Part shown: positions 1-64,000 of the stretch, in pieces
Layout: each line of letters starts with the position of its first letter
How positions within the stretch are numbered: the first letter of the stretch is position 1
NCBI RefSeq assembly: GCF_012272815.1
Contig: NZ_JAAWWL010000002.1
Coordinates: forward strand, 712,280-776,279
DNA length: 64,000 nt
DNA from: Croceivirga thetidis
GTDB lineage: Bacteria > Bacteroidota > Bacteroidia > Flavobacteriales > Flavobacteriaceae
Direction: 5' to 3'
Position numbers and translations under genes: made by a program
The notes under the pieces: model-generated
The model's input: only the letters and a program-made list of their open reading frames with translations
Told to the model about the DNA's origin: nothing
Database searches by the model: none

Positions 1-187
1 CGGTTTCCGCATTGTTAGGAATACTACCCAAAAGAGTTGGTTTGTACTCCTTTGTAGAAGAAATCGTGGAGAACACCTCTGAAGTTGCTCCGTTCCAGTT
101 CTTTAATTCCCCATTGACCAAATATTGCTTTTGGTGGATTTCATTTTGAATTTGAAATTCTTCTGGAATTAAATTTTGCGTAGTCAT
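1..187 (-). CDS. Aldehyde dehydrogenase superfamily protein, probably NADP-dependent glyceraldehyde-3-phosphate dehydrogenase (5' part only)
   Basis: Only the first 62 codons lie in the window; the gene continues beyond base 1. Translation starts at an ATG (185-187 on the complement) and reads MTTQNLIPEEFQIQN, then YLVNGELKNWNG and VFSTISSTKEYKPTLLGSIP. This N-terminal pattern matches, from memory, the flavobacterial aldehyde-dehydrogenase proteins annotated as non-phosphorylating NADP-dependent GAPDH, which oxidise glyceraldehyde 3-phosphate directly to 3-phosphoglycerate with production of NADPH. The catalytic Cys and Glu would lie outside the window, so the call rests on the N-terminus alone. 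It lies downstream of ilvC on the same strand, but 96 bp away and behind a long inverted repeat, so it probably has its own promoter. Confidence 0.6.
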   Translation of the reverse strand, partial: MTTQNLIPEEFQIQNEIHQKQYLVNGELKNWNGATSEVFSTISSTKEYKPTLLGSIPNNAET

Positions 188-212
188 CGTAATGAATTTT
201 ACTAAAGATACT

Positions 213-250
213 ATTTTGTTTAATATTTTATCTTAAATATTAAACAAAAT
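213..250. repeat. Perfect 16-bp inverted repeat between ilvC and the aldehyde dehydrogenase gene
   Basis: Left arm ATTTTGTTTAATATTT (213-228), spacer of six bases, right arm AAATATTAAACAAAAT (235-250); the arms are exact reverse complements. It lies 26 bp upstream of the minus-strand start at 187 and 34 bp after the ilvC stop. No T-run follows on the minus strand, so an intrinsic terminator is unlikely. Position and symmetry fit an operator or a structured leader for the downstream gene. The arms contain only two G/C pairs, so a folded RNA would be weak. Confidence 0.6.
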
Positions 251-283
251 GAAGGTAACGAAAATTTCTTCGTTTGCTTTTAT

Positions 284-1759
284 CTAAACAATGGGTTTCA
301 TTGCTGTCATTGACTCTCGCAGTCTTGCGCCAACAATCTCAACTTCATGCTCACGAATGGCCTTGTTAACCGCAATAAGTCTTCTGTTGTCAACACCATG
401 GTCGCTGCCATTAATGAAGTCCTTTCCAATGACATCGGTATCAATGTTTTTCATGAAATCCTCCAATAGGGGTTTACAGGCGTGGTCAAATAGATAGCAA
501 CCATACTCAGCCGTATCAGAGATAACCCTATTCATTTCAAATAATTTTTTACGTGCAATGGTATTGGCTATCAACGGGGTTTCATGTAAAGATTCATAGT
601 ATGCAGATTCACCGATTATTCCAGATTCGGTCATAGTTTCATAGGCCAATTCAACACCAGCTTTAACAAAAGCGACCATTAATACACCATTGTCATAGTA
701 TTCCTGTTCTGAAATTTCAATATCTCCAGCAGGTGTCTTTTCGAAAGAAGTTTCGCCCGTAGCGGCTCTCCAAGTCAATAAATTTTTATCTCCATTTGCC
801 CAATCTTCCATCATGGTCTTTGAAAAATGGCCACTCATTATATCGTCTTGGTGCTTTTGAAATAACGGTCGCATAATTACCTTCATCTCTTCGGCCAAGT
901 CAAAAGCTTTGATTTTTGCTGGATTGGATAGACGGTCCATCATATTGGTAATACCACCTTGTTTTAATCCTTCTGTGATGGTTTCCCATCCGTATTGAAT
1001 CAATTTAGAGGCATAACCTGCATCGATACCTTTTTCAAGCATTTTATCAAAACTCAGAATCGAACCGGTCTGTAATAGGCCACATAGAATTGTTTGTTCG
1101 CCCATTAGGTCAGATTTAACTTCCGCTACAAATGATGATTCCAAAACCCCGGCCCTATGACCACCAGTAGCTGCCGCATATGCTTTTGCTTGGGCGAGAC
1201 CTTTTCCTTCAGGATCATTTTCAGGATGAACCGCGATTAATGTTGGCACACCAAAACCTCTTTTGTATTCTTCCCGAACTTCAGAACCTGGACTTTTAGG
1301 TGCTACCATGATTACAGTCAGATCTTCTCGAATCTGCATTCCTTCTTCAACAATATTGAAACCATGTGAGTATGAAAGTGTGGCCCCTTTTTTCATTAAT
1401 GGCATCACCGTACTTACTACATTAGTGTGTTGCTTGTCTGGTGTAAGGTTAATAACGACATCCGCATTAGGAATTAGTTCTTCATAATTGCCAACTGTAA
1501 AATTATTCTCAGAGGCGTTTTTGTAAGACTGTCGCTTTTCTTGAATAGCTGCATCACGAAGCGCATAAGAAATATCAAGCCCTGAATCTCGCATGTTCAA
1601 ACCTTGATTAAGACCTTGAGCCCCACAACCAACAATTACTATTTTCTTTCCCTTCAAAGCGTTTACACCATCAGCAAACTCATGCGCATCCATAAAACGG
1701 CATTTTCCGAGTTGCTCCAACTGATCTCGTAATGATAGTGTATTGAAGTAGTTTGTCAT
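284..1759 (-). CDS. ilvC: Ketol-acid reductoisomerase (NADP+), class II
   Basis: Converts acetolactate or acetohydroxybutyrate into the dihydroxy acid by Mg-dependent alkyl migration and NADPH reduction, the second common step of valine/isoleucine synthesis. The 491-residue length is that of the long (class II, E. coli-like) form with a duplicated C-terminal knotted domain. The Rossmann motif GCGAQG is at residues 44-49. R68, R76 and S78 occupy the same numbers as the NADP-phosphate-binding residues of E. coli IlvC, so NADPH preference is expected. It is the last ilv gene of the operon, 25 bp after ilvN. The ATG start gives the N-terminus [20 protein letters not shown], typical of the family. 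Confidence 0.97.
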
Positions 1760-1784
1760 TTTCTTAAGTGTTATGTTTTGATTT

Positions 1785-2315
1785 TTAGTTCTCTAATTGA
1801 AATTCAGCCAATAATTCAGTAATTGGCATGGTGTCTTTTGTTACTGCGATGCGTCCAGAACGCACAAATTGCATTATACCAAATGGCTCTAATTTATCGT
1901 GCATCTCGTCTATTTCGTGTCTTCTACCAGTTTTTGCCAAAACAAAAAAGTCGCGTGCAACCGTTACAATTTGTGCATGACTTTCTTTGATTATGTTTTG
2001 AATTTGACGTTCATCAAAAAGTAAGCTAGACTGTATCTTGAACAAGGCAGTTTCTTGAAAAATAGTTTCGTCATCCGTGTGATAAAAAGCCTTAATCACA
2101 TCAATTTGTTTTTCAATCTGCTGCACGATTCGTTGTACCCATATCTCAGTGGTATGAACTACAACTGTAAATTTTGAAACATTCTCTATTTCTGATTTTG
2201 ATACATTCAGACTTTCGATATTAATATGTCTTTTCAGGAAGATTCCTGATATTCTGTTCAATAATCCTACGTTGTTCTCTGAATAAACCGATATGGTAAA
2301 CCACTGTTTTTCCAT
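1785..2315 (-). CDS. ilvN: Acetolactate synthase small (regulatory) subunit
   Basis: Regulatory subunit that binds branched-chain amino acids and stimulates the IlvB catalytic subunit. The 176-residue protein has an N-terminal ACT domain (about residues 5-75) with the typical [20 protein letters not shown] segment, and a C-terminal IlvN-type domain containing [10 protein letters not shown] and [14 protein letters not shown]. The start lies two bases after the methyltransferase stop and 25 bp before ilvC, so it is certainly co-transcribed. It is separated from ilvB by the methyltransferase gene; these two subunits are normally adjacent. Confidence 0.95.
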
Positions 2316-2317
2316 AA

Positions 2318-2899
2318 TTATGCGATTTTAACTGCAATTATAACTCCTGTCGACCAATCCATTTTAGTAATGGTTATATCGTCACGAATTTCTAGTGTGC
2401 TTATTAAATTTCTAACATTCTCGTCATGCCCTTCGGGCCAATTGGGTTGGCTTGACATGTCATCGATGATATAAAAGCCACCTTTATTTATTAAATCCAA
2501 AACTTCATCTAAACAAGCATATTTGCCTGGCCAGGCATCGGCAAAGACCAAATCAAAATTGGGACCATCATACCTTTGTAGAAACTCTGCGGCATCATCA
2601 CAAATCAGATTAACCCTTTTGTCATTTCCAAAAAACTCCGATACACTTTTTACCAATTCACTATCATTGTCAATACTCGTAATAGAAGACTCAGCGTCCA
2701 TTCCTTCAATCATCCATGAGAGTGATAGCCCAATACCAGTGCCCAACTCCAAGAAATTACCTTTAGGCTTTGAAGCAATCAAACTTTTCAGAAGCGTTCC
2801 GATATAAATATCAGAAGGCATGGTAAAACCGATTTCATTAGACTTTTGAAGAAGTCTTGTATACTGTTCAGGCTTTTCTAAGATTAAGGCTTGATCCAA
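2318..2899 (-). CDS. Class I SAM-dependent methyltransferase (O-methyltransferase-like) inside the ilv operon
   Basis: The 193-residue protein has a class I Rossmann methyltransferase core: motif I LELGTGIGLS at residues 50-59, the acidic motif II SIDND at 75-79, and a post-motif FDLVFADAWPGKY near 115-127, whose aspartates resemble the metal-dependent O-methyltransferase (family 3) layout. No signal peptide or membrane segment is seen. The gene is 7 bp from ilvB and 2 bp from ilvN, so it is translated from the ilv message. Neither branched-chain biosynthesis step needs a methyltransferase, so its substrate is unknown; a small acid or a housekeeping role is equally possible. Family call is firm, function is not. 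Confidence 0.85.
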   Translation of the reverse strand: MDQALILEKPEQYTRLLQKSNEIGFTMPSDIYIGTLLKSLIASKPKGNFLELGTGIGLSLSWMIEGMDAESSITSIDNDSELVKSVSEFFGNDKRVNLICDDAAEFLQRYDGPNFDLVFADAWPGKYACLDEVLDLINKGGFYIIDDMSSQPNWPEGHDENVRNLISTLEIRDDITITKMDWSTGVIIAVKIA

Positions 2900-2906
2900 T
2901 TCTAAG

Positions 2907-4640
2907 TTATTTAAGTCTTATGTCTGATACTGATGCCCCTGAAGGAATCATTGGAAAAACATTGTCCTCTTTTTCAACCTTTACTTCCAAAAAATAAGGT
3001 CCGTCAAAAGCAATCATTTCCTGAACTGCTTTTTCAAGATCTTTACGTTCTGATACTCGGTTCGCCTTTATATGGTACCCCTCTGCTATTTTAACAAAAT
3101 CTGGATTGGTCATAACGGTAGAAGCATACCGCTTATCAAAAAATAGCTGCTGCCATTGACGAACCATACCCAAAAAATCATTGTTCAAAACCAATATTTT
3201 AACTGCGATTTGGTGCTGAAAAATAACCCCAAGTTCTTGTATGGTCATCTGGTATCCTCCATCACCAATTACGGCAACAACTTCTCTCTCGGGCGCTCCT
3301 TGTTTGGCACCAATTGCCGCTGGTAATGCAAAGCCCATAGTTCCCAAACCACCTGAGGTAATGTTACTTTTACTTTGTTTGAATTTTGCATAACGACAGG
3401 CAATCATTTGGTGTTGCCCCACGTCGGTAACGATTACAGCTTTATGCTCAGATGCCTTATTGACTTCTTCAATCACCTCGCCCATGGTTAAACCAGGTTT
3501 GGTAGGATGAATGTCATTCTTTATGACAGCTTCAAATTCTTCTTTATGCTTTTTATCAAATTCCTCTCGCCATTCAGGGTGGGATTTTTCATCTACAAGA
3601 GGAAGTATTCTAGCGAGTGTATCCTTTGCATTACCCAATAAGGCAACATCTACTTCAACGTTTTTATTGATTTCAGCAGGATCAATTTCAAAATGAACGA
3701 TTTTTGCCTGTTTGGCATATGTTTCCAAATTACCAGTAACACGATCATCAAACCGCATCCCAATGGCTAAAAGTAAATCACACTCATTGGTAAGAACATT
3801 TGGGCCATAATTACCATGCATACCTACCATGCCGACATTCAAGGGATGATCTGTATCAATTGCTGATTCGCCCATAATGGTCCATGCCGCAGGAATCCCT
3901 GTTTTTTCAATAAACGCTTTTAGCTCATTTTCAGCTTCGCCCAAAATAACGCCTTGCCCCCACACGATGTATGGTTTTTTTGCAGCATTAATTAGATCTG
4001 CTGCAGATTTTAAAGCACTTTCATCGGCCTTTGGTACAGGTTTATAACTTCGTACACCGGTACATTTGCTGTATTCGAAATCCAATTCATCAAACTGAGC
4101 ATTTTTAGTAATATCAATCAGTACTGGACCCGGTCTCCCTGATTTAGCGATATAAAATGCTTTGGCAAAAATTGCAGGAATTTCTTCAGCCTTGGTAATT
4201 TGATAGTTCCATTTGGTTACGGGAGTTGAGATACCAACAATATCGGTTTCTTGAAAAGCATCGGAACCTAATAAATGCCTCGGTACCTGACCAGTAATGC
4301 ATACCATTGGTGTCGAATCAATTTGAGCATCGGCAAGACCAGTTACCAAATTGGTGGCCCCAGGACCTGAAGTTGCCATAGCTACTCCTACCCTACCGCT
4401 GACCCTTGCATAACCTTGTGCTGCATGGGTGGCACCCTGTTCATGCCTAGTAAGAATATGGGTTAATTTGTCCTGAAATTTGTACAATTCATCATAAACC
4501 GGCATGATGGCCCCGCCAGGATATCCATAAATCAAATCTACTCCTTCAGCCAATAAACAATGGATAACTGCTTCAGCACCTGAAATTCGAAGTTTCTCAG
4601 ATGCCCCTTTTGTTTTCTTTTCAACCTTTAGTGTTTCCAT
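2907..4640 (-). CDS. ilvB: Acetolactate synthase large (catalytic) subunit
   Basis: ThDP- and FAD-dependent enzyme that condenses pyruvate with pyruvate or 2-oxobutyrate. The 577-residue length is normal. The ThDP-activating glutamate is E67 in RHEQGATHAAQGYAR; the C-terminal ThDP/Mg motif runs from GDGGYQM to VLNN (about residues 455-485). The middle domain with FDDRVTGNLETYA is the FAD-associated central domain. It follows ilvD after 56 bp and precedes the methyltransferase by 7 bp. The first 20 residues (KVEKKTKGASEKLRIS) are a charged extension before the usual GAEAV start of the domain. Confidence 0.97.
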   Translation of the reverse strand: METLKVEKKTKGASEKLRISGAEAVIHCLLAEGVDLIYGYPGGAIMPVYDELYKFQDKLTHILTRHEQGATHAAQGYARVSGRVGVAMATSGPGATNLVTGLADAQIDSTPMVCITGQVPRHLLGSDAFQETDIVGISTPVTKWNYQITKAEEIPAIFAKAFYIAKSGRPGPVLIDITKNAQFDELDFEYSKCTGVRSYKPVPKADESALKSAADLINAAKKPYIVWGQGVILGEAENELKAFIEKTGIPAAWTIMGESAIDTDHPLNVGMVGMHGNYGPNVLTNECDLLLAIGMRFDDRVTGNLETYAKQAKIVHFEIDPAEINKNVEVDVALLGNAKDTLARILPLVDEKSHPEWREEFDKKHKEEFEAVIKNDIHPTKPGLTMGEVIEEVNKASEHKAVIVTDVGQHQMIACRYAKFKQSKSNITSGGLGTMGFALPAAIGAKQGAPEREVVAVIGDGGYQMTIQELGVIFQHQIAVKILVLNNDFLGMVRQWQQLFFDKRYASTVMTNPDFVKIAEGYHIKANRVSERKDLEKAVQEMIAFDGPYFLEVKVEKEDNVFPMIPSGASVSDIRLK

Positions 4641-4696
4641 AGGTCTTTCCTGCTTTACTGATACCTAATATAGCAGCTTATTAAATTCAACTTAAA

Positions 4697-6373
4697 TTAT
4701 AACTCGTCGGTAACGCAACCTTGAGAGGCTGATGAGACCATTTTGGCGTATTTATAAAGACTTCCTCTTTTAACCTTTAACTGAGGTTTGGTCCATTTTG
4801 ATCTTCTTGCCTGTAACTCCTCATCGCTAATATCAACTGAAATGGTGTTCTTTTCCGCATCAATTGTAATGAGATCACCATCTTTTACCAAAGCAATTCC
4901 ACCACCATCTTGTGCTTCAGGAGCGATATGCCCCACAACAAAGCCATGTGTTCCACCTGAGAAACGGCCGTCAGTAATCAATGCGACGTCCTTACCAAGT
5001 CCTGCACCCATTATCGCAGCTGTTGGCTTTAACATTTCAGGCATACCCGGCCCTCCTTTTGGACCTTCATAACGAATCACTACTACATCTCCTTTTTTCA
5101 CCAATCCATTCCGAATACCATCGTTTGCCTCGAATTCTCCTTCAAATACTTTTGCAGGTCCTGAAAAATGTAATCCTTCTTTGCCTGTTATTTTGGCAAC
5201 TGCCCCTTCTGACGCCAGGTTACCATATAAAATGCGAATATGACCTGTTTCTTTTATTGGATTGTCCAAATCATGAACCACTTTCTGACCATCAGTTAAA
5301 CTCGGTACATTGGCTAAATTTTCAGCAACTGTTTTTCCGGTAACGGTTAAACAATCGCCGTGAAGCATGCCTTTTTCCAACATAAACTTCATAACAGCCG
5401 GCACACCACCAACCCGATGTACGTCTTCCATCAAAAACTTACCACTTGGTTTTAAGTCTGCCAAAAAAGGAGTGGAATCACTGATTCTTTGAAAATCATC
5501 CAATCCGAATTCTATATTGGCGGCTTTGGCAATTGCTAAAAAATGAAGGACCGCATTGGTAGACCCTCCTAGAACAGTAATTAGTCTTATTGCATTTTCA
5601 AGTGATTTTTTAGTTATGATATCACTCGGTTTAATGTCCTTTTCCAATAATTGTCTCAAAGCTTTTCCTGCTTCAATACAGTCATTTGGTTTTTCTTCTC
5701 CGGTAGCTGGGTTTGAGGAACTGTATGGAATCGACATGCCAAGGGCTTCAATTGATGAAGCCATGGTATTGGCTGTATACATGCCGCCACAAGCTCCAGC
5801 CCCTGGGCAAGCATTTTGAATGACCGCCTTGTAGTCTTCTTCGTTAAGTGTTCCTGCAACTTTCTCACCCCAAGCTTCAAATGCGGATACCACATCGAGC
5901 TTTTTCTCTCCTAAACACCCTGAAGCAATTGTACCCCCGTAAACCAAAACAGACGGACGATCAAGTCGTATCATGGCCATCAGTGCACCAGGCATATTTT
6001 TATCGCAACCTACAACGGTCACCAAACCATCATAATTCATGGCTTGTACCACAGTCTCCATGGAATCGGCTATGATATCACGAGAAGGCAATGAATAGCG
6101 CATACCATAGGTACCCATTGAAATACCATCACTAACCCCGATTGTATTGAATATCAAACCGACTAAATCCGTTGATTGTATGCCCTCCTTGACCTTTTTA
6201 GAAAGTGCATTCAAATGCATATTACAAGGATTACCCTCATAACCTGTACTACCAATCCCAATTAAGGGTTTATTCAAGTCGTCTTCGGTCAACCCAATTG
6301 CATGAAGCATTGCTTGCGCTGCAGGTTGTGTAGGGTCTTGGGTGACATTTTTACTATACTTATTCAATTCCAT
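4697..6373 (-). CDS. ilvD: Dihydroxy-acid dehydratase
   Basis: Iron-sulfur enzyme that dehydrates dihydroxy acids to the 2-keto acids of valine and isoleucine. With the start at 6373 the protein is 558 residues, beginning [20 protein letters not shown], which is the normal family N-terminus. An upstream in-frame ATG at 6442 would add 23 unrelated residues and lies ahead of a promoter-like element, so I rejected it. The three conserved cluster cysteines are C50 (NPCNMH), C123 (GCDKNMPG) and C195 (GAGACGG). It is the first gene of the ilvD-ilvB-MT-ilvN-ilvC operon. Confidence 0.96.
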
Positions 6374-6423
6374 ATAACATCGTCGTTTCAAGAGATAATT
6401 ACACTTGAAAATACTTTCATTAC

Positions 6424-6431
6424 CAAAAATA
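6424..6431 (-). promoter_or_regulatory. Putative -7 element (TATTTTTG) of the ilv operon
   Basis: On the minus strand this reads TATTTTTG, an exact match to the Bacteroidota -7 consensus TAnnTTTG, 51 bp before the ilvD start at 6373. No well-spaced -33 TTTG is obvious, so the call rests on one short motif and its position. If right, transcription begins downstream of the alternative ATG at 6442 and supports the shorter ilvD. Confidence 0.35.
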
Positions 6432-6594
6432 TAAGATTCCAATACCCTATTTTTTTAACAAATAGCATTGGTTTAGATTCAGGTTAGGTCATATAGTTTT
6501 AACCAATTGATTTCTAAATATTTAAACCTGCTTTTTTACCACATTCAATTAATTCTGAACAGCTAATAAAAAGATTGGGGTATTTTTATGTGCT

Positions 6595-7323
6595 ATGGAA
6601 AAAACTGTTTCAGAAGCCATCTCGTATCGTCGTTCAGTACGAATTTTCAATCCGGAAATAGAACTTGACACCAATATTGTGAAAGAGTGTATCAAAAACG
6701 CCTCTCTTGCCCCAACTAGCAGTAATCTTCAACTATGGGAATTCTACCATTTGACCGATTCTTCAATTTTAAAGAAAATGACCAAGGCATGTCTTGGGCA
6801 AAATGCGGCTAAAACTGCAAAACAGTTGTTGATTGTAGTTGTGCGAAAGGATTTATGGCGTAAACGTGCTGCAGCCAATATCTCGTTCCTCAAAAAATCC
6901 TTTGGCAATAAGTCAGCTTCTGATTACTCAAAAAGGGAAAAATTCGCATTGAATTACTACGAAAAATTAATACCCACAGTTTATTTCGATTTTCTTGGAA
7001 TACTAGGTTGGATTAAATTCTTGATATTTCAAGTATTTGGTCTCTTTAAACCCACTTATAGACAGGTAAGGACATCAGACATGCGAATTGTTGCCCACAA
7101 AAGTGCAGGGCTAGCGGCACAGAACTTTATGATAAGTATGGCCGCTCAAGGTTATGACACTTGTCCAATGGAAGGCAGTGATACCCTAAAAATTAAAAAG
7201 ATCCTGGGACTACCTTTTGGTGCTGAAATCAATATGGTTATCGGTTGTGGTGTTCGCGATGATGGCGGAATTTATGGAGAACGATTTCGAATTCCTTTTG
7301 AAGAGGTTTACCATCAATTGTAA
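6595..7323 (+). CDS. Nitroreductase family protein
   Basis: FMN-dependent NAD(P)H oxidoreductase of the nitroreductase fold. The diagnostic N-terminal YRRSVRIF (residues 11-18), which contacts FMN phosphate, is followed by ASLAPTSSNLQLWEFY. The C-terminal part has the family pattern with AGLAAQNFMISMAAQGYDTCPMEG and a G-C-G-VRDDGG ending. At 242 residues it is slightly longer than the minimal family because of a hydrophobic insert (DFLGILGWIKFLIFQVFGLF, about residues 129-148), which could help membrane association or dimer packing. It is divergent from ilvD and its last 10 bases overlap the convergent pxpC. The substrate cannot be inferred. Confidence 0.88.
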   Translation: MEKTVSEAISYRRSVRIFNPEIELDTNIVKECIKNASLAPTSSNLQLWEFYHLTDSSILKKMTKACLGQNAAKTAKQLLIVVVRKDLWRKRAAANISFLKKSFGNKSASDYSKREKFALNYYEKLIPTVYFDFLGILGWIKFLIFQVFGLFKPTYRQVRTSDMRIVAHKSAGLAAQNFMISMAAQGYDTCPMEGSDTLKIKKILGLPFGAEINMVIGCGVRDDGGIYGERFRIPFEEVYHQL

Positions 7324-8159
7324 AACAACTCAAATTTGATTTTATCACCCATTTTTTTCTGGGCTAAGGCAGAAATAGCATCATTTCGTAGTTGTAATAA
7401 TCTTGGGTAGCCTCCTGTAGTTTGACCATCACGCATTAATATTATCAGTTTACCTGCAGGGGTGCATTGCACCGTTCCTGGTAAGGTTGCAGATGTTAAT
7501 ATGTTATGGGAGTGACTCTCAAAGGCTTCTTCTAATTGGTAAGCCATACGATTGTTTTCCTTTGAGATATGAAATTCGGAAGCAAACAACTTATCAATTT
7601 GAGATTCAGATAAAAGATGGAATTCTGGACCCTGAAAAACCTGTAAATTCGTTTCAGACAGGTAATTGGCCGGTTTCATACCTGATATCAATGGATTGAA
7701 ATCGGAGTGCGACTTGTAGGCCACTTCGTCATTCTTCGTTAATTGCGCTTTCGGGGTCAATGGCATAAATTGAGATGCACTGTCCAAAACCATTTCAGTT
7801 TCAAAACCACCCTTGACACCCAAATAACAACGAAAACCGGAAGCCAGTTTTTCAAAAGATAATACATCACCCTTTTTAACTCGAATCACTGAATAATTCG
7901 AAATTGAGTCGTTATTCAATTTAGGGTTCATATTGGCACCCGTCAAAGTAATGAAAGTTGGCTCCAAAAATTCTAGTGTGGGGCCTGTCATCGTGATTTC
8001 TAAAACCGGAGTATTTTTTTCGTTCTCAAGAAGCCTATTACACTGTTCGAATGCCATGTTATCCATACATCCAGAAACCGGAACACCTTTATTTCGGAAG
8101 CCAAATCTACCAGAGTCTTGTATGGTGGTATAGAAACCGGGTTTCAAAATCTTAAGCAT
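7314..8159 (-). CDS. pxpC: 5-oxoprolinase subunit PxpC (KipA/AHS2 family)
   Basis: Third component of the ATP-dependent prokaryotic 5-oxoprolinase, which opens 5-oxo-L-proline to glutamate. The 281-residue protein shows the AHS2 (biotin-dependent carboxyltransferase-like) signature: QDSGRFGFRNKGVPVSG near the start, EITMTGPTLEF and TGANM in the middle, and MRDGQTTGGYPRLLQL toward the end. The start ATG lies inside the 3' end of pxpB (8-bp overlap), implying coupled translation. The 3' end overlaps the convergent nitroreductase gene by 10 bp. The length is near the short end for the family (usually about 290-330). Confidence 0.92.
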   Translation of the reverse strand: MLKILKPGFYTTIQDSGRFGFRNKGVPVSGCMDNMAFEQCNRLLENEKNTPVLEITMTGPTLEFLEPTFITLTGANMNPKLNNDSISNYSVIRVKKGDVLSFEKLASGFRCYLGVKGGFETEMVLDSASQFMPLTPKAQLTKNDEVAYKSHSDFNPLISGMKPANYLSETNLQVFQGPEFHLLSESQIDKLFASEFHISKENNRMAYQLEEAFESHSHNILTSATLPGTVQCTPAGKLIILMRDGQTTGGYPRLLQLRNDAISALAQKKMGDKIKFELFYN

Positions 8160-8883
8160 TCCAAGGCAATTTTTCAGGTTCTAAAATTCCCACTTGTGCT
8201 TCAATCTTATACACTTCATATTCAGGTTTCCCAATGCTAAAAAACTGTACCTTATCCCCAACACTAACAAAACATGGTGATTTTGCCTTAAGGTTGAACA
8301 TTGGCACAGGACATTTTCCAATAATATTCCAACCCCCAGGAGAATCCTGAGGATAAATACCCGTTTGCTTACCAGCTAGACCGACAGAACCTTTATCAAC
8401 ATGCAATCTTGGGGTATCTCGACGCTTGGTCTCAAGTACGGGTGGTAATCCGCCCAAATACATAAACCCCGGTAAAAAACCAATGCCGTATACCGTGTAG
8501 GAATGGGACGTGTGTAGTTTGATTATTTCTTCTTTGGAAAGACCTATTTGATCTTCTAAGGAGCTAAAATCAAGTGCGAACTCGTCGTCGTAACATACAG
8601 GGAGTTTCCATAAATATCGTTCCGTTTGTCCAAGCATGCCTTTTGTGGAATACCATTCTTCCAATTTAGGCTTGATTTCTTGAAAACTAATTGTAGTAAA
8701 CGGATTGACCAGTGTCAAAGAATTGTAGGCGGGTATAAGGTCCCAATTGTCGTCGAGAACACCTTTTAGCTTTTCTTGAAAAAATAAAATATCATCAAGG
8801 ATTTCTTCACTTACTTCATTGGGCCATTTAACAATTATTGCGGATTCGCCGTAAGCATCTATGGTTATTGGGAAGGAATTCAC
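8152..8883 (-). CDS. pxpB: 5-oxoprolinase subunit PxpB (KipI/AHS1 family)
   Basis: Partner of PxpC in 5-oxoprolinase; the Bacillus homologue KipI also inhibits the KinA kinase, but nothing here suggests that role. The 243-residue protein has the AHS1 signature: YTVYGIGFLPGFMYLGGLPP, then the TPRLHVDKGSVGLAGKQTG region and YPQDSPGGWNIIGKCP. The start is GTG at 8881-8883, sharing one base with the pxpA TAG stop (TAGTG), so translation is probably re-initiated. Order pxpA-pxpB-pxpC is the standard one. Confidence 0.93.
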   Translation of the reverse strand: MNSFPITIDAYGESAIIVKWPNEVSEEILDDILFFQEKLKGVLDDNWDLIPAYNSLTLVNPFTTISFQEIKPKLEEWYSTKGMLGQTERYLWKLPVCYDDEFALDFSSLEDQIGLSKEEIIKLHTSHSYTVYGIGFLPGFMYLGGLPPVLETKRRDTPRLHVDKGSVGLAGKQTGIYPQDSPGGWNIIGKCPVPMFNLKAKSPCFVSVGDKVQFFSIGKPEYEVYKIEAQVGILEPEKLPWNA

Positions 8884-9623
8884 TAGGCGATTTTCAGCTT
8901 ATAATTTGGCAATTCGCGTTGAAGATACGTTAATATTTTAAATGCCGAAGGGGTATCGCCATGAATACAATAAGTTTCAGATATTATAGGTTTATCAACA
9001 CCGCCAACTGTTCTAACTACACCCTTGATTACCATCCTTTTAATATGTTCCAACACCAATTTTGGTTCTTGGATTAGTGCGTTTTCGTTGGTTCTCGAGA
9101 CAAGACTTAAATCCGCATTATAATTTCTGTCTCCAAAAGCTTCATAAACAATAGTAAAGTTTAATTTTTTCGCCAATTTGGCCACTTTAGAATTGAATGG
9201 TACATATAACCGGCAGTTACTTTTATAAGAGTCAATAGCCTGCAAAAAAACGCCCGCAAGAATGTCATCTTTTGCAATTTGATTATACAAGGCTCCGTGT
9301 GCTTTTATATGATGCAAACTACCCCTTTCTTTTTGCAATAAGCTTGAAAATAAATTCATTTGGTTTTTTATACTTTCAACCAAATCCTTACTGGAAATAT
9401 CAAGAACTTTTCTACCAAAATTTTCTTTGTCAGGATAGCTCGGGTGCGCACCTATTTTAACACCATTTGAGATTGCCAATCCAATGGTATTCCGAATGAT
9501 TTTTTCATCACCTGCATGTCCGCCACAAGCAATATTACATGAACTGATTAAGGGTAATAGTTGTTCTTCATTGCCCACTCCCTCGCCTACATCACAATTA
9601 ATATCAATTAGTTTGAATCCCAT
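8883..9623 (-). CDS. pxpA: 5-oxoprolinase subunit PxpA (LamB/YcsF family)
   Basis: Catalytic-side subunit of 5-oxoprolinase. The 246-residue protein begins with the family signature IDINCDVGEGVGNEE and SCNIACGGHAGD, followed by VKIGAHPSYPDKENFGR and HIKAHGALYNQ; the Asp, His and Glu in these segments are the conserved polar residues of the LamB/YcsF TIM-barrel. The closing YCIHGDTPSA is also typical. The gene starts 2 bp after the NRAMP-like gene and overlaps pxpB by one base. Free 5-oxoproline arises from spontaneous glutamine/glutamate cyclisation, so the operon serves damage recycling or uptake. Confidence 0.94.
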   Translation of the reverse strand: MGFKLIDINCDVGEGVGNEEQLLPLISSCNIACGGHAGDEKIIRNTIGLAISNGVKIGAHPSYPDKENFGRKVLDISSKDLVESIKNQMNLFSSLLQKERGSLHHIKAHGALYNQIAKDDILAGVFLQAIDSYKSNCRLYVPFNSKVAKLAKKLNFTIVYEAFGDRNYNADLSLVSRTNENALIQEPKLVLEHIKRMVIKGVVRTVGGVDKPIISETYCIHGDTPSAFKILTYLQRELPNYKLKIA

Positions 9624-9625
9624 CT

Positions 9626-10831
9626 TTAAAAAAGTCCAAATACTTTGGCAATACTCTTCGCGCCTAAAAATAAAGTCAGCAATAAAATCAGGATGCCAAA
9701 GGTATTTTGAATCATAGAGTTTTTATTCGATGCCATTACACTGGTTTTGTTCACCATCCACAATAATATGAAAGCTATTAAAGGCAATAAGATGCCATTA
9801 GCTACTTGTGCAAATTTTATGACTTCTATTGGTTTGATTTTTAAAGTCAGAAAAAGAACGCCAATAAGAAGAATGCTAACCCATACCATTCGAAAGCGCC
9901 AATCTTTCAAACCTTTGTCCCAACCAAAACAACTTTTGGCAACATAAGCAGCTGCTAAAGGTGCAGTTATTGAAGAGGTAAGGCCTGCAGCGAAAAGACC
10001 AATACCCATAAAATAATTCGCCCATGCACCGAATAGTGGTTCAAGACCTTTCGCCAAATCATCAGCTCCATTAACATCTGTTGTGTCTATGGCAGATGCC
10101 GATATGATTATTGCCATTGAAACGACACCCCCGATGGCAATTGAAATCAAGGTGTCCCATCTGGCTGATTTTAAATGGGAAACTCCATTCCACTTTTCAT
10201 TTACCAATGAAGCGTGTAAAAACAGATTATACGGCACTATGGTCGTACCAACCAAGGCGATTATGGTCAATAGACTTTCTGATGAAATATTTGGAACGAA
10301 GAGTCCATTCAGTAGTTCACTGAAATCTGGTTTTGTCAAGATTGCGGTTACAACAAAAGCGATACTCATCAAAAAAATCAATCCGACAAATACGCGTTCC
10401 AAAAGTTTATAATTGCCAAACCATAGTAATAAAAAGGCTGCTATTCCTATGACCCAAGGAAAAAACAAGACATACGAATTGCCAAAAATGGAAGCTAGGC
10501 CTAAGGTAGCACCACCAATATTACCTGCTTCATAAGCAGCATTACCAACGAGTATTGCCGAAATAATTAGAACTAAGGCGAAAGTCCTTAATCCGCTATT
10601 AGAAACCCCTTCTTTAACCGCATCTGCTAATCCCTTGCCAGTAACCAAGCCTAATCGTGCAGCCATTTCTTGAAGTGACATCGTCGCCAAAACTGAAAAC
10701 AACAATGCCCATAATAAAGAATAACCAAAAGAAACCCCAGCCAGAGTACAGGCTGTAATTGTTCCTGGTCCAATAAAAGCAGCGGCCACTAAAATTCCCG
10801 GGCCTAAATTCTTTAATCTTGAATTTTTCAC
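9626..10831 (-). CDS. NRAMP-like membrane transporter with non-canonical metal site (YcsG-like)
   Basis: A 401-residue integral membrane protein with about 11 hydrophobic segments and NRAMP-family landmarks. In classical NRAMP transporters the metal is held by DPGN in helix 1 and MPHN in helix 6; here these read GPGT (residues 21-24) and VPYN (199-202), so the Asp, first Asn, Met and His are missing while the second Asn is kept. The gene leads the pxpABC operon (2-bp gap), as the NRAMP-like ycsG accompanies ycsF-kipI-kipA in Bacillus subtilis. Inference: it may carry 5-oxoproline or another organic or monovalent substrate rather than Mn/Fe. The start is GTG at 10829-10831; the nearby ATG is out of frame. 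Confidence 0.85.
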   Translation of the reverse strand: MKNSRLKNLGPGILVAAAFIGPGTITACTLAGVSFGYSLLWALLFSVLATMSLQEMAARLGLVTGKGLADAVKEGVSNSGLRTFALVLIISAILVGNAAYEAGNIGGATLGLASIFGNSYVLFFPWVIGIAAFLLLWFGNYKLLERVFVGLIFLMSIAFVVTAILTKPDFSELLNGLFVPNISSESLLTIIALVGTTIVPYNLFLHASLVNEKWNGVSHLKSARWDTLISIAIGGVVSMAIIISASAIDTTDVNGADDLAKGLEPLFGAWANYFMGIGLFAAGLTSSITAPLAAAYVAKSCFGWDKGLKDWRFRMVWVSILLIGVLFLTLKIKPIEVIKFAQVANGILLPLIAFILLWMVNKTSVMASNKNSMIQNTFGILILLLTLFLGAKSIAKVFGLF

Positions 10832-10995
10832 ATCAGAAAAATACGTTTTCTCAACAAGTCATTAACCGTTTATCTAAAAAATTGCATTTCACCTAAAAAT
10901 GAGAGGTCATTCATCGATTCGTTATACGATTTAATAAATGATAAAGTTATAATAGTCCCAAATCTTATTATAAATCAATTAAACTGACCTACTAA

Positions 10996-11442
10996 ATGAA
11001 GTGTAAAGAATGTGGTAGGCCCATAGGCTATTTAGAGCATAGAGAGGCAATGGACTATGTTGGAGTGGAACTCTGCTCTAGGCACTTAAAGCTCATCGAA
11101 AAAATAAAAAACGAAAAGGAAACCCCAAAAGAGGCTTTGCAACTGTATTATGCCTTAAAAGAGAATGGATTAAATCCAATGCTCGAATGGTGGGATGGTT
11201 CGAAATCCGTTGATATCGCAATTTCAAGGGTAAAACTGAATATCGATATTGGAACGGACTACGAATTAATGACCCACAAACAAGCTTTGGAAGATTTAGA
11301 AGAAACCATGCAGTCTTTCAAAAACGGGTTTACCAATATTCGAATTCCCCATATTTTGGTGAAACATTATTTAAGCGATACGGTAAAGTATGTAATTGGA
11401 ATTGTTGATGGACTCAAACTAAACTTAAAAGTTGTCAATTAG
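10996..11442 (+). CDS. Small protein with N-terminal C-x2-C/C-x2-H zinc-binding motif and unidentified domain
   Basis: The 148-residue protein has a likely zinc knuckle: C3-x2-C6 and C27-x2-H30. After a helical linker (about 31-58), residues 60-120 contain a beta-rich stretch with D73 and D84 (SVDIAISRVKLNIDIG) followed by a helix and the segment TNIRIPHILV. The order acidic residue, strand, Lys, hydrophobic strand, acid recalls the core of PD-(D/E)XK nucleases such as the DUF559 group, but the usual ExK is not clean, so this is only a suggestion. No signal peptide. It stands alone between divergent nramp and a terminator at 11513. I do not recognise a named family with confidence. Confidence 0.7.
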   Translation: MKCKECGRPIGYLEHREAMDYVGVELCSRHLKLIEKIKNEKETPKEALQLYYALKENGLNPMLEWWDGSKSVDIAISRVKLNIDIGTDYELMTHKQALEDLEETMQSFKNGFTNIRIPHILVKHYLSDTVKYVIGIVDGLKLNLKVVN

Positions 11443-11512
11443 ACCTAATAACTAAAGTTAATAAAGCCAAAGGGTCAATTAACTAAGTACTATCCGATTC
11501 AAAAAAGACTAA

Positions 11513-11550
11513 AAGATTTCGAATGCAACAGGCTTTCGGAATCTTTTTTT
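11513..11550 (+). terminator. Intrinsic terminator after the zinc-finger gene
   Basis: Arms AAGATTTCGAA (11513-11523) and TTCGGAATCTT (11535-11545) pair with one G-U wobble around an 11-base loop, and the right arm runs into seven T residues (11544-11550). It is 70 bp after the stop at 11442 and ahead of the next start at 11615. Confidence 0.75.
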
Positions 11551-11614
11551 ATTTGCATTACCCAATACTTAAATTCTTCTTGTAATTTACAGGGAATCTC
11601 TAAACACCTGGTAA

Positions 11615-12733
11615 ATGAATTACATCGATAGAAGAAAATGGTTAAAAACCGCTGGATTGGGAAGCGGATTTACCCTTCTCAGTGGGGTAAGTACCATAAG
11701 TGCCGCAACCAACCAAATAGTAACCGAAAAAACAGAGGGTTCCATTGCCAAATTGAATTCTAACGAAAATCCTTTTGGTCCTTCAAAACGTGTTCGTACA
11801 GCTATTAGTGAAGCTTTTGATAAGGCTTGTCGTTATCCATCATTCGTTTTTAGACCATTTTTAGAGCAAATTGCGGAAGCAGAAGGAGTAACTACCGACC
11901 ACATTGTTATTACAGGAGGGTCTACCGAGGGACTAAAAGCAACAGGCTTGACCTACGGTATTGACCAAGGTGAAATTATAGCTGCCGACCCAACGTTTCA
12001 GGCAATGCTTCGCTATGCCGAAGGATTCGGGTCGTACGTACACAGAGTTCCTGTCGATGAAAATATGGGTCATGATTTAAACGCGATGGCCCAGAGAATC
12101 AATAATAAAACCCGATTGATTTTTATATGCAATCCCAACAACCCAACCGGCACCTTAATTGACAAAAGCACCTTGAGTGATTTTTGCAGTTCAATCAGTA
12201 AAAAAGCAGTAGTATTCAGCGATGAGGCCTATTACGACTTTATAATTGAACCTAACTACCCTAGCATGGTAAGTTTGGTTAAGGAGGGGATGAATGTTAT
12301 CGTTTCTAAAACCTTTTCAAAAGTTTACGGGCTGGCTGGCATGCGCCTGGGCTATTTGATTGCTCGACCAGACATTGCGGCTAGATTGCGCCGTAACATT
12401 ATGGCAATGACAAATGTTTTGGCTATTGAGGCAGCGAAGGAGGCCTTAAAGGATGATGAATTTTACAAATTCAGTTTACAAAAGAATACAGAAGCTAAAA
12501 ATTCAATTTACCGTACTCTCGACGATTTAAATCTACAATATGTAAAATCACATACCAATTTCGTCTTTTTTAAATCTGGTAAACACATCTCTGATTTAAT
12601 ACCCGCAATGCAAAAAGAAGGGGTTATTGTAGGTAGACCTTTCCCACCCTTTTATGACTGGTGTCGTATAAGTACAGGTACAATGGAAAATATGAAACAA
12701 TTCGATTTGGCCCTCAAGAAAGTATTGGGTTAA
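11615..12733 (+). CDS. HisC-like PLP aminotransferase with a Tat signal peptide
   Basis: The first 30 residues form a twin-arginine signal: R6-R7-K8-W9-L10 followed by a hydrophobic stretch (AGLGSGFTLLSGVSTISAA). The mature part is a class I/II (fold type I) aminotransferase closest in pattern to histidinol-phosphate aminotransferase: NSNENPFGPS for substrate contacts, CNPNNPTG, SDEAYYDF with the PLP-pyridine Asp, the Schiff-base lysine K236 in TFSKVYGLAG, and a C-terminal RISTGT. HisC normally works in the cytosol, so an exported version suggests a periplasmic amino-acid or amino-sugar substrate; PLP enzymes fold with cofactor before export, which fits Tat. There are no his genes nearby. Length 372 residues is normal. 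Confidence 0.88.
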   Translation: MNYIDRRKWLKTAGLGSGFTLLSGVSTISAATNQIVTEKTEGSIAKLNSNENPFGPSKRVRTAISEAFDKACRYPSFVFRPFLEQIAEAEGVTTDHIVITGGSTEGLKATGLTYGIDQGEIIAADPTFQAMLRYAEGFGSYVHRVPVDENMGHDLNAMAQRINNKTRLIFICNPNNPTGTLIDKSTLSDFCSSISKKAVVFSDEAYYDFIIEPNYPSMVSLVKEGMNVIVSKTFSKVYGLAGMRLGYLIARPDIAARLRRNIMAMTNVLAIEAAKEALKDDEFYKFSLQKNTEAKNSIYRTLDDLNLQYVKSHTNFVFFKSGKHISDLIPAMQKEGVIVGRPFPPFYDWCRISTGTMENMKQFDLALKKVLG

Positions 12734-12850
12734 CCAAATTAGACTCTCAAAAAATGACGCCAATTATTACTCCCAAATCCTAAATACTTTTAGTAATCGC
12801 TTCAAAATTCTTTTCTTAGTATCTTCAAAGATGAAAAAGGAAATTTAGGA

Positions 12851-15022
12851 ATGGATAAAAACAAGGCCCGGGTCAAAAAGTGGCTAAAAGTATTTCAATA
12901 CTTGGCTGGGTATTTGGTGGCAGCATGGACCTTTTTACAGTTTGTTGAGTGGATTCTTGACCGCTACAACATTTCCCCTTATTGGGTCGATATCTTTTTA
13001 TGGTTCTTTGTGGGCATAATTCCTTCCCTTTTAATTTACCTGTATCATCAAGACAGAATCAACCAAAGAATCTTAAAACTCAGGGAAAAAATAATTTTCC
13101 CATTAAATCTTGTATTGGTCTTTATAGGACTATATTTCGGTTTTGGTACCTCTGATTTAGGAGCAACGACTAAAGAAGTGTCCTATTTAGATGCAATGGG
13201 TGAATTAAATGAAACTACTGTTACCAAAGAAGAGTTTCGTACACAATTACCGATTTTCAATTTCACCAATTTGACCGATGATGAGGAGTTGAATTGGATG
13301 GGTGAAGGCATCGCTGAACTCCTCTTTTATGATTTATTGCAAGACAAGAATATAACACCCGATCAAAATTGGGCAGAGAATACGACGGATAAGGTGATGG
13401 AATCGAGTTTTATCTCGGACATTTACGTAGATGGAGAGTTCGAAAAGAAAGATGGTAAATTCAGTATTACATCTTCCATTCGATCCAGTAAAAATGGAGC
13501 TGTCATTAATTCAAAAACATTTGAAGGTGACGATTTTTTAGACTTGGTTGATGAAATCAGTCACTTTATAAAAATATCCGTTGATATACCGGAAACCAAC
13601 AAACTTCAATACATTGATTTGGGCATTAAAGAGTTCGTAAGTACTTCGGTGCCAGCAATCAAAAATTTTGTTCGAGGTAACTATGAAGAAGCTACCGCCC
13701 TAGATAGCACATTTGCACTAGCCTATCTTAGAAGTTCTAGAAGGGATATTACCTACAGTAAAGGAAAAATTGATGAACAGGCTCTTGCAGAAAAAGCATA
13801 TCGTTATCGGGAGCGATTACCGTACGACATGCAAATGGAAGCAATGGCCAACAGATATTTGGCATACGATAAATTCGATGAGGCCAAAGAGTTGGTTGAG
13901 ATGCAATTGGAGATTTCACCTCAAAATCGCTTTTTGAACAATCTACTCTATGGTATTCATGGCGAAACAAAAGATATAGAAGCTTACTTTGATACCGCAC
14001 AAAAACGTTTTGAAGCTTCCAAAAGCATGTATAACATTGAGAATATGGCAGATGCTTCTTTGGTAGTTGGAGAGTATGACCGTTACATCCAAATGGTAGA
14101 TTTCTATTCAAAACTAAACCCACGTAACAACTTTATTTTCCCATATAAACTGGTACCAGAGCTGCTTAAGAAAGATGCTGAAGCAGCAAAAGAAACCCTT
14201 AAAAAAACCAAGCTATTACATCCGGGCCAAGACAATATCAATGCTGCATTTGATGCTGCAGTTACTTTTTTAGAAAAAGAAGAAACTGTTGATTTAAATT
14301 ATTTTGAAGGTATCTATAGGTCACAGCTCAGCGAAGCTTTGGTAAAATTTTGGATAGTTGAAGACCGATTATTATACCATTATTCCAACCAAACGATTGA
14401 AACAACCATGCCTACGGGTAAAACCTCATTGGTCGTTGGCATGCCTAATGGATTCACTGGAGAGTATGAATTCTATTCAGATAAGAATGGGATAGCCTAC
14501 GGAGCAAAGGTCACTGAGAATTATTACAATGGAGGAACTAATGTTTATTGGATTTGGAAATTAGATGATTCGATACGCAAGGCAGAGGAACATCTACTCA
14601 ATGAGGACTACGACAAGGCCGAAGTCGCTTACCAAGAAGCTATTACCAAGAATCCAAACCACTTCTATTTGAAAAATACACTTCAGCATATTCAATATGT
14701 AAAATCAATAGACTCACTCGATTTGCAAAAGCAGTTCAACGATGTGGTTGGTTTATACTCCAAAGAAGGTGTAGAGAATACAAGAAAATTATTTGTCAAA
14801 GATGGCAAGCTCATGTACAAAAGAGAGGGAATTCCCAGTAAACAGTTGTTACCAATATCTAGGAACAGGTACATGAACTTGAATTCCCTAAGGCTGCATT
14901 TTGAATTTGATTATGAAGATGATGAGGCAGTAGCGAGTTATTCACTGCTCTATGATGCCGAAACCGATAAATGGGAAAATTACGGACCGGAATTGAATTA
15001 CCTGTATAAGGAAAAGAAGTAA
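12851..15022 (+). CDS. Membrane-anchored TPR protein, divergent member of the TolB/TPR family
   Basis: The 723-residue protein has three hydrophobic segments at the N-terminus (about 15-35, 42-63 and 78-97), then a predicted soluble region. Residues near 130-160 (NLTDDEELNWMGEGIAELLF) correspond to the SPEKENDYMADGLTDQILDE element of the two TPR proteins at 16.3-20.8 kb, so the three appear to be distant paralogues. The middle part (about 255-480) is helical with TPR-like spacing, and YDKAEVAYQEAITKNPN (about 580-596) is one clear TPR. The last 100 residues are beta-rich. It is a single-gene unit ending in a bidirectional terminator at 15022. Role unknown; protein interaction or sensing is the usual guess for this architecture. 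Confidence 0.8.
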   Translation: MDKNKARVKKWLKVFQYLAGYLVAAWTFLQFVEWILDRYNISPYWVDIFLWFFVGIIPSLLIYLYHQDRINQRILKLREKIIFPLNLVLVFIGLYFGFGTSDLGATTKEVSYLDAMGELNETTVTKEEFRTQLPIFNFTNLTDDEELNWMGEGIAELLFYDLLQDKNITPDQNWAENTTDKVMESSFISDIYVDGEFEKKDGKFSITSSIRSSKNGAVINSKTFEGDDFLDLVDEISHFIKISVDIPETNKLQYIDLGIKEFVSTSVPAIKNFVRGNYEEATALDSTFALAYLRSSRRDITYSKGKIDEQALAEKAYRYRERLPYDMQMEAMANRYLAYDKFDEAKELVEMQLEISPQNRFLNNLLYGIHGETKDIEAYFDTAQKRFEASKSMYNIENMADASLVVGEYDRYIQMVDFYSKLNPRNNFIFPYKLVPELLKKDAEAAKETLKKTKLLHPGQDNINAAFDAAVTFLEKEETVDLNYFEGIYRSQLSEALVKFWIVEDRLLYHYSNQTIETTMPTGKTSLVVGMPNGFTGEYEFYSDKNGIAYGAKVTENYYNGGTNVYWIWKLDDSIRKAEEHLLNEDYDKAEVAYQEAITKNPNHFYLKNTLQHIQYVKSIDSLDLQKQFNDVVGLYSKEGVENTRKLFVKDGKLMYKREGIPSKQLLPISRNRYMNLNSLRLHFEFDYEDDEAVASYSLLYDAETDKWENYGPELNYLYKEKK

Positions 15023-15053
15023 AAAAGCAGCCCTTTTTAGGTGACTGCTTTTT
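15022..15053. terminator. Bidirectional intrinsic terminator between convergent genes
   Basis: Perfect 9-bp arms AAAAAGCAG (15022-15030) and CTGCTTTTT (15045-15053) around a 14-base loop. The A-run on the left and T-run on the right let it act for the TPR gene on the plus strand and the SRPBCC gene on the minus strand. Confidence 0.8.
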
Positions 15054-15086
15054 GAAATATTTCCTTAAGACCTATTGGTAAAACGA

Positions 15087-15590
15087 CTATTTACCCGTTC
15101 CTTGATTTCTGCTTTCCAAGTATTTCTTAAAATTTGTAATTCTATTTGAAAGTAGTTGTGCGTAATCAGCACCTTTGTATTTCTCAAAGGTTTTTTTAGA
15201 AATGCCCTTGTACCAGACTGTTTCTGTATACTGCAAAGGTTCTCCGGGCACTAGTCCTCGTTTGATGTAAATATTTCCTGAAGACAATTTGTAACGTAAA
15301 GTATACGATTCATTTTCAACAATATCGACTATCTCAACATCAAATAACTGACCGTCGGACATAATAGCCTGACAGCTCTGATTCTTTTTCAATTCTTCTG
15401 GACACCTAACATCGATTATTTTTTCGTCCCAGTACTTAAAGGTGTCAAAATCGGTAATAACATTCCAGACATTTTCTTGGGTGTCGGAGAGTTCAATACT
15501 ATTCGAAAATTTCTTTTCTGATTTTGCATTTTGGCTAAATGCGAACGATGTGCTTAAAAGCATCATCAAGATTGGCATAAATTTTTTCAT
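15087..15590 (-). CDS. Exported SRPBCC (polyketide cyclase-like) protein
   Basis: The 167-residue protein starts with a signal peptide (MKKFMPILMMLLSTSFAFSQ, cleavage after about residue 20). The rest has the SRPBCC/START-like helix-grip pattern: SIELSDTQENVWNVITDFDTFKYW followed by alternating beta strands (DVEIVDIVENESYTLRYKL, TETVWYKG) and a C-terminal helix ending NFKKYLES. These proteins bind hydrophobic ligands, but no catalytic residues can be assigned. It is downstream of the Crp/Fnr gene with a palindrome in between and may be regulated by it. Confidence 0.75.
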   Translation of the reverse strand: MKKFMPILMMLLSTSFAFSQNAKSEKKFSNSIELSDTQENVWNVITDFDTFKYWDEKIIDVRCPEELKKNQSCQAIMSDGQLFDVEIVDIVENESYTLRYKLSSGNIYIKRGLVPGEPLQYTETVWYKGISKKTFEKYKGADYAQLLSNRITNFKKYLESRNQGTGK

Positions 15591-15645
15591 GATTGAAGTT
15601 TTTGTGATTTACATACTTCAAAATTCAATCATGGAGGAAAAAGAA

Positions 15646-15665
15646 AGTGTGTCATTTGACACACT
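15646..15665. promoter_or_regulatory. 20-bp palindrome between the Crp/Fnr gene and the SRPBCC gene
   Basis: AGTGTGTCA-TT-TGACACACT, arms of nine bases with a two-base centre, 56 bp upstream of the SRPBCC start at 15590 and 20 bp after the crp-like stop. The half-site TGTCA resembles Crp/Fnr-type operator halves, so it could be bound by the neighbouring regulator. On the minus strand it is followed by TTCTTTTT, so a terminator for the regulator gene is a real alternative. Confidence 0.55.
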
Positions 15666-15684
15666 AAGAAAACTTTAAGAAAAT

Positions 15685-16260
15685 CTAGGCCGCCGTTAAT
15701 TTACGCCGAATTCGGTGTAGTGTTTCCCGAGAGGTGCCAATATAAGAGGCAATAATACCCACAGGTACTTCCTGTACCATTTCCGGATAGTTTTGCACCA
15801 AATCAACATATCGTTCTTCTACGGACATTTTAGAAATGTTATTGGCCTCAACGACTTTAGAGGATAAGATTTGTTCGGTAATGGTCTGAATAAAATTAGA
15901 CAGCTCCTGGTTCTTTTCCTTTATGGCCATAAAGTCGGCCCTAGTCATTTCACAATAGCGTACATCGGTAAGTGCTTGGCACTCATTTAGTGTCTGCATT
16001 TGATGAAAAAAACTTTCCAATACAGTCCAGCAATAGTTGGGGCTGACAACTTTTAAGGTAACTCGTTCTCCTAAATCATTGTAAGTGAAATAATGGAGGT
16101 AGCCCCTTTCAAAAAAATAAATGCTATCCACTTTTTGATGGGCATGAATCAGTTTATCACCTTTTTTTAAGGTCTTAACTTCGCAATGGCTTAGCAGAAA
16201 ATCCATATTTGCTTCGGAGAGCTTACCAAACCCATTAAAATATTCCCGCATCATTTGCAT
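15685..16260 (-). CDS. Crp/Fnr family transcriptional regulator
   Basis: The 191-residue protein has an N-terminal cyclic-nucleotide-binding-type beta roll (about 10-125, with KGDKLIHAHQKVDSIYFFERGYL) and a C-terminal winged helix with the recognition segment VGIIASYIGTSRETLHRIRR (about residues 167-186). The cAMP-binding Arg/Glu pair of E. coli Crp is not evident, and there is no four-Cys cluster motif of Fnr, so the ligand is unknown; many flavobacterial members are like this. The start may be at any of three close ATGs (residues 1, 3 or 4). A TAACTTTA -7-like element sits just upstream (16265-16272), favouring the innermost ATG. Confidence 0.9.
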   Translation of the reverse strand: MQMMREYFNGFGKLSEANMDFLLSHCEVKTLKKGDKLIHAHQKVDSIYFFERGYLHYFTYNDLGERVTLKVVSPNYCWTVLESFFHQMQTLNECQALTDVRYCEMTRADFMAIKEKNQELSNFIQTITEQILSSKVVEANNISKMSVEERYVDLVQNYPEMVQEVPVGIIASYIGTSRETLHRIRRKLTAA

Positions 16261-16327
16261 ACCGTAAAGTTAGGAGATTTGGTGCGAAGTGTTTGTTAAA
16301 TAGTCCTATCTAATCCGAAAATGATTC

Positions 16328-18562
16328 TTAATTAAGTCCTAATTCTACATCCCACGATTCATTCCAATCCCCTTCTTTCTTTAGATAGTCTATCACTTCT
16401 GCTCGCATTCGATGTGTTTCGGCCTCTATCCTTTTAAATAGTTCTTGATAGTCTGGGTCGTCTTCGTAACGCTGATAGCCACCTGATTTCATATTTCCGA
16501 ACCAAGCTTGCCGATTCTTTTTGATGAAAAAAACTTCATCTAGATATGTAATGAACTTTTCTTTTTGATCGGACAAGTAATAGCAATCCAACAACAATTG
16601 GTCACGATAACCATTCGATACAGGGTCATTATCTATGATATTTTGGTTATGGCTACATAGTTTAGTAGCATAACTATCGGCCTTATCCTTTTGATTGTCC
16701 AACCTTAAATATTCAATGTACTCCACCAACAATTCATTATACGGATAAACTATTGGCTTTTCAAAAACCGAACCGTTCGCAACATCAGGAAAGCCATTCT
16801 CAAAAATTCCTAAAGCAGCTTTTACATCACCATCGAGTAATTCTAAATATGCTAACTCCAATATTTCATCTTCAGGTTCCAATTGCCCTTCATCAATCAA
16901 GTATTGCAACAATTCCCGTATTCTTTCTTCGTTTTTTTTGAAATAATGGAAGTACAATACATCGTAGTAAATAGCATCAGTTTCGGAATACCGCATTTGT
17001 ATGGTGTTGGCATATTTTTCAGCCAGTGGCCAAATATCCAAATCCAAGGCACCTAACATATTATGGTTTAATTTGGCTCTATTGGTGGGGTCTTTTTTCA
17101 GATTCTCATGCCTTAACCTAAACGAACCAACCAAGTCTCCATAGGGTTCTTTAACAAGAATCAGCGCTTTTAAAAGAGATCCAGGCTTGTTCACCGTGTC
17201 ATTTCTTATCATCTTGTCTAGTAAAGCCATTGCCCTTTCAGGTTGGTTCATGTTTTGATAAAGCTTTGAAGCAAATTGACTAGTATAAAAATTATTCAAA
17301 GGATCTAATTCCACAGTCTTTTCGAGTTGCTCGTAGGCAAGTTTGAATTGCTTGGCATTTTGCAATTGTAAATACAACGAATAATGGGCATCAGCAAAAT
17401 TGGGCTTTAGCTCAATAGCTTTTCTTAAATCTCGAATATTTGCTGCTGTGTCCCTAGCAACATTTTTGTTTACCACCCTATTCCTGTAGTTGACATTAGC
17501 TCTTAAAACCTCTGGTTTTTCTGGAGCCAATTCCAAAGCTTTTTCCATATGGTACTTTGACTTTTCATCCCTGGTTTTTTTATCTAAACTGCCATAAAAA
17601 TGCCATTGTAAATATAAAAATGCCAACTCGGCATGGGCTTCAGCGAAGTTTGGTTCCAATTGTAGTGCTTGCTCGAGTAATTCAACTCCTTTTCTAATTG
17701 AAGTGTCATCTCGCAATTGTGAGAATTCGCGAGACTTTAAATACAATTTATAGGCTTCGGAGTTTTCCGTTAATCTACTTGCTAAGGCCTCTTGATCTTT
17801 TGGTAATAACCGTACTTTTAATTCATTGGCTACCTTTCTCGAAATGCTTTCTTGAATATCAAAAACTTCATCAAAATTTTCATCATAGGTATTCGACCAT
17901 AAGTGATAACCATTTGCCGCATTAATTAACTGGGCTGTGATGCGTACTCTTCCCCTATGGTAGCGAACACTACCCTCTAATATGTAATTTACTTCCAGTT
18001 GCTCAGCAATGTATCGTATATCTTGATTTTTGTTCTTAAACGCGAATGATGAGGTTCGAGCAGGTACTTTAAGACCACTTATATTAGCCAATTCATCTAA
18101 AATCTGTTCGGTAAGTCCATCAGCCATATATTCATTTTCCTTGTCAGGACTAAAATTTGCGAATGGAAGTACAGCAATACTGGCTGTTGACTTGTCTTGA
18201 AATAAAGTTTTACCCCTAAAGAAAAAGCGATCGACCAACAAAAGGCTCACTAAAAGTGCAAGGATTACAATAATACCCTTATTAAGTTTAGTACCGATTT
18301 TTTTGCCATCTTCTTCTGATCGTTTCGATTCTTTGGTCAATTTGAACCCATTAGGAGTCAACTCATACAACCAAGCCAATATTAAGGCTATCGGAAACCC
18401 TACAATAAGAATCTTAGTAATCGTAGCAGGAACAGCCTCCGGTAGGTTTAAATTCGGTGCAATAGTATTGGCTATCTGTATTAGCAACCAAGAAGTAATG
18501 GCATAGGCAGTGGCAGCCTTATAGACGTTTCGGCGTTTTAATTCTTCGAAAAAATTGTTCAT
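16328..18562 (-). CDS. TPR membrane protein with TolB/FlgO-like domain (paralogue 1)
   Basis: A 744-residue protein starting MNNFFEELKRRNVYKAATAY; I use the ATG at 18562 rather than the TTG two codons earlier. Residues about 14-35, 43-64 and 92-110 are hydrophobic, followed by the conserved SIAVLPFANFSPDKENEYMA and DGLTEQILDELANI segment (about 130-160), the TolB-like region seen in adenylate-cyclase-associated TPR proteins, and then many TPR units (KLYLKSREFSQLRD onward, about 270-640). The start is 6 bp after the stop of its paralogue, so the two are co-translated. There is no kinase or cyclase domain. Likely a membrane scaffold or sensor; ligand unknown. Confidence 0.85.
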   Translation of the reverse strand: MNNFFEELKRRNVYKAATAYAITSWLLIQIANTIAPNLNLPEAVPATITKILIVGFPIALILAWLYELTPNGFKLTKESKRSEEDGKKIGTKLNKGIIVILALLVSLLLVDRFFFRGKTLFQDKSTASIAVLPFANFSPDKENEYMADGLTEQILDELANISGLKVPARTSSFAFKNKNQDIRYIAEQLEVNYILEGSVRYHRGRVRITAQLINAANGYHLWSNTYDENFDEVFDIQESISRKVANELKVRLLPKDQEALASRLTENSEAYKLYLKSREFSQLRDDTSIRKGVELLEQALQLEPNFAEAHAELAFLYLQWHFYGSLDKKTRDEKSKYHMEKALELAPEKPEVLRANVNYRNRVVNKNVARDTAANIRDLRKAIELKPNFADAHYSLYLQLQNAKQFKLAYEQLEKTVELDPLNNFYTSQFASKLYQNMNQPERAMALLDKMIRNDTVNKPGSLLKALILVKEPYGDLVGSFRLRHENLKKDPTNRAKLNHNMLGALDLDIWPLAEKYANTIQMRYSETDAIYYDVLYFHYFKKNEERIRELLQYLIDEGQLEPEDEILELAYLELLDGDVKAALGIFENGFPDVANGSVFEKPIVYPYNELLVEYIEYLRLDNQKDKADSYATKLCSHNQNIIDNDPVSNGYRDQLLLDCYYLSDQKEKFITYLDEVFFIKKNRQAWFGNMKSGGYQRYEDDPDYQELFKRIEAETHRMRAEVIDYLKKEGDWNESWDVELGLN

Positions 18563-18568
18563 TTTCAA

Positions 18569-20791
18569 TTAATTTATACCCAGTTCGCTGTCCCAAGCAG
18601 GGTTCCAATCGCCTTCTTCTTTCAAGTATGTAATAACTTCAGCTCGCATTCGATGGGTTTCGGTTTCAATTCTTTTGAATAATCGTTGGTATTCCTTGTC
18701 ATTTTCAAAACGATTATAAAAACCAGCCTTCATATTGCAAAACCATTCACCCCTATCCTTTTTTTGAAAAAAAACCTCCTCCAAATAATCTAAAAAAATA
18801 CTTTTTTGATTAGAAGCATAATAGCAGTTCAATAATATTTTGTCTTTCATATGACTATCCATTAGCTTGTTTTTTTCTATTTGATAGTTATACTCCAAAC
18901 AAATCTTATCTGAAAAAAGATCGGCTTTTTCATTTTGATTATTAGCACGTAAAAAATCAATGTATTTAAGGATAATTCCTTTACGGGGATACGTCAAATC
19001 TTTACCTAAAATGGATTCGTTTGCAATCTCAGGATAGGCTTTTTCAAATAATTCCAAAGCTTCTTTGGGATTTCCTAAATTAAAAACCTTTTGAGCCCTG
19101 TACGAAGCAATTTCATAATTGCTAATTTCTCCTTGTTCAAACATAAATTCAATTACCTCACCAGCACTTTCAAAATCTCCCATAAAACTATGAAAGTAGG
19201 CCACTATAGGTATTTTAGCCGAATATCTAAGCTGCATTGTCCTAGCATACTTCTCAGCTAAAGGCCACAAATCCAATTCCAAAGCAGCGGCAATGTTCCA
19301 ATCAAGATTTGCCCTATTGGTAGGGTCTATTTTTATTGCTTGGTGCATTGATTTAAAGCCTTCAGCTAAATCGCCGAAGGGTTCACTGGCCAGCATCGCA
19401 CCTTTATAACGCAACATTCCAATTTCTTTAGGGTTAATTGCCAATTGTCGTTCTGCGATGGCCAATGCTTTCTCATGTTCCTGATATTTCCAGAATAAAT
19501 CTCTAGCCAATACATTGGTATAAAATCCATTACCAGGATCTAATTCAACCGCTTTAACCAAATGTTTATTTGCAATTTGTGGATGTTCTGCGGCACGTAA
19601 TGAAAGATATAATTCAAATTGCGCATCAGGATAATTTGGTTTTAATTCAATAGCTTTTCGTACATCACTAATAATATCAGCAGAATCTTTGTTGAAATTC
19701 CCGATATTTCTTCTGTAAGTAGCGTAGGATGTTAATACTTCTGGTTTTTCAGCATCTAAACTTAGTGCCCTATCCATGTGAAATTTCGCTTTTTCATCAC
19801 TAGTTTTTATATCTAGGCTACCAAACCAGTGCCATAGAATGTAGAGAAAGGACAACTCGGCATGGGCTTCGGTAAAATTGGGTTCATGATCAATAGCCTC
19901 TTCCAGTAACTCAATTGCATGTTTTATTGAGGAATCATCGCGCTTTTTAGAAAAACTTCTTGATTTTAAATATAATTTGTAGGCTTCTGAATTCTCGGTG
20001 ATTCTTTGGTTTAGTGCCTCTTCGTCTTTTGACAATAATCTAACTTTCAATTCTTTAGCAACCTTCCTACTTATATTTTCTTGAATATCCAGCACCTCGT
20101 CAAAACTTTCATCATAGGTATTCGACCACAAATGGTACCCATTTGCAGCATTAATCAACTTTGTTTTAATCCTAACCCTTCCATCATAATAACGAACACT
20201 ACCTTCTAAAACATAGTTAACCTCTAATTGTTCAGCGATAAATTTGATATCCGTGTTCCTACCTTTGAAGGCAAATGAGGAAGTTCGTGCGGGAACCTTA
20301 AGGCCATTAATATTTGCCAATTCATCTAGAATTTGATCTGTAAGCCCATCGGCCATGTAATCGTTTTCCTTTTCTGGACTAAAATTAACAAATGGCAAAA
20401 CTGCGATACTGGCTGTGGCCTTGTCTTCAAAAAGGGTCTGACCTCTAAAAAAGAAACGATCGGTCAAAAGGAGGCTTACCAATAATGCAAGAACCATGAT
20501 AATGCCCTTATTTAATCTTTTCCCGATTCTTTTATTTCCTTCTTCATTGGATTCAATGTTTTTGGTAAGCTTAAAACCTTCAGGGGTAAGCTCATATAAC
20601 CATGCTAAAATCAGAACTATTGGAAAACCAATAATTAAAATTTTTGTAATGGTAGCGGCAACTGCTTCCGGAAAATTTAGGTTTGGGCCTACAGTATTTG
20701 CGATTTGTATTAGGAGCCATGAGCTTATAGCATATGCTGTAGCTACTTTGTAAACATTTCTCCTTTTTAATTCTTCAAAAAAACCTCCCAT
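18569..20791 (-). CDS. TPR membrane protein with TolB/FlgO-like domain (paralogue 2)
   Basis: 740 residues with the same layout as its downstream neighbour: GGFFEELKRRNVYKVATAYA, two hydrophobic segments forming a helical hairpin with LILAWLYELTPEGFKLTK, a third helix about 92-110, the SIAVLPFVNFSPEKENDYMA segment followed by DGLTDQILDE, and C-terminal TPRs. The two proteins are close through the first 270 residues and diverge in the TPR part; both end with a similar ETHRMRAEV motif and WNPAWDSELGIN / WNESWDVELGLN. The start is 9 bp after the SusD stop, which makes it part of the SusC-SusD operon. Confidence 0.86.
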   Translation of the reverse strand: MGGFFEELKRRNVYKVATAYAISSWLLIQIANTVGPNLNFPEAVAATITKILIIGFPIVLILAWLYELTPEGFKLTKNIESNEEGNKRIGKRLNKGIIMVLALLVSLLLTDRFFFRGQTLFEDKATASIAVLPFVNFSPEKENDYMADGLTDQILDELANINGLKVPARTSSFAFKGRNTDIKFIAEQLEVNYVLEGSVRYYDGRVRIKTKLINAANGYHLWSNTYDESFDEVLDIQENISRKVAKELKVRLLSKDEEALNQRITENSEAYKLYLKSRSFSKKRDDSSIKHAIELLEEAIDHEPNFTEAHAELSFLYILWHWFGSLDIKTSDEKAKFHMDRALSLDAEKPEVLTSYATYRRNIGNFNKDSADIISDVRKAIELKPNYPDAQFELYLSLRAAEHPQIANKHLVKAVELDPGNGFYTNVLARDLFWKYQEHEKALAIAERQLAINPKEIGMLRYKGAMLASEPFGDLAEGFKSMHQAIKIDPTNRANLDWNIAAALELDLWPLAEKYARTMQLRYSAKIPIVAYFHSFMGDFESAGEVIEFMFEQGEISNYEIASYRAQKVFNLGNPKEALELFEKAYPEIANESILGKDLTYPRKGIILKYIDFLRANNQNEKADLFSDKICLEYNYQIEKNKLMDSHMKDKILLNCYYASNQKSIFLDYLEEVFFQKKDRGEWFCNMKAGFYNRFENDKEYQRLFKRIETETHRMRAEVITYLKEEGDWNPAWDSELGIN

Positions 20792-20800
20792 GTATATATT

Positions 20801-22153
20801 TTAATTATTGTATCCCGGGTTAGGTTCCAATTCCGGGTTGGCATCCAATTCCCGTTGGGGTATTGGCAATACCAAAAAATCGCTATTGAAAAACAGGTTG
20901 TTCACAGACTGCCCTAACCTTTTGATATCGTGTAATCGATGGCCCTCAAATGCAAGTTCAACTCTTCGTTCAATAAGTACTTCTTCTAAAGTTATATCTG
21001 TAATTGGGACCGCATTGGCACGATTTCTAAGTAGATTAATATCATCTTCCGGTGATAAACCGACAGCAGTTCCAAGTCTTAGATTGCATTCGGCTCTTAC
21101 CAAATGCATTTCGGCCATTCGTAAAAAGGGAATATTTGCAAATTGACCTTGCCATTTGGATGTGACAAAGGTTGAATTACCCTCATAAAAAAAAGAACTT
21201 CTGTCATCCAAGGATGTAAACAATTCAAAGTAGGGCGGTTCTATGGTAACATCTGCCGTGACTGAACGCCCTCCAAATTCAATCGTGGCCCAAAACGTAT
21301 TAAAATCATTAAAACCATCTTGTGTTGTTATTTGCCAGCTGAATATATCTTCCACTCCGTCTGATGTATTATTAAAGGCGAGGGCATAATTAGTAGCAAG
21401 TGCATGTCCACTATTTTGGATAACATTGTGTGCAGCATCCCTAGCGTTGGCAAAATTACCTTGCTGTAAAAACAATCTTGCTAAAACTGCCTGTGCAGCA
21501 TAACGATCAGCAAAAACACCATTGGCATCTGGTAACAAATTGATTGCGTCTGAAAGATCTTGAATGGCTTGTTGGTAAACTTCTTCAAGGGTGTTTCGAG
21601 AAGGAAAGCTAATCTGTCCTGCATTTATAACTCCTTCAAGTAAAATTGGTAATCCAAGTTGGGTATTTTGCAAGCCTTGTTCATAAGGTAAGGCGAACAA
21701 ACGTGCCAATTCAAAATAAACTAAACCTCGAATAAATTTAGCTTCTCCCTCTATTCTTTCCCTTTGCTGCGCATCTTCAACAATTGCTAAATTGTTCAAA
21801 ATAATATTTGCTTGATTGATAGCTCCGTAGCCAACAATCCAATACTGTTGCGCCCCAAAATTATTTGAGGTCATTTGTTTTCTATTAAACTCTGCTGGCC
21901 AAAAAAAGGTGCCCCGCCATGCCAATTCACCGGAATTCGCCAATAATTCGGAAGCTAATTGAATGCGACCGGAAAACAAATCTTGTTGACCTGCTAAATC
22001 ATAAGCAGCCACCAAAAGTCGTTCAATATTAGCTTCATCTGAAAGAACATTTTCAGTAGTCAAATCTTGAGGAGGAACCAAATCTAGATTGTCATCGCAA
22101 GCAATAATTATTAAAAAAATAATACACCCTATATTAAATCTTAAACTTTTCAT
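20801..22153 (-). CDS. SusD/RagB-family outer-membrane nutrient-binding lipoprotein
   Basis: 450 residues from the ATG at 22153. The N-terminus MKSLRFNIGCIIFLIIIAC is a lipoprotein signal with the cysteine at residue 19, followed by DDNLDLVPPQDLTTENVLSD, typical of SusD. TPR-like helices with GEAKFIRGLVYFELARLFA and the C-terminal LIERRVELAFEGHRLHDIKR are strong family markers. A longer reading frame from 22180 would overlap susC and bury the signal peptide, so it was rejected. It begins 4 bp after the SusC stop and works as the lid on that transporter. The protein is on the short side for SusD (usually 450-600). Confidence 0.93.
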   Translation of the reverse strand: MKSLRFNIGCIIFLIIIACDDNLDLVPPQDLTTENVLSDEANIERLLVAAYDLAGQQDLFSGRIQLASELLANSGELAWRGTFFWPAEFNRKQMTSNNFGAQQYWIVGYGAINQANIILNNLAIVEDAQQRERIEGEAKFIRGLVYFELARLFALPYEQGLQNTQLGLPILLEGVINAGQISFPSRNTLEEVYQQAIQDLSDAINLLPDANGVFADRYAAQAVLARLFLQQGNFANARDAAHNVIQNSGHALATNYALAFNNTSDGVEDIFSWQITTQDGFNDFNTFWATIEFGGRSVTADVTIEPPYFELFTSLDDRSSFFYEGNSTFVTSKWQGQFANIPFLRMAEMHLVRAECNLRLGTAVGLSPEDDINLLRNRANAVPITDITLEEVLIERRVELAFEGHRLHDIKRLGQSVNNLFFNSDFLVLPIPQRELDANPELEPNPGYNN

Positions 22154-22157
22154 AGTT

Positions 22158-25100
22158 CTAAAAATCAACATTAAAACCAAGCGTAAACGTTTTTGCTGGT
22201 GGTGCTGAATAGAATTCCAGATTGGGGTTTAGATTGTTATTGGTAATAAAATCGCCTCTCGACTCAGGATCCCACCCATTTGTATAATCAGTTATCGTTA
22301 GCACATTTAGCCCAGTCAGATAAATTCGAAAGCGTTGGATGTTAAATTTTTTGGTAATTTCTTTAGGGAAAGAATATCCAAAAGATAGATTTCTCAAACG
22401 GATAAAATCGGCTTTTTGAAGATACCTTGTCGATTGTTGTGTTCCATTAGCGCCAAATAAACGGGCTTGAGGCACATTAGTTATGTCACCAGGTTCTTGC
22501 CAACGATTCAGCTGGTCACGCGTTTGATTATCAAAAAAATCAGCGTTAGAAGATTGAAATTGTCCACCCCCATTAAATATTGAAGCTCCCCATTGCCCTT
22601 GAAAAGTAATACCCAAATCGAATTGACCAATGTTGAAATTATTAGTCATTCCGGCCAAAACTGTAGGAAAAGGGTTGCCGGTAACAATCCTTGAGGCCTC
22701 ACCGAAATTATTGGTTGTTGATTTATCTAAATTCCCATCCGGTAGTTCAGAATTTCGGTAAAATAGGGCATCTCCATTTTCAGGATCCACTCCAGCATAC
22801 TCTACCAAATAATACGCCGAAACCGTTTCACCTTCCCTAACAATGTTTTGAAATGAAACAATATCTGCTCCATTTGGTAATGCCTTAACTTCATTTTTAT
22901 TTGTTGAAAGATTAAATGAAGTTGACCAGGAGAAATTTTCATTTAGAACGTTTTTAGTATCCAAAACAAATTCCCACCCTTTGTTCTCAAGATCTCCTGA
23001 ATTTCTTAAAACTGAATTAACGCCGGATGTTGAAGGAACAGGAACGTTTAATAAGAGTCCCTCGGTATTCTTAACATAATAGTCTACACTTAGGTTTAAT
23101 CTGTTTTCAAAAAATCCTAAATCCAATCCAAAATTATACTGCTCTGTTTTCTCCCAACTTAGTTCTGGATCTCCTAAAACTGATATTGACAAACCCGCAT
23201 TTTGATTATACGTACGAGCTGCGCCAAATAAAGATTGACTTGCATAATTACCTATTTCTGCATTACCTGTAAGGCCCCAGCTTGCCCGTAATTTTAAATT
23301 TGAGAGTGTCTTGTCTTCAAAAAGGAATTCTTCATTGGATATAACCCAGCCACCTGAGAATGCTGGAAACGTTCCATATCGATTTTCGTTACCAAATCTT
23401 GAAGAACCATCAATTCGCACACTGGCCTTAAATAAGTATTTATTCGCGATAGCCGTATTGGCACGCAAAAAATATGATAAAAAATTAAAGCTATCCTTAG
23501 TAGTACTTCCTCCAACAATTTCACCTGCACTTGCCAAAGTTTGTAAATCATCTGATGGAAAATCTTGACCTTGGGTATTTTGTAACCTCCGATTGTCATG
23601 TTCAAACGACATACCTAAAACCACATCAAAATCAACTTTACTAAACGTTCTATCGTAGGTCAAATAATTATTCAATACATATTTCTCATTCTGTATCGAT
23701 AGCGCATTTGCAAAACCATTGGTTGAAGCAAACTCTGTTAGACTTCCAAAAAATCGGTCTTCTGTTTGATTATTGAGATCATAACCAATCTCAGATCGAA
23801 AACTTAAATCGTTAACAACATTATATTCACCGAAGAGATTTAAATTATTTCTCCAAATGTTGGCATTTAAATCTGCATTGAACTCTTGAAAAAGGAAATT
23901 GTAATACAATGTGTTACCATTTGGAACAATACCACCTTCAGAGAAAGGTCTTGTAAAGGGTATTTGAGCAATTGCCTGCAATGGTGTAGCAAATTGGTTG
24001 TCATTCGCTAAACGTGAGATTTGGGTTTTGGAAATTGAACTATTGATACCGACAGCGAATCTATCAGAAACATTATGGTCCAGATTAATTCTTAAGTTAT
24101 ACCGTTCTGAGCGATTGCCCCTTACAATTGCATTCGTTTTGTTATAGCCTGTAGAGAGAAAAAAACGTGTCTTGGCGTTACCTCCAGAAATGTTGACCCC
24201 CAAATTTTGAACACCACCATCGATCAAAGCCAAATTCTGCCAATCGGTATTCACTGAACTATTGCGCCAATCTTCTTCATTATCGGCCCAGATATTAAAA
24301 AAACCCGCCATATCATCTTCTGTGAACCCAACATTTAATCCGGCTTCAGTAAATAATTCAACATATTCAGCTGTGTTCAAAAACTCACGCCTGTTTGTTG
24401 GGGTACTCCAACCGTAAGAAGAATTCAAAGAAATCTTGGTTTTACCCAATTTTCCTTTTTTGGTAGTAATCAATACCACGCCGTTGGTGCCCCTTGCACC
24501 ATATATGGCTGCTGAAGAAGCATCTTTTAGAATATCGATTGATTCTATATCATCAGGATTCAATCCAATAAGCGGATTTATAGGCGAACCACCCAACCCT
24601 TCATAATCATTAATCAAAGGGATTCCGTCTAAAACATACAAAGGTTCCTGAGAACCTGTAATTGTGGCTACTCCTCTAACTCTAATTTTTACACCAGCTT
24701 CAGCACGACCTCCAACCTGGGTTATCTGTACTCCTGGAGTTTTTCCTACCAACGTGGTTTGAAAATTTGAAGTAGGTATTTCTTTTATATCTTCAGCTTT
24801 AGCCGATACTACATTATCCGTTAGTTTTACTTTACTGGTTTCTCCAAAACCAATAACCACAACCTCGTCCAATCTGGATGTTTCGGACCTCATTGTAATA
24901 TTTAAAGTAGTACTATTGCCTAATACCACTTCAATTGTAGAAAAACCTATATAACTGAAAACCAGCGTCTGCCCGACTTCGGCATTAATAAAATAATTGC
25001 CATCAAAATCGGTTTTTGTACCCAGTGAGGTCTCTTTCAATAAAATATTCACATCAGGCAATGGAATGCCATCACCATCAGTAACGGAACCTTTAATAAG

Positions 25101-25175
25101 TAATTCTTGAGCACCAATTATTGAAACTCCCCCTGATATAAAAAAAACAACAAGTAAAATTTTTATAACCCTCAT
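22158..25175 (-). CDS. SusC/RagA-family TonB-linked outer-membrane transporter
   Basis: 1005 residues: signal peptide (MRVIKILLVVFFISGGVSIIG, cut after about 22), a carboxypeptidase-regulatory-like domain (about 25-100, GSVTDGDGIPLPDVNILLKE), the plug (about 110-225) with TPGVQITQVGGRAEAGVKIR, PLYVLDGIPL and ILKDASSAAIYGARGTNGVV, and a 22-strand-type barrel ending FTLGFNVDF. It imports an oligomeric substrate together with SusD using TonB energy. No glycoside hydrolase, lyase, sulfatase or peptidase gene is next to it, so the substrate class cannot be named. The N-terminal STN signalling domain is absent here. Confidence 0.95.
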   Translation of the reverse strand: MRVIKILLVVFFISGGVSIIGAQELLIKGSVTDGDGIPLPDVNILLKETSLGTKTDFDGNYFINAEVGQTLVFSYIGFSTIEVVLGNSTTLNITMRSETSRLDEVVVIGFGETSKVKLTDNVVSAKAEDIKEIPTSNFQTTLVGKTPGVQITQVGGRAEAGVKIRVRGVATITGSQEPLYVLDGIPLINDYEGLGGSPINPLIGLNPDDIESIDILKDASSAAIYGARGTNGVVLITTKKGKLGKTKISLNSSYGWSTPTNRREFLNTAEYVELFTEAGLNVGFTEDDMAGFFNIWADNEEDWRNSSVNTDWQNLALIDGGVQNLGVNISGGNAKTRFFLSTGYNKTNAIVRGNRSERYNLRINLDHNVSDRFAVGINSSISKTQISRLANDNQFATPLQAIAQIPFTRPFSEGGIVPNGNTLYYNFLFQEFNADLNANIWRNNLNLFGEYNVVNDLSFRSEIGYDLNNQTEDRFFGSLTEFASTNGFANALSIQNEKYVLNNYLTYDRTFSKVDFDVVLGMSFEHDNRRLQNTQGQDFPSDDLQTLASAGEIVGGSTTKDSFNFLSYFLRANTAIANKYLFKASVRIDGSSRFGNENRYGTFPAFSGGWVISNEEFLFEDKTLSNLKLRASWGLTGNAEIGNYASQSLFGAARTYNQNAGLSISVLGDPELSWEKTEQYNFGLDLGFFENRLNLSVDYYVKNTEGLLLNVPVPSTSGVNSVLRNSGDLENKGWEFVLDTKNVLNENFSWSTSFNLSTNKNEVKALPNGADIVSFQNIVREGETVSAYYLVEYAGVDPENGDALFYRNSELPDGNLDKSTTNNFGEASRIVTGNPFPTVLAGMTNNFNIGQFDLGITFQGQWGASIFNGGGQFQSSNADFFDNQTRDQLNRWQEPGDITNVPQARLFGANGTQQSTRYLQKADFIRLRNLSFGYSFPKEITKKFNIQRFRIYLTGLNVLTITDYTNGWDPESRGDFITNNNLNPNLEFYSAPPAKTFTLGFNVDF

Positions 25176-25604
25176 TGCTTATATGGTTATGATTTAAAAA
25201 TATGATCATTCCAATAAGCCACCTTTAATTTGATAGGGGAAAAAGTCTTAGCTAAAGACTTTACAATTTAAGAAAGCAGCTAACATTATCTAGAACCGCC
25301 TTTCATCCTCAAACTTCTAAGTTACATCCTCACAGACACTTAAATTTAAAAAAAATATCTAAAGGTTTATGTTTTATAAAAAAGATTAACTGTTTTTTTT
25401 TGAATTCTTTTGCATTCAATGCAGTATGGTAAATAATTGTGTCTAACATCTTTACAGAAATCCTCTTAAAAAAAGAAGTACTCTTCAATGTCAAAAAGAA
25501 TGTGCTGCGACCTTACTTAAAGTATAGCTGATAGCGGTATGAAAACCAGTAGACAATGCCCTTGACTGCTACCATAATTAGAATCTAGGAATTTTTTCAT
25601 GATA
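25176..25604. other. 429-bp non-coding region upstream of susC
   Basis: No convincing gene on either strand. It is strongly AT-rich with A/T runs, and holds two short inverted repeats: AGTCTT-AGCTA-AAGACT (25244-25260) and TGCATT-C-AATGCA (25411-25423). The region must contain the susC promoter (minus strand) and the 3' end of the upstream yifB transcript. I could not identify an exact TAnnTTTG element. A 27-codon frame starting at 25600 on the minus strand has no supporting features. Confidence 0.6.
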
Positions 25605-27140
25605 TCACCCCAACCAACCTTCTCTATCTAATGATCGGTACTGAATAGCCTCAGAAATATGGTTGCCAGTAACATTTCCAGATTGTTCCAAGTCCGCAAT
25701 GGTCCTTGCAACTTTAAGAATACGATCGTAAGCCCTGGCAGAAAGGTTTAGGCGTTCCATTGCACTCTTTAATAACTGAAGTGAGGCATCATCAAGTTTA
25801 CAGAACTCCCGAATCTGTTTTGTGCTCATTTGAGCATTGTAATGTACATTGTCGAATTCAGTAAACCTTTTGGTTTGTACCTCCCTCGCTGCGATTACCC
25901 GTTTCCGTATTTCCTGACTGCTTTCCCCTTTTCGTTCATCTGAGAGTTTTTCAAATGGAACTGGAGTTACTTCAATATGAATGTCTATTCGGTCTAACAA
26001 TGGGCCGGAAATCTTACCAAGATACCGCTGCATTTCAGCAGGTGAGGTTGTTACGGGAGCATCTGGATCATTAAAATAGCCCCCGGGACTGGGATTCATA
26101 CTTGCCACCAACATAAAACTACTCGGGTAAGTTACGGTAAAACGAGCCCGAGAGATGGTAACCTCCCTATCTTCCAATGGTTGACGCATTACCTCCAAAA
26201 CACTTCGTTGAAATTCAGGAAGCTCGTCCAAAAACAAGACCCCATTATGTGCTAAAGAAATCTCACCGGGTTGTGGATAGGCTCCCCCACCGACCAAGGC
26301 CACATCAGAGATAGTATGGTGCGGTGAACGAAAAGGCCGTTGACACATTAAACCCATATTTTTAACCTTGCCAACGACGCTGTGAATTTTGGTTGTTTCT
26401 AAAGCCTCATGAAGGGTCATTGGCGGTAGAATTGATGGCAGTCTTTTAGCCAACATGGTCTTACCTGCACCTGGCGGGCCAATTAAAATAATATTGTGTC
26501 CACCAGCAGCCGCAATTTCCATACAGCGTTTTATACTTTCTTGCCCCTTCACATCAGCAAAATCAAACTCAGGAAATTCAAGATTTTTATAGAACTCGGC
26601 ACGGGTATCTAAAATCGTGGGTTCCAGATTCTTTCCTTCCCCAAAAAAATCAATGACTTCTTCGATATTGTCTACGCCGTAAATTTCAAGTTTATTGACA
26701 ACGGCAGCCTCCTTGGCATTTTCTTTTGGTAGTATAAAGCCTTTAAAACCCTCTTTTTGAGCTTGGATTGCAATAGGTAGTGCACCTTTTATGGGTTGGA
26801 GGCTTCCATCCAAAGATAGCTCTCCCATAATAAGGTATTTATCAACTTCTTCAGCTTCTAGCTGACCTGAAGCTACCAAGATACCAACAGCCAATGTTAG
26901 ATCGTAGGCTGAACCTTCTTTACGCATATCGGCCGGAGCCATATTGATCGTAATTTTTTTACCAGGAATCTTATAACCATTGTTTTTTAAGGCTGCAGCA
27001 ATGCGATAATTACTTTCTTTAATAGCGTTGTCGGGCAATCCGACCAAATGGTAGCCAATACCTTTATCTACATTGACTTCAACAGTAATCGTAGTGGCAT
27101 CAACGCCAAAAACGGCGCTTCCGTAAACTTTGGTTAGCAT
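25605..27140 (-). CDS. YifB/ComM family Mg-chelatase-like AAA+ ATPase
   Basis: 511 residues: N-terminal ChlI-like domain ([18 protein letters not shown]-type segment at about 20-40, [17 protein letters not shown]), an AAA+ core with Walker [15 protein letters not shown] (about 219-232), the sensor/second motif region [17 protein letters not shown], Walker [12 protein letters not shown] and the ASMNPSPGG motif, and the C-terminal Mg-chelatase helical domain with [20 protein letters not shown]. In naturally transformable bacteria ComM is a hexameric helicase that promotes branch migration during integration of foreign DNA. It lies 43 bp after the end of the MG2 gene upstream, probably by chance. 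Confidence 0.93.
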
Positions 27141-27183
27141 GGTTGGTGTTTGGAACTAAAATAGTCCTTTTTGGAACAAATGG

Positions 27184-28950
27184 CTATTCAACCGTAATAC
27201 TTCTACTAAAAGAAATGGGTTTGCCATAAGTAGTGAAACCATCTACAATAATCTCGAATTCACCGGTAATATCCGATGTAAAGAATTCGAATTGTAATTG
27301 ACCCTCATCAACTACGACGTTTGGTTTCCATAACAGTAACCTTCTATAATCGGGGATTCTATCAAAACTCCCTGTTTGATCATAAACTTGCGAAAAATAG
27401 TTTTTTTGAGGTATTGGTTTCTTTAAATCCAAAAGAACCCCATTCGGTGGACGATAATCCTTAAAATAATCTCCGTCAAAAGTTTCGACATACATAATAC
27501 CTTGGTATTCTTCGTTGCCCAGACGGAATTGATCTCTAATAAGACTTATTGATTTTATGTTTTTAGCGTTATAGTCTTTAACTGAATTATGGTCGGAAAC
27601 AAATACCCCATCAAACAGAACAATCGCGGGAAAATTATTGAGTTCTTCGTTGAACCGCTTAAAATCTTGTACAATTCGTATGAAATCATTGCCTGTAGGA
27701 TTTGGGCGATACCTAGCTATATTGATGATTTCAACCAAGGTTTCTTTGAACGTTTTAAACCGGGTATAATCGTCCAAATTAAAAACCATTGAATTCTCAC
27801 TGTTAAAAGGATTTTCCGGATTGGTTTGAAGTATGGAGTCCGGTTTCATTGCAAAATATTGATTCTCAACTTGGTTATGTATACTCCGCAATTTTATGGC
27901 CTCTGACATTTCTTTTTGAATCGTATATTCTCCAAATTCCAAATTATCCAAGTTTAATTTTCGGGATGGTTTTAGTTGAATATTTGCCTCCTTTTCTGTG
28001 CCTGTTGCTTGAAGTACAATGGAACCTGTTTGGTAATCTTCTCTGAGATAGGTATAAAAACCACCATTAAAATCCGTCAAAACGGATTTTAGCACAAACT
28101 GTTTACCAGGAAGTGAAACAACTACCGGAGTTTCAGAGATCGGTTTGCCGGTGATTTTATCTTTAACCGTTCCAATCAAAAGTTCCCCATCCCTTTCAGG
28201 CAAAAAAATGTGCCCTGACCTATCTAAGTTGGCAAGCTTGTCAACATTTAAATAGTCATTGGCAAAAGAAATGGCATTTGAATTTTTATTTGGATACAAC
28301 CCGTCCTTTTTCTGTACTCTAATGGAATAGGTGCCATACCCTAAATTTCCTTTGTAATTCTTTAAACCTAATTCTACTTTCTCGCGTTTTTGATAGTTGA
28401 ATTTCTTCAAAATTATTCCCACAACAGATGAATCCATCTTCAAACTTGATGGTGTTCCCTTTTCCTTATCACCAATCTTGTCTTGGGTTTTAGAAAGTAA
28501 CAATGACTGGTCAGCAGCATAAGGATTTATGATAATGAGGTCATCCTTGAATACCTGGGCCAATCCATTGTTCTTCATCCACTGCGTATATCCCAAAAGT
28601 TTATATACTCCGGATGGAATTTCAGTCGAAACAAAAAAGTCTCCCTGACCTAAACCATCGTTCAATCGAATTTTTTGTTCAAATAAATATTCCTTGTTCC
28701 CATTCACTAAAGCTAAATACCCGAGTTTACTTTGTGACGAAAGCCGGCTATTCTGGGCGCTGAAACATTGAAATGAGAAGTAAAGGTATTCGCCAGAAAA
28801 AACAACTGGCCCTGTATGGCTCACATAGACTTTTTCTTGAGGCAACTTTTTAAGAACTTCTAAATCCAATTCGGAATTCACTGTTTGTTGGGCCAAACTG
28901 CCCGTGAAAACGAAACATACTAAACCGAGGATTTTTACTATTTGCTTCAT
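27184..28950 (-). CDS. Exported MG2-like protein with plug-like segment (module 2)
   Basis: 588 residues from the ATG at 28950, which overlaps the stop of the DUF4249 gene by four bases (ATGA). Signal peptide MKQIVKILGLVCFVFTGSLAQ. Then LKKLPQEKVYVSHTGPVVFS and GEYLYFSFQC, the Bacteroidota version of an alpha-2-macroglobulin MG2 start, followed by beta-rich domains and a carboxypeptidase-regulatory-like unit (GELLIGTVKDKITGKPISET, about 240-300). Near 440-500 the run FPAIVLFDGVFVSDHN and IKSISLIRDQFRLGNEEYQG resembles the plug of a TonB receptor, but no barrel follows. It ends DGFTTYGKPISFSRSITVE. Exported or periplasmic; function unknown. Confidence 0.85.
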   Translation of the reverse strand: MKQIVKILGLVCFVFTGSLAQQTVNSELDLEVLKKLPQEKVYVSHTGPVVFSGEYLYFSFQCFSAQNSRLSSQSKLGYLALVNGNKEYLFEQKIRLNDGLGQGDFFVSTEIPSGVYKLLGYTQWMKNNGLAQVFKDDLIIINPYAADQSLLLSKTQDKIGDKEKGTPSSLKMDSSVVGIILKKFNYQKREKVELGLKNYKGNLGYGTYSIRVQKKDGLYPNKNSNAISFANDYLNVDKLANLDRSGHIFLPERDGELLIGTVKDKITGKPISETPVVVSLPGKQFVLKSVLTDFNGGFYTYLREDYQTGSIVLQATGTEKEANIQLKPSRKLNLDNLEFGEYTIQKEMSEAIKLRSIHNQVENQYFAMKPDSILQTNPENPFNSENSMVFNLDDYTRFKTFKETLVEIINIARYRPNPTGNDFIRIVQDFKRFNEELNNFPAIVLFDGVFVSDHNSVKDYNAKNIKSISLIRDQFRLGNEEYQGIMYVETFDGDYFKDYRPPNGVLLDLKKPIPQKNYFSQVYDQTGSFDRIPDYRRLLLWKPNVVVDEGQLQFEFFTSDITGEFEIIVDGFTTYGKPISFSRSITVE

Positions 28951-30185
28951 TCTTCCCAAAATTCAGGTACAACGTTACTTCCCAACTTTGTGCAATCCCC
29001 GCAAGTAGCAGGCCATGTGAAAAAAGCTCCATTGTCACCAAAAGCGTATGTCACCGCACCTAATTTTATCAAATCGATCAAGGGCGAATTACATGAGCTT
29101 CTACATTCGCCATCCTCACAACGAGGAGGAAATTCTGCGGTCAATCCCGGCATTCGTAATGCCTCTTCTCCACAATTCGTAGGATAAGGTGGTGGTAATT
29201 CACCTGGAAATAAGTCAGAATAATTAAAAAACAGTCTTTTTTTACTCACTGATGCCACTTCAAAATACCCGAGAACCATTTCCTCTTCATTGGATATTGA
29301 TTGAATATTACCCTCTAAAAATCCAGGCTGTACTTGAGAAAATATATTGTCGAAAGAAGAAAATTCGCCCAAACGTTGGTAAAATGAATATGCGTCCTGT
29401 GTTTGGGAAAATTGCGTTACCTCAATGCTATACCGGTTTGCGATAAAGTAGTTGTCACTTGAAAGAAAATGAAGCGAAAAATCTTCCACTACCCCAGAGA
29501 CCAAATCAGCTGTTGAACCTTGAATCAAAGCCGTGGATTTAGAAGAGCCAAAACAAGTTCTACGTTCATCTTCCCAAGGCACAAGGTCCACAGTAAAAGG
29601 GATTTCTTGACACGGCTGGTCTTGCACAATTCTAAATCTTACCGGCTGCCAATTGGGTGCTATTATTTTATAGGTTTCTTCGAACTCAAATCTAAAATAT
29701 GCTGGTTCAATTCCTTCTGTCAAGATATCCAAAAATATACCTACACCATCTTCACCAAAATCATTATCCAGTCTTTCAGCCTTAAAATTTTCAACTTCAT
29801 AGGCCTCTGGCATTGGAGTAGCACTAGAACTATATTCACGCCCATCGTTGGTTAAAACCTCTAGTGTATAACTTTTGCCTTGCTCTGCTGCGAATTCAAC
29901 ATTTGATGTATAGACGCCATCATTGGTTTCACTAAATTCAAATTGCCGTCCATCGCTATCGATTACAGTGACATTGGCCCCTATTTCTCTTGACGGCACC
30001 AAAGAAAGTCCAATAGCTCTTGACAGTAGCACTTCGTGTTGTTTGAATTCATCTGTAATAATTGCCTCAACAACTAAAAAATCTTCTGTGTTAGTAGTCT
30101 CAGGACGAAATTCCTCTAAACATGAAACCATGATAAAGGCGAAAATCGAAAAGCCCCATATGTAAAAACTAACATTCTTCTTCAT
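28947..30185 (-). CDS. DUF4249 family outer-membrane lipoprotein (module 2)
   Basis: 412 residues. Lipoprotein signal MKKNVSFYIWGFSIFAFIMV ending in SC with the lipid-modified cysteine at residue 22. The DUF4249 start EDFLVVEAIITDEFKQHEVL, then FRFEFEETYKIIAPNW and SVEVTQFSQTQDAYSFYQRL-type segments are shared by all four copies of the locus. The C-terminus carries CGDCTKLGSNVVPEFWEE and, before it, CEDGECRSSCNSPLIDLI. It begins 20 bp after the receptor and overlaps the MG2 gene by four bases. Partner lipoproteins of TonB receptors usually sit on the receptor like a SusD lid, but structural proof for DUF4249 is not assumed here. Confidence 0.9.
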   Translation of the reverse strand: MKKNVSFYIWGFSIFAFIMVSCLEEFRPETTNTEDFLVVEAIITDEFKQHEVLLSRAIGLSLVPSREIGANVTVIDSDGRQFEFSETNDGVYTSNVEFAAEQGKSYTLEVLTNDGREYSSSATPMPEAYEVENFKAERLDNDFGEDGVGIFLDILTEGIEPAYFRFEFEETYKIIAPNWQPVRFRIVQDQPCQEIPFTVDLVPWEDERRTCFGSSKSTALIQGSTADLVSGVVEDFSLHFLSSDNYFIANRYSIEVTQFSQTQDAYSFYQRLGEFSSFDNIFSQVQPGFLEGNIQSISNEEEMVLGYFEVASVSKKRLFFNYSDLFPGELPPPYPTNCGEEALRMPGLTAEFPPRCEDGECRSSCNSPLIDLIKLGAVTYAFGDNGAFFTWPATCGDCTKLGSNVVPEFWEE

Positions 30186-30205
30186 TCCTTCTACTACTTA
30201 CGAAT

Positions 30206-33010
30206 TCAAAATTTAAAATTATAGGTAATTGCCGGTACTGGGATTCCAAATATGGAACTCTGCAAGGCTTTCACTTGACCTTCTTCGGTCACAAAAAAAA
30301 CGGAATACGGATTATTTCTGCCTAAAACATTATATACCGAAAGGGTCCAGAAACTGTGCGCCAATTTATTTTTCTTGTGATTACCTTCCATATTGATTCC
30401 TAAATCCAATCGATAAAAATCTGGAATACGAAACTGGTTCCTGTTACTGAAGGCGACGAAATCAGAACCCCTAAACTCAAAAGTTGCCACGGGAAAAGTT
30501 ACCGGCCTTCCGGTTTGGTAGACAAAGTTTGCCGAAAAACTATAGCGCTTTGTCAACTTATAATTCGCTATCAAACTTATATCATGGGGTTTGTCAAAGT
30601 TTGAAGGGAAAAAGTCACCTCCATTAATTCGCTCTTCACTGAATGGGCTATCAAAACGGTAAAAGGAACGAGAATAAGTGTAACCCAACCATCCATTAAA
30701 CTTTCCCCGGTTCTTTTTAATTAGAAATTCGACTCCATAAGCTTTGCCATCACCTTGCAATACTTCTGTTTCAACATTCTCATTAAGAAATAAGTCAGCT
30801 CCCGTTTTAAAATCAAGCACATTGTCCAATCGCTTGTAATAGCCTTCAAGACTAAGTTCAAACATATTGTCATTAAAGTTTTTATAAAAACCCAAGGATG
30901 CCTGCAGACCTGTTTGTGGTTCAATATTCAAATCGGAAAGTTTCCAGGTGTCAATGGGAGAGACCGTGGTATTATTGGTTAAAGTATGTATGAATTGATA
31001 GGCGTTGTTAAAGCTGGCTTTGACAGAAAAATCAGGAGTGAACAAATAACGAAGTCCTAGCCTTGCTTCGGGTCCGCCATAAGTCTCGATTACATCGCCA
31101 CTACCATAACTAATGGTATCCCTAACCGCGTCTTCATTACGGGGCAATCCTTGTTGATATGTTCGCTGGGTACCAGAGCCTAAAGCGGCAAAAAATGCAT
31201 ATCGCAGACCGAGTTCCAAACTAAGTTTATTGGTAACCGCAATTTCATCACCAAGATATAGGGCTCCTTCAATCGCTCGTTCCGTATCAATAAATACGGG
31301 GGCGATATCCGACTCATTACCTTGTGGTTCAATACTCCCGGGATTTACCGAATAAAACTTTGTTGAAATTCCATAATCCAAATCATGTTTATCATTAAGC
31401 CTCGTACTCAATTTATACTTGAGTTCGGTTTCGTTGATACTATAGTTCAAATCAAAATCAGTATTGGATTCCCCGTCAAAATCAATTCCAAAACGATAAT
31501 CGCTATTTGCCAATAGTAAGGCCGCAGTGGTTTTTTCACTATGCCTATGGTTCCATTTAATTGACCCTAGTCTATTCGTATAATTGTAGAGCGAATCAGA
31601 TGTAATACTAAAATCATCCCTACTGAAATAGGCAGTAGCCCTGATTTCGCTGTTTTCATTGAAACGATGATGATATTTGGCGATGACGTCAATAAAAGAG
31701 GCTTGGCTTTTGTTCAAGGACTCTTCATCCAATGCTCTTAGTATCCAATCTGCGTAGGCCCCCCGCCCACCAACGATTATTGAAGAGGTGTCCTTTTTTA
31801 CTGGAATTTCCAAGGCAAGGTTTCCGGTAACAGGACCTATGGAACCTTCCCCTGAAAATTTTTCCACATTACCATTTTTGGTTCTGATATCGAATACGGA
31901 GGATAAACGGCCGCCAAATTCAACGGGTATACTTCCCTTGTATATATCGGCTCCTTCAGTTGTAAAGGGATTTAATGCTTGAAAAATGCCGAAAAAATGA
32001 GTGGGATTATAAATTACCGCATCATCTAACAAGACCAAATTTTGATCAGTCTTACCACCACGTACATTCAAGCCCGTAGCTCCTTCTCCAGCTGAAGAAA
32101 TGCCTGGTAAAGCTTTGGCCACTTGTAATAAATCACGCTCACCAAGTACCAATGGTATATTCTTAGATTCTTCTAGATTAATAGTTTCCGTGCCAGTACT
32201 GGTTTCTTCAACATTGCTTACGGCATCTGCTTCAACCGTGACTTCTTCCAATTCCTGTAAGCCTTCTTCCATCAGCAGATTGAGGATTCCATCATTATAT
32301 ATAACAATTTCACGTTCCATATTCTCAATACCCATGGCCGAAGCCGAGATTATGTTATAGCCTGCTGGTAATTCAATGGCATAGTTTCCATTCTCATCGC
32401 TTATAACCACTTGACCAGAACCTTTTGACCGAATCGCTAAATCTGGAATCGCTTCATTTGTTCTTCGATTGGTGACTTTTCCTTTGAGCATGTAACTTGA
32501 TTTTAAGTTGTTGGTATTTGCCCGTCCGATTCTGGTGAGAGGAAACTGTCTTTTTTCTTGTTCTGATTTTTTAAGAATAAAGGTTGGTCGAATACGCTTT
32601 TCGGTAATTAATTCATTGCCAGCTGAAATAGCCGAATCCGGTCTTCCAAAGAAATAGCTTGGTAACTCATCATAAATAATGGTATTCCGTAGTAGGATTA
32701 CCCTTTTTTCATTTTCGAGTATGTAAAAATTAAGATTGGTGTTTAAGAGTAATTTATCAATTGTGGGGCCGATACCATCTTCTTGAATATTTGCAGGAAC
32801 CTTCTTGTTTACAATCCAATCTTCATTAAAGAAGAAGCTATAGCCCGTATCAGATTCCAATTGCAACAAGGCAACTTTTAGTGAAAGACTGTCCACGGCT
32901 TTGACACTATCTTCCTGTGCATTAACTCCTTGCACAAAAAATAATAGTAGGCAAAAAAATAGTAATGCGAAAATAGGAGAAAGAACCTCCCTTCTTCGTT
33001 CTTTTTGCAT
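30206..33010 (-). CDS. TonB-dependent receptor with N-terminal STN domain (module 2)
   Basis: 934 residues from ATG 33010 (MQKERRREVLSPIFALLFFC, signal through VNAQ); the upstream ATG at 33052 would delay the signal peptide. An STN domain follows (about 38-100, LKVALLQLESDTGYSFFFNE), then a carboxypeptidase-regulatory-like domain (LKGKVTNRRTNEAIPDLAIR), the plug with ALPGISSAGEGATGLNVRGG and VLLDDAVIYNPTHFFG, and a barrel ending PAITYNFKF. It is closely similar to the receptor at 38.7-41.5 kb, almost identical across the plug. It is 135 bp after the MG2 gene of module 1, the largest gap in the locus. Confidence 0.93.
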   Translation of the reverse strand: MQKERRREVLSPIFALLFFCLLLFFVQGVNAQEDSVKAVDSLSLKVALLQLESDTGYSFFFNEDWIVNKKVPANIQEDGIGPTIDKLLLNTNLNFYILENEKRVILLRNTIIYDELPSYFFGRPDSAISAGNELITEKRIRPTFILKKSEQEKRQFPLTRIGRANTNNLKSSYMLKGKVTNRRTNEAIPDLAIRSKGSGQVVISDENGNYAIELPAGYNIISASAMGIENMEREIVIYNDGILNLLMEEGLQELEEVTVEADAVSNVEETSTGTETINLEESKNIPLVLGERDLLQVAKALPGISSAGEGATGLNVRGGKTDQNLVLLDDAVIYNPTHFFGIFQALNPFTTEGADIYKGSIPVEFGGRLSSVFDIRTKNGNVEKFSGEGSIGPVTGNLALEIPVKKDTSSIIVGGRGAYADWILRALDEESLNKSQASFIDVIAKYHHRFNENSEIRATAYFSRDDFSITSDSLYNYTNRLGSIKWNHRHSEKTTAALLLANSDYRFGIDFDGESNTDFDLNYSINETELKYKLSTRLNDKHDLDYGISTKFYSVNPGSIEPQGNESDIAPVFIDTERAIEGALYLGDEIAVTNKLSLELGLRYAFFAALGSGTQRTYQQGLPRNEDAVRDTISYGSGDVIETYGGPEARLGLRYLFTPDFSVKASFNNAYQFIHTLTNNTTVSPIDTWKLSDLNIEPQTGLQASLGFYKNFNDNMFELSLEGYYKRLDNVLDFKTGADLFLNENVETEVLQGDGKAYGVEFLIKKNRGKFNGWLGYTYSRSFYRFDSPFSEERINGGDFFPSNFDKPHDISLIANYKLTKRYSFSANFVYQTGRPVTFPVATFEFRGSDFVAFSNRNQFRIPDFYRLDLGINMEGNHKKNKLAHSFWTLSVYNVLGRNNPYSVFFVTEEGQVKALQSSIFGIPVPAITYNFKF

Positions 33011-33088
33011 AGCAATAGCGATTGAATTAGCCAATTCTAAGTTAACAAACAATAATCGAAGAATAAAGGATTGAGCGGAAGAATGACC

Positions 33089-33112
33089 ACAAATTTGTCT
33101 AGGTTATCCTAG
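33089..33112. promoter_or_regulatory. Two adjacent short palindromes upstream of receptor 2
   Basis: ACAAATTTGT (33089-33098) is directly followed by CTAGG-TTAT-CCTAG (33099-33112). They sit 79 bp upstream of the receptor start at 33010, in the only sizeable gap of the 14-kb locus. This would be the place for an internal promoter or operator. The motifs are short and could be chance. Confidence 0.3.
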
Positions 33113-33145
33113 TATTTTGTTCATATATCCAAAAGGCCATCTGGT

Positions 33146-34900
33146 TTACTCAATCCAAATTGATTTTGAAAAATATATGGGTTTTCCATAGGACGTGAAT
33201 CCATCTAAAATAACCTCATATTCCCCTTCTAAATCAGATGTGAAAAACTCAAAGTCCAATTCATTTCCTTCTACTGAGACATGAGGCTCCCATAATAACA
33301 AACGACGATAATCTGGAATTCTATCGTAGGTTGAGTCAATTTCCGAATAGCGTTGTTTAAAGTAATTTTTATTGACAACTGGTTTTGTGATTTCTGCGGT
33401 AACACCATTCTTCGCTTGATACGTTTCGTAATAATTACCTTCAAATGTTTTTACCAATAGCATACCTTGATAGTCTTTATCGGCCATTCTAAATTGGTCT
33501 CGTATTAAGCTAATGGATTCTATCTGACGGGCATCAAAATCCCTAATTTCTTCATGGTTAGGAATAAAGACACCATCTATCAAAACTATGGCAGGATAGT
33601 CATTGTAGTCTTCTGTAACTTTTTCGAAATCCTGCAAAATTCGAATGTAGTCCCTTTCATTACCGTTATTTCGATAGCCAGCTTTATTTAATATCTCAAC
33701 CAACGTTTCTTCAAAAGTTTTGAATCTGGTGTAATCGTCTAAATAAACGACCTCGGGAATGCCGCCATCAAAAGGGTCAATTGGGTCTCCTAGTAAAATG
33801 GAGTCCGGTTTGGCCGCAAAAAATTGATTTTCAAGCTGGTTGTCAATGCTGCGTTTTCTAATAAGTTCCAGATATTCTTTTTTTAACTTAAAATCATTGA
33901 AACTTAATTTCGAAACATCCAGTTCTGGTAACTTTTTTAGCTCAACTTTGTAATCACCTTCTGAATTATCAACTTGCAGAACTGCATTTGACTGTTGGTA
34001 GTCTTTCTTTAAATAGGAATAAAAATTGCCTTCGGTATCGGTCTTAGCAAATTTTAATAAGAATTCACCTCCCGGGATGGAAACCACTACCGTTTCACCG
34101 GTGACTGGTTCGTTTGAATTTTTGTCGGTCACCGTTCCATAAAGTAATTCTCCACGTTGTTCAGGTAAGAATATATTATCACCCAATTGATTTTCAATTG
34201 TCTTCTCAACATTAAAAAAAGCATTTGCAAATTCTATGGAACTATTTTCGCTATCTGACTGAATACCTTCCTTTTTTTGAACTCGAATGGAATAGTTGCC
34301 GTAACCAGACGGCCCTTTGTAGTTGCGTAATTTAAGGTTAATGGATTCTCGTTTGGAATAATTTGTTTTATCAAATAGCAAGGAAATGGTAGCTGAGTCC
34401 ATTTTGACTTCCCGTTCACTAATTAATGCTTCTTCAGGTACTTCTGTCAAAAATTTAGCCTGTTCTACCTGATACGGGTTTATGACAACCAAATCGTCTT
34501 GAAACACTTGTGTAATACCATTGTTCTTCATCCAATTTGAATAGCCCAAAAGCTTGTAATTGCCAGAAGGAATGTCTGTACTTACAAAGAAATCGCCTTT
34601 GCCCATTCCCTTGTCAAGCTTTATTTTTTGTTCTAGTACAATTTCTTTGGCTTCATTGACCAAAGCAACGTAAGCAACAGTACTGATATTACTTGCTTTA
34701 TTCGTTTGGGTATTGAAACAATACAATGCGTAATAAAGGTATTCACCCGAAAACAAAACAGGACCGGAATGATGCAGGTATACCTTTTCTTGGGGTAGTT
34801 TTTTTAAGCTTTCCAACTCATCATTACCTCTTACCACATATTGTGAAGTAGCCTGTAATATGGCTGCAAACAATATTAAAATGGTTACTAATCTTCTCAT
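33146..34900 (-). CDS. Exported MG2-like protein with plug-like segment (module 1)
   Basis: 584 residues: signal peptide MRRLVTILILFAAILQATSQ, then LKKLPQEKVYLHHSGPVLFS and GEYLYYALYC (MG2-like start), several beta domains, a regulatory-like unit GELLYGTVTDKNSNEPVTGE (about 240-300), and the plug-like PAIVLIDGVFIPNHEEI with IESISLIRDQFRMADKDYQG near 440-500, without a barrel. It ends DGFTSYGKPIYFSKSIWIE, nearly the same as its paralogue 27184-28950; overall the two look about half identical by eye. It starts 10 bp after the third lipoprotein gene. Probably exported to the periplasm or outer surface; no catalytic motif or thioester motif is seen. Confidence 0.85.
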   Translation of the reverse strand: MRRLVTILILFAAILQATSQYVVRGNDELESLKKLPQEKVYLHHSGPVLFSGEYLYYALYCFNTQTNKASNISTVAYVALVNEAKEIVLEQKIKLDKGMGKGDFFVSTDIPSGNYKLLGYSNWMKNNGITQVFQDDLVVINPYQVEQAKFLTEVPEEALISEREVKMDSATISLLFDKTNYSKRESINLKLRNYKGPSGYGNYSIRVQKKEGIQSDSENSSIEFANAFFNVEKTIENQLGDNIFLPEQRGELLYGTVTDKNSNEPVTGETVVVSIPGGEFLLKFAKTDTEGNFYSYLKKDYQQSNAVLQVDNSEGDYKVELKKLPELDVSKLSFNDFKLKKEYLELIRKRSIDNQLENQFFAAKPDSILLGDPIDPFDGGIPEVVYLDDYTRFKTFEETLVEILNKAGYRNNGNERDYIRILQDFEKVTEDYNDYPAIVLIDGVFIPNHEEIRDFDARQIESISLIRDQFRMADKDYQGMLLVKTFEGNYYETYQAKNGVTAEITKPVVNKNYFKQRYSEIDSTYDRIPDYRRLLLWEPHVSVEGNELDFEFFTSDLEGEYEVILDGFTSYGKPIYFSKSIWIE

Positions 34901-34910
34901 ATTTTCACTT

Positions 34911-36221
34911 TTATTCCTCCCAAAAATCTGGTGGAGTGTTTTGACCTATCAACGTGCAATCACCGCAAACTCTGGCAACAAATACATCTATACCAGGACA
35001 TACTCCGATATTATCAATATTTTCTCCGACATAATTTATTAAACCATCGTTTACCCTTTCAATTACAGAAGGGGGGCATGAGTTGGCGTTCAATCCTGTA
35101 AAACAATACGAAACATGTGATTCGGGCGCAGATTCGAGCGTACACGGAAATGGATAATCCGGTAAAGGTTCACCAGGGAAAAAATCGTTGAACTCGATAT
35201 AGATACGTTGTTCAGAAACAGTACTGGCATCTACATAGCCCAAAACCGTTTCTTGTGTACCGTCAGACCTCGTAACATTAGCTGCCAAAGGTCCTGGTTG
35301 TACTTGCGAGAATAGGTTGTCATTTTCTGAAAATTCTTTTAAGGCATTATAAAAATCGAATGAAGCTGAATTTTGTACAAGTTGCCTAACCAAAATGCTG
35401 TATCGGTGTGCCGTAACATAATTATCTTTTGGTATGAACCTTACCGGGAATCTTTGGACGGAATTTCCCGAGGTTTGTACTTCACTTTGAATCACCGTAT
35501 TTGATTTTACTGTGCTATAACAAATTTGATTCTGAACCTCACGCGGTAAAATTTCCAAATCGTAGGTTGGAACAGGTAGTGCGCATGGGTCATAATTAGT
35601 AAGTACATAATCTTCCTCGCGCCAGAATGGTGCTACAATCTTATAAGTTTCATCATAGGTGTACCTGTAATTTGGAGAGCCCGAGCCAATGGGCTCACTA
35701 TCTGCAAAAATTTGAATTCCTTCCTCTCCTAAATCAGTTGTAATTCGTTCAGCATAGAGATTTGCCAGACGAGAAGTTGCAGGTAAACTAATAGCATCGG
35801 ATTCATAATCTATATTGGATGAGGTAGAAATCTGCAATCGATATTCAACCCCTTGTTGCAGTGCAAAACTTTGGGTTGAAGAATATACACCCTGTTGTTC
35901 CTCAAAAAAATCAAAGTTGTTCCCATCGGACCCAATCAATACCACACGTGCGTTTTCTTCGTATTCAACAGAATCCTGTAGGCCCAAACCTAAAGGTCGA
36001 AACCTGAAATAAGTCGTATCCGTTTCAATATCCAAGCGGGCTACTGAACGTGTTAAAAATACTTGTTGCGTTTCTAAATTATCTGTGAACGTGGCCTCGA
36101 CCACTAACATTCCCCCATTTTCATTAGCAACATTTTCGATATCAAGTTCCTCTACACAAGAACTAATCGAAACCAAAACGCCGAGAAACCAAAACAACTT
36201 TATGTACCGATTTTTCTTCAT
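34911..36221 (-). CDS. DUF4249 family outer-membrane lipoprotein (module 1, third copy)
   Basis: 436 residues from the ATG at 36221, which shares one base with the preceding stop (TAATG). Signal MKKNRYIKLFWFLGVLVSIS followed by SC, so the cysteine is at residue 22. The DUF4249 landmarks MLVVEATFTDNLETQQVFLT, YDETYKIVAPFW and VTAHRYSILVRQLVQNS are present, and the C-terminus is CGDCTLIGQNTPPDFWEE. Compared with its siblings the region before the C-terminal motif has additional cysteines (FPCTLES, SYCFTG, SCPPS, GVCPG). It follows copy 2 without a gap, so translation is coupled. Confidence 0.9.
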   Translation of the reverse strand: MKKNRYIKLFWFLGVLVSISSCVEELDIENVANENGGMLVVEATFTDNLETQQVFLTRSVARLDIETDTTYFRFRPLGLGLQDSVEYEENARVVLIGSDGNNFDFFEEQQGVYSSTQSFALQQGVEYRLQISTSSNIDYESDAISLPATSRLANLYAERITTDLGEEGIQIFADSEPIGSGSPNYRYTYDETYKIVAPFWREEDYVLTNYDPCALPVPTYDLEILPREVQNQICYSTVKSNTVIQSEVQTSGNSVQRFPVRFIPKDNYVTAHRYSILVRQLVQNSASFDFYNALKEFSENDNLFSQVQPGPLAANVTRSDGTQETVLGYVDASTVSEQRIYIEFNDFFPGEPLPDYPFPCTLESAPESHVSYCFTGLNANSCPPSVIERVNDGLINYVGENIDNIGVCPGIDVFVARVCGDCTLIGQNTPPDFWEE

Positions 36222-37435
36222 TATTCCGTCCAAAATTCAGGTAGTTGATTACTGCCCAGAGCTGTACAATCTCCACAAGCCCTTCGCGCTGTTAAAAATG
36301 GACCTCCAGATTCCACTTGCCCCACATTATCCCTTACATAAACAAAATCCCCACTATCTATTGCGTCCAATAAAGGTGAGCCCCCTCCTGGCAAAATCTC
36401 TTGTGGCGCACCTAAAAAACTGCAACTTATTGCATAAGGTGGTAGTTCATCATCACCAAAAAAGTCAGTATAGTTAAAAAACAACCGTTTGTTTGACTCA
36501 CTGCTCACATCAAAAAAACCTATTACCAATTCATCTATATCTTGGGTGTTTTTGATATTTCCTTCAATAAAACCAGGTTGAATACCACTAAACACGTTTT
36601 CATTGGTAGACTGCTTTTCTAAGGTTTTATAATAAGAAAATGAAGCTTGATTTACAGCAAATTGTTTAACCAAAATACTGTAGCGATGAGAAATGATAAA
36701 ATCATCTTTAGGAATAAAACGCACCATAAAGCGATTTAAATTTCCCGTTAGAACATCACCGACCTCATTTAAGATTATTTCGTTTGATTTTTGCGTTCCA
36801 TAACATACCCTTTTCTCTTCCTGTTTGGGTACTAATCCAAATTCATAAGGGGGTGTGCGATCTAAAACAACCATATCGAATGGAGACCATAGAGGGGCTA
36901 TAACTTTATAGGTTTCTTCAAATTGGTATCGAAATGTGGCCAATTGTCCATTTTCGACTTTAGAATTTATGAATATTCCTATCCCCTCTTGCCCTTCATC
37001 AGTTGTTATTCTTTCAGCATAGATGCTATCAATTTGAGAATTGTTTCTTAATCTTTGGAAAGTTGACTCATAATTCTTGTTGCCAATTTGAACCTGTAAT
37101 TGGTAATTGACATTAGAGACAGCTGCAAACTTAAGCTGTGAAACATATTTACCAGATTCGGTCTCCTCAAAAAGAAACTCCAATCCATTTCCATCAATTA
37201 TTCTTACTGTGGCATTCTGAATAGAATTTTGAACGGCATCAAAATTGAAAGCACGAATTTTAGAAAGAAGTACTTCTTGCTCTTCAATTATGTCTGTAAG
37301 ATTGGCCTCAACGACCAGAACATCCTGCAAATCACTATTCGTTAAGGTATCTTCTGGAATTTCAAATGGTTCAACACATGATGCCAACAACAAGCCTAAA
37401 GAAATGAACAATATGTTAGAAAGCACTTTTTTCAT
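36221..37435 (-). CDS. DUF4249 family outer-membrane lipoprotein (module 1, second copy)
   Basis: 404 residues, the shortest of the four. Signal MKKVLSNILFISLGLLLASC with lipobox LLASC and the cysteine at residue 20. DUF4249 landmarks: VLVVEANLTDIIEEQEVLLS, FRYQFEETYKVIAPLW, DFIISHRYSILVKQF, and the C-terminal CGDCTALGSNQLPEFWTE. The start overlaps the stop of copy 1 by four bases (ATGA) and its stop shares a base with the start of copy 3, so the three genes form one translational chain. Confidence 0.91.
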   Translation of the reverse strand: MKKVLSNILFISLGLLLASCVEPFEIPEDTLTNSDLQDVLVVEANLTDIIEEQEVLLSKIRAFNFDAVQNSIQNATVRIIDGNGLEFLFEETESGKYVSQLKFAAVSNVNYQLQVQIGNKNYESTFQRLRNNSQIDSIYAERITTDEGQEGIGIFINSKVENGQLATFRYQFEETYKVIAPLWSPFDMVVLDRTPPYEFGLVPKQEEKRVCYGTQKSNEIILNEVGDVLTGNLNRFMVRFIPKDDFIISHRYSILVKQFAVNQASFSYYKTLEKQSTNENVFSGIQPGFIEGNIKNTQDIDELVIGFFDVSSESNKRLFFNYTDFFGDDELPPYAISCSFLGAPQEILPGGGSPLLDAIDSGDFVYVRDNVGQVESGGPFLTARRACGDCTALGSNQLPEFWTE

Positions 37436-38679
37436 TCTTCAGACCAAAATTCAGGTACCACATTACTTCCAAGTTTGGTGCAATCACCGCAAGGCGATGG
37501 TAAAGTGAAGAAAGGGCTTAAAAAATCATCTTCTTTTTCTGCTGCAAATACCAAAGTACCTGCAAGAATTTGATCTATAAGTGGAGAATTGCAATTGCCA
37601 TCACAAATTCCTTCCGCAAAACAATGGTAAGCTTCAGGCCATAGCCTTGGGTTTCCTACAGTTTCACAATTTACCGCATAGGGTGGTAGTTCTTCACCAG
37701 GAAATAAATCCTCATAATTGAAATAAACCCGTTTGGAACTAAAAGAACTTAATTCAAAGAAGCCAATGACGTCGACGGAAGAATTATTTTTAGCCGAAAT
37801 ATTTCCATCAATCAAACCTGGCTGTACTTGAGAAAAAACCAAGTCTGAAGACGAAAAATCGTCCAAACTTTCATAAAACGAAAAGGCATCAACACTTTGG
37901 GAATATTGGTTTACCAAAATGCTGTACCTATGGGAAATAATATAGTTATCACGACTAAGAAAACGTATGCTTTTGACAATCTCATTTTCAACTTGGTCTT
38001 CTGTTGAAGCCAAAATTATGTCTCTTGAACTGTAGGATGCGTAACATGTCTTTGTCTCCTCTACCCTAGGTTTTATTTCAACGACAAACGGATCAGGAAA
38101 ACACGGTTCATATCGAACTACATCAAATTCAAAAGGGTCCCAATTAGGAGCAATAATCTTGTAGGTCTCTTCATACTCATACCTAAAAAAGTTTGGATCA
38201 CCATTTGTTGAAGAATTTTTCACATAAATTCCGACACCTTCTTCATCAAAACCATTGAATTCCCTTTTAAATTCAATATCACCTATTTCCACTTTTCGGG
38301 GTAAGAATTCCTGTTCGGATCCAAAAGAACTCCCATCGCTAAGGGTAATGTTCAAACTGTAGCCTTCGGAAGGATTGATTACCAGAGCTGATTCACTAAC
38401 ATACGTTCCAGGTTGGGTTTCAAGAAAATTAAACCTTATACCCGAACTGCCCTCCAAAAACACCTCTGCCCCCGTTTCGAAAACAGGTTCTTCTTCAAGT
38501 TGGAAAGATCGGCTCAATATGATTTCTTGGTTTATGGGCCTGTCCGAAATTCTCGCATCAACCACAAGTAATGACTCCGTCTGTTCAATACTTGGAGGTT
38601 GTATTTCTTCTATACATGATTGCGCAATGACCAGAGTCCAAGCAATACTTATTTTAAATATGTTTTTTATCCCACGCAC
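37432..38679 (-). CDS. DUF4249 family outer-membrane lipoprotein (module 1, first copy)
   Basis: 415 residues using the GTG at 38677-38679, 4 bp after the receptor stop; the longer frame from 38757 runs into the receptor gene and has no signal sequence. From the GTG the protein begins MRGIKNIFKISIAWTLVIAQ, then SC, a plausible lipoprotein signal with cysteine 22. Landmarks: LLVVDARISDRPINQEIILS, FRYEYEETYKIIAPNW, YIISHRYSILVNQY, NCNSPLIDQI and the C-terminal CGDCTKLGSNVVPEFWSE. Of the four copies it is closest to the single lipoprotein of module 2 (28947-30185), with which it shares the NSPLID and VVPEFW segments. Confidence 0.88.
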   Translation of the reverse strand: MRGIKNIFKISIAWTLVIAQSCIEEIQPPSIEQTESLLVVDARISDRPINQEIILSRSFQLEEEPVFETGAEVFLEGSSGIRFNFLETQPGTYVSESALVINPSEGYSLNITLSDGSSFGSEQEFLPRKVEIGDIEFKREFNGFDEEGVGIYVKNSSTNGDPNFFRYEYEETYKIIAPNWDPFEFDVVRYEPCFPDPFVVEIKPRVEETKTCYASYSSRDIILASTEDQVENEIVKSIRFLSRDNYIISHRYSILVNQYSQSVDAFSFYESLDDFSSSDLVFSQVQPGLIDGNISAKNNSSVDVIGFFELSSFSSKRVYFNYEDLFPGEELPPYAVNCETVGNPRLWPEAYHCFAEGICDGNCNSPLIDQILAGTLVFAAEKEDDFLSPFFTLPSPCGDCTKLGSNVVPEFWSEE

Positions 38680-38683
38680 AAAA

Positions 38684-41464
38684 TCAAAATTTAAAGTTAT
38701 ACGTAATTGAGGGTACTGGGATTGCAAAAATTGAGCTTTGCAACGCCCTAACTTCACCGTTTTCGGTTACAAAGAATACGGAATAGGGATTATTTCTACC
38801 CAAAACGTTGTAAACCTGAATAGTCACAAAACTGTGGGCCAGTTTATTCTTTTTGTGGTTGCCTTCGATGTTTATGCCCAAATCCAAACGATAAAAATCT
38901 GGAATGCGGAACTGGTTTCGTTCACTGAAGGCTACAAAGTCGGCATTGTTGAAACGAAAAGTACCAATAGGATAGGTTACTGGGCGACCCGTCTGATAAA
39001 CGAAATTCATTGAAAAACTGAACCTTCTTGTTAAACGGTAATTAGCAATCAAGCTAACATCATGAGGCTTGTCAAAATTTGAAGGGAAAAACTCTCCATT
39101 ATTAATACGTTCGCTACTAAATGGGCTATCAAAACGATACAATGACCTTGAATAGGTATAGCTTAACCACCCATTAAAGTCTCCCCTATTTTTCTTCAGT
39201 AAAAACTCCACACCATAGGCTTTTCCATCACCTTGTAAAATCTCGGTTTCGACATTCTCATTTAAAAAGAGATTAGCACCCGTTTTAAAATCGAGTACAT
39301 TCTGCATGCGTTTGTAATAGCCCTCGATACTGGCTTCGTACATGTTGTCATTAAAGTTTCGATACAAACCCAAAGCCGCTTGATAGCCTGTTTGGGGTTC
39401 AATGTTCAAATCAGACAATTTCCAAGTGTCAATTGGCGAGACCGTAGTATTGTTGGTGAGGGTATGCAGAAATTGATAAGAATTATTAAAGCTTGCCTTA
39501 ATGGAAAAATCTGGCGTAAATAGATAACGAGCAGAAACACGCGCTTCTGGTCCGCCATAGGTTTCTATAACTTCTCCGCTATCATAAGTTATGGTGTCAC
39601 GAACCGTGGATTCGTTTCTTGGAAAACCCTCTTCATAAGTTCTTTGGGTACCGTCACCCAATGCTGCAAAGAAGGCATAACGTACGCCAAGATTTACCAA
39701 GAGTTTATCGGATAATTTGATTTCGTCGCCCAGAAACAACGCTCCTTCCACTGCCCTTTCTCGAGCAATCTCGATGTTCTGAATATCGGATTCCGAGCCC
39801 GCAGGTTCAATACTGCCAGGATTTACACTATAGAATTTACCTGAAAAACCATAATCGAAGCTATGTTTGTCATTTAAGCGGGTATTTAATTTGTACCGAA
39901 GTTCGGTTTCATTAATAGCATAGTCCAACTCAAAATCACGGTTACCTTCCCCATCAAAATCAATTCCGAAACGATAGTCACTATTCCCCGCTGTTAGTAC
40001 ACCATTTGTTTTTTCACCCAAACGATGTGCCCATCTAGTGGAAAACAGTCGGTTACTATAATTATAAAGTGAATCTGAGGTAATACTGAAATCATCCCTG
40101 CTGAAATAGGCGGTACCACGAACTTCACTGTTCTCATTGAATTTGTGGTGGTATTTTAAAATTCCATCAAAAAAAGACGCCTGACTGTTGTTCAATGATT
40201 CATCGTCTAAAGATCTCAAAATCCAATCGGCATAAGCACCCCTAGCTCCTACAATTACTGAAGATGCTTCTTTTTTTAGCGGGATTTCCAAGGCTAAATT
40301 TCCGGTTACTGGACCAATGGAACCTTCACCTGATAATTTTTCAACATTGCCATTTTTGGTTTCTATATCAAATACGGAAGATAAACGGCCACCAAATTCC
40401 ATAGGTACTGAACCTTTATAGATGTTCACACGTTCCGTCGTAAAGGGATTCAAAGCTTGAAAAATGCCAAAAAAATGGGTTGGATTGTAAATTACAGCAT
40501 CATCCAATAATACCAGATTCTGGTCGGTTTTGCCTCCTCTTACATTCAAACCGGTGGCGCCCTCTCCGGCAGAAGATATACCTGGTAATGCCTTTGCCAC
40601 CTCTAATATGTTTCGTTCACCAAGTACCAATGGAATATTCTTTGATTCTTCTGCATCGATTTGTTCTGTTCCTGTCTGTGAATCCACCACGTTGCTTACC
40701 GCATCTGCTTCAACAACAACTTCATCAAGCTCTTCCAAACCCTCTTTAAGTCTTAAATTGAGTCTGCCATCATTGTACATGATTACTTCTCGTTCTGTAC
40801 CCTCAATACCCATTGCCGAGGTTGTCAATAAATTGTAGCCTGCAGGAATTTGAATTTGATAATTACCCTGCTCGTCGGTAACGGCTACCCTGTTTGAGCC
40901 TTTTATTTGTATTGCCAAGTCTGGAATAGCCTCGCCTGTTCTGGCATTCAAGATTTGTCCAGATAAATTGTAAAATGATCTTAGGTTATCTCGGTCAGTC
41001 TTTCCAATTCTTACTGGTGGGTATCTTCTTTTGCCTTCAGACTTTGGAACATCATAAAAAGAAGGTGGAGGAATATTTTGATTGATACGATTTTGTTGCT
41101 CGGCCAATTGAAGTGAATCGGTTTCATCAACAAAACCAAATGGTAGCTCATCATATACCAAACTATTTTGTTGAAGAAAAATTCGCTTTTCACTATCCCT
41201 AACAAAGTAATTTAATTCCGTTTCGTTTAAAAGTTGGTCGAGAATGGTAGAAAGGGAATCTGCATCGAAAGTTCCATTCACATATTTATTATTAACCCAA
41301 TCATCAAGGAAGAAGAATTGATACCCCGATGATTTTTCTAATTGTAAAATGGCAGATTTCAATGGAATACTATCAAACTCCATTTTAGCAGGAACATCCT
41401 GCCCTCTAACAAATACACCCAATAAAATAAGGGTACATACCAGTAGATTGGTCGGTTTAAACAT
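38684..41464 (-). CDS. TonB-dependent receptor with N-terminal STN domain (module 1)
   Basis: 926 residues: signal peptide MFKPTNLLVCTLILLGVFVRG, STN domain (about 29-95, IPLKSAILQLEKSSGYQFFF), a proline-rich linker, a carboxypeptidase-regulatory-like domain (about 167-240), the plug (about 255-400) with LPGISSAGEGATGLNVRGGK and VLLDDAVIYNPTHFFG, and a barrel ending PSITYNFKF. The STN domain is used by some receptors to contact a FecR-type anti-sigma factor, but no FecR or ECF sigma gene is in the window. It heads the operon receptor > three DUF4249 lipoproteins > MG2 protein. Confidence 0.94.
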   Translation of the reverse strand: MFKPTNLLVCTLILLGVFVRGQDVPAKMEFDSIPLKSAILQLEKSSGYQFFFLDDWVNNKYVNGTFDADSLSTILDQLLNETELNYFVRDSEKRIFLQQNSLVYDELPFGFVDETDSLQLAEQQNRINQNIPPPSFYDVPKSEGKRRYPPVRIGKTDRDNLRSFYNLSGQILNARTGEAIPDLAIQIKGSNRVAVTDEQGNYQIQIPAGYNLLTTSAMGIEGTEREVIMYNDGRLNLRLKEGLEELDEVVVEADAVSNVVDSQTGTEQIDAEESKNIPLVLGERNILEVAKALPGISSAGEGATGLNVRGGKTDQNLVLLDDAVIYNPTHFFGIFQALNPFTTERVNIYKGSVPMEFGGRLSSVFDIETKNGNVEKLSGEGSIGPVTGNLALEIPLKKEASSVIVGARGAYADWILRSLDDESLNNSQASFFDGILKYHHKFNENSEVRGTAYFSRDDFSITSDSLYNYSNRLFSTRWAHRLGEKTNGVLTAGNSDYRFGIDFDGEGNRDFELDYAINETELRYKLNTRLNDKHSFDYGFSGKFYSVNPGSIEPAGSESDIQNIEIARERAVEGALFLGDEIKLSDKLLVNLGVRYAFFAALGDGTQRTYEEGFPRNESTVRDTITYDSGEVIETYGGPEARVSARYLFTPDFSIKASFNNSYQFLHTLTNNTTVSPIDTWKLSDLNIEPQTGYQAALGLYRNFNDNMYEASIEGYYKRMQNVLDFKTGANLFLNENVETEILQGDGKAYGVEFLLKKNRGDFNGWLSYTYSRSLYRFDSPFSSERINNGEFFPSNFDKPHDVSLIANYRLTRRFSFSMNFVYQTGRPVTYPIGTFRFNNADFVAFSERNQFRIPDFYRLDLGINIEGNHKKNKLAHSFVTIQVYNVLGRNNPYSVFFVTENGEVRALQSSIFAIPVPSITYNFKF

Positions 41465-41473
41465 TTGGTCGAA

Positions 41474-41495
41474 TTAGCTATTCAGCTAAAAGATA
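41474..41495. promoter_or_regulatory. Promoter-like element and inverted repeat upstream of receptor 1
   Basis: TTAGCT-ATTC-AGCTAA (41474-41489) lies 10 bp upstream of the receptor start. Overlapping it on the minus strand is TATCTTTT (41488-41495), a 7/8 match to the TAnnTTTG -7 consensus. Together they could be the promoter and operator of the whole surface locus. The gap to the preceding gene is only 70 bp, so a promoter must lie here if the locus is not read from further upstream. Confidence 0.4.
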
Positions 41496-41534
41496 CGACT
41501 AAAAATGATTAAAAAATATACCCTTACGGAGATG

Positions 41535-43931
41535 TCAATTTTTTAAGGTGAAGACTAATTTATCCTCAGAATTAGCCTTAATTTCTTGCTCATTCATCAT
41601 CATTTTTCGGAACTCACCATTCACATACATTTCGGCTTGGTCCTTGTAATGCTTACTCATGGGATTCCCAGACTGCCCAGTAGGTAGAATACTTATGCTA
41701 TTCTCAATATCGGAAAAGTCGATGATGCGCCTTGTTGATGGTATACTGGTAACTTTGTAAGAGCCATCTTCCAAGGTTCTGAATCCTTGATTGTTCAATG
41801 TCTCACCTGTACCTACTGAAGGAAAAGGACCTACATTAAAATATTTTCGTAACGATTCCACACGGCCAATTGGATGGTCGTGTTCTAAAAAATGAACCCT
41901 ATCCCAGGTCCATGTTTCGGTATCATCGCCATATGCAGCCGACAATTCTTTCCATGTCACGTCGAAAGTTGCGGCCAAGATTGCAGACTTCGACTCTTTG
42001 ATATCTGTTGTAGTAACATTGTCCCACCAAGCGGAATCTTCATTTTCAAAAACCTTGTGAAGTTTTAATTGATTTCCATAGGAATAGTATTCTTCCATAG
42101 AATCAAATTCATCAGCGAATAATTCTCTATGAAGGTTATCTCTGAATTTTTCGTAAAAAACGCCTCCAATACTCTTTAGACCAAAGGTTCCGTCCCAATC
42201 CAATAATTTTTCAACATAGGCCACTTGAGTCTCGTTTAGCTTGTCAACGTCAACAGCTGACAGACAATCAACTAAAAACTCCGATGCCGTTCTAAGTTCA
42301 ACGTCATTGGCAAGATCTGCCATATCTTGACGTGTCCATCCAAGCGGTTTTTCGTTCATTGCATCAACAATGCGCCCTGCGCGATGCCATGATTTTGAGA
42401 AATATCCTGGAACATACATTCCTGCGGTCGAATCTGGCTGGTTGTTTGCCGAAAAGACATAATTCTGTGGAGGATTAATACATCTTGGATTTTTTGAAAA
42501 ATCAAGATACTCCAAAGGGTCATCTTCTCCAGAAGCTCCATCTAAAATAAATTTTGTACTTGTGCTATCTGGCATTCGATAAAGTTTGGCCGTTCCCCAC
42601 CACGCGACGTTGCCTTCTGCATCGCCATACATGACATTTAAACCTGGTGCATGAATTTTAGGTAAAGAGGCTTCAAATTCATCAATTGAATTTGCGTGAT
42701 TCAATTCAAATAAACCATGCAGCATTTGATTCTCAAACTGTGTATAAATCCAGTGCATACTCACCGGAGTATCAACAATAACCCGAGTTCTATTGGCATA
42801 ATTGGCGTTCACTATGGGGCCGCGGTGGGTCTTCTTATATTGGAACTCAACGTCACCAACCTCTTTAACCTTAATGGTTTTAGAAACATACTCGAACTTT
42901 CTCCACTCGTCTTTAAACTTGTATAAAGTGGTGTCAGTAGGATGATTCTCCTCGTAGTAAAAATTAGTGTCGTCATTAGCCAACATTGTCAACCCATGGG
43001 CCATTTTTCTATTGTGTGCCAACAAAGGAAAAGGCACCCCTGCTAAGTAATATCCGTATTTTTCATAATCTGGGGTAACCAGGTGTGCCTCGTACCAAAC
43101 AGAAGGTTGTGCTTGAGCAATATGTGGGTCGTTTTCAAATAAAACTGCACCTGTGGCCGTTTTTTCAGAGGCCAAAACCCAACTATTACTGCCATATATT
43201 TCAGGAATTGGAAGATTCTCAAGTGCATGATTGATTTTCTCATGAATAGCCACCAAATCTGTTCTCGTAGAGTCTTGGTAATACGGAATTTTTATAGCAT
43301 CATTTGGGTTCTCTTCAAACAATTCGGCCGTGTATATAGAATCTAGGCGCCCTAATAAGTTTGTGTTCACGATATCCCTTGCACCTTTATTGAAGGTAAA
43401 ACCCATATACGCTACAGCATTCATTACGTCTTTTATTTCAAATGGACTTTTTTCTAGCCCGGTTAGGTAAAACTCAACTGGTGTAGGGCCTGATTCAATA
43501 AATTGATTTACACCTTTTAAATAAGATTCGGACAATTTAAGAACGGGGTCATTTGGGTCCATACTGGCCAAATTGTCCTCATTATATTCATCAATACCTA
43601 AAGACAAAAAGAACTTGTCTGTTTCCAAGGTAACTTCCCCAAAGATTTCAGAGAGCTTTCCAGAACCAGCCCTCCGTAACAATTCCATTTGCCAAAGTCT
43701 GTCCTGTGCATGTACATAGCCCAAGGCAGTTAATGCATCTGATTCGTTATCAGCATAAATATGAGGTATACCATAAGTATCAAAATAAACTTCAACTTCT
43801 GCAGAAATACCTTCTAAATCGTGTTCCCCTTCGTAGGTTGGAGTTAAGGAATTTAGAAATAAAAATCCGCCGAAAATCAACAAGATTAGGATACCTAAGA
43901 GAATGAGAAGAAACTTGTACCGCTTTTTCAT
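41535..43931 (-). CDS. Penicillin acylase family protein (Ntn hydrolase)
   Basis: 798 residues: an N-terminal membrane anchor or signal (KFLLILLGILILLIFGGFLF, residues 6-25), then the alpha-part with YFDTYGIPHIYADNESDALT and GYVHAQDRLWQMELLRRAGS, and the auto-cleavage site G247-S248-N249-S250-W251 in which S248 becomes the N-terminal nucleophile of the beta chain. FENDPHIAQAQPSVWYEAHL (about 265-285) is the next conserved block. The enzyme hydrolyses an amide side chain; substrates across this family range from beta-lactams to acyl-homoserine lactones, and none can be chosen here. It is 70 bp upstream of the receptor operon on the same strand. Confidence 0.93.
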   Translation of the reverse strand: MKKRYKFLLILLGILILLIFGGFLFLNSLTPTYEGEHDLEGISAEVEVYFDTYGIPHIYADNESDALTALGYVHAQDRLWQMELLRRAGSGKLSEIFGEVTLETDKFFLSLGIDEYNEDNLASMDPNDPVLKLSESYLKGVNQFIESGPTPVEFYLTGLEKSPFEIKDVMNAVAYMGFTFNKGARDIVNTNLLGRLDSIYTAELFEENPNDAIKIPYYQDSTRTDLVAIHEKINHALENLPIPEIYGSNSWVLASEKTATGAVLFENDPHIAQAQPSVWYEAHLVTPDYEKYGYYLAGVPFPLLAHNRKMAHGLTMLANDDTNFYYEENHPTDTTLYKFKDEWRKFEYVSKTIKVKEVGDVEFQYKKTHRGPIVNANYANRTRVIVDTPVSMHWIYTQFENQMLHGLFELNHANSIDEFEASLPKIHAPGLNVMYGDAEGNVAWWGTAKLYRMPDSTSTKFILDGASGEDDPLEYLDFSKNPRCINPPQNYVFSANNQPDSTAGMYVPGYFSKSWHRAGRIVDAMNEKPLGWTRQDMADLANDVELRTASEFLVDCLSAVDVDKLNETQVAYVEKLLDWDGTFGLKSIGGVFYEKFRDNLHRELFADEFDSMEEYYSYGNQLKLHKVFENEDSAWWDNVTTTDIKESKSAILAATFDVTWKELSAAYGDDTETWTWDRVHFLEHDHPIGRVESLRKYFNVGPFPSVGTGETLNNQGFRTLEDGSYKVTSIPSTRRIIDFSDIENSISILPTGQSGNPMSKHYKDQAEMYVNGEFRKMMMNEQEIKANSEDKLVFTLKN

Positions 43932-43961
43932 TTGGTCTTTGAGTTACGTTAGTTCCCAAAT

Positions 43962-45263
43962 TTAACCAATTTTGACCCTCAGAATTTGTTGTGTTGATTT
44001 TTCGACTTTAAATCTATTGTCAGCGCGATAACCTACTACCCAGACAATTTGATCGTTCGAACATAAAAGCCACACTTCTTCCTTGGTATATTGGTCTATC
44101 TTCTCATCCTTTAAAAATTTGGAAAGTTTTTTCTTGCCTTCCATACCAAATGGTACAAACCAATCTCCTTTCCTTTTTTTTCTTAGAACTAAAGGGTACT
44201 TAAGCTTATCCTTATCAACATAAAGCGTGTTTTTTGTGAACCCATCGAATTCTTCGACCAATTCAAAATTGAGTTTTAAAGGTTTGTCAATTCTTTTATC
44301 TGTTTCTTGAATTGAAATGGCGTCTTGACTTTCTGTTGACGGTAAAGCTTGCAGAATTAAACTTTTACGATCTTTTAATAACCGATGTGTGTTGGAACGA
44401 ATTTCCTTACCGCTAGTTCCATCCAATAAGCGTAGCATATCCTCCCACTGGGTAAATCCAAATTCAGCAAAGATTAAGTATAGAAGGTCCTCTTTAGGAT
44501 TTTGCTTTTGCAATTTTTTAATTGAAATCTTGATGAAATTATCCTTCAATTCAAACAGTTTCTTTTGGATTTCAAATTTGTAACGTTTCAAAATCTCTTT
44601 TGTCGAACCCAAGTGATTCAGGGTCTTTTCAAAGTTTTGAAGAAATTCTGGGTTCAGGTCCTTTAGACTGGGCACAACCTCGTGCCTGATTTTATTTCGT
44701 AAATATTTTGTTTCCGAATTGCTGGCGTCTTCCCTCCAATTCAAATTGTTATCTAAGGCATAGTCCTTAATTTCATCTCTTGTAAATTGTAACAAAGGTC
44801 GGATTATGCGCCCATTTTCTTCGGGAATTCCGGTTAAACCAGCTAATCCGGTGCCGCGCGAGAGGTTAATTAAAAACGTTTCGAGGTTATCATCTAAATG
44901 ATGCGCGGTAAGCACATTTTTGAAACCATGTTCCCAAATCAGTTCTTTAAACCATTGGTAACGCAAATCTCTGGCTGTCGTTTGAATTGAACCCTTTTTT
45001 TCATTTGATTTGAGGTCAAAACTTTTTACAAAAACCCTTTTGTTCAGCGAATCCCCTAATTCACGTACTAAAGTTTCATCTGCATCACTATCCTTTCCCC
45101 TAAGCTTGTAATTGCAATGCGCCAAGGCAAAATTCAACTTCAATTCATGACACAAATGAACCAGGGTTATGCTGTCAAGTCCACCGCTACAAGCAATTAA
45201 TAGTGAGGTCTTATTCGTTTTCCAATGCCACTGAGCAATATGTTCTTTAAATTTTTCTAGCAA
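43962..45263 (-). CDS. tilS: tRNA(Ile)-lysidine synthase
   Basis: 433 residues. The N-terminal PP-loop ATPase motif SGGLDSITLVHL (about residues 26-37) activates C34 of the CAU-anticodon tRNA-Ile for lysine attachment. AHCNYKLRGKDSDADE, TAHHLDDNLETFLINLSRGT and LAGLTGIPE are the usual TilS segments. The C-terminal domain with RKKRKGDWFVPFGM and KKKLSKFLKDEK binds the tRNA. The gene begins 4 bp after the flavin reductase stop, so they are co-transcribed. Essential in most bacteria because it allows reading of AUA codons. Confidence 0.95.
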   Translation of the reverse strand: MLEKFKEHIAQWHWKTNKTSLLIACSGGLDSITLVHLCHELKLNFALAHCNYKLRGKDSDADETLVRELGDSLNKRVFVKSFDLKSNEKKGSIQTTARDLRYQWFKELIWEHGFKNVLTAHHLDDNLETFLINLSRGTGLAGLTGIPEENGRIIRPLLQFTRDEIKDYALDNNLNWREDASNSETKYLRNKIRHEVVPSLKDLNPEFLQNFEKTLNHLGSTKEILKRYKFEIQKKLFELKDNFIKISIKKLQKQNPKEDLLYLIFAEFGFTQWEDMLRLLDGTSGKEIRSNTHRLLKDRKSLILQALPSTESQDAISIQETDKRIDKPLKLNFELVEEFDGFTKNTLYVDKDKLKYPLVLRKKRKGDWFVPFGMEGKKKLSKFLKDEKIDQYTKEEVWLLCSNDQIVWVVGYRADNRFKVEKSTQQILRVKIG

Positions 45264-45267
45264 AAGA

Positions 45268-45801
45268 CTATAAACTGTTTAAAAAGCGTTGCAAAGCTTC
45301 TTTATGGGCATCTGACAATTCTGAATCAGTAATACCCAAATCCGCATCAAAATTCTCATGGAAAAACGGGAGTGAAAAAGTGGCGCAAATCTCAGCACCA
45401 AATCGAGGTAAGAGACTCTCAATTACACCCAGTGCACCAATTCCTCCCCTTTTTCCTGGTGCGGTTGACATTAGCAAAACCTTTTTGTCCAAAAGAAATT
45501 TTCGCTCTAAACGAGAAAGCCAATCCAACACATTTTTAAAATAGGCAGAAGGATTCCCATTGTGTTCATTTACAGATATGATAAGTCCATCAACCTTCTG
45601 GATGTCGTTTTTGAATTCGACCAGTGAATTGGAATAGCCTTCTTTTTTTTCGGTATCCTCACTGAACATCGGGAAAGGGTAATTCGCTAGGTTCAAGGTT
45701 TGAATCTGGTGACCTTCGACCAATTTAACAGTGTATTTTACTAATTTATAATTAATGGAAGTTGAAGAATTACTCCCTGCAAATGCTAAAAGTTGAGCCA
45801 T
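45268..45801 (-). CDS. NADPH-dependent FMN reductase family protein
   Basis: 177 residues with a flavodoxin-like fold: FAGSNSSTSINYKLVKYTV (residues 7-25) is the phosphate-binding loop for FMN, ISVNEHNGNPSAYFKNVLDW (about 75-94) is the second FMN contact, and VLLMSTAPGKRGGIGALGV the third. This is the standard azoreductase/NAD(P)H:FMN oxidoreductase pattern in flavobacteria. It precedes tilS by 4 bp. No specific substrate can be assigned. Confidence 0.9.
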   Translation of the reverse strand: MAQLLAFAGSNSSTSINYKLVKYTVKLVEGHQIQTLNLANYPFPMFSEDTEKKEGYSNSLVEFKNDIQKVDGLIISVNEHNGNPSAYFKNVLDWLSRLERKFLLDKKVLLMSTAPGKRGGIGALGVIESLLPRFGAEICATFSLPFFHENFDADLGITDSELSDAHKEALQRFLNSL

Positions 45802-45922
45802 TTTTTAAAATAAATAGGTTTTTCGCTAAAATACCCTAAATCAGATGGTTTTGTATGGATTTTCTCTAATTTCGCCCTGTTAAAAATCCAAATACGACCG
45901 GAAAGAGTATATAGGTTTACAA

Positions 45923-47125
45923 ATGGAGATCAAAACGCAGTCGAACCGCCTTTTTTTTATAGATGCCATGAGGGCATGGGCCATCTTAATGATGCTGCAA
46001 GGGCATTTTATTGACGGCCTTTTAGAACCCTCTTTTCGTGATTCATCGAACGCTGCCTATAATATTTGGTTGTATTTTAGAGGAATTACCGCCCCGGTAT
46101 TCTTTACCGTCTCCGGGTTTATATTCACTTATCTATTGGTACGTGTACCCCAAATCGGTTTTGAAAATCCGAGGGTAAAAAAGGGTATTCGCCGCGGATT
46201 ACAATTGTTATTAATTGGATATCTGCTACGACTTAACCTCTTTGGGCTATTCAAAGGAGAAATTTACGGAGCTTTCTTTTTGGTCGATGTGCTTCACTGC
46301 ATTGGTCTTTCAATACTCGCAATTATTGGTGTTTATTTGTTTGCCTCTAAAAGAAAGAAATTTGTCTTTCCATTGATTTTAGTTTCAATAACCTTGTTAT
46401 TGTTTCTGTTTGAACCAATTTACAAGCAGTTCAATTATGGGTTTTTGCCAGTCGGAATTGCAAATTATCTAAACAAGGTCAATGGCTCGGTTTTCACCAT
46501 AATACCCTGGTTAGGTTATGCCACCATTGGTGGAGCTTTAGCCCTGCTATTCAAAAGATTTAAGGATTTTAAATACCTATATCCAACAGCAATTATAATG
46601 GCACTTATAATTGGTAGCTCCTTATTGTTCTTTTCATCTCCCCTTTTTGCTTGGCTTTATGAAACGAGCGGTTTAGGCTTGTTCAACATGATACAATCAA
46701 ATAACTACCTCTTTATTCGTCTTGGTGATGTTTTTTTGGTGTTTGCCGTATTTATATTGGTTAGAAGTTTGTTGACCAATAAAACGATTCTAAAAATTGG
46801 CGCGAGTACGTTGACCATTTATGTGGTCCACTTTATAATTCTATATGGTAGTTTTACCGGATTGGGCCTTTACAGGTTCTTTCACCATGAACTACAACCG
46901 CTAATCGTTATTCCAGGAGCACTTCTATTCATGCTCGCTTGTACGGGTATTTCACTGAAATACATGAAGCACGAGGTCGAAATCAAGCAACAATTAACTA
47001 CAGCCATTCAATTTGGGAAGGAACAACTACTTTGGGTATACCAAAACTCATTGCCCTTAATAAAAGGATTGGTACATCGGTTGCGAATACTACTTCAGCG
47101 CTTGTTCGGTCTTATCAGAAACTAA
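45923..47125 (+). CDS. Membrane acyltransferase, heparan-alpha-glucosaminide N-acetyltransferase-like
   Basis: 400 residues with about 10 hydrophobic helices. The start RLFFIDAMRAWAILMMLQGH (residues 9-28) matches the R-x4-D-x-R-G-x-A-x2-M-x2-GH pattern of DUF1624/HGSNAT-type acyltransferases, where the His in helix 1 is the proposed acyl acceptor. ITAPVFFTVSGFIFTYLLV is the second landmark. The last 45 residues are amphipathic and helical without transmembrane character. Substrate unknown; acetylation of a surface sugar or lipid is the common inference. It is divergent from the flavin reductase and ends 3 bp from lpdA, convergent. Confidence 0.82.
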   Translation: MEIKTQSNRLFFIDAMRAWAILMMLQGHFIDGLLEPSFRDSSNAAYNIWLYFRGITAPVFFTVSGFIFTYLLVRVPQIGFENPRVKKGIRRGLQLLLIGYLLRLNLFGLFKGEIYGAFFLVDVLHCIGLSILAIIGVYLFASKRKKFVFPLILVSITLLLFLFEPIYKQFNYGFLPVGIANYLNKVNGSVFTIIPWLGYATIGGALALLFKRFKDFKYLYPTAIIMALIIGSSLLFFSSPLFAWLYETSGLGLFNMIQSNNYLFIRLGDVFLVFAVFILVRSLLTNKTILKIGASTLTIYVVHFIILYGSFTGLGLYRFFHHELQPLIVIPGALLFMLACTGISLKYMKHEVEIKQQLTTAIQFGKEQLLWVYQNSLPLIKGLVHRLRILLQRLFGLIRN

Positions 47126-47128
47126 CCC

Positions 47129-48535
47129 TTAAATATGCAGCGGCCTATTGTCCGTTGCGGCTAATGCAGCTTCCTTAACCGCTTCAGCATAGGTCGGGTG
47201 TGCATGGCTCATTCTAGACATATCTTCTGCTGAAGCTCGAAACTCCATTGCCGTGACAGCTTCCGTAATCAAATCTGCGCAACGAGCTCCAATCATATGT
47301 ACGCCGAGAACTTCGTCCGTTTTGGCATCAGCCAGAATTTTCACAAAACCATCAATATCCATACTTGCCCTCGCCCTTCCCAATGCTCGCATTGGAAATT
47401 GACCTGACTTGTATTCTACTCCTGCTTCTTTCAATTCTTCCTCGGTTTTGCCAACGGCGGCAACTTCAGGCCAGGTATACACCACCCCTGGTATTAAATT
47501 GTAGTTGATATGTGGCTTCTGACCGGCTAAAATTTCAGCGACCATGGTACCTTCTTCCTCTGCTTTGTGCGCCAACATGGCACCGCGAATCACATCTCCA
47601 ATTGCATAAATATTGGATATACTGGTCTGTAAATGGTCATTTACTTCAACTCGACCCCGGTCATCAAGCTTAACGCCAGCAGCTTCAAGGTTCAATCCAT
47701 CAGTATACGGCCGTCTTCCAACTGACACCAAACAATAATCACCCTTGAATTCTACCTCCTGACCCTTTTTATCGTCTGCTTTGACGATGACTTCATTTCC
47801 TTTACGTTCAACAGACTTGACCTTATGTGAAAGGTTGAATTTTACCTTTTGTTTTTTCAACACCTTCATCAGTTCTTTTGAAAGCGCTCCATCCATTCCG
47901 GGTATAATACGGTCCATATATTCAACAACGGTCACTTCAGCTCCCAATCGTTTGTACACTTGGCCCAGCTCCAATCCAATTACGCCTCCACCAATGACTA
48001 TCATATGCTTTGGAATCTCAGGAAGTTTCAAGGCCTCAGTTGAAGTGATGATACGCTCTTTATCTATCTCGATAAATGGCAAGGTCGACGGTTTTGACCC
48101 AGTAGCTATAATGGTATGTTTCGCTTCAATGGTCTCTGATTTTCCCTTAGACTTTTTGATTTCTATATGGGTAGCATCGGTAAAGCTTCCTACACCTTCA
48201 AAAACATCAATTTTATTTTTATCCATCAAAAATTGAATTCCCTTGGTGGTTTGGTCTACTACCCCATCTTTACGGGCAATCATTTGCTTTAAATTGACTT
48301 TGACTTCACCTGGAATTTCAATACCATGTTCCTCAAAATGTTTGACCGCGTCTTCATAATGATGCGATGAATCCAACAAGGCCTTAGAAGGTATGCAGCC
48401 AACATTTAAACAAGTACCACCCAATGTGGCATACTTTTCAATTATGGCAGTTTTCATTCCCAACTGGGCACAACGAATTGCGGCCACATAGCCACCTGGT
48501 CCCGAGCCGATTACGGCTACATCATATTGACTCAT
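47129..48535 (-). CDS. lpdA: Dihydrolipoyl dehydrogenase (E3)
   Basis: FAD enzyme that re-oxidises dihydrolipoamide with NAD+ in the pyruvate and 2-oxoglutarate dehydrogenase complexes. 468 residues: FAD motif GSGPGGYVAAIRCAQLG (10-26), the redox disulfide C42-x4-C47 in GGTCLNVGCIPSK, the NAD-binding GGGVIGLELGQVYKRLG, the second FAD motif YAIGDVIRGAMLAHKAEEEG, and the C-terminal active-site HAHPTYAEAVKEAA with the base His and Glu. No E1 or E2 genes are near it. Confidence 0.96.
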   Translation of the reverse strand: MSQYDVAVIGSGPGGYVAAIRCAQLGMKTAIIEKYATLGGTCLNVGCIPSKALLDSSHHYEDAVKHFEEHGIEIPGEVKVNLKQMIARKDGVVDQTTKGIQFLMDKNKIDVFEGVGSFTDATHIEIKKSKGKSETIEAKHTIIATGSKPSTLPFIEIDKERIITSTEALKLPEIPKHMIVIGGGVIGLELGQVYKRLGAEVTVVEYMDRIIPGMDGALSKELMKVLKKQKVKFNLSHKVKSVERKGNEVIVKADDKKGQEVEFKGDYCLVSVGRRPYTDGLNLEAAGVKLDDRGRVEVNDHLQTSISNIYAIGDVIRGAMLAHKAEEEGTMVAEILAGQKPHINYNLIPGVVYTWPEVAAVGKTEEELKEAGVEYKSGQFPMRALGRARASMDIDGFVKILADAKTDEVLGVHMIGARCADLITEAVTAMEFRASAEDMSRMSHAHPTYAEAVKEAALAATDNRPLHI

Positions 48536-48609
48536 AAATCTTATGGATTTTTAAAATCGAATTGTGTTTAAAACAACATCAAAAATACGAATGTTTTAAG
48601 GAATAATCT

Positions 48610-49005
48610 TCACCCATTCATGGGCATTAATGGAAATCGAACCGCACTAAGATGGCCGGCCCACAACCCAGCTAGAAGCATCGCATTTGAACCGGACTCA
48701 AAGCTCAAGATGCCTTGAAAACCCTCACAATTCTCAAAAATCATGAATTTCGCCAGTATGAATAGGGATACAAAAATATGTGGTAAGATGCTTTTTCTGA
48801 CTACCATTAAAGACACAATAAAACCACTCACCCATGCAGAAGCAAAAAGAGAGGATTCCAATAATACAAGTTCAGTATTCGAAGCTGTACATAGGGAAAA
48901 ACCTTTAAAAAAAACGGATTTGGTTAGTGTTGTGTATAAGACCAAAATTAAAACTCCCATAACGGTTGCAGCCGAAATGAGAGTGGTATATAGTCGTCTG
49001 CTCAT
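48610..49005 (-). CDS. Small multi-pass membrane protein of unknown function
   Basis: 131 residues with three or four hydrophobic segments: about 8-27 (LISAATVMGVLILVLYTTL), 45-70 (VLLESSLFASAWVSGFIVSL), 74-90 (ILPHIFVSLFILAKFMIF) and 107-120. It carries two scattered cysteines (C38, C94). I do not recognise the family. It stands alone, transcribed like lpdA but 74 bp upstream of it, and 82 bp downstream of the Lrp gene. The call that this is a gene rests on its length, the hydrophobic pattern and lack of any competing frame. Confidence 0.6.
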   Translation of the reverse strand: MSRRLYTTLISAATVMGVLILVLYTTLTKSVFFKGFSLCTASNTELVLLESSLFASAWVSGFIVSLMVVRKSILPHIFVSLFILAKFMIFENCEGFQGILSFESGSNAMLLAGLWAGHLSAVRFPLMPMNG

Positions 49006-49087
49006 TTTTTGATTGGATTGATACCCTCCAAATTAGCAGTAATATGTCCTTAAGAGATGCCTTTTAACAGTAGATTAGGTTAAACTT

Positions 49088-49546
49088 TTACAAAAGTATT
49101 TGAGTGGTTTGTTTCACAGCATCTATTGAAAATGAGCTTTGTGTGCTACCAATCTGATCTATTGCAGTGAGCTTGCTAACCATAAATTCACGGTATGCCT
49201 TCATGTTTTCAACATTGATAACCAAGATATAGTCATAGTCCCCACTGATGTGGTGACACTCGGTAACCTCTACCAATTCCTGAATCTGTTTTTCAAATCG
49301 TTTGATATTATCTTTTGTATGTTGTATTAATCGCACATTACAAAAAACTGTGAAGTCCTTTTTGATTTTTGACTTATCCAAAATAGCTACATACCCCTCA
49401 ACTACACCTTCACGCTCTAATTTTCGTATTCGTTCATAAGTTGCAGTGGTAGAAAGATCAAGTTCAAGGGCGTAAGCCTTTGTGGTCTTTTTGCAATCTT
49501 TTTGCAGAAGATTTAGGAGCTTCTTGTCGATTTCATCCAAATCCAT
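49088..49546 (-). CDS. Lrp/AsnC family transcriptional regulator
   Basis: 152 residues: N-terminal winged helix (LDEIDKKLLNLLQKDCKKTT with the recognition part LSTTATYERIRKLEREGVVE, about 4-52) and a C-terminal RAM/ACT-like domain (about 65-140, with TECHHISGDYDYILVINVEN) that binds amino acids and forms the oligomer. It is divergently placed to a sulfur-amino-acid-type PLP enzyme and a transporter; Lrp-family proteins commonly control the neighbouring gene and respond to its substrate, so it is the likely regulator of that cassette. Confidence 0.93.
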   Translation of the reverse strand: MDLDEIDKKLLNLLQKDCKKTTKAYALELDLSTTATYERIRKLEREGVVEGYVAILDKSKIKKDFTVFCNVRLIQHTKDNIKRFEKQIQELVEVTECHHISGDYDYILVINVENMKAYREFMVSKLTAIDQIGSTQSSFSIDAVKQTTQILL

Positions 49547-49650
49547 AGGCAGTAATTTTTCTGTTAAGCTAGAATCAAACTACTAAATTTAGAACGTAAA
49601 TCTATTATTTAGTATTATCTAGATTATGCTTCTAAATATATACAATATGA

Positions 49651-49665
49651 TTGATTTTTAATCAA
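49651..49665. promoter_or_regulatory. Inverted repeat in the lrp / PLP-enzyme intergenic region
   Basis: TTGATT-TTT-AATCAA, two six-base arms around a three-base centre, 33 bp upstream of the plus-strand start at 49698 and 105 bp upstream of the lrp start. AT-rich palindromes of this size are typical Lrp/AsnC targets. In such an AT-rich gap chance cannot be excluded. Confidence 0.4.
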
Positions 49666-49697
49666 GTTAATTAGACTTTTGAATAAAAATCATCTCA

Positions 49698-50918
49698 ATG
49701 AAATCCAAAGCAGCACAACAATTACAGGACTTACATTATTTTGGGGAATTCGGTGGTGTAAACCCATCGATTTCTGATTCTTCCACTTACACCTTTCTAT
49801 CAGCCAAAACCATGTTCGATACTTTCGAAGGGAATACCGAAGGTTGTTACTTGTATAGCCGTCACTCCTCCCCTTCCAATTTATATTTGGGTGAGGCAAT
49901 GGCTGCATTGGAAAATACGGAATCGGCAAATGTTTATGCAAGTGGTATGGGTGCCATAACAGCAACCGTAATGCAATTGTGCGCTGCCAACCAACATATC
50001 GTTGCCAGTAGAACCATTTATGGTGGTACCTATGCCCTAATGAAGAACTTCCTTCCAAAGTTACATATCAATACAAGTTTTGTAGATATCACCAACCTTA
50101 AAAAAGTTGAAGCTGCAATCACAGAAACAACTAAAGTCCTTTACTGCGAATCAGTCAGTAATCCGCTTTTGGAAATAGCTGATATCGAAGGGCTATCGGC
50201 ATTAGCTAGGAAATATGGAATTGCTTTGGTGGTTGACAACACCTTCTCTCCCCTTACCATTAAACCAGCAGATTTGGGAGCGGATGTTGTGATACATAGT
50301 TTGACCAAATTTATTAACGGTACTAGTGATTGTGTGGCAGGAGCTGTTTGTGCCTCTACTGAATTTTGTTTGGCCTTGAAGGATGTTAATGATGGTGCGG
50401 GCATGCTTATGGGCAGTACCCTTGATAGCTTGCGTGCCTCTTCTATTCTTAAAAATATGCGCACACTACATATTCGAATGAAAAAACACAGTGAAAATGC
50501 ACAGTACTTAGCGGAGAAATTTGAGACTGATGGCCTTCGTGTTGTTTATCCTGGTCTAGAATCCCATCGTGGCCACAAGGACCTTAAGAGGCAAATGAAC
50601 GCTGAATATGGTTTTGGTGGTATGTTGACAATAGATGTTGGTTCATTGGAAAAAGCGAATTTATTGATGGAATCCATGCAAAAAGAGAACCTCGGGTACT
50701 TGGCGGTAAGTCTAGGATTTTACAAAACGCTATTCAGTGCTCCGGGCACTTCGACATCTTCAGAAATACCACTTGAAGAACAACAAGAGATGGGTTTGAC
50801 AGATGGCCTGATACGATTTTCAATTGGTCTGGATAACGATATTGAAAACACTTATTTAAGGATGCGGAAATGTATGGAGCAACTAGGCATTTTTGAAACT
50901 TTAGCGCTATCGGTCTAA
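49698..50918 (+). CDS. Trans-sulfuration family PLP enzyme (cystathionine/methionine lyase-like)
   Basis: 406 residues of the Cys/Met metabolism PLP-enzyme family: YSRHSSPSNLYLGEAMAALE, SGMGAITATVMQLC, VVDNTFSPLTIKPADLGADV, and the PLP-binding K204 in SLTKFINGTSDCVAGA. At the position of the catalytic cysteine of methionine gamma-lyase (Cys116 of the Pseudomonas enzyme, YGCT) this protein has glycine (Y108-G-G110-T), so a classical methionine gamma-lyase is doubtful and a cystathionine lyase or synthase or a related activity is equally likely. Divergent from lrp and 63 bp before an NhaC-family transporter. Confidence 0.85.
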   Translation: MKSKAAQQLQDLHYFGEFGGVNPSISDSSTYTFLSAKTMFDTFEGNTEGCYLYSRHSSPSNLYLGEAMAALENTESANVYASGMGAITATVMQLCAANQHIVASRTIYGGTYALMKNFLPKLHINTSFVDITNLKKVEAAITETTKVLYCESVSNPLLEIADIEGLSALARKYGIALVVDNTFSPLTIKPADLGADVVIHSLTKFINGTSDCVAGAVCASTEFCLALKDVNDGAGMLMGSTLDSLRASSILKNMRTLHIRMKKHSENAQYLAEKFETDGLRVVYPGLESHRGHKDLKRQMNAEYGFGGMLTIDVGSLEKANLLMESMQKENLGYLAVSLGFYKTLFSAPGTSTSSEIPLEEQQEMGLTDGLIRFSIGLDNDIENTYLRMRKCMEQLGIFETLALSV

Positions 50919-50981
50919 TTAATTTGGTTTGCAGATCAAGGGTATAAATTGTATTATTATCCTTAATCTAGTAACCAAACC

Positions 50982-52469
50982 ATGCCAGAAAACAAAAAGC
51001 CAAAATTTCGCGAAGAAGAAAACGTTGTCGAAAACGTTGAATTGAATATTTGGGAAGCCCTTATTCCTGTTTTCGCCCTTGTAGGCATGTTGGCCTATAA
51101 TGTTTACGTATTCGGCGATGATGCCTTGAGCGGCTCAAATCAATTCATTCTATTACTTGGTGGTGCGGTTGCTGCAATAGTTGGTTTCTTCAACAAGGTA
51201 TCCTACAAACAAATGTTGGCAGAAGTTGCCGAAAACGTTCGCTCAACAACTGGAGCTCTCCTAATCTTATTAATGGTTGGGGCACTTTCGGGTACTTGGC
51301 TGGTTAGTGGAATTATCCCTGCAATGATTTATTACGGCTTGCAAATATTAAATCCAACTATTTTTCTAGCGGCTTGTGTCATCATTTGTGCTATCATTTC
51401 AATTGCTACGGGAAGTAGCTGGACTACAGCGGCGACCGTGGGAATTGCACTAATTGGAATCGGTGAAGCTTTGGGGATTTCGCTGGGAATGACTGCTGGG
51501 GCAGTGCTATCAGGAGCTTATTTCGGAGACAAGCTTTCGCCCCTTAGTGATACAACCAATTTAGCACCGGCCATGGCAGGAGGCGAGTTGTTTTCACATA
51601 TAAGATATATGACCTTGACTACGGTGCCAACAATCACGGTAACCCTTTTAGTATTCATTATCCTCGGGTTTACAATTGAAACTTCTGGTGTAGCAGACAC
51701 TGATGCTATTTTAGCGAATATCGATGCGGCCTTCAATATAAACGGATGGCTATTTATAGTTCCGTTGGTAGTTATCTTTCTTATTGTTAAAAAGGCCCCT
51801 CCTCTAATGGCGTTGCTTATCGGAACATTGCTTGGCGGTGTTTTTGCACTGTTCTTTCAACCTGATATCGTTGCAAAGATTGGCGGTGGTGAAGCATTGG
51901 ATTTTGCTACAGGCTATAAGGGTATTTTGAATGCGATTACCGTCGACACCTCAATTGAAACTAGCGATGCTGCTCTGAACGATTTGTTTTCTTCAGGAGG
52001 TATGGCCGGAATGTTAGGCACCATTTGGTTGATTGTTTGCGCCATGGTTTTTGGAGGAATAATGGATGGTATTGGTGCATTACAACGCATTACAAAATCC
52101 TTGTTGAATCTTGCGAAAACCACCTTTGGATTGTTTGCCAGCACCGTTGGGAGCTGTCTGGCGCTAAACGTAACAGCCTCGGATCAATATTTGGCTATTG
52201 TGGTACCAGGAAAAATGTTCTCTAAAGCCTATGAGGAACGAGGGTTAGCTCCTGAGAATCTTAGTCGAACTTTAGAGGATTCCGGAACTGTCACCTCTGT
52301 GCTTGTTCCTTGGAATACTTGCGGTGCGTACCATTCAGGTGTATTGGGTGTTGGCGTTGGTGAGTATTTCCTATATGCAATTTTCAATTGGCTGAGTCCG
52401 TTTATGACTCTTCTTTTTGCTGCATTCAAAATTAAAATCAAGCAATTGGCCTTGCCAAATAATGCATAA
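50982..52469 (+). CDS. NhaC-family transporter (possible sulfur amino acid carrier)
   Basis: 495-residue membrane protein with about 11-12 helices. Family features: STTGALLILLMVGALSGTWL, IATGSSWTTAATVGIALIGI, LSGAYFGDKLSPLSDTTNLA, and the C-terminal DSGTVTSVLVPWNTCGAY. The NhaC group includes Na+/H+ antiporters but also carriers for organic solutes, among them MetT, proposed by comparative genomics as a methionine transporter. Next to a sulfur-type PLP enzyme and Lrp regulator, a sodium-coupled amino acid uptake role is a reasonable inference; plain Na+/H+ exchange remains possible. Confidence 0.88.
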   Translation: MPENKKPKFREEENVVENVELNIWEALIPVFALVGMLAYNVYVFGDDALSGSNQFILLLGGAVAAIVGFFNKVSYKQMLAEVAENVRSTTGALLILLMVGALSGTWLVSGIIPAMIYYGLQILNPTIFLAACVIICAIISIATGSSWTTAATVGIALIGIGEALGISLGMTAGAVLSGAYFGDKLSPLSDTTNLAPAMAGGELFSHIRYMTLTTVPTITVTLLVFIILGFTIETSGVADTDAILANIDAAFNINGWLFIVPLVVIFLIVKKAPPLMALLIGTLLGGVFALFFQPDIVAKIGGGEALDFATGYKGILNAITVDTSIETSDAALNDLFSSGGMAGMLGTIWLIVCAMVFGGIMDGIGALQRITKSLLNLAKTTFGLFASTVGSCLALNVTASDQYLAIVVPGKMFSKAYEERGLAPENLSRTLEDSGTVTSVLVPWNTCGAYHSGVLGVGVGEYFLYAIFNWLSPFMTLLFAAFKIKIKQLALPNNA

Positions 52470-52489
52470 AATGCATTGGGCTTTTTAGT

Positions 52490-52497
52490 AATTTTGC
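52490..52497 (+). promoter_or_regulatory. Putative -7 element (TAATTTTG) of tpx
   Basis: An exact TAnnTTTG match followed by CAC, 39 bp before the tpx start at 52537, in a 67-bp gap after the transporter gene. No -33 element at the right spacing is clear. It would drive the tpx-dgkA-ftsK-lolA-lptF-ribB run. Confidence 0.45.
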
Positions 52498-52536
52498 ACC
52501 TTCATTTACAATTATTTACTACAACAAAGAAAATAT

Positions 52537-53043
52537 ATGGCATCAGTTACTTTAGGGGGAACACCCGTTACAACATCAGGAGAATTACCTTCAAAAGGCA
52601 CTTCCGCACCAAACTTCGACCTCAAAAAGGTTGACCTATCACCAGCCAGTTTAGATGACTACAGCGGCCAGAAGGTCGTAATGAACATTTTTCCAAGTGT
52701 TGACACTGGTACTTGTGCTGCTTCAGTACGCCAATTCAACCAAGAAGCAGCTGAACTCGAAAACACTAAAGTCTTATGTATCTCTAGGGATTTACCTTTT
52801 GCCCAACAACGATTTTGTGGTGCTGAGGGCATTGAGAATGTAGAAATGTTATCAGACTTTGAATCGGGAAATTTTGGAAAGAGTTACGGATTGGAATTTG
52901 CCGATGGCCCTTTTAAGGGTTTACATTCAAGATGTATTGTAGTCCTTAATACCGAAGGAACGATTGTGCATACCGAGCAGGTAGCTGAAATTGCTGACGA
53001 ACCCAATTATAAAGCTGCGTTAGAAGCCTTAATGGATGCCTAA
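52537..53043 (+). CDS. tpx: Thiol peroxidase (Tpx, atypical 2-Cys peroxiredoxin)
   Basis: Reduces hydrogen peroxide and alkyl hydroperoxides using thioredoxin. 168 residues with the peroxidatic cysteine C60 in PSVDTGTCAASVRQFN and the resolving cysteine C94 in QQRFCGAEG, only one position from E. coli Tpx (61 and 95). The N-terminal VTLGGTPVTTSGELPSKGTS and the C-terminal EIADEPNYKAALEAL are standard. The 3' end overlaps dgkA by eight bases, so the two are translationally coupled. Confidence 0.97.
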   Translation: MASVTLGGTPVTTSGELPSKGTSAPNFDLKKVDLSPASLDDYSGQKVVMNIFPSVDTGTCAASVRQFNQEAAELENTKVLCISRDLPFAQQRFCGAEGIENVEMLSDFESGNFGKSYGLEFADGPFKGLHSRCIVVLNTEGTIVHTEQVAEIADEPNYKAALEALMDA

Positions 53044-53416
53044 GGAAACCTTGTTGCAAAATAGGATCAAGGGTGTAAAAGTTGCACTTAAAGGCGCACT
53101 TTTATTGGTAAAGACCGAGGCCAGTATTAAAGTGCAATTCGGCATCGCTATTTTAATGACCATTATAGGATTCGCTTTACAAATTTCGAATACCGAATGG
53201 ATGTTACAATTCTTTGCCATTGGTCTCGTTATGGGTATTGAGGGCGTGAACACTGCAATTGAAAAACTGGCTGACTTTGTGCACCCAGACCATCACGAAA
53301 AAATTGGTTTCCTAAAAGACATCTCGGCAGGTGCCGTAATGATTGTGAGCCTTGTTGCCGTGCTCATTGGCCTCATTATATACATTCCAAAAATAATGGC
53401 ACTAACAACTATTTAA
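53036..53416 (+). CDS. dgkA: Diacylglycerol kinase (undecaprenol kinase) family membrane protein
   Basis: 126 residues: a cytosolic start followed by three helices. The signature EGVNTAIEKLADFVHPDHHE and IGFLKDISAGAVMI contains the catalytic Glu/Asn pair (NTAIE) and the conserved Lys-Asp. The enzyme phosphorylates diacylglycerol or undecaprenol at the inner membrane and recycles lipid carriers. It starts inside the tpx 3' end and lies 39 bp before ftsK. Confidence 0.92.
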   Translation: MPKETLLQNRIKGVKVALKGALLLVKTEASIKVQFGIAILMTIIGFALQISNTEWMLQFFAIGLVMGIEGVNTAIEKLADFVHPDHHEKIGFLKDISAGAVMIVSLVAVLIGLIIYIPKIMALTTI

Positions 53417-53455
53417 GGACTGTAACCGTAAATTTAAAAACCAAGTAAACGCTAA

Positions 53456-55861
53456 ATGGCCAAGAAGCGCAGAACATCGAAAGCGAAAACAACTGCAAAG
53501 AAGAAATCTTCGGGTTTCACCTTTTCCAAACAAAATAAAATCATCTTTGGGAGTTTGCTCATTGTATTGAGCATAGCGCTTTTCTTTTCGTTCTTAAGCT
53601 ACTTTTTCACTTGGCAAGCTGATCAAAGCTTGCTTACCGAATTTTCCGATAGAAATGCCAATGCAAAAAATCTATTGAATAAATTCGGAGCAGCTGTCAG
53701 TCACTTTTTTATGTACAAAGGCTTTGGCTTAGCAGCTTTTGTCTTTCCACTATTATTGGCAATAACAGGTCTATACCTATTTCTTGGCCTTGATAGCAAA
53801 AAGTTATGGAGCAAATGGATATGGGGATTATTGGCAGTTATCATGATTTCCATTTCACTAGGCTTTTTCTTCTTCGAAAAACCGTTATTAGGCGGTGTCG
53901 TAGGTTATGAGATGAATGACTTTCTGCAAGACTATATTGGTAGGATAGGAATTTTTCTAGTCCTGATTTTTATGTTGGTCGTAGTTTCTGTTCGATTGTT
54001 TAATTTTTCTCCAGAAGCCATCGGAAATTATTTTCGCGAAGCAGGGATTAAAATACCGGAACGAAAACCTCGGCAAAAAAGAGAAAAGAAAACAGCTCAA
54101 ACTGTACTTTCTGAAGATAATCCAACAGTGGAATTTGATTTGGATAAGGCTCCTGACGGTCCAAGTCTGACCATAAATGATGCATATACCCATAAAAAAG
54201 ACATTCCGTCCGTCAATCCTGAAGCAGGTCTCGATGTAAACCTTCCTGAAATTGAAGAAGAACAAATTGCCTTAAAGGTTGAGGAGGTTGTTGAAGAAAA
54301 GGAGGTTACCGATATCAAAGCCGACAATTTGGTGAAGAAATACGGTTTCTATGACCCAAAACTTGATTTGGCCAAATACAAATTTCCACCTTTAAATCTT
54401 CTGGACCCCCACGGAGTTTCAGGTGGCATCACCATCAACCAAGAAGAATTAGAGGAGAACAAAAACAAAATTGTTTCTACACTTAAAAATTACAAGATTG
54501 GAATTTCGCAAATCAAAGCGACCATTGGGCCAACTGTAACGCTTTACGAAATTGTTCCTGAGGCCGGTATTCGAATTTCCAAAATCAAAAACTTAGAAGA
54601 CGATATTGCCCTTTCTTTAGCAGCATTGGGCATTCGAATTATAGCACCAATTCCAGGGAAAGGTACTGTCGGAATTGAAGTCCCAAATAAGAACGCAACA
54701 ATTGTTTCTATGCGTTCGGTAATTTCATCGAGCAAATTTCAAAAGGCAGAAATGCAATTGCCCATTGCATTCGGTAAGACCATCAGCAATGAGACTTTCG
54801 TGGTCGATTTAGCCAAAATGCCCCACTTGTTAATGGCTGGTGCAACAGGTCAAGGTAAATCGGTAGGTTTAAATGCGGTTATCACCTCCCTGCTCTACAA
54901 AAAACATCCTGCAGAAATCAAATTTGTACTCGTCGACCCTAAAAAGGTTGAATTGACACTTTACAATAAAATTGAACGGCATTTCTTGGCAAAACTTCCG
55001 GATTCTGAAGAAGCTATCATTACAGATAATACCAAGGTAATCAATACGCTGAACTCGCTCTGTATCGAAATGGACCAGCGATATGAATTATTGAAATTGG
55101 CAATGGTTCGAAATATAAAGGAATACAATGCCAAGTTTAGAAATCGAAAATTAAATCCAAATGATGGCCATAAGTTCCTGCCCTACATCATTCTAATCGT
55201 AGATGAGTTCGCCGATTTAATCATGACTGCAGGCAAAGAGGTTGAAGCACCTATTGCGCGGTTGGCACAATTGGCAAGGGCCATTGGTATCCACTTGATT
55301 ATTGCGACACAAAGACCGTCGGTCAATGTCATAACCGGAATAATTAAAGCTAATTTCCCGGCTCGGGTGGCATTTCGCGTAACTTCAAAAATTGATTCCA
55401 GAACCATTTTAGATTCACAAGGTGCTGATCAGTTAATCGGTCGAGGTGACATGTTGTTTACACAGGGCAACGATGTAATTCGACTGCAATGCGCATTTGT
55501 TGACACCCCTGAGGTTGCTAAGATTACAGAGTATATTGGTTCACAACGGGCGTATCCTGACGCACATTTATTACCAGAATATGTCGGTAGTGATGATTCT
55601 GGCACGGGAGTTGATTATGATATCTCGGATAGGGATTCAAAATTCCGTGAAGCTGCAGAAGTTGTAGTAATTGCACAACAGGGTTCGGCTTCCCTAATCC
55701 AACGAAAATTAAAATTAGGGTATAACCGTGCCGGTCGAATTATCGACCAGTTGGAAGCTGCAGGTATCGTCGGTCCCTTCGAAGGAAGTAAGGCCAGACA
55801 GGTTTTAGTACCAGATATGCACAGTTTAGAACTATTATTGCAAAACGAAACAAACACATAA
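53456..55861 (+). CDS. ftsK: DNA translocase FtsK/SpoIIIE
   Basis: 801 residues. Four N-terminal helices (about 25-200) anchor it at the division septum; a short charged linker (about 200-290, unlike the long E. coli linker); alpha/beta motor with Walker A GATGQGKSVGLNAVI (about 461-475) and Walker B YIILIVDEFADLIM (about 575-588); and a gamma winged helix (SLIQRKLKLGYNRAGRIIDQ, about 745-764) that recognises polar DNA sequences. It moves chromosome dimers toward dif. The stop overlaps the next ATG by one base (TAATG). Confidence 0.96.
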   Translation: MAKKRRTSKAKTTAKKKSSGFTFSKQNKIIFGSLLIVLSIALFFSFLSYFFTWQADQSLLTEFSDRNANAKNLLNKFGAAVSHFFMYKGFGLAAFVFPLLLAITGLYLFLGLDSKKLWSKWIWGLLAVIMISISLGFFFFEKPLLGGVVGYEMNDFLQDYIGRIGIFLVLIFMLVVVSVRLFNFSPEAIGNYFREAGIKIPERKPRQKREKKTAQTVLSEDNPTVEFDLDKAPDGPSLTINDAYTHKKDIPSVNPEAGLDVNLPEIEEEQIALKVEEVVEEKEVTDIKADNLVKKYGFYDPKLDLAKYKFPPLNLLDPHGVSGGITINQEELEENKNKIVSTLKNYKIGISQIKATIGPTVTLYEIVPEAGIRISKIKNLEDDIALSLAALGIRIIAPIPGKGTVGIEVPNKNATIVSMRSVISSSKFQKAEMQLPIAFGKTISNETFVVDLAKMPHLLMAGATGQGKSVGLNAVITSLLYKKHPAEIKFVLVDPKKVELTLYNKIERHFLAKLPDSEEAIITDNTKVINTLNSLCIEMDQRYELLKLAMVRNIKEYNAKFRNRKLNPNDGHKFLPYIILIVDEFADLIMTAGKEVEAPIARLAQLARAIGIHLIIATQRPSVNVITGIIKANFPARVAFRVTSKIDSRTILDSQGADQLIGRGDMLFTQGNDVIRLQCAFVDTPEVAKITEYIGSQRAYPDAHLLPEYVGSDDSGTGVDYDISDRDSKFREAAEVVVIAQQGSASLIQRKLKLGYNRAGRIIDQLEAAGIVGPFEGSKARQVLVPDMHSLELLLQNETNT

Positions 55862-56505
55862 TGAAAAAAGTACTTTTCTTTTTATCCATATTCACATTCG
55901 CATTCACTCTAAATGCGCAAAACTCAGAAAAGGCGAAAACGCTATTAGATGAAGTTTACACCAAGGTCGTTTCCTACGAGAACATCAAAATTGACTTTAC
56001 CTACTCCTTAGAAAACAGCGAGGCAGGAATTAAACAGGAAACCAATGGTAATGTCACATTGAAGGGGGATAACTACCTCGCTAATCTATTTGGTTCTACC
56101 CAACTTTTTGATGGAAAAAAATTATACACCATAGTGCCTGAAAATGAAGAAGTAACAATAGAAGATCAAATAGACAATGATGAAACCGTCACTCCTTCTA
56201 AAATGCTGACCTTTTATAAAACCGGTCATAATTATGCTTGGGATATCCTTCAAAATAGTAGTGGAAGGCAAATTCAGTTCATCAAATTATCCCCAATTGA
56301 TAGTAATACCGAGATTAAGTCAATCTTATTGGGTGTTGACACACAAACAAAACATATTCACAAGTTGATTGAAACCGGTAAAAATGGCACCAAAACGACC
56401 ATCACCGTTAATTCTTTCAAAACCAATCAACCCTTGTCAAAAAGCTTATTTACTTTTGACGAAGCCAAATACAAGAATGAAGGCTATTATATCATTAAGA
56501 ATTAA
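55861..56505 (+). CDS. lolA: Outer-membrane lipoprotein carrier protein LolA
   Basis: 214 residues with signal peptide MKKVLFFLSIFTFAFTLNAQ. The mature part has the LolA pattern: KAKTLLDEVYTKVVSYENIK, a beta-rich half-barrel, and LFDGKKLYTIVPENEE. It picks up lipoproteins released by LolCDE and carries them to the outer membrane. Its presence fits the many lipoproteins in this window. Start is one base inside the ftsK stop; the next gene begins 12 bp later. Confidence 0.92.
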   Translation: MKKVLFFLSIFTFAFTLNAQNSEKAKTLLDEVYTKVVSYENIKIDFTYSLENSEAGIKQETNGNVTLKGDNYLANLFGSTQLFDGKKLYTIVPENEEVTIEDQIDNDETVTPSKMLTFYKTGHNYAWDILQNSSGRQIQFIKLSPIDSNTEIKSILLGVDTQTKHIHKLIETGKNGTKTTITVNSFKTNQPLSKSLFTFDEAKYKNEGYYIIKN

Positions 56506-56517
56506 TGCATTCAGCAG

Positions 56518-57996
56518 GTGTTGCCCATAATTGACCGATACGTTTTATCGCGTTTTCTTTATAACTTTTTTGGTTCTTTTGCCGTCTTAATGGTCATCTT
56601 TATTTTCCAGACCATCTGGCTTTTTATTGATGACTTAGCAGGCAAGGATCTGGACCTCATTATTATTGGCAAATTCCTTTTTTACCTTACCCCTTCCCTA
56701 CTTGATAAGGTATTACCGCTGACGGTACTTTTATCTTCAATACTGACTTTCGGCACCTTTGCTGAAAATTATGAATTTGCAGCCATGAAGGCTTCCGGAA
56801 TTTCGCTTCAAAAAGCGATGCGCAGTATTGTCGTATTCGTAACCATACTGGGTATTGCTACTTTTTTTCTAGCTAACAATGTCATTCCTGTTTCAGAGCA
56901 GAAAATTTTCAATATGCGTAAGAACATCGCCAAAGTAAAACCTGCAGCGGTAATTGTAGAGGGTGTTTTTAGCGACATTGAAGGTGCCGACATGAATATG
57001 AAGGTCAGCGAAAAAGCTGGGGATAATGATCAGTTCTTAAAAGACATCATCATCCACCAGAAGCAGAATTCGCTAAACACTACGGTCATTAAAGCCAAGG
57101 AGGGTGAACTGATAAGTAGTGAGGAATCTGATTTGATCTCTTTAGTTCTTAAAGATGGGCACTATTACGAAGAGGTACAGCCAAAATCAAACAAAAACAA
57201 ACGGAAGCATCCGTTCGCTCGTTCAGAGTTCGAAACCTATATAAAGAACATTGACATTTCAGAACTGAACAATCAAGATTTAGAGGCAGAATCAGACATC
57301 ACCACTGACAAAATGAAAAATGTTGTGAGGCTCCGAAAGGATATTGATTCCTTGCGAAAAAACAACATCAACCAAGTAAAAGCCTTTTCCAAAAACATTA
57401 CCTCTAGAATGGGGGCTTTTTTAATCAGCGACCGCGACTCCTTGAACAAACGCAAAGTTGAAACAAAGACCATAAATGACACTGTTGTGGTAGCAAAAGA
57501 TGTTGATTTGGCATCGCTATTACCGGAATGGCAAAAAACGCAAGTCCTAGAAAATGCAAAAAACGCTGTGGGCAACGTATTGAACAGTATTCGTGGAAAA
57601 AAAGAAGAATTGGGCAAACGATATGAAGTTTACAACCGACATATTCTTTCGTTGCATAAGAAATTCGCCTTGGCATTTTCTTGTATAATTCTATTTTTTG
57701 TAGGTGCACCTTTAGGGGCGATAATTAGAAAAGGTGGTATTGGCCTGCCAATGGTGGTTGCCATTGTTCTATTCTTGGCCTACTATTTTTTAGGTGTATT
57801 CGCCGAAAACTATGCAAAAAAAGGCAACATGCTACCGATGATAGGCGCTTGGTTTTCAACGCTGATTATGTTTCCCTTTAGTATAATACTGACTAGACGG
57901 GCTACAGCTGATAAAGGATTAATGAGTATTGGCAATATTTTGGATGGATTTACACGAGTTTTCAAGAAAAAGAAAGATGATGCAGACAACAGCTGA
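56518..57996 (+). CDS. LptF/LptG family LPS export permease
   Basis: 492 residues. One helix at 13-35, two at about 50-75 and 100-125, then a large periplasmic beta-jellyroll (about 140-365, longer than the E. coli proteins by a charged insert around 220-340), then three C-terminal helices (about 375-475). The opening IDRYVLSRFLYNFFGSFAVL is standard. Start is GTG at 56518, since the only close ATG (56505) is in another frame. With LptB2 it extracts lipopolysaccharide from the inner membrane. It overlaps ribB by 20 bp. Confidence 0.9.
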   Translation: MLPIIDRYVLSRFLYNFFGSFAVLMVIFIFQTIWLFIDDLAGKDLDLIIIGKFLFYLTPSLLDKVLPLTVLLSSILTFGTFAENYEFAAMKASGISLQKAMRSIVVFVTILGIATFFLANNVIPVSEQKIFNMRKNIAKVKPAAVIVEGVFSDIEGADMNMKVSEKAGDNDQFLKDIIIHQKQNSLNTTVIKAKEGELISSEESDLISLVLKDGHYYEEVQPKSNKNKRKHPFARSEFETYIKNIDISELNNQDLEAESDITTDKMKNVVRLRKDIDSLRKNNINQVKAFSKNITSRMGAFLISDRDSLNKRKVETKTINDTVVVAKDVDLASLLPEWQKTQVLENAKNAVGNVLNSIRGKKEELGKRYEVYNRHILSLHKKFALAFSCIILFFVGAPLGAIIRKGGIGLPMVVAIVLFLAYYFLGVFAENYAKKGNMLPMIGAWFSTLIMFPFSIILTRRATADKGLMSIGNILDGFTRVFKKKKDDADNS

Positions 57997-59122
57997 CAAG
58001 CGAATTCAATTGAATACGATTGAAGAAGCCATAGCGGACATTCGTCAAGGCAAAGTAATTATTGTGGTTGACGATGAAAACCGAGAAAATGAAGGAGATT
58101 TTGTTGCCGCTGCCGAGCTTACCACCCCCGAAATGATAAACTTTATGGCAACCCATGGACGTGGACTTATTTGTGCCCCGTTAACTGAAGGTCGCTGTGA
58201 AGATTTAGGTCTCGGCAAGATGGTAACCCATAATTCAGACCCCCTCGAAACGGCATTTACTGTTTCAGTTGATTTAAGGGGCAATGGCGTAACCACAGGT
58301 ATTTCTGCTGCAGATAGGGCCAAAACTGTTCTTTCTTTGGTCGATAATCAGACCAAACCCCATGAACTGGCACGACCAGGACATATCTTCCCTTTGATTG
58401 CAAAGGAAGGTGGCGTACTTAGACGTACTGGACATACTGAAGCGGCCATCGACTTTGCGCGTTTGGCTGGACTCAAACCCGCAGGTGTTATAGTTGAGAT
58501 AATGAATGAAGACGGTAGCATGGCTCGCTTACCCGAACTCTTCGAGGTTGCCCAAAAATTCGATTTGAAATTGGTCTCAATTGAAGATTTGGTGGCCTAT
58601 AGAATGGAGCATGATAGTCTTATTGAAAAGAAAGAAGACTTCAAAATCAACACCCGTTTCGGTGAATTTAGACTTCGAGCCTATCAACAAACCACCAACG
58701 ACAATGTGCATATAGCCTTGACCAAAGGATCATGGTCGGTAGATGAACCCGTTTTGACCAGAATCAATTCCAGTCAGGTAAATAACGATATTCTGGGGAC
58801 CTTGACCAAAAACCCGGACAAGCAATTAAAGTTGATGTTTGAGACCTTAAACAATGAAGAAAAAGGAGCAATGGTATTCATTAACCAAAGTCAACAGGGC
58901 AACGAATTATTGGACCGTTTAAGCGAATTCAAAGAGCTACAAAAACAAGGGATTTCAGAAGCTCCAAAGATTGATATGGACGCCAAAGACTTTGGTATTG
59001 GAGCACAAATCTTACATGACCTAAACATTTCAAAAATTCGATTGCTCTCTAACTCGCAACAAACCCGTAGGGTTGGAATGGTTGGATATGGTTTGGAGAT
59101 TGTTGAGTATGTTGGGTATTGA
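57977..59122 (+). CDS. ribB: 3,4-dihydroxy-2-butanone 4-phosphate synthase with degenerate GTP cyclohydrolase II-like domain
   Basis: 381 residues from the ATG at 57977 (overlaps lptF by 20 bp); the start at 57929 would read through the lptF frame. The N-terminal domain (1-205) is full Rib[66 protein letters not shown] with catalytic residues, and [14 protein letters not shown]. The C-terminal 160 residues align in position with RibA but lack its zinc cysteines: the RibA HSECLTGD stretch is replaced by [13 protein letters not shown] by TLTKN and EGR by QSQQG. So GTP cyclohydrolase II activity is not expected; a structural or regulatory role is inferred. Confidence 0.93.
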
Positions 59123-59128
59123 GTCTTC

Positions 59129-60325
59129 TTATTTCGTTATTTTACTCAGTGTAGTAAACATTGTTTTCGCGCGTTCCCGAACTTCCTCTTCGGGCCAGCC
59201 CAATTTTATTAGACAAGAAATATTTCGGCCAACCCAATGGTCTGATTCAGAGAAATCACTTTTGGAATAGTCTGGAAGTTGATCCAATACGGCCTCGGGT
59301 AGTTTTCCAAGGGCTACTTTTTGAATTAGATGTTCCCACTTGCGATAGTAATGCCAGTTGTTGTCATACCAATAAAAACAAGCGTCAACTCCTGCTTGTC
59401 CCAAATTCTTATGAGCTTCTCGCGCCAATTCCTCAGAAGGGAGAAAGAAATTCAGAAACGAATGATTCTCTTCTCCGCCTTCGGGTACACGTCGAAATGT
59501 AATTCCTTCAATCTTGGAAAGTGCTTCTCGTAAAATGGTGTAGTTCCTTTTTTGAATACCCACAAACTCATCCAAACGGTTAACCTGCGCACAACCAACG
59601 GCAGCATTCAACTCTGAAATTCGAAAATTGTAGCCTAAGAAAGGGTGGGCCTCTCCTCCCCTATCATTTCCGATATGGTCATGACCGTGGTCGGAATACA
59701 TATGGGCATTCTCATAAAAGTCTTGGTTGTTGGTTATAACCGCTCCCCCTTCTCCACATGTTACGGTCTTTACAAAGTCAAAAGAGAAACAACCCAGGTC
59801 GCCAATACTTCCTAAGGGTTTGCCATTGTAACTACCCCCAATGGCCTGACAAGCATCTTCCAAGAGCAATAAATTATGCTTCTTACAAATGGATTTTAAG
59901 GCTTCTAAGTTCGCCATACTACCACACATATGAACCGGCATGACCACTTTGGTCTTTGGTCCAATTGCTTTTTCAACTGCCTCAGGTTTTAAGGTTAGCG
60001 TGTCATCTACATCAACCAATATTGGAACTGCACCCAAAGCGATAATGGATTCAAAACTGGCGACAAAAGTAAATGTTGGCATAATGACCTCGTCTCCCGC
60101 CCCAATGCCTGCGCTCGCTAAGGCGACAGTTAAAGCAGCAGTACCACTACTTACGGTGTGGCAAAAACTAGTCTGCATTCGATTAGCTACGGCTTCTTCC
60201 AGTTCCTTGGCTTTCCAGTGGCCATTGCGCATACCATCAAATCCATACCGCATTAAAACTCCATTGTCCAATACATCTTGAACCTGTTTTTTTTCCAATT
60301 CACCAAAAGCTTCGAATCCTGGCAT
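59129..60325 (-). CDS. DegT/DnrJ/EryC1/StrS family aminotransferase
   Basis: 398-residue fold type I PLP enzyme used for nucleotide-sugar amination or related steps. VSSGTAALTVALASAGIGAG, LVDVDDTLTLKPEAVEKAIG, PVHMCGSMANLEALKSICKK, LLLEDACQAIGGSYNGKPLG with the PLP-pyridine Asp, and the Schiff-base lysine in FDFVKTVTCGEGG. FLGYNFRISELNAAVGCAQ closes the core. It lies alone, convergent with ribB (6-bp gap), and not in a sugar cluster, so the sugar cannot be named. Confidence 0.92.
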   Translation of the reverse strand: MPGFEAFGELEKKQVQDVLDNGVLMRYGFDGMRNGHWKAKELEEAVANRMQTSFCHTVSSGTAALTVALASAGIGAGDEVIMPTFTFVASFESIIALGAVPILVDVDDTLTLKPEAVEKAIGPKTKVVMPVHMCGSMANLEALKSICKKHNLLLLEDACQAIGGSYNGKPLGSIGDLGCFSFDFVKTVTCGEGGAVITNNQDFYENAHMYSDHGHDHIGNDRGGEAHPFLGYNFRISELNAAVGCAQVNRLDEFVGIQKRNYTILREALSKIEGITFRRVPEGGEENHSFLNFFLPSEELAREAHKNLGQAGVDACFYWYDNNWHYYRKWEHLIQKVALGKLPEAVLDQLPDYSKSDFSESDHWVGRNISCLIKLGWPEEEVRERAKTMFTTLSKITK

Positions 60326-60347
60326 ACCAAAAGTTTAAATCTTCTTT

Positions 60348-60355
60348 CAAAAATA
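60348..60355 (-). promoter_or_regulatory. Putative -7 element (TATTTTTG) of the DegT-family gene
   Basis: Reads TATTTTTG on the minus strand, an exact TAnnTTTG match, 23 bp upstream of the start at 60325. No -33 element is clear. Confidence 0.4.
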
Positions 60356-60435
60356 CACCTAGCTCAATTAATATCAGCACTATTTTCAACTGAACCTTTG
60401 AAGATGTCATTCTCACTTAAACATTGAAATTTAAT

Positions 60436-60480
60436 TATTCGTAAAATATATTGTTATAAAAAATCATATTCGTAAAATAT
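60436..60480. repeat. 14-bp direct repeat upstream of a small outer-membrane protein
   Basis: TATTCGTAAAATAT occurs at 60436-60449 and again at 60467-60480, exactly 31 bp apart, about three helical turns. The second copy ends 35 bp before the ATG at 60516. Two same-face copies just ahead of a gene fit a tandem activator or repressor site. Confidence 0.6.
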
Positions 60481-60515
60481 GTTTACTTTTAATGAATAAT
60501 CAAAAAACCTTTACA

Positions 60516-61016
60516 ATGAAAAAATTTAGTATTCTTTGTTTAACACTGGTATTGGGTATTGCTGGGTTGCAAGCTCAAGGAAGTTTTAAAGCAGGTCTTT
60601 CCGCTGGACTTCCTATTGGAGATGCGGGTGACTTTGCAACATTCGCCATTGCCATTGATTTAGGATATCTTTTTGAGATAAACGATCAATTTGAAGCTGG
60701 GCCTACCTTGGGTTATTCGCATTCGTTTGGAGATGAATTCGATACTGGTTTTGGTTCTGTCTCAGTTGAAGACATACAATTTTTACCAATAGGTGCAGCT
60801 GGTCGTTTCCATGCTTCGGAAGAATTTACAATTGGTCTTGACCTTGGCTATGCCTTAGGCATTGATGACGGCAACGATGGTGGGTTTTATTATTCTCCAA
60901 GAGCACAATACGCTGTTAGCGAGACAATTGATATTGTTGCAGCTTTTCGGGGCGTCTCTGTAGATGGGGGGTCTTGGGATATTATATCGCTAGGCGTGGA
61001 ATTCGGAATTGACTAA
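60516..61016 (+). CDS. Small outer-membrane beta-barrel protein
   Basis: 166 residues from the ATG at 60516 (the ATG at 60492 would put eight residues before the signal peptide). Signal MKKFSILCLTLVLGIAGLQA, cleaved before QGSFKAG. The mature part is made of alternating strands rich in Gly and aromatic residues (FKAGLSAGLPIGDAG, IDLGYLFEINDQFEAGPTLG, FTIGLDLGYALGI) and ends DIISLGVEFGID, an 8-strand OmpX/OmpW-like barrel. It ends 25 bp before a strong terminator, so it is a single-gene unit. Confidence 0.85.
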   Translation: MKKFSILCLTLVLGIAGLQAQGSFKAGLSAGLPIGDAGDFATFAIAIDLGYLFEINDQFEAGPTLGYSHSFGDEFDTGFGSVSVEDIQFLPIGAAGRFHASEEFTIGLDLGYALGIDDGNDGGFYYSPRAQYAVSETIDIVAAFRGVSVDGGSWDIISLGVEFGID

Positions 61017-61041
61017 TTCAAATAAACCAAACTTAATTAGT

Positions 61042-61075
61042 AATAATCCCCACCTAGGTGGGGATTATTGTTTTT
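61042..61075 (+). terminator. Strong intrinsic terminator
   Basis: A perfect 28-bp palindrome (61042-61069) with arms AATAATCCCCACCT and AGGTGGGGATTATT, followed by GTTTTT. It is GC-rich at the centre and AT-rich at the base. It follows the porin-like gene by 25 bp. Confidence 0.9.
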
Positions 61076-61138
61076 AATTATTTCGTTGTCAAATGGTTGA
61101 ATAGATTTTCTATTTTTAATAGATAAACCAATCCCACC

Positions 61139-62998
61139 ATGAGAGCCCTTCACGTAGTCACTGCATTAGTTCTTTTGGTATTCACGGGTACAATTGCACA
61201 GCAAAGTCAAAAATTGGATAGTTTACTAACCAGCTATGCTGCACAAGTCGAGGATTCCCTAAAAGTGCAAACGGCTCATACATTGTATGAAGCCTATCTA
61301 GAAAGTAATCCTAAAAGGGCTGATTTCTATGCTCAAAAGGCCTTGGAAATCTCACAACGAATAGGTTACAAATCAGGAATTGCCAAATCTAACCACCGAA
61401 TGGGAAAAAGCTTGCTCATTGCCCGTGAACTGGATGCTGCCAATGAGTATTTTGAAAAGAGCCTTGTTATTTACAAAGAACTTGATGACCCACACCATCA
61501 AGGATTAGTATTCATTGATTTGATACAGTTGGATTATGTGAAACCCAATTATAATAGGGCATTAGCACGTATTAATGAAAAACTGTCAGTTTATTCCAAA
61601 CCAAAGCCAGATTCGCTGATTCTCTTAAGGCTTTATAATATTCAGGCCAAAGTATATACGCGGCAGACCAATTATGCCGAGGGATTCGAATCAGCACTAA
61701 AAGCTTTGTCAATTGCAGAGCAGCTCAAACTACCCGCTGAGATAGTAAAAGTTAAGGGTATTTTGGGCAACCTTTATCACTACACCAATGATAAAGCGAA
61801 AGCGATAGCCATAAAAGAGGAAAATCTCGAATACTACAGGAAACAAAATAATAGAAGAAAAATAGGGCATGCACTTAACGATATTGGGAACTCCTACTAT
61901 GTTATTGAAGAATATAAACTGGCCTTAAGGTATTTAGAAGAAAGCTTAAGTTTTTCCGAAGAGGTTGGTAATCAAGGATTGATTGGCATTACCCTTTTTA
62001 ATATTGGTAAGACCCATATTCGTTTGGGAGCAATACAGAAAGGAATAACTTTTTTGAAACGCTCTGTAAATCATTCAAGGTATGTTTCGCAGCATGCACT
62101 ATCTGAATCTTGGGCACTAAAACGATTGGGAGACGTCTACACGGAAGAGCTACGTACGCCAGAAAAGGCATTGCCATATCTGGATAGAGCCATTATTTTG
62201 GCGGATTCCATAGGAAACAAAGATGATCTTTACCAGTCTTATCGTGATCGTTCTCAAGCTTATGAGGCTATGGGTTTCTATGATAAAGCAATCAAAGATT
62301 TTGAACGCTATAAGACTATAAATGATAGTGTTTACAATATCGAAAGATCAAAGGAAATTGAGCATTTAAAAAAGGAGTTCGAAACAAGAGAAAAAGAACA
62401 ACAGATAGTATTGCAAAAAAAGGAGATTACCGTTCTAGAACAACAAGCCTCCATCGGAAGCTTACAACGGATATTACTGGTAGTTGCCTTAGTGTTTTCA
62501 ATGATAATTTTTTATGCGTTGTGGCAACGATTAAAGCGCAACAGGCAAGAAAAAGAAAAAATAAATGCTGAACTCGCCTTTAAAAAGAAGGAATTGACAA
62601 CCAATGCTTTGCATTTAGCCAAGAAAAACGAAGTCTTGGAAAGTCTAAAACAAAAAGCGGAAGAATTAAAAGTAACTGACGATACCAAGAATGGCTACCA
62701 ACAATTGATTCGAACCATCAATTTTGACTTACAGGATGATAACAACTGGGAGAATTTTGCACGATATTTTGAAGCCGTACATAAGGATTTTAATAGAAAT
62801 GTAAAGGCTAAATATCCACAGGTGACCTCAAATGAGCTTCGCCTGTTGGCCTTATTAAAAATGGAACTCTCTTCGAAGGAAATTGCCAACATTTTGAATA
62901 TTTCAAAGGAAGGAATCAAAAAAGCCAGATATCGACTACGTAAAAAACTAAAAATAGAGACGGACGACTCCTTACAAGAGTTGGTTATAACCCTTTGA
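61139..62998 (+). CDS. TPR-transmembrane-HTH regulator (LuxR-type C-terminus)
   Basis: 619 residues: signal peptide (MRALHVVTALVLLVFTGTIAQ), a TPR array from about 40 to 410 (YESNPKRADFYAQKALEIS-type units), a helical coiled coil (about 405-440), a transmembrane helix at about 443-463 (ILLVVALVFSMIIFYALW), another coiled coil (470-520), and a C-terminal helix-turn-helix (about 561-610) with ELRLLALLKMELSSKEIANI and LNISKEGIKKARYRLRKKL. There is no kinase or receiver domain. The layout lets periplasmic TPRs sense a ligand or partner and a cytosolic HTH bind DNA. It sits 64 bp after the terminator and 5 bp before a paralogue. Confidence 0.88.
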   Translation: MRALHVVTALVLLVFTGTIAQQSQKLDSLLTSYAAQVEDSLKVQTAHTLYEAYLESNPKRADFYAQKALEISQRIGYKSGIAKSNHRMGKSLLIARELDAANEYFEKSLVIYKELDDPHHQGLVFIDLIQLDYVKPNYNRALARINEKLSVYSKPKPDSLILLRLYNIQAKVYTRQTNYAEGFESALKALSIAEQLKLPAEIVKVKGILGNLYHYTNDKAKAIAIKEENLEYYRKQNNRRKIGHALNDIGNSYYVIEEYKLALRYLEESLSFSEEVGNQGLIGITLFNIGKTHIRLGAIQKGITFLKRSVNHSRYVSQHALSESWALKRLGDVYTEELRTPEKALPYLDRAIILADSIGNKDDLYQSYRDRSQAYEAMGFYDKAIKDFERYKTINDSVYNIERSKEIEHLKKEFETREKEQQIVLQKKEITVLEQQASIGSLQRILLVVALVFSMIIFYALWQRLKRNRQEKEKINAELAFKKKELTTNALHLAKKNEVLESLKQKAEELKVTDDTKNGYQQLIRTINFDLQDDNNWENFARYFEAVHKDFNRNVKAKYPQVTSNELRLLALLKMELSSKEIANILNISKEGIKKARYRLRKKLKIETDDSLQELVITL

Positions 62999-63003
62999 GC
63001 ACC

Positions 63004-64000
63004 ATGAAAACCATTGTTCGCTATATTTTAATATTTCTGCTTATTTCTTTTACCAAACTTATTGGACAAACCAATGAGCAGTTGGATATTCTAATTGAAA
63101 CCTATGGTTCGCAGATTGATGACACTTCCAAAGTAAAAACGGCTGCGGCCATTTTTGAGGAATATTACAAGCTTAACCCAACCAAAGGTCTGGTATTTGC
63201 AAAAGATGGTTTCCTTTTGGCCGAAAAACTTGGTTTTGAAAAAGGAATTGCAGTTTCATTATTACAGCAGGGAAAGTACTTCAAATTGTTACGTAAAAAT
63301 GATTCCGCTGAATATTACTTGAAACTAGCTTCAAGAAAATTTGAGGCATTAAAGGACCATAAATCCAAAGATATGGTGAGCTTTCACCTACTAAAAGTTG
63401 CCTCCCAAAAGGGCAATCATCAACAGGTTTTAAATGAAGTCAATGAAAAAATAGACTATCATACCAATATCAAAAAGGATTCATTTTTAATAGCGAGATA
63501 TCTCGACCTTAAAGCGAGTACTTATCGTCATTTGACCGAATATGACAAAGGTTTTAAAAGTGCTTTTGATGCCCTGAAAATTGCCAAAAATTTAGATGAC
63601 AAGCAATTATTATTGGATTGCTACACTACTATCTCAAATTTATACCACTACATAATCGATGATGAAAATGCGGACCTGTACGCCGAAAAAGCTCTAAAAA
63701 TTGCTAAAGAAGGAAAGTTTATGCGTGCCGAGGCTAATTTGTTAAACAACCTTGGCAATTCCTTTTTCTTTCAAAAACGCTATGAGGAATCATTGACCTC
63801 CCTCAAGAAAAGTCTGAAAATATCTGAACGAATTGAAGCTAACGACCTTATTTCAATTACAAATTTTAACATCGGAAAATTATATGTGGAACAAAATGAA
63901 TTGAATAAAGGAGTTGATTTTCTAAAACAATCAATTACCCACTCAAGGACCGTTACAAAAAATCCTGTTTATCTCGTTTGGGGCTTGAACGGCTTAACTA
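63004..64000 (+). CDS. Second TPR-TM-HTH type regulator, 3' end outside the window
   Basis: 332 complete codons are present and the frame is open to the last base. The start MKTIVRYILIFLLISFTKLI is a signal peptide; TNEQLDILIETYGSQIDDTS and the following TPR repeats (YAEKALKIAKEGKF, RYEESLTSLKKSLKISERIE) parallel the upstream gene, whose product has SQKLDSLLTSYAAQVEDSLK at the same place. It begins 5 bp after the upstream stop, so the two form an operon of paralogues. The TM and HTH parts expected at the C-terminus lie beyond base 64000 and are inferred only. Confidence 0.85.
   Translation, partial: MKTIVRYILIFLLISFTKLIGQTNEQLDILIETYGSQIDDTSKVKTAAAIFEEYYKLNPTKGLVFAKDGFLLAEKLGFEKGIAVSLLQQGKYFKLLRKNDSAEYYLKLASRKFEALKDHKSKDMVSFHLLKVASQKGNHQQVLNEVNEKIDYHTNIKKDSFLIARYLDLKASTYRHLTEYDKGFKSAFDALKIAKNLDDKQLLLDCYTTISNLYHYIIDDENADLYAEKALKIAKEGKFMRAEANLLNNLGNSFFFQKRYEESLTSLKKSLKISERIEANDLISITNFNIGKLYVEQNELNKGVDFLKQSITHSRTVTKNPVYLVWGLNGLT

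Follow-up and report, generated by a model that had tools for sequence, protein, structure and literature searches.

A putative 5-oxoproline importer of the NRAMP-related proteins, with a non-canonical pocket, heads the pxpABC operon of Croceivirga thetidis

The window, meaning the whole stretch of 64,000 nucleotides of Croceivirga thetidis DNA that was analysed (contig NZ_JAAWWL010000002.1, positions 712,280 to 776,279), carries an NRAMP-related gene followed by the three subunit genes of a 5-oxoprolinase. Its features, in window coordinates, are listed below.

9626..10831, minus strand: pxpT-like carrier gene, NRAMP-related, clade 1 (GPGT / YEAGN / VPYN), 401 aa, GTG start (sequence, Pfam, tree, AF2 model)
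10760..10771, minus strand: TM1 unwound motif GPGT, residues 21-24, replacing DPGN (sequence and alignment to canonical members)
10520..10534, minus strand: TM3 motif YEAGN, residues 100-104, with N104 at the canonical Glu position (E134 of DraNramp) (alignment)
10226..10237, minus strand: TM6 unwound motif VPYN, residues 199-202, replacing MPHN (sequence and alignment)
9624..9625, minus strand: 2-bp gap between the carrier stop codon and the pxpA start codon (sequence)
8883..9623, minus strand: pxpA, 5-oxoprolinase subunit A (LamB/YcsF) (PF03746, 262 bits; NF003814, 239.6 bits, cut-off 226)
8152..8883, minus strand: pxpB, 5-oxoprolinase subunit B (PF02682, 217 bits; TIGR00370, 159.7, cut-off 145.55)
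7314..8159, minus strand: pxpC, 5-oxoprolinase subunit C (PF02626, 243 bits; PxpC models matched under their curated cut-offs)

The four genes lie on one strand in the order carrier-pxpA-pxpB-pxpC; 2 bp separate the carrier from pxpA, and the next two junctions overlap by 1 bp and 8 bp. The carrier matched the Pfam Nramp family (PF01566) at 302.7 bits (E 4.5e-90; gathering score 29.8 bits). The initial annotation had described an NRAMP-like protein with GPGT for DPGN and VPYN for MPHN at the head of pxpABC, 2 bp upstream; the profile matches, the sequence and the alignment confirmed both statements. The NCBIfam Nramp_1 equivalog also matched (116 bits, cut-off 50), giving an NCBIfam label of metal transporter, while the score against the NCBIfam MntH subfamily was 180.3 bits, far under its cut-off of 430 bits. 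Elsewhere in the host genome, other PF01566 matches (L002, L003, L004) read GTGS, GGGT and GTSH at TM1, and no canonical DPGN/MPH NRAMP was present. On the far side of the carrier, a divergent gene of 148 aa with a Cys-rich start and no Pfam match (window 10996-11442, plus strand) has relatives, at 44-61% identity, near a clade-1 carrier in 12 other loci, mostly of Flavobacteriaceae. At the other end, pxpC and a nitroreductase-like ORF (6595-7323) converge, their 3' ends sharing 10 bases (window 7314-7323).

Pocket residues were taken from alignments, with eight canonical members as the reference and DraNramp numbering. TM1 of the carrier reads FIGPGTIT and TM6 reads VGTTIVPYN; D56, N59, M230 and H232 of DraNramp correspond to G21, T24, V199 and Y201, and A227 to T196. 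The TM3 glutamate E134, part of the proton/metal network, is N104 in the carrier, and Asn occupies this position in all aligned rows of clade 1 and clade 2. The canonical Slc11/NRAMP signatures (DPGN in TM1, MPH in TM6 and the TM3 Glu) were all absent from the carrier in this alignment. The last Asn of MPHN is preserved, as is the metal-contacting Q378, which aligns with Q342. In DraNramp, D56A and D56N abolished transport of Mn and Cd (PMC6398981), and a later mutant library took D56A as its control for absent transport (PMC13060092). The earlier statement that the Asp, first Asn, Met and His are replaced held in the alignment; its description of Met and His as residues that hold metals was slightly overstated, because His232 is placed below the metal site, with no direct metal coordination (PMC13060092). 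Over 57 diverse sequences aligned with the carrier, 38 positions were invariant and 46 nearly so. The invariant positions cover the TM1 and TM6 breaks plus the TM3 and TM10 sites, and together with the nearly invariant ones they span the substrate site (G21, P22, G23, T24, N104, G195, T196, T197, Y201, N202, Q342 and N345).

An AlphaFold2 (AF2) model built from 57 aligned sequences, with two plasmid-record rows left out, predicted an NRAMP (LeuT) fold for the carrier (mean pLDDT 92.9, pTM 0.92). Its best structural matches were of the NRAMP family: DraNramp (PDB 6D91) gave Z 49.8 with an rmsd of 2.4 over 384 residues and EleNRMT Z 43.9, whereas amino-acid carriers (AdiC, LAT-type) scored far lower, at about 27-30. 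The predicted fold, which the carrier has in common with canonical NRAMP/MntH, is by itself uninformative on substrate; it is the signature residues that set the two apart. The Mg carrier EleNRMT (PDB 7QIA; PMC8806188) was the top PDB match both by sequence and by Foldseek, at 27% identity. However, NRMTs keep a TM1 Asp (DxxG) and a TPWM-like TM6, and their signature, TM1 DxxG with TM6 TxxA/T, was absent from the carrier, which has Gly at the Asp position. Another likeness, by described residues only, is to Cellier's 'orphan outgroup' of Slc11, whose helix-3 Y..N and helix-6 V-Y match clade 1: Y100...N104 and V199/Y201 of the carrier fit the residues named in PMC10606218, and the substrate of that outgroup is left unassigned (PMC10606218, PMC9606685).

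In order to follow the clade of this carrier, which we call clade 1, we searched 247 Bacteroidota genomes, 57 of which held a relative at E <= 1e-40. A scan of the whole collection contributed another 80 loci, among them loci of Bacillota, Pseudomonadota and Halobacteria, and further samples covered Halobacteria and two phyla, those to which a Natroniella and a gammaproteobacterium belong. Among the 160 distinct clade-1 sequences, TM1 reads GPGT (one GTGT), TM6 reads VxYN throughout, and the TM3 motif ends in N, nearly always as xxGN. Thus the changed motif is fixed across clade 1, and its loss in one lineage could be ruled out. The pxp genes adjoin 108 of the 160, hydantoinase/oxoprolinase (OPLAH-type) genes adjoin 26, and 26 stand beside neither enzyme type, many of these loci having flanks of only 1.5 kb. 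A same-strand pxpA follows the carrier in 118 locus records, some of which share a genome, with a median gap of -6 between open frames. By comparison, neither the 14 canonical DPGN/MPH sequences nor the 20 NRMT-like sequences included any beside pxp or hydantoinase/oxoprolinase genes. The initial annotation had proposed to look for the metal-ligand motif in other pxp-linked members, and none of 126 distinct pxp-linked sequences keeps it. With the motif fixed clade-wide and the linkage to pxp recurring in Bacteroidota, Bacillota and Pseudomonadota, their combination is not a matter of chance. In the plasmid and phage collections, close relatives were only haloarchaeal, plus one from Pseudoalteromonas. 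One clade-1 carrier with no pxp gene nearby (L036:1480-4189) adjoins a gene for gamma-glutamyltranspeptidase, an enzyme of gamma-glutamyl metabolism.

Since the clade-1 loci had been gathered by similarity to the carrier, the question was repeated from the side of pxpA, with 84 loci picked by pxpA alone (three of the genomes being sample seeds). An NRAMP-like gene lay within 1.5 kb at 31 of the 84: the loci from Bacteroidota gave 18 of 24, the Pseudomonadota sample 6 of 30 and the Bacillota sample 7 of 30. These neighbours comprised 23 members of clade 1 and 8 of clade 2. A canonical NRAMP beside pxp was searched for and found at none of the 84 pxpA loci.

The second enzyme type belongs to the hydantoinase/oxoprolinase family, which is unrelated to PxpABC. 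In haloarchaea, the clade-1 carrier lies directly upstream of two-subunit hydantoinase/oxoprolinase genes; one haloarchaeal operon adds a gene of the Asp/Glu-racemase family. In some Bacteroidota and Pseudomonadota it adjoins an enzyme that unites the hydantoinase A and B domains in one chain of about 1240-1280 aa, as the eukaryote-type 5-oxoprolinase does. The same family holds N-methylhydantoinase and caprolactamase, a caveat for the substrate of these neighbours as judged from sequence. In a tree of 66 sequences, clade 1 was supported at 95/91 and the NRMT-like rows formed a supported clade of their own. Within clade 1, the pxp and hydantoinase/oxoprolinase labels were interleaved, with at least four switches, and placing all its pxp-linked members in one clade was rejected (p-AU 0.00026). 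PxpABC, a dedicated 5-oxoprolinase, shares 5-oxoproline as substrate with the OPLAH-type 5-oxoprolinases. That the pocket is kept while the partner swaps between two unrelated enzymes points to their common substrate.

The parallel with Bacillus subtilis YcsG needs qualification. We read the YcsG sequence from a genome that we identify as B. subtilis 168 and in which the KipI fragment of PDB 2zp2 is matched at 100%. The protein (L378:3812-5026, 404 aa) contains AIGPGFLTQ, AFNIGNIGG and GGTVGGYIT, without DPGN or MPH, and has Gly both at the position of the essential Asp (D56) and at that of Q378. It is only 24% identical to the window carrier and falls in a separate clade, clade 2, which had support of 100/100 in the 66-sequence tree. 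Members of clade 2 are linked to pxp genes as well, in Bacilli, Pseudomonadota and some Bacteroidota. Placing every pxp-linked carrier in one clade was rejected (p-AU 1e-36); joining clade 1 and clade 2 was not (p-AU 0.31). The initial annotation had spoken of the same association as ycsG in Bacillus. YcsG is indeed an NRAMP-related protein of a pxp operon, but it is not the same gene: with its low identity, separate clade and other pocket residues (GPGF/FNIGN/GGYI), an orthology to ycsG was ruled out, and the parallel is therefore not one of orthology. In the B. subtilis operon, YcsI (L378:5032-5823) matches D-glutamate cyclase (PF07286), a hint that D-5-oxoproline may be another substrate in that operon.

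Two published lines of work concern PxpT and YcsG. The Corynebacterium glutamicum carrier PxpT, which like the window carrier is NRAMP-related and heads its operon (pxpTABC), is needed for growth on 5-oxoproline, and its deletion was complemented; a role in metal transport was not ruled out in that work (PMC13274462). Since PxpT is 50% identical to YcsG (PMC13274462), it is expected in clade 2, unlike the window carrier. YcsG itself was renamed MntG, as a manganese importer, because its overexpression raised cellular Mn in B. subtilis; a triple mutant of mntH, mntA and ycsG could not be made (PMC10448178). With Gly at the D56 position, the rise in Mn has to be explained in some other way or by metal binding of an unusual kind, and in a protein with no Mn ligands it may be indirect. 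Both YcsG and, judging from its published identity, PxpT fall in clade 2, so that their phenotype transfers to clade 1 only by analogy.

We propose that the protein is a secondary carrier of the LeuT fold and brings 5-oxoproline (pyroglutamate) into the cell for the cytoplasmic PxpABC, and assign this reading a probability of roughly 0.78. The absence of metal-holding residues, the 5-oxoproline operon and the recurrence of the group beside two unrelated enzymes make acid import, rather than manganese import, the most likely function. The uptake of 5-oxoproline or a related cyclic acid, as suggested in the initial annotation, is well supported by genomic context and, by analogy, by the genetics of the related clade. 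In the proposed mechanism, the carrier would bring in the 5-oxoproline anion and deliver it to the ATP-dependent PxpABC, which would open the ring to yield glutamate for use as carbon and nitrogen source. The neutral polar TM1 break (GPGT) may bind the carboxylate through backbone amides and Thr24, Tyr201 and Asn202 of TM6 together with Asn residues of TM3 and TM10 may hold the lactam, and a co-transported cation, H+ or Na+, would drive the import of the anion. The analysis shows the predicted fold, the missing metal ligands, the alternative pocket found clade-wide and the tight linkage to ring-opening enzymes; the growth phenotype of PxpT and the gamma-glutamyltranspeptidase gene beside the pxp-free member L036 were also counted for import. 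Against it stand the 26 clade-1 members beside which ring-opening genes were not seen, many with short flanks, and the rise in cellular Mn upon YcsG overexpression (PMC10448178); moreover, the true substrates of the hydantoinase/oxoprolinase neighbours could be hydantoins or other lactams rather than 5-oxoproline.

As has been argued for YcsG, the carrier might instead import a divalent metal (Mn, Fe or Mg) and happen to share its regulation with nitrogen metabolism. We find this improbable, given that Gly stands where D56A and D56N are dead for Mn and Cd (PMC6398981), that the NRMT-type carriers retain the TM1 Asp which the window carrier does not, that the metal-ligand motif occurs in 0 of the 126 pxp-linked sequences, and that gene linkage tracks ring-opening enzymes. 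A metal carrier would nevertheless accord with the PF01566 match and NRAMP fold, the Nramp_1 equivalog score above its cut-off and the preserved Q342; we keep it as a minor rival because of the YcsG data, namely the raised Mn and the unobtainable triple mutant (PMC10448178), and because the host genome has no DPGN/MPH member, even though YcsG is itself without Mn ligands and its effect may be indirect. A different cargo, such as hydantoin, another lactam acid, D-5-oxoproline or glutamate, or the export of 5-oxoproline for detoxification, is unlikely as well, but is a reading that the neighbours invite: the OPLAH-type family includes N-methylhydantoinase and caprolactamase, a haloarchaeal operon has its Asp/Glu-racemase-family gene, and a subgroup with VTYN or VAYN adjoins a 2-oxoacid:ferredoxin oxidoreductase instead. 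Yet the commonest neighbour, PxpABC, is dedicated to 5-oxoproline, which the OPLAH-type 5-oxoprolinases accept too, and the block of growth on external 5-oxoproline upon PxpT deletion fits import (PMC13274462). Lastly, the pattern of missing ligands could by itself resemble decay, as in a degenerate or regulatory NRAMP remnant with no transport function; the conservation across the 57 sequences (38 positions invariant, 46 nearly so), substrate site included, and the confident full-length predicted fold leave that reading scarcely credible.

The direction of change also deserves attention. The initial annotation had described the motifs as lacking or removed, which implies loss. In a published rooted phylogeny, however, the motif-less NRAMP-related proteins branch off paraphyletically before the canonical NRAMPs (PMC12873925), and the metal site was therefore more likely gained later, 'lost' being probably the wrong direction. 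Our free tree paired canonical members with NRMTs (88/85), and a grouping of clade 1 with canonical members was not rejected (p-AU 0.29). Nor does an unusual substrate shift describe this gene well, as the change is common to the whole clade and 5-oxoproline uptake by the NRAMP-related PxpT had already been proposed (PMC13274462). Import of 5-oxoproline by this family is already argued for PxpT and YcsG, the latter being contested as a Mn importer. What is new, as read from sequence, is a second, uncharacterised clade with its own fixed pocket and linkage to two unrelated enzyme types, together with the lack of Mn ligands in YcsG. The latter exposes a contradiction, in that a protein renamed as a Mn importer has none of the Mn-binding side chains of NRAMPs. 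As haloarchaeal records illustrate, clade-1 genes routinely bear the label 'Nramp family divalent metal transporter', and if clade 1 carries 5-oxoproline, this label is wrong for a large group across bacteria and haloarchaea.

More broadly, the uncharacterised group next to the metal NRAMPs may consist of carriers of small cyclic acids, namely 5-oxoproline and its relatives. Under this tentative proposal, to which we give slightly less than even odds, NRAMP metal transport would derive from an amino-acid-like anion carrier that acquired the Asp, Asn, Met and His, and certain members, those next to 2-oxoacid:ferredoxin oxidoreductase, would have moved on to other acids. The cargo of the ancestral NRAMP metal carrier becomes a testable question. 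The clade-1 subgroup with VTYN or VAYN in TM6 comes from Bacteroidota loci (L040, L043, L044) and possibly has a different acid substrate. At L040:2046-6226 the carrier directly follows the alpha and beta genes of the oxidoreductase, and at L043 and L044 the neighbours match those of L040, a likeness by size and order alone.

Follow-up and report, generated by a model that had tools for sequence, protein, structure and literature searches.

A candidate receptor-lipoprotein-macroglobulin outer-membrane module in Croceivirga thetidis, scattered through Bacteroidota

Introduction

In Bacteroides thetaiotaomicron, BT2172/BT2173 is a pair made of a TBDT beside a DUF4249 lipoprotein, and disrupting either member was reported to have similar consequences (PMC11003636). 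DUF4249 proteins are common in the family of Croceivirga thetidis (found in 119 of 149 same-family genomes) and hardly studied; the first-pass annotation knew of no defined substrate for receptors with DUF4249 partners, and the open-access literature searched gave no function for DUF4249 beyond this one TBDT pairing. Three further kinds of described system share parts with the locus analysed here, namely SusC/SusD, the receptors of the FecA/PupB type with their partners FecR/PupR, and the macroglobulins of bacteria and of complement. In cell-surface signalling, the STN part of the receptor contacts the FecR-type anti-sigma factor. A search of the open-access literature, which included few subscription journals and no bioRxiv preprints, found nothing that joins an MG2 domain or macroglobulin with TonB-dependent systems in Bacteroidetes, and in the same scope nothing that joins the STN domain with TonB-dependent systems and FecR anti-sigma factors in Bacteroidetes. 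An outer-membrane operon of receptor, lipoprotein and macroglobulin-like protein, scattered through a wide group of Bacteroidota, is apparently undescribed.

We use R for the receptor, D for the DUF4249 lipoprotein, M for the MG2/plug-like protein and X for an exported protein of about 245 aa. The window is the whole 64,000-nucleotide stretch of C. thetidis DNA that was analysed (C2:712280-776279). Like BT2172/BT2173, the window receptors adjoin DUF4249 lipoproteins (two R and four D, Pfam above cut-offs), but unlike the 19 simple TBDT-DUF4249 pairs fetched for comparison, the module has a longer R, a long D with a CxDC tail, M and an STN-like part. It shares with SusC/SusD the TonB-dependent barrel, the CarboxypepD-like and plug domains and a lipoprotein partner; it differs in that R1 and R2 score 38.2 and 33.9 bits against the SusC/RagA model TIGR04056 (cut-off 368.25) and D is PF14054 DUF4249 with no match to the SusD model, and we know of no SusCD counterpart of M or X. 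With FecA/PupB it has in common a TonB-dependent receptor with an N-terminal STN-type part, but no FecR was found by Pfam among the eight window genes and it is M that goes with STN, whereas one relative (L182) does have FecR next door. Like bacterial alpha-2-macroglobulin and complement C3/C5, M has the macroglobulin domain fold; unlike them it is shorter, lacks the CxEQ motif, has CarboxypepD-like and plug-like parts and is encoded with a receptor. The best PDB chain for R1 was 9gbc, presumably XusA, at E 1.7e-13 over residues 162-370, a likeness confined to the CarboxypepD/plug part, and to our knowledge 9gbc has no M partner. This chain is a siderophore piracy TBDT of gut Bacteroides as described in PMC13142918.

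Results

Layout of the locus

The eight ORFs are all encoded on the minus strand, within 27184-41464 of the window, where the first-pass annotation had placed them. ORFs, coordinates and Pfam agree with its reading of eight same-strand genes in two modules, R-3D-M and R-1D-M, which are as follows:

R1, 38684..41464, minus strand: TonB-dependent receptor of 926 aa (Pfam) in the M-linked receptor group of the receptor tree (support 99), with an STN-like part at about 22-100 (own HMM and sub-threshold Pfam), CarbopepD_reg_2 at 167-251, Plug at 282-359 and TonB barrel at 434-886 (Pfam)
D1a, 37432..38757, minus strand: DUF4249 lipoprotein (PF14054, E 1.5e-35) with a CGDC...PEFW tail
D1b, 36221..37435, minus strand: DUF4249 lipoprotein (PF14054, E 8.8e-30) with an ATGA overlap with D1a
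D1c, 34911..36233, minus strand: DUF4249 lipoprotein (PF14054, E 1.4e-29)
M1, 33146..34900, minus strand: predicted exported macroglobulin/plug hybrid of 584 aa (AlphaFold, structure search, hhalign), with MG2 at about 30-142, a CarboxypepD-like region at about 243-335, a plug-like region at about 405-495 and a C-terminal MG at about 505-584
R2, 30206..33052, minus strand: TonB-dependent receptor of 948 aa from TTG, with the architecture of R1 (Pfam)
D2, 28947..30185, minus strand: DUF4249 lipoprotein (PF14054, E 4.1e-37) with a CGDC...PEFW tail and an AlphaFold model
M2, 27184..28959, minus strand: predicted exported macroglobulin/plug hybrid of 591 aa from TTG, 52% identical to M1

Both receptors matched CarbopepD_reg_2, Plug and the TonB barrel above the Pfam cut-offs and all four lipoproteins matched DUF4249 above its cut-off (E 1e-29 to 4e-37), whereas M1 and M2 matched no Pfam family above cut-off. 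For D1a we infer a start at an in-frame GTG near 38679, directly 5' of a lipobox, which fits better than the listed GTG at 38757; D1c likely starts at the ATG inside the TAATG that overlaps the D1b stop. Both gene overlaps reported in the first pass were confirmed: D1a and D1b overlap at ATGA, D1b and D1c at TAATG. Between the two modules, identity is 71% for R, 52% for M and 32-45% for D (each D against the first D), and M1 and R2 are separated by 93 bp when measured to the listed TTG start of R2. Promoter and terminator scans across the region gave nothing better than shuffled sequence, which is compatible with one transcription unit as well as with two. The tRNA and Rfam scans of the region gave no match or nothing above chance, and PADLOC defence models returned no family for six proteins (five of the eight window proteins and one X) at E 0.001. 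Nearby, a SusD gene at 20801-22180 of the window matches the SusD model.

Receptors and their N-terminal part

The first-pass term "STN-receptor" needs a qualification: an STN-like N-terminus was recovered with our own HMM, and the Pfam matches were all below cut-off, with PF16344 FecR_C at E 7.6e-5 in R1 and no match in R2, and with PF07660 STN at E 0.0004-0.002 in the receptors of three of four relatives. Of 133 receptors linked to M, our STN HMM matched 128; of 37 R-D receptors without M it matched two, both cut on the M side. These are figures in which the HMM is biased in favour of the M-linked receptors on which it was trained. The five misses among M-linked receptors were three cut receptors, one from Parabacteroides (917 aa) and one at L257. 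The start of the plug motif does not depend on this HMM, and its median position was residue 306 in M-linked receptors vs 173 in M-less ones; an M-less receptor of 866 aa (L301) has an intermediate N-terminus, with the plug motif from residue 248. The co-occurrence of STN and M may reflect nothing beyond the ancestry of a single clade.

Protein M

An AlphaFold model of M1 built with 44 sequences had a mean pLDDT of 86 and a pTM of 0.84. In a fold search it matched complement C5 at Z 17.7 and E. coli alpha-2-macroglobulin at Z 16.5 and 16.3, with 211-230 residues aligned in these three rows; the top 24 rows had Z 16-17.7, most of them at 2.6-4.3 A over 207-240 residues, which is well above the Z of 8 below which, by the tool's own note, a match may mean a common arrangement. 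Foldseek on the same model gave a best E of 1.8e-12, and the M sequence searched against the PDB gave weak complement/alpha-2-macroglobulin matches. Profile alignment of M with its orphan paralogues ran over the whole length (probability 100, E 2e-53), and one of these paralogues scores above the Pfam cut-offs of MG2 and of Plug, its plug part aligning with M at about 405-495; the MG2 cut-off is also reached by one of three long relatives. Residues 243-335 of M resemble the CarboxypepD domain of the receptor (hhalign, probability 90), and a direct profile comparison of the plug-like region of M with the plug of R itself gave no match (probability 0.55%). Thus the naming of M as MG2- and plug-like in the first pass is borne out by the orphan paralogue, the fold model and the profile alignments. 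The N-terminus of M resembles a signal peptide, and 83 of 84 M proteins show no lipobox-like pattern, so M is taken to be periplasmic. The thioester motif CxEQ was found in none of 136 linked M. M is an exported protein that by its model has a macroglobulin/complement-like fold, with a plug-like region and without a thioester motif.

Lipoproteins D

The AlphaFold model of D2 (76 sequences, pLDDT 93) suggests two tandem Ig/FN3-like sandwiches and a C-terminal extension that ends in CxDC...PxFW. Its fold search gave generic Ig/FN3 rows alone, the best at Z 7.4 and all under Z 8, so we claim no structural relative for D; the D profile found no match in the PDB by sequence. The CxDC motif is present in 146 of 148 M-linked D. 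When D from the same locus were paired, tail identity was 0.73 vs 0.53 for the Ig part and the tail was the more similar in 114 of 130 pairs, a comparison conditional on CxDC, which fixes in advance three of the roughly 18 positions in the tail. Divergent bodies that carry the same tail would be as expected of a shared docking element. Simple short D have a different C-terminal ending, and D of a type encoded before R have a tail that is related yet distinct.

A crude lipobox pattern was found in 138 D, of which 89 have at least two acidic residues at +2 to +6 and 34 have none. The acidic residues after the lipid cysteine suggest that D may be exported to the surface; they resemble, and do not copy, the Bacteroidetes surface-export signals as described in PMC5080379. 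Among 136 modules, one D was found in 89, two in 29, three in 11, four in 6 and six in 1. The first-pass annotation had singled out the three-lipoprotein version as a separate machine, which these counts contradict: D varies from one to six, a single D is by far the commonest number, and M is present regardless.

Conservation and spread

R, D and M stay together far outside this genome, mostly in the order R-D-M with a few cases of R-M-D or a trailing D; an order confined to this genome, which the first pass had named as refuting its reading, is not what was found. With 15 orphan loci set aside, R and D were adjacent to 136 of the 141 unique M, and the other five were cut by contig ends; in this count each M was taken once, loci below L048, L154-L181 (short flanks) and L192-L207 (no M) were left out, and the 15 orphan loci (16 M) had been set apart beforehand because they hold no R and no D, a split that is checked by the M tree below. 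The genes are closely packed, with 394 of 439 gaps at 30 bases or less, 159 overlaps and a median of 3 bases.

Among 149 same-family genomes including that of C. thetidis, 70 had an M-like match at E 1e-3 and about 26 a full-length M, and R, D and M stood side by side in all 20 loci fetched from the 25 other full-length-M genomes. A scan of named genomes gave, in the best 80 of 584 confirmed relatives, D beside M in 79 and R in 77, the exceptions (L074, L091 and L118) being cut by contig ends; the genera in these best 80 include Allomuricauda, Robiginitalea, Maribacter, Aquimarina, Lutibacter and Winogradskyella. Of 345 genomes surveyed across the phylum, 24 had M at E 1e-30, and outside the family of C. 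thetidis M was longer and R-D-M was found in nine of nine uncut loci. In the class survey, 43 of 395 genomes had a match at 1e-40, orphan M-like genes included. Forty more loci from these two surveys consisted of 25 with the module and 15 with an M-like gene without R or D. Altogether the module was found in nine family codes besides that of the window (f3, f4, f8, f9, f10, f54, f65, f101 and f106), and an annotated Parabacteroides distasonis record reads X-R-D-M, with M labelled "hypothetical protein" and X identified by our own profile. The linkage within the module is tight and its distribution is patchy, the module being absent from most of the genomes surveyed.

DUF4249 was matched seven times in the C. 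thetidis genome: the window holds four of the matches, and the others are at C2:494140 (one) and C2:876727-878372 (two). The three outside the window belong to plain systems, in which a receptor of about 800 aa is followed by one or two short D (285-300 aa) and no M. Full-length M occurs in the window only, and three weaker M matches in this genome are orphan proteins of 781-792 aa that do not stand beside a receptor-D pair. One of these orphan M-like genes has a TonB-dependent receptor gene nearby on the opposite strand.

Gene X

X lies directly upstream of R in 93 of 136 modules, and 44 of 47 X proteins look exported and have no lipobox-like pattern. Pfam on six of them gave no family above cut-off. 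X was found in all nine uncut loci from outside the family (that of L188 is cut by the end of the stretch), in 22 of 25 further modules and in Parabacteroides. The X profile, which matched at E below 1e-53 in seven genomes with X beside R, had no match at E 0.01 in the C. thetidis genome, so the window holds X-less versions of the module, X cannot be essential to a module found in a genome without it, and it was not visible in the first pass.

Module types and trees

We built a receptor tree without the N-terminal parts from 37 sampled M-linked receptors, 21 of the simple-pair type and 13 of the D-before-R type. M-linked receptors stood apart (support 99), and the simple-pair and D-before-R types formed groups with support of 100 each. 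In the M tree, linked (120) and orphan (19) proteins were split on one branch with support of 85, which is under the 95 mark, and this split occurred in none of 500 shuffles. M2 and R2 are sisters of Robiginitalea marina genes and not of M1 and R1 (support 98 for the M2 sister), which rules out a recent tandem duplication; the two window copies are paralogues of long standing, each with D and M of its own.

Control loci around short D contained a receptor-D pair in 19 of 20 and M or X in none of 20. In these 19 simple pairs the receptor has 784-811 aa (866 in one), D has 269-308 aa and no CxDC tail, and no STN match was found. Judged by sequence, what distinguishes the module from the common TBDT-DUF4249 pair is a set made of the STN-like domain, M, a long D with the CxDC...PxFW tail and usually X.

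One locus, L202, departs from this set. Its receptor has no STN, its D has the CGDC tail, and the next gene after D runs in the opposite direction and is not M; M was not found in the genome either (a MAG that is 86% complete). The contig extends only 600 bases upstream of R, and X was not found there; elsewhere the genome has just a weak X-family match. The L202 receptor is nested, on a long branch, in the M-linked Flavobacteriaceae group, so that STN and M seem to have been lost together and the D tail retained. This co-loss, a single case, would point to M as what STN pairs with and to R as the protein on which the tail docks. The absence of X at L202 says little because close M-bearing relatives also have no X. 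Docking of M on the D tail, which we had considered, is weakened by L202, in which the tail is kept without M.

Across 88 short-M operons the mean identity was 0.73 for the plug, 0.62 for the barrel, 0.34 for STN, 0.36 for M and 0.39 for the first D. Conservation of this degree in plug and barrel suggests that the cargo is of one kind throughout the family. We found no support for D as range extenders paired with changing receptors, the plug and barrel being the most conserved parts. Beyond the barrel, distances correlated with a partial r of 0.34 for STN-M, 0.32 for plug-M and 0.26 for STN-D; the STN-M correlation is weak support because the plug-M and STN-D distances correlate as well.

Discussion

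We propose, at slightly less than even confidence, that each cluster encodes a TonB-dependent uptake complex in which M is the periplasmic partner of STN and the D proteins are exchangeable surface lids. Under this proposal, (X)-R-D-M would form one outer-membrane TonB-dependent uptake complex per cluster. D would be exposed at the cell surface, where it would catch ligand as a lid over R, and would dock on R, not on M, through the common C-terminal tail, so several divergent D could serve one receptor. In the periplasm M would dock on R at its STN part, the position taken by FecR anti-sigma factors in cell-surface signalling, and would couple its own capture, hand-over or gating to transport through R. 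X would be a dispensable periplasmic helper. More tentatively, and with some doubt, a complement-like macroglobulin/plug hybrid may have replaced FecR as the STN partner, so that a contact used for signalling became mechanical (cargo capture or gating), with interchangeable Ig-fold D that share a cysteine-rich tail.

An unlikely alternative is that the module keeps to cell-surface signalling, with STN talking in trans to a distant FecR and with M and D serving uptake only. TonB-dependent transducers are reported to work through FecR-type anti-sigma regulators (PMC11637429, PMC7186176). FecR was found somewhere in 28 of 30 module genomes; C. thetidis itself has two copies (C2:1541893 and C1:1684331), both far from the window; and at L182, outside the family, a true FecR gene follows M by about 100 bases on the opposite strand. 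However, the nearest FecR on the same contig as a module among the 30 genomes lies about 59 kb away (G018), the remaining two genomes, which are 99-100% complete, gave no FecR match, and STN tracks M instead. The module need not depend on FecR, and a link may exist in some genomes.

It is also improbable that the cluster is an ordinary TBDT-DUF4249 nutrient pair, with M and X as mere operon neighbours outside the complex. Such a two-gene pair can stand alone, as it does in 19 of the 20 control loci, and BT2172/BT2173 was reported to act together (PMC11003636), but in ten family codes M and STN come tightly packaged with the D tail, and this package was not found with simple pairs. The macroglobulin fold of M, with Z up to 17.7 for complement and 16.5 for bacterial alpha-2-macroglobulin, could instead point to a protease trap or shield of the complement/alpha-2-macroglobulin kind that R and D feed or anchor. 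We consider this quite unlikely, since CxEQ is missing from all 136 linked M, the linked M have 542-878 aa vs 1122-1597 aa for the bacterial alpha-2-macroglobulin chains in the fold search, and every linked M with complete flanks has a receptor tied to it. Least probable of all is a device for export or outer-membrane assembly, not an importer, in which M would be a chaperone of the periplasm and load clients into or through R, for although lipoprotein canopies are described on Bacteroidota outer-membrane machines (the F. johnsoniae BAM, PMC12611786) and M and X look exported without a lipobox (83 of 84 and 44 of 47), R retains the plug, barrel and CarboxypepD domains of a TonB-dependent receptor, and the main text of the BAM paper contains none of the terms mg2, macroglobulin, carboxypeptidase and DUF.

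For the biology of these bacteria, the comparison splits the DUF4249 annotation into three testable systems, the simple pairs, the D-before-R type and the STN/M type. If M is the partner of STN as proposed in the uptake-complex reading, STN would have a second use beside sigma signalling, and the module would offer a way to couple a TonB-dependent receptor with a protein of the macroglobulin fold.

Genes flanking the window modules

R1, the TonB-dependent receptor of the first window module, was preceded about 70 bp upstream on the same strand by a Penicillin amidase family gene, and M2, the MG2/plug-like protein (M) of the second module, was followed by an ORF at 25605-27140, with a SusD family gene and its adjoining receptor on the far side of this ORF. 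That receptor carried CarboxypepD and plug domains.
Window 41535-43931, same strand as R1: Penicillin amidase gene, product matching PF01804 at E 3.7e-196
Window 20801-25175: SusD family gene (PF07980, PF14322) and adjoining receptor

Orphan genes and unusual modules

The window's genome also contained three orphan MG2-plug hybrids (781-792 aa), none of which adjoined a pair of receptor and DUF4249 lipoprotein (D), and the L212 hybrid scored above the Pfam cut-offs for both MG2 and Plug.
L210, 6042-8420: orphan MG2-plug hybrid
L211, 4861-7206: orphan MG2-plug hybrid
L212, 5826-8195: orphan MG2-plug hybrid

Among the comparison loci, L191 (22-7692), on a short contig, had a D gene and then three M-like genes in tandem, and one module in L092 (1-11755) had six D genes, the highest number seen. 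In L182, from a genome outside Flavobacteriaceae, a true FecR gene lay about 100 bases past M.
L182, 9744-10985, opposite strand to M: FecR gene (both FecR Pfam families matched)

The M of L074 was of flavobacterial type and nested among Allomuricauda-like sequences; the record is titled Algicola and assigned to Pseudomonadota, a label that is probably misleading.

A third DUF4249 layout and the X family

A third DUF4249 layout was found in L192-L201 and L205, where D (mostly 374-400 aa, tail pattern C...RT.I.P.GW) adjoined a receptor of about 802-818 aa, mostly ahead of it, with no M, and these receptors formed a clade of their own. Three weak members of the family of X, the exported protein upstream of the receptor in most modules, stood in tandem away from the module in one surveyed genome (G090, C5:64734-66831), so X is part of a larger family.
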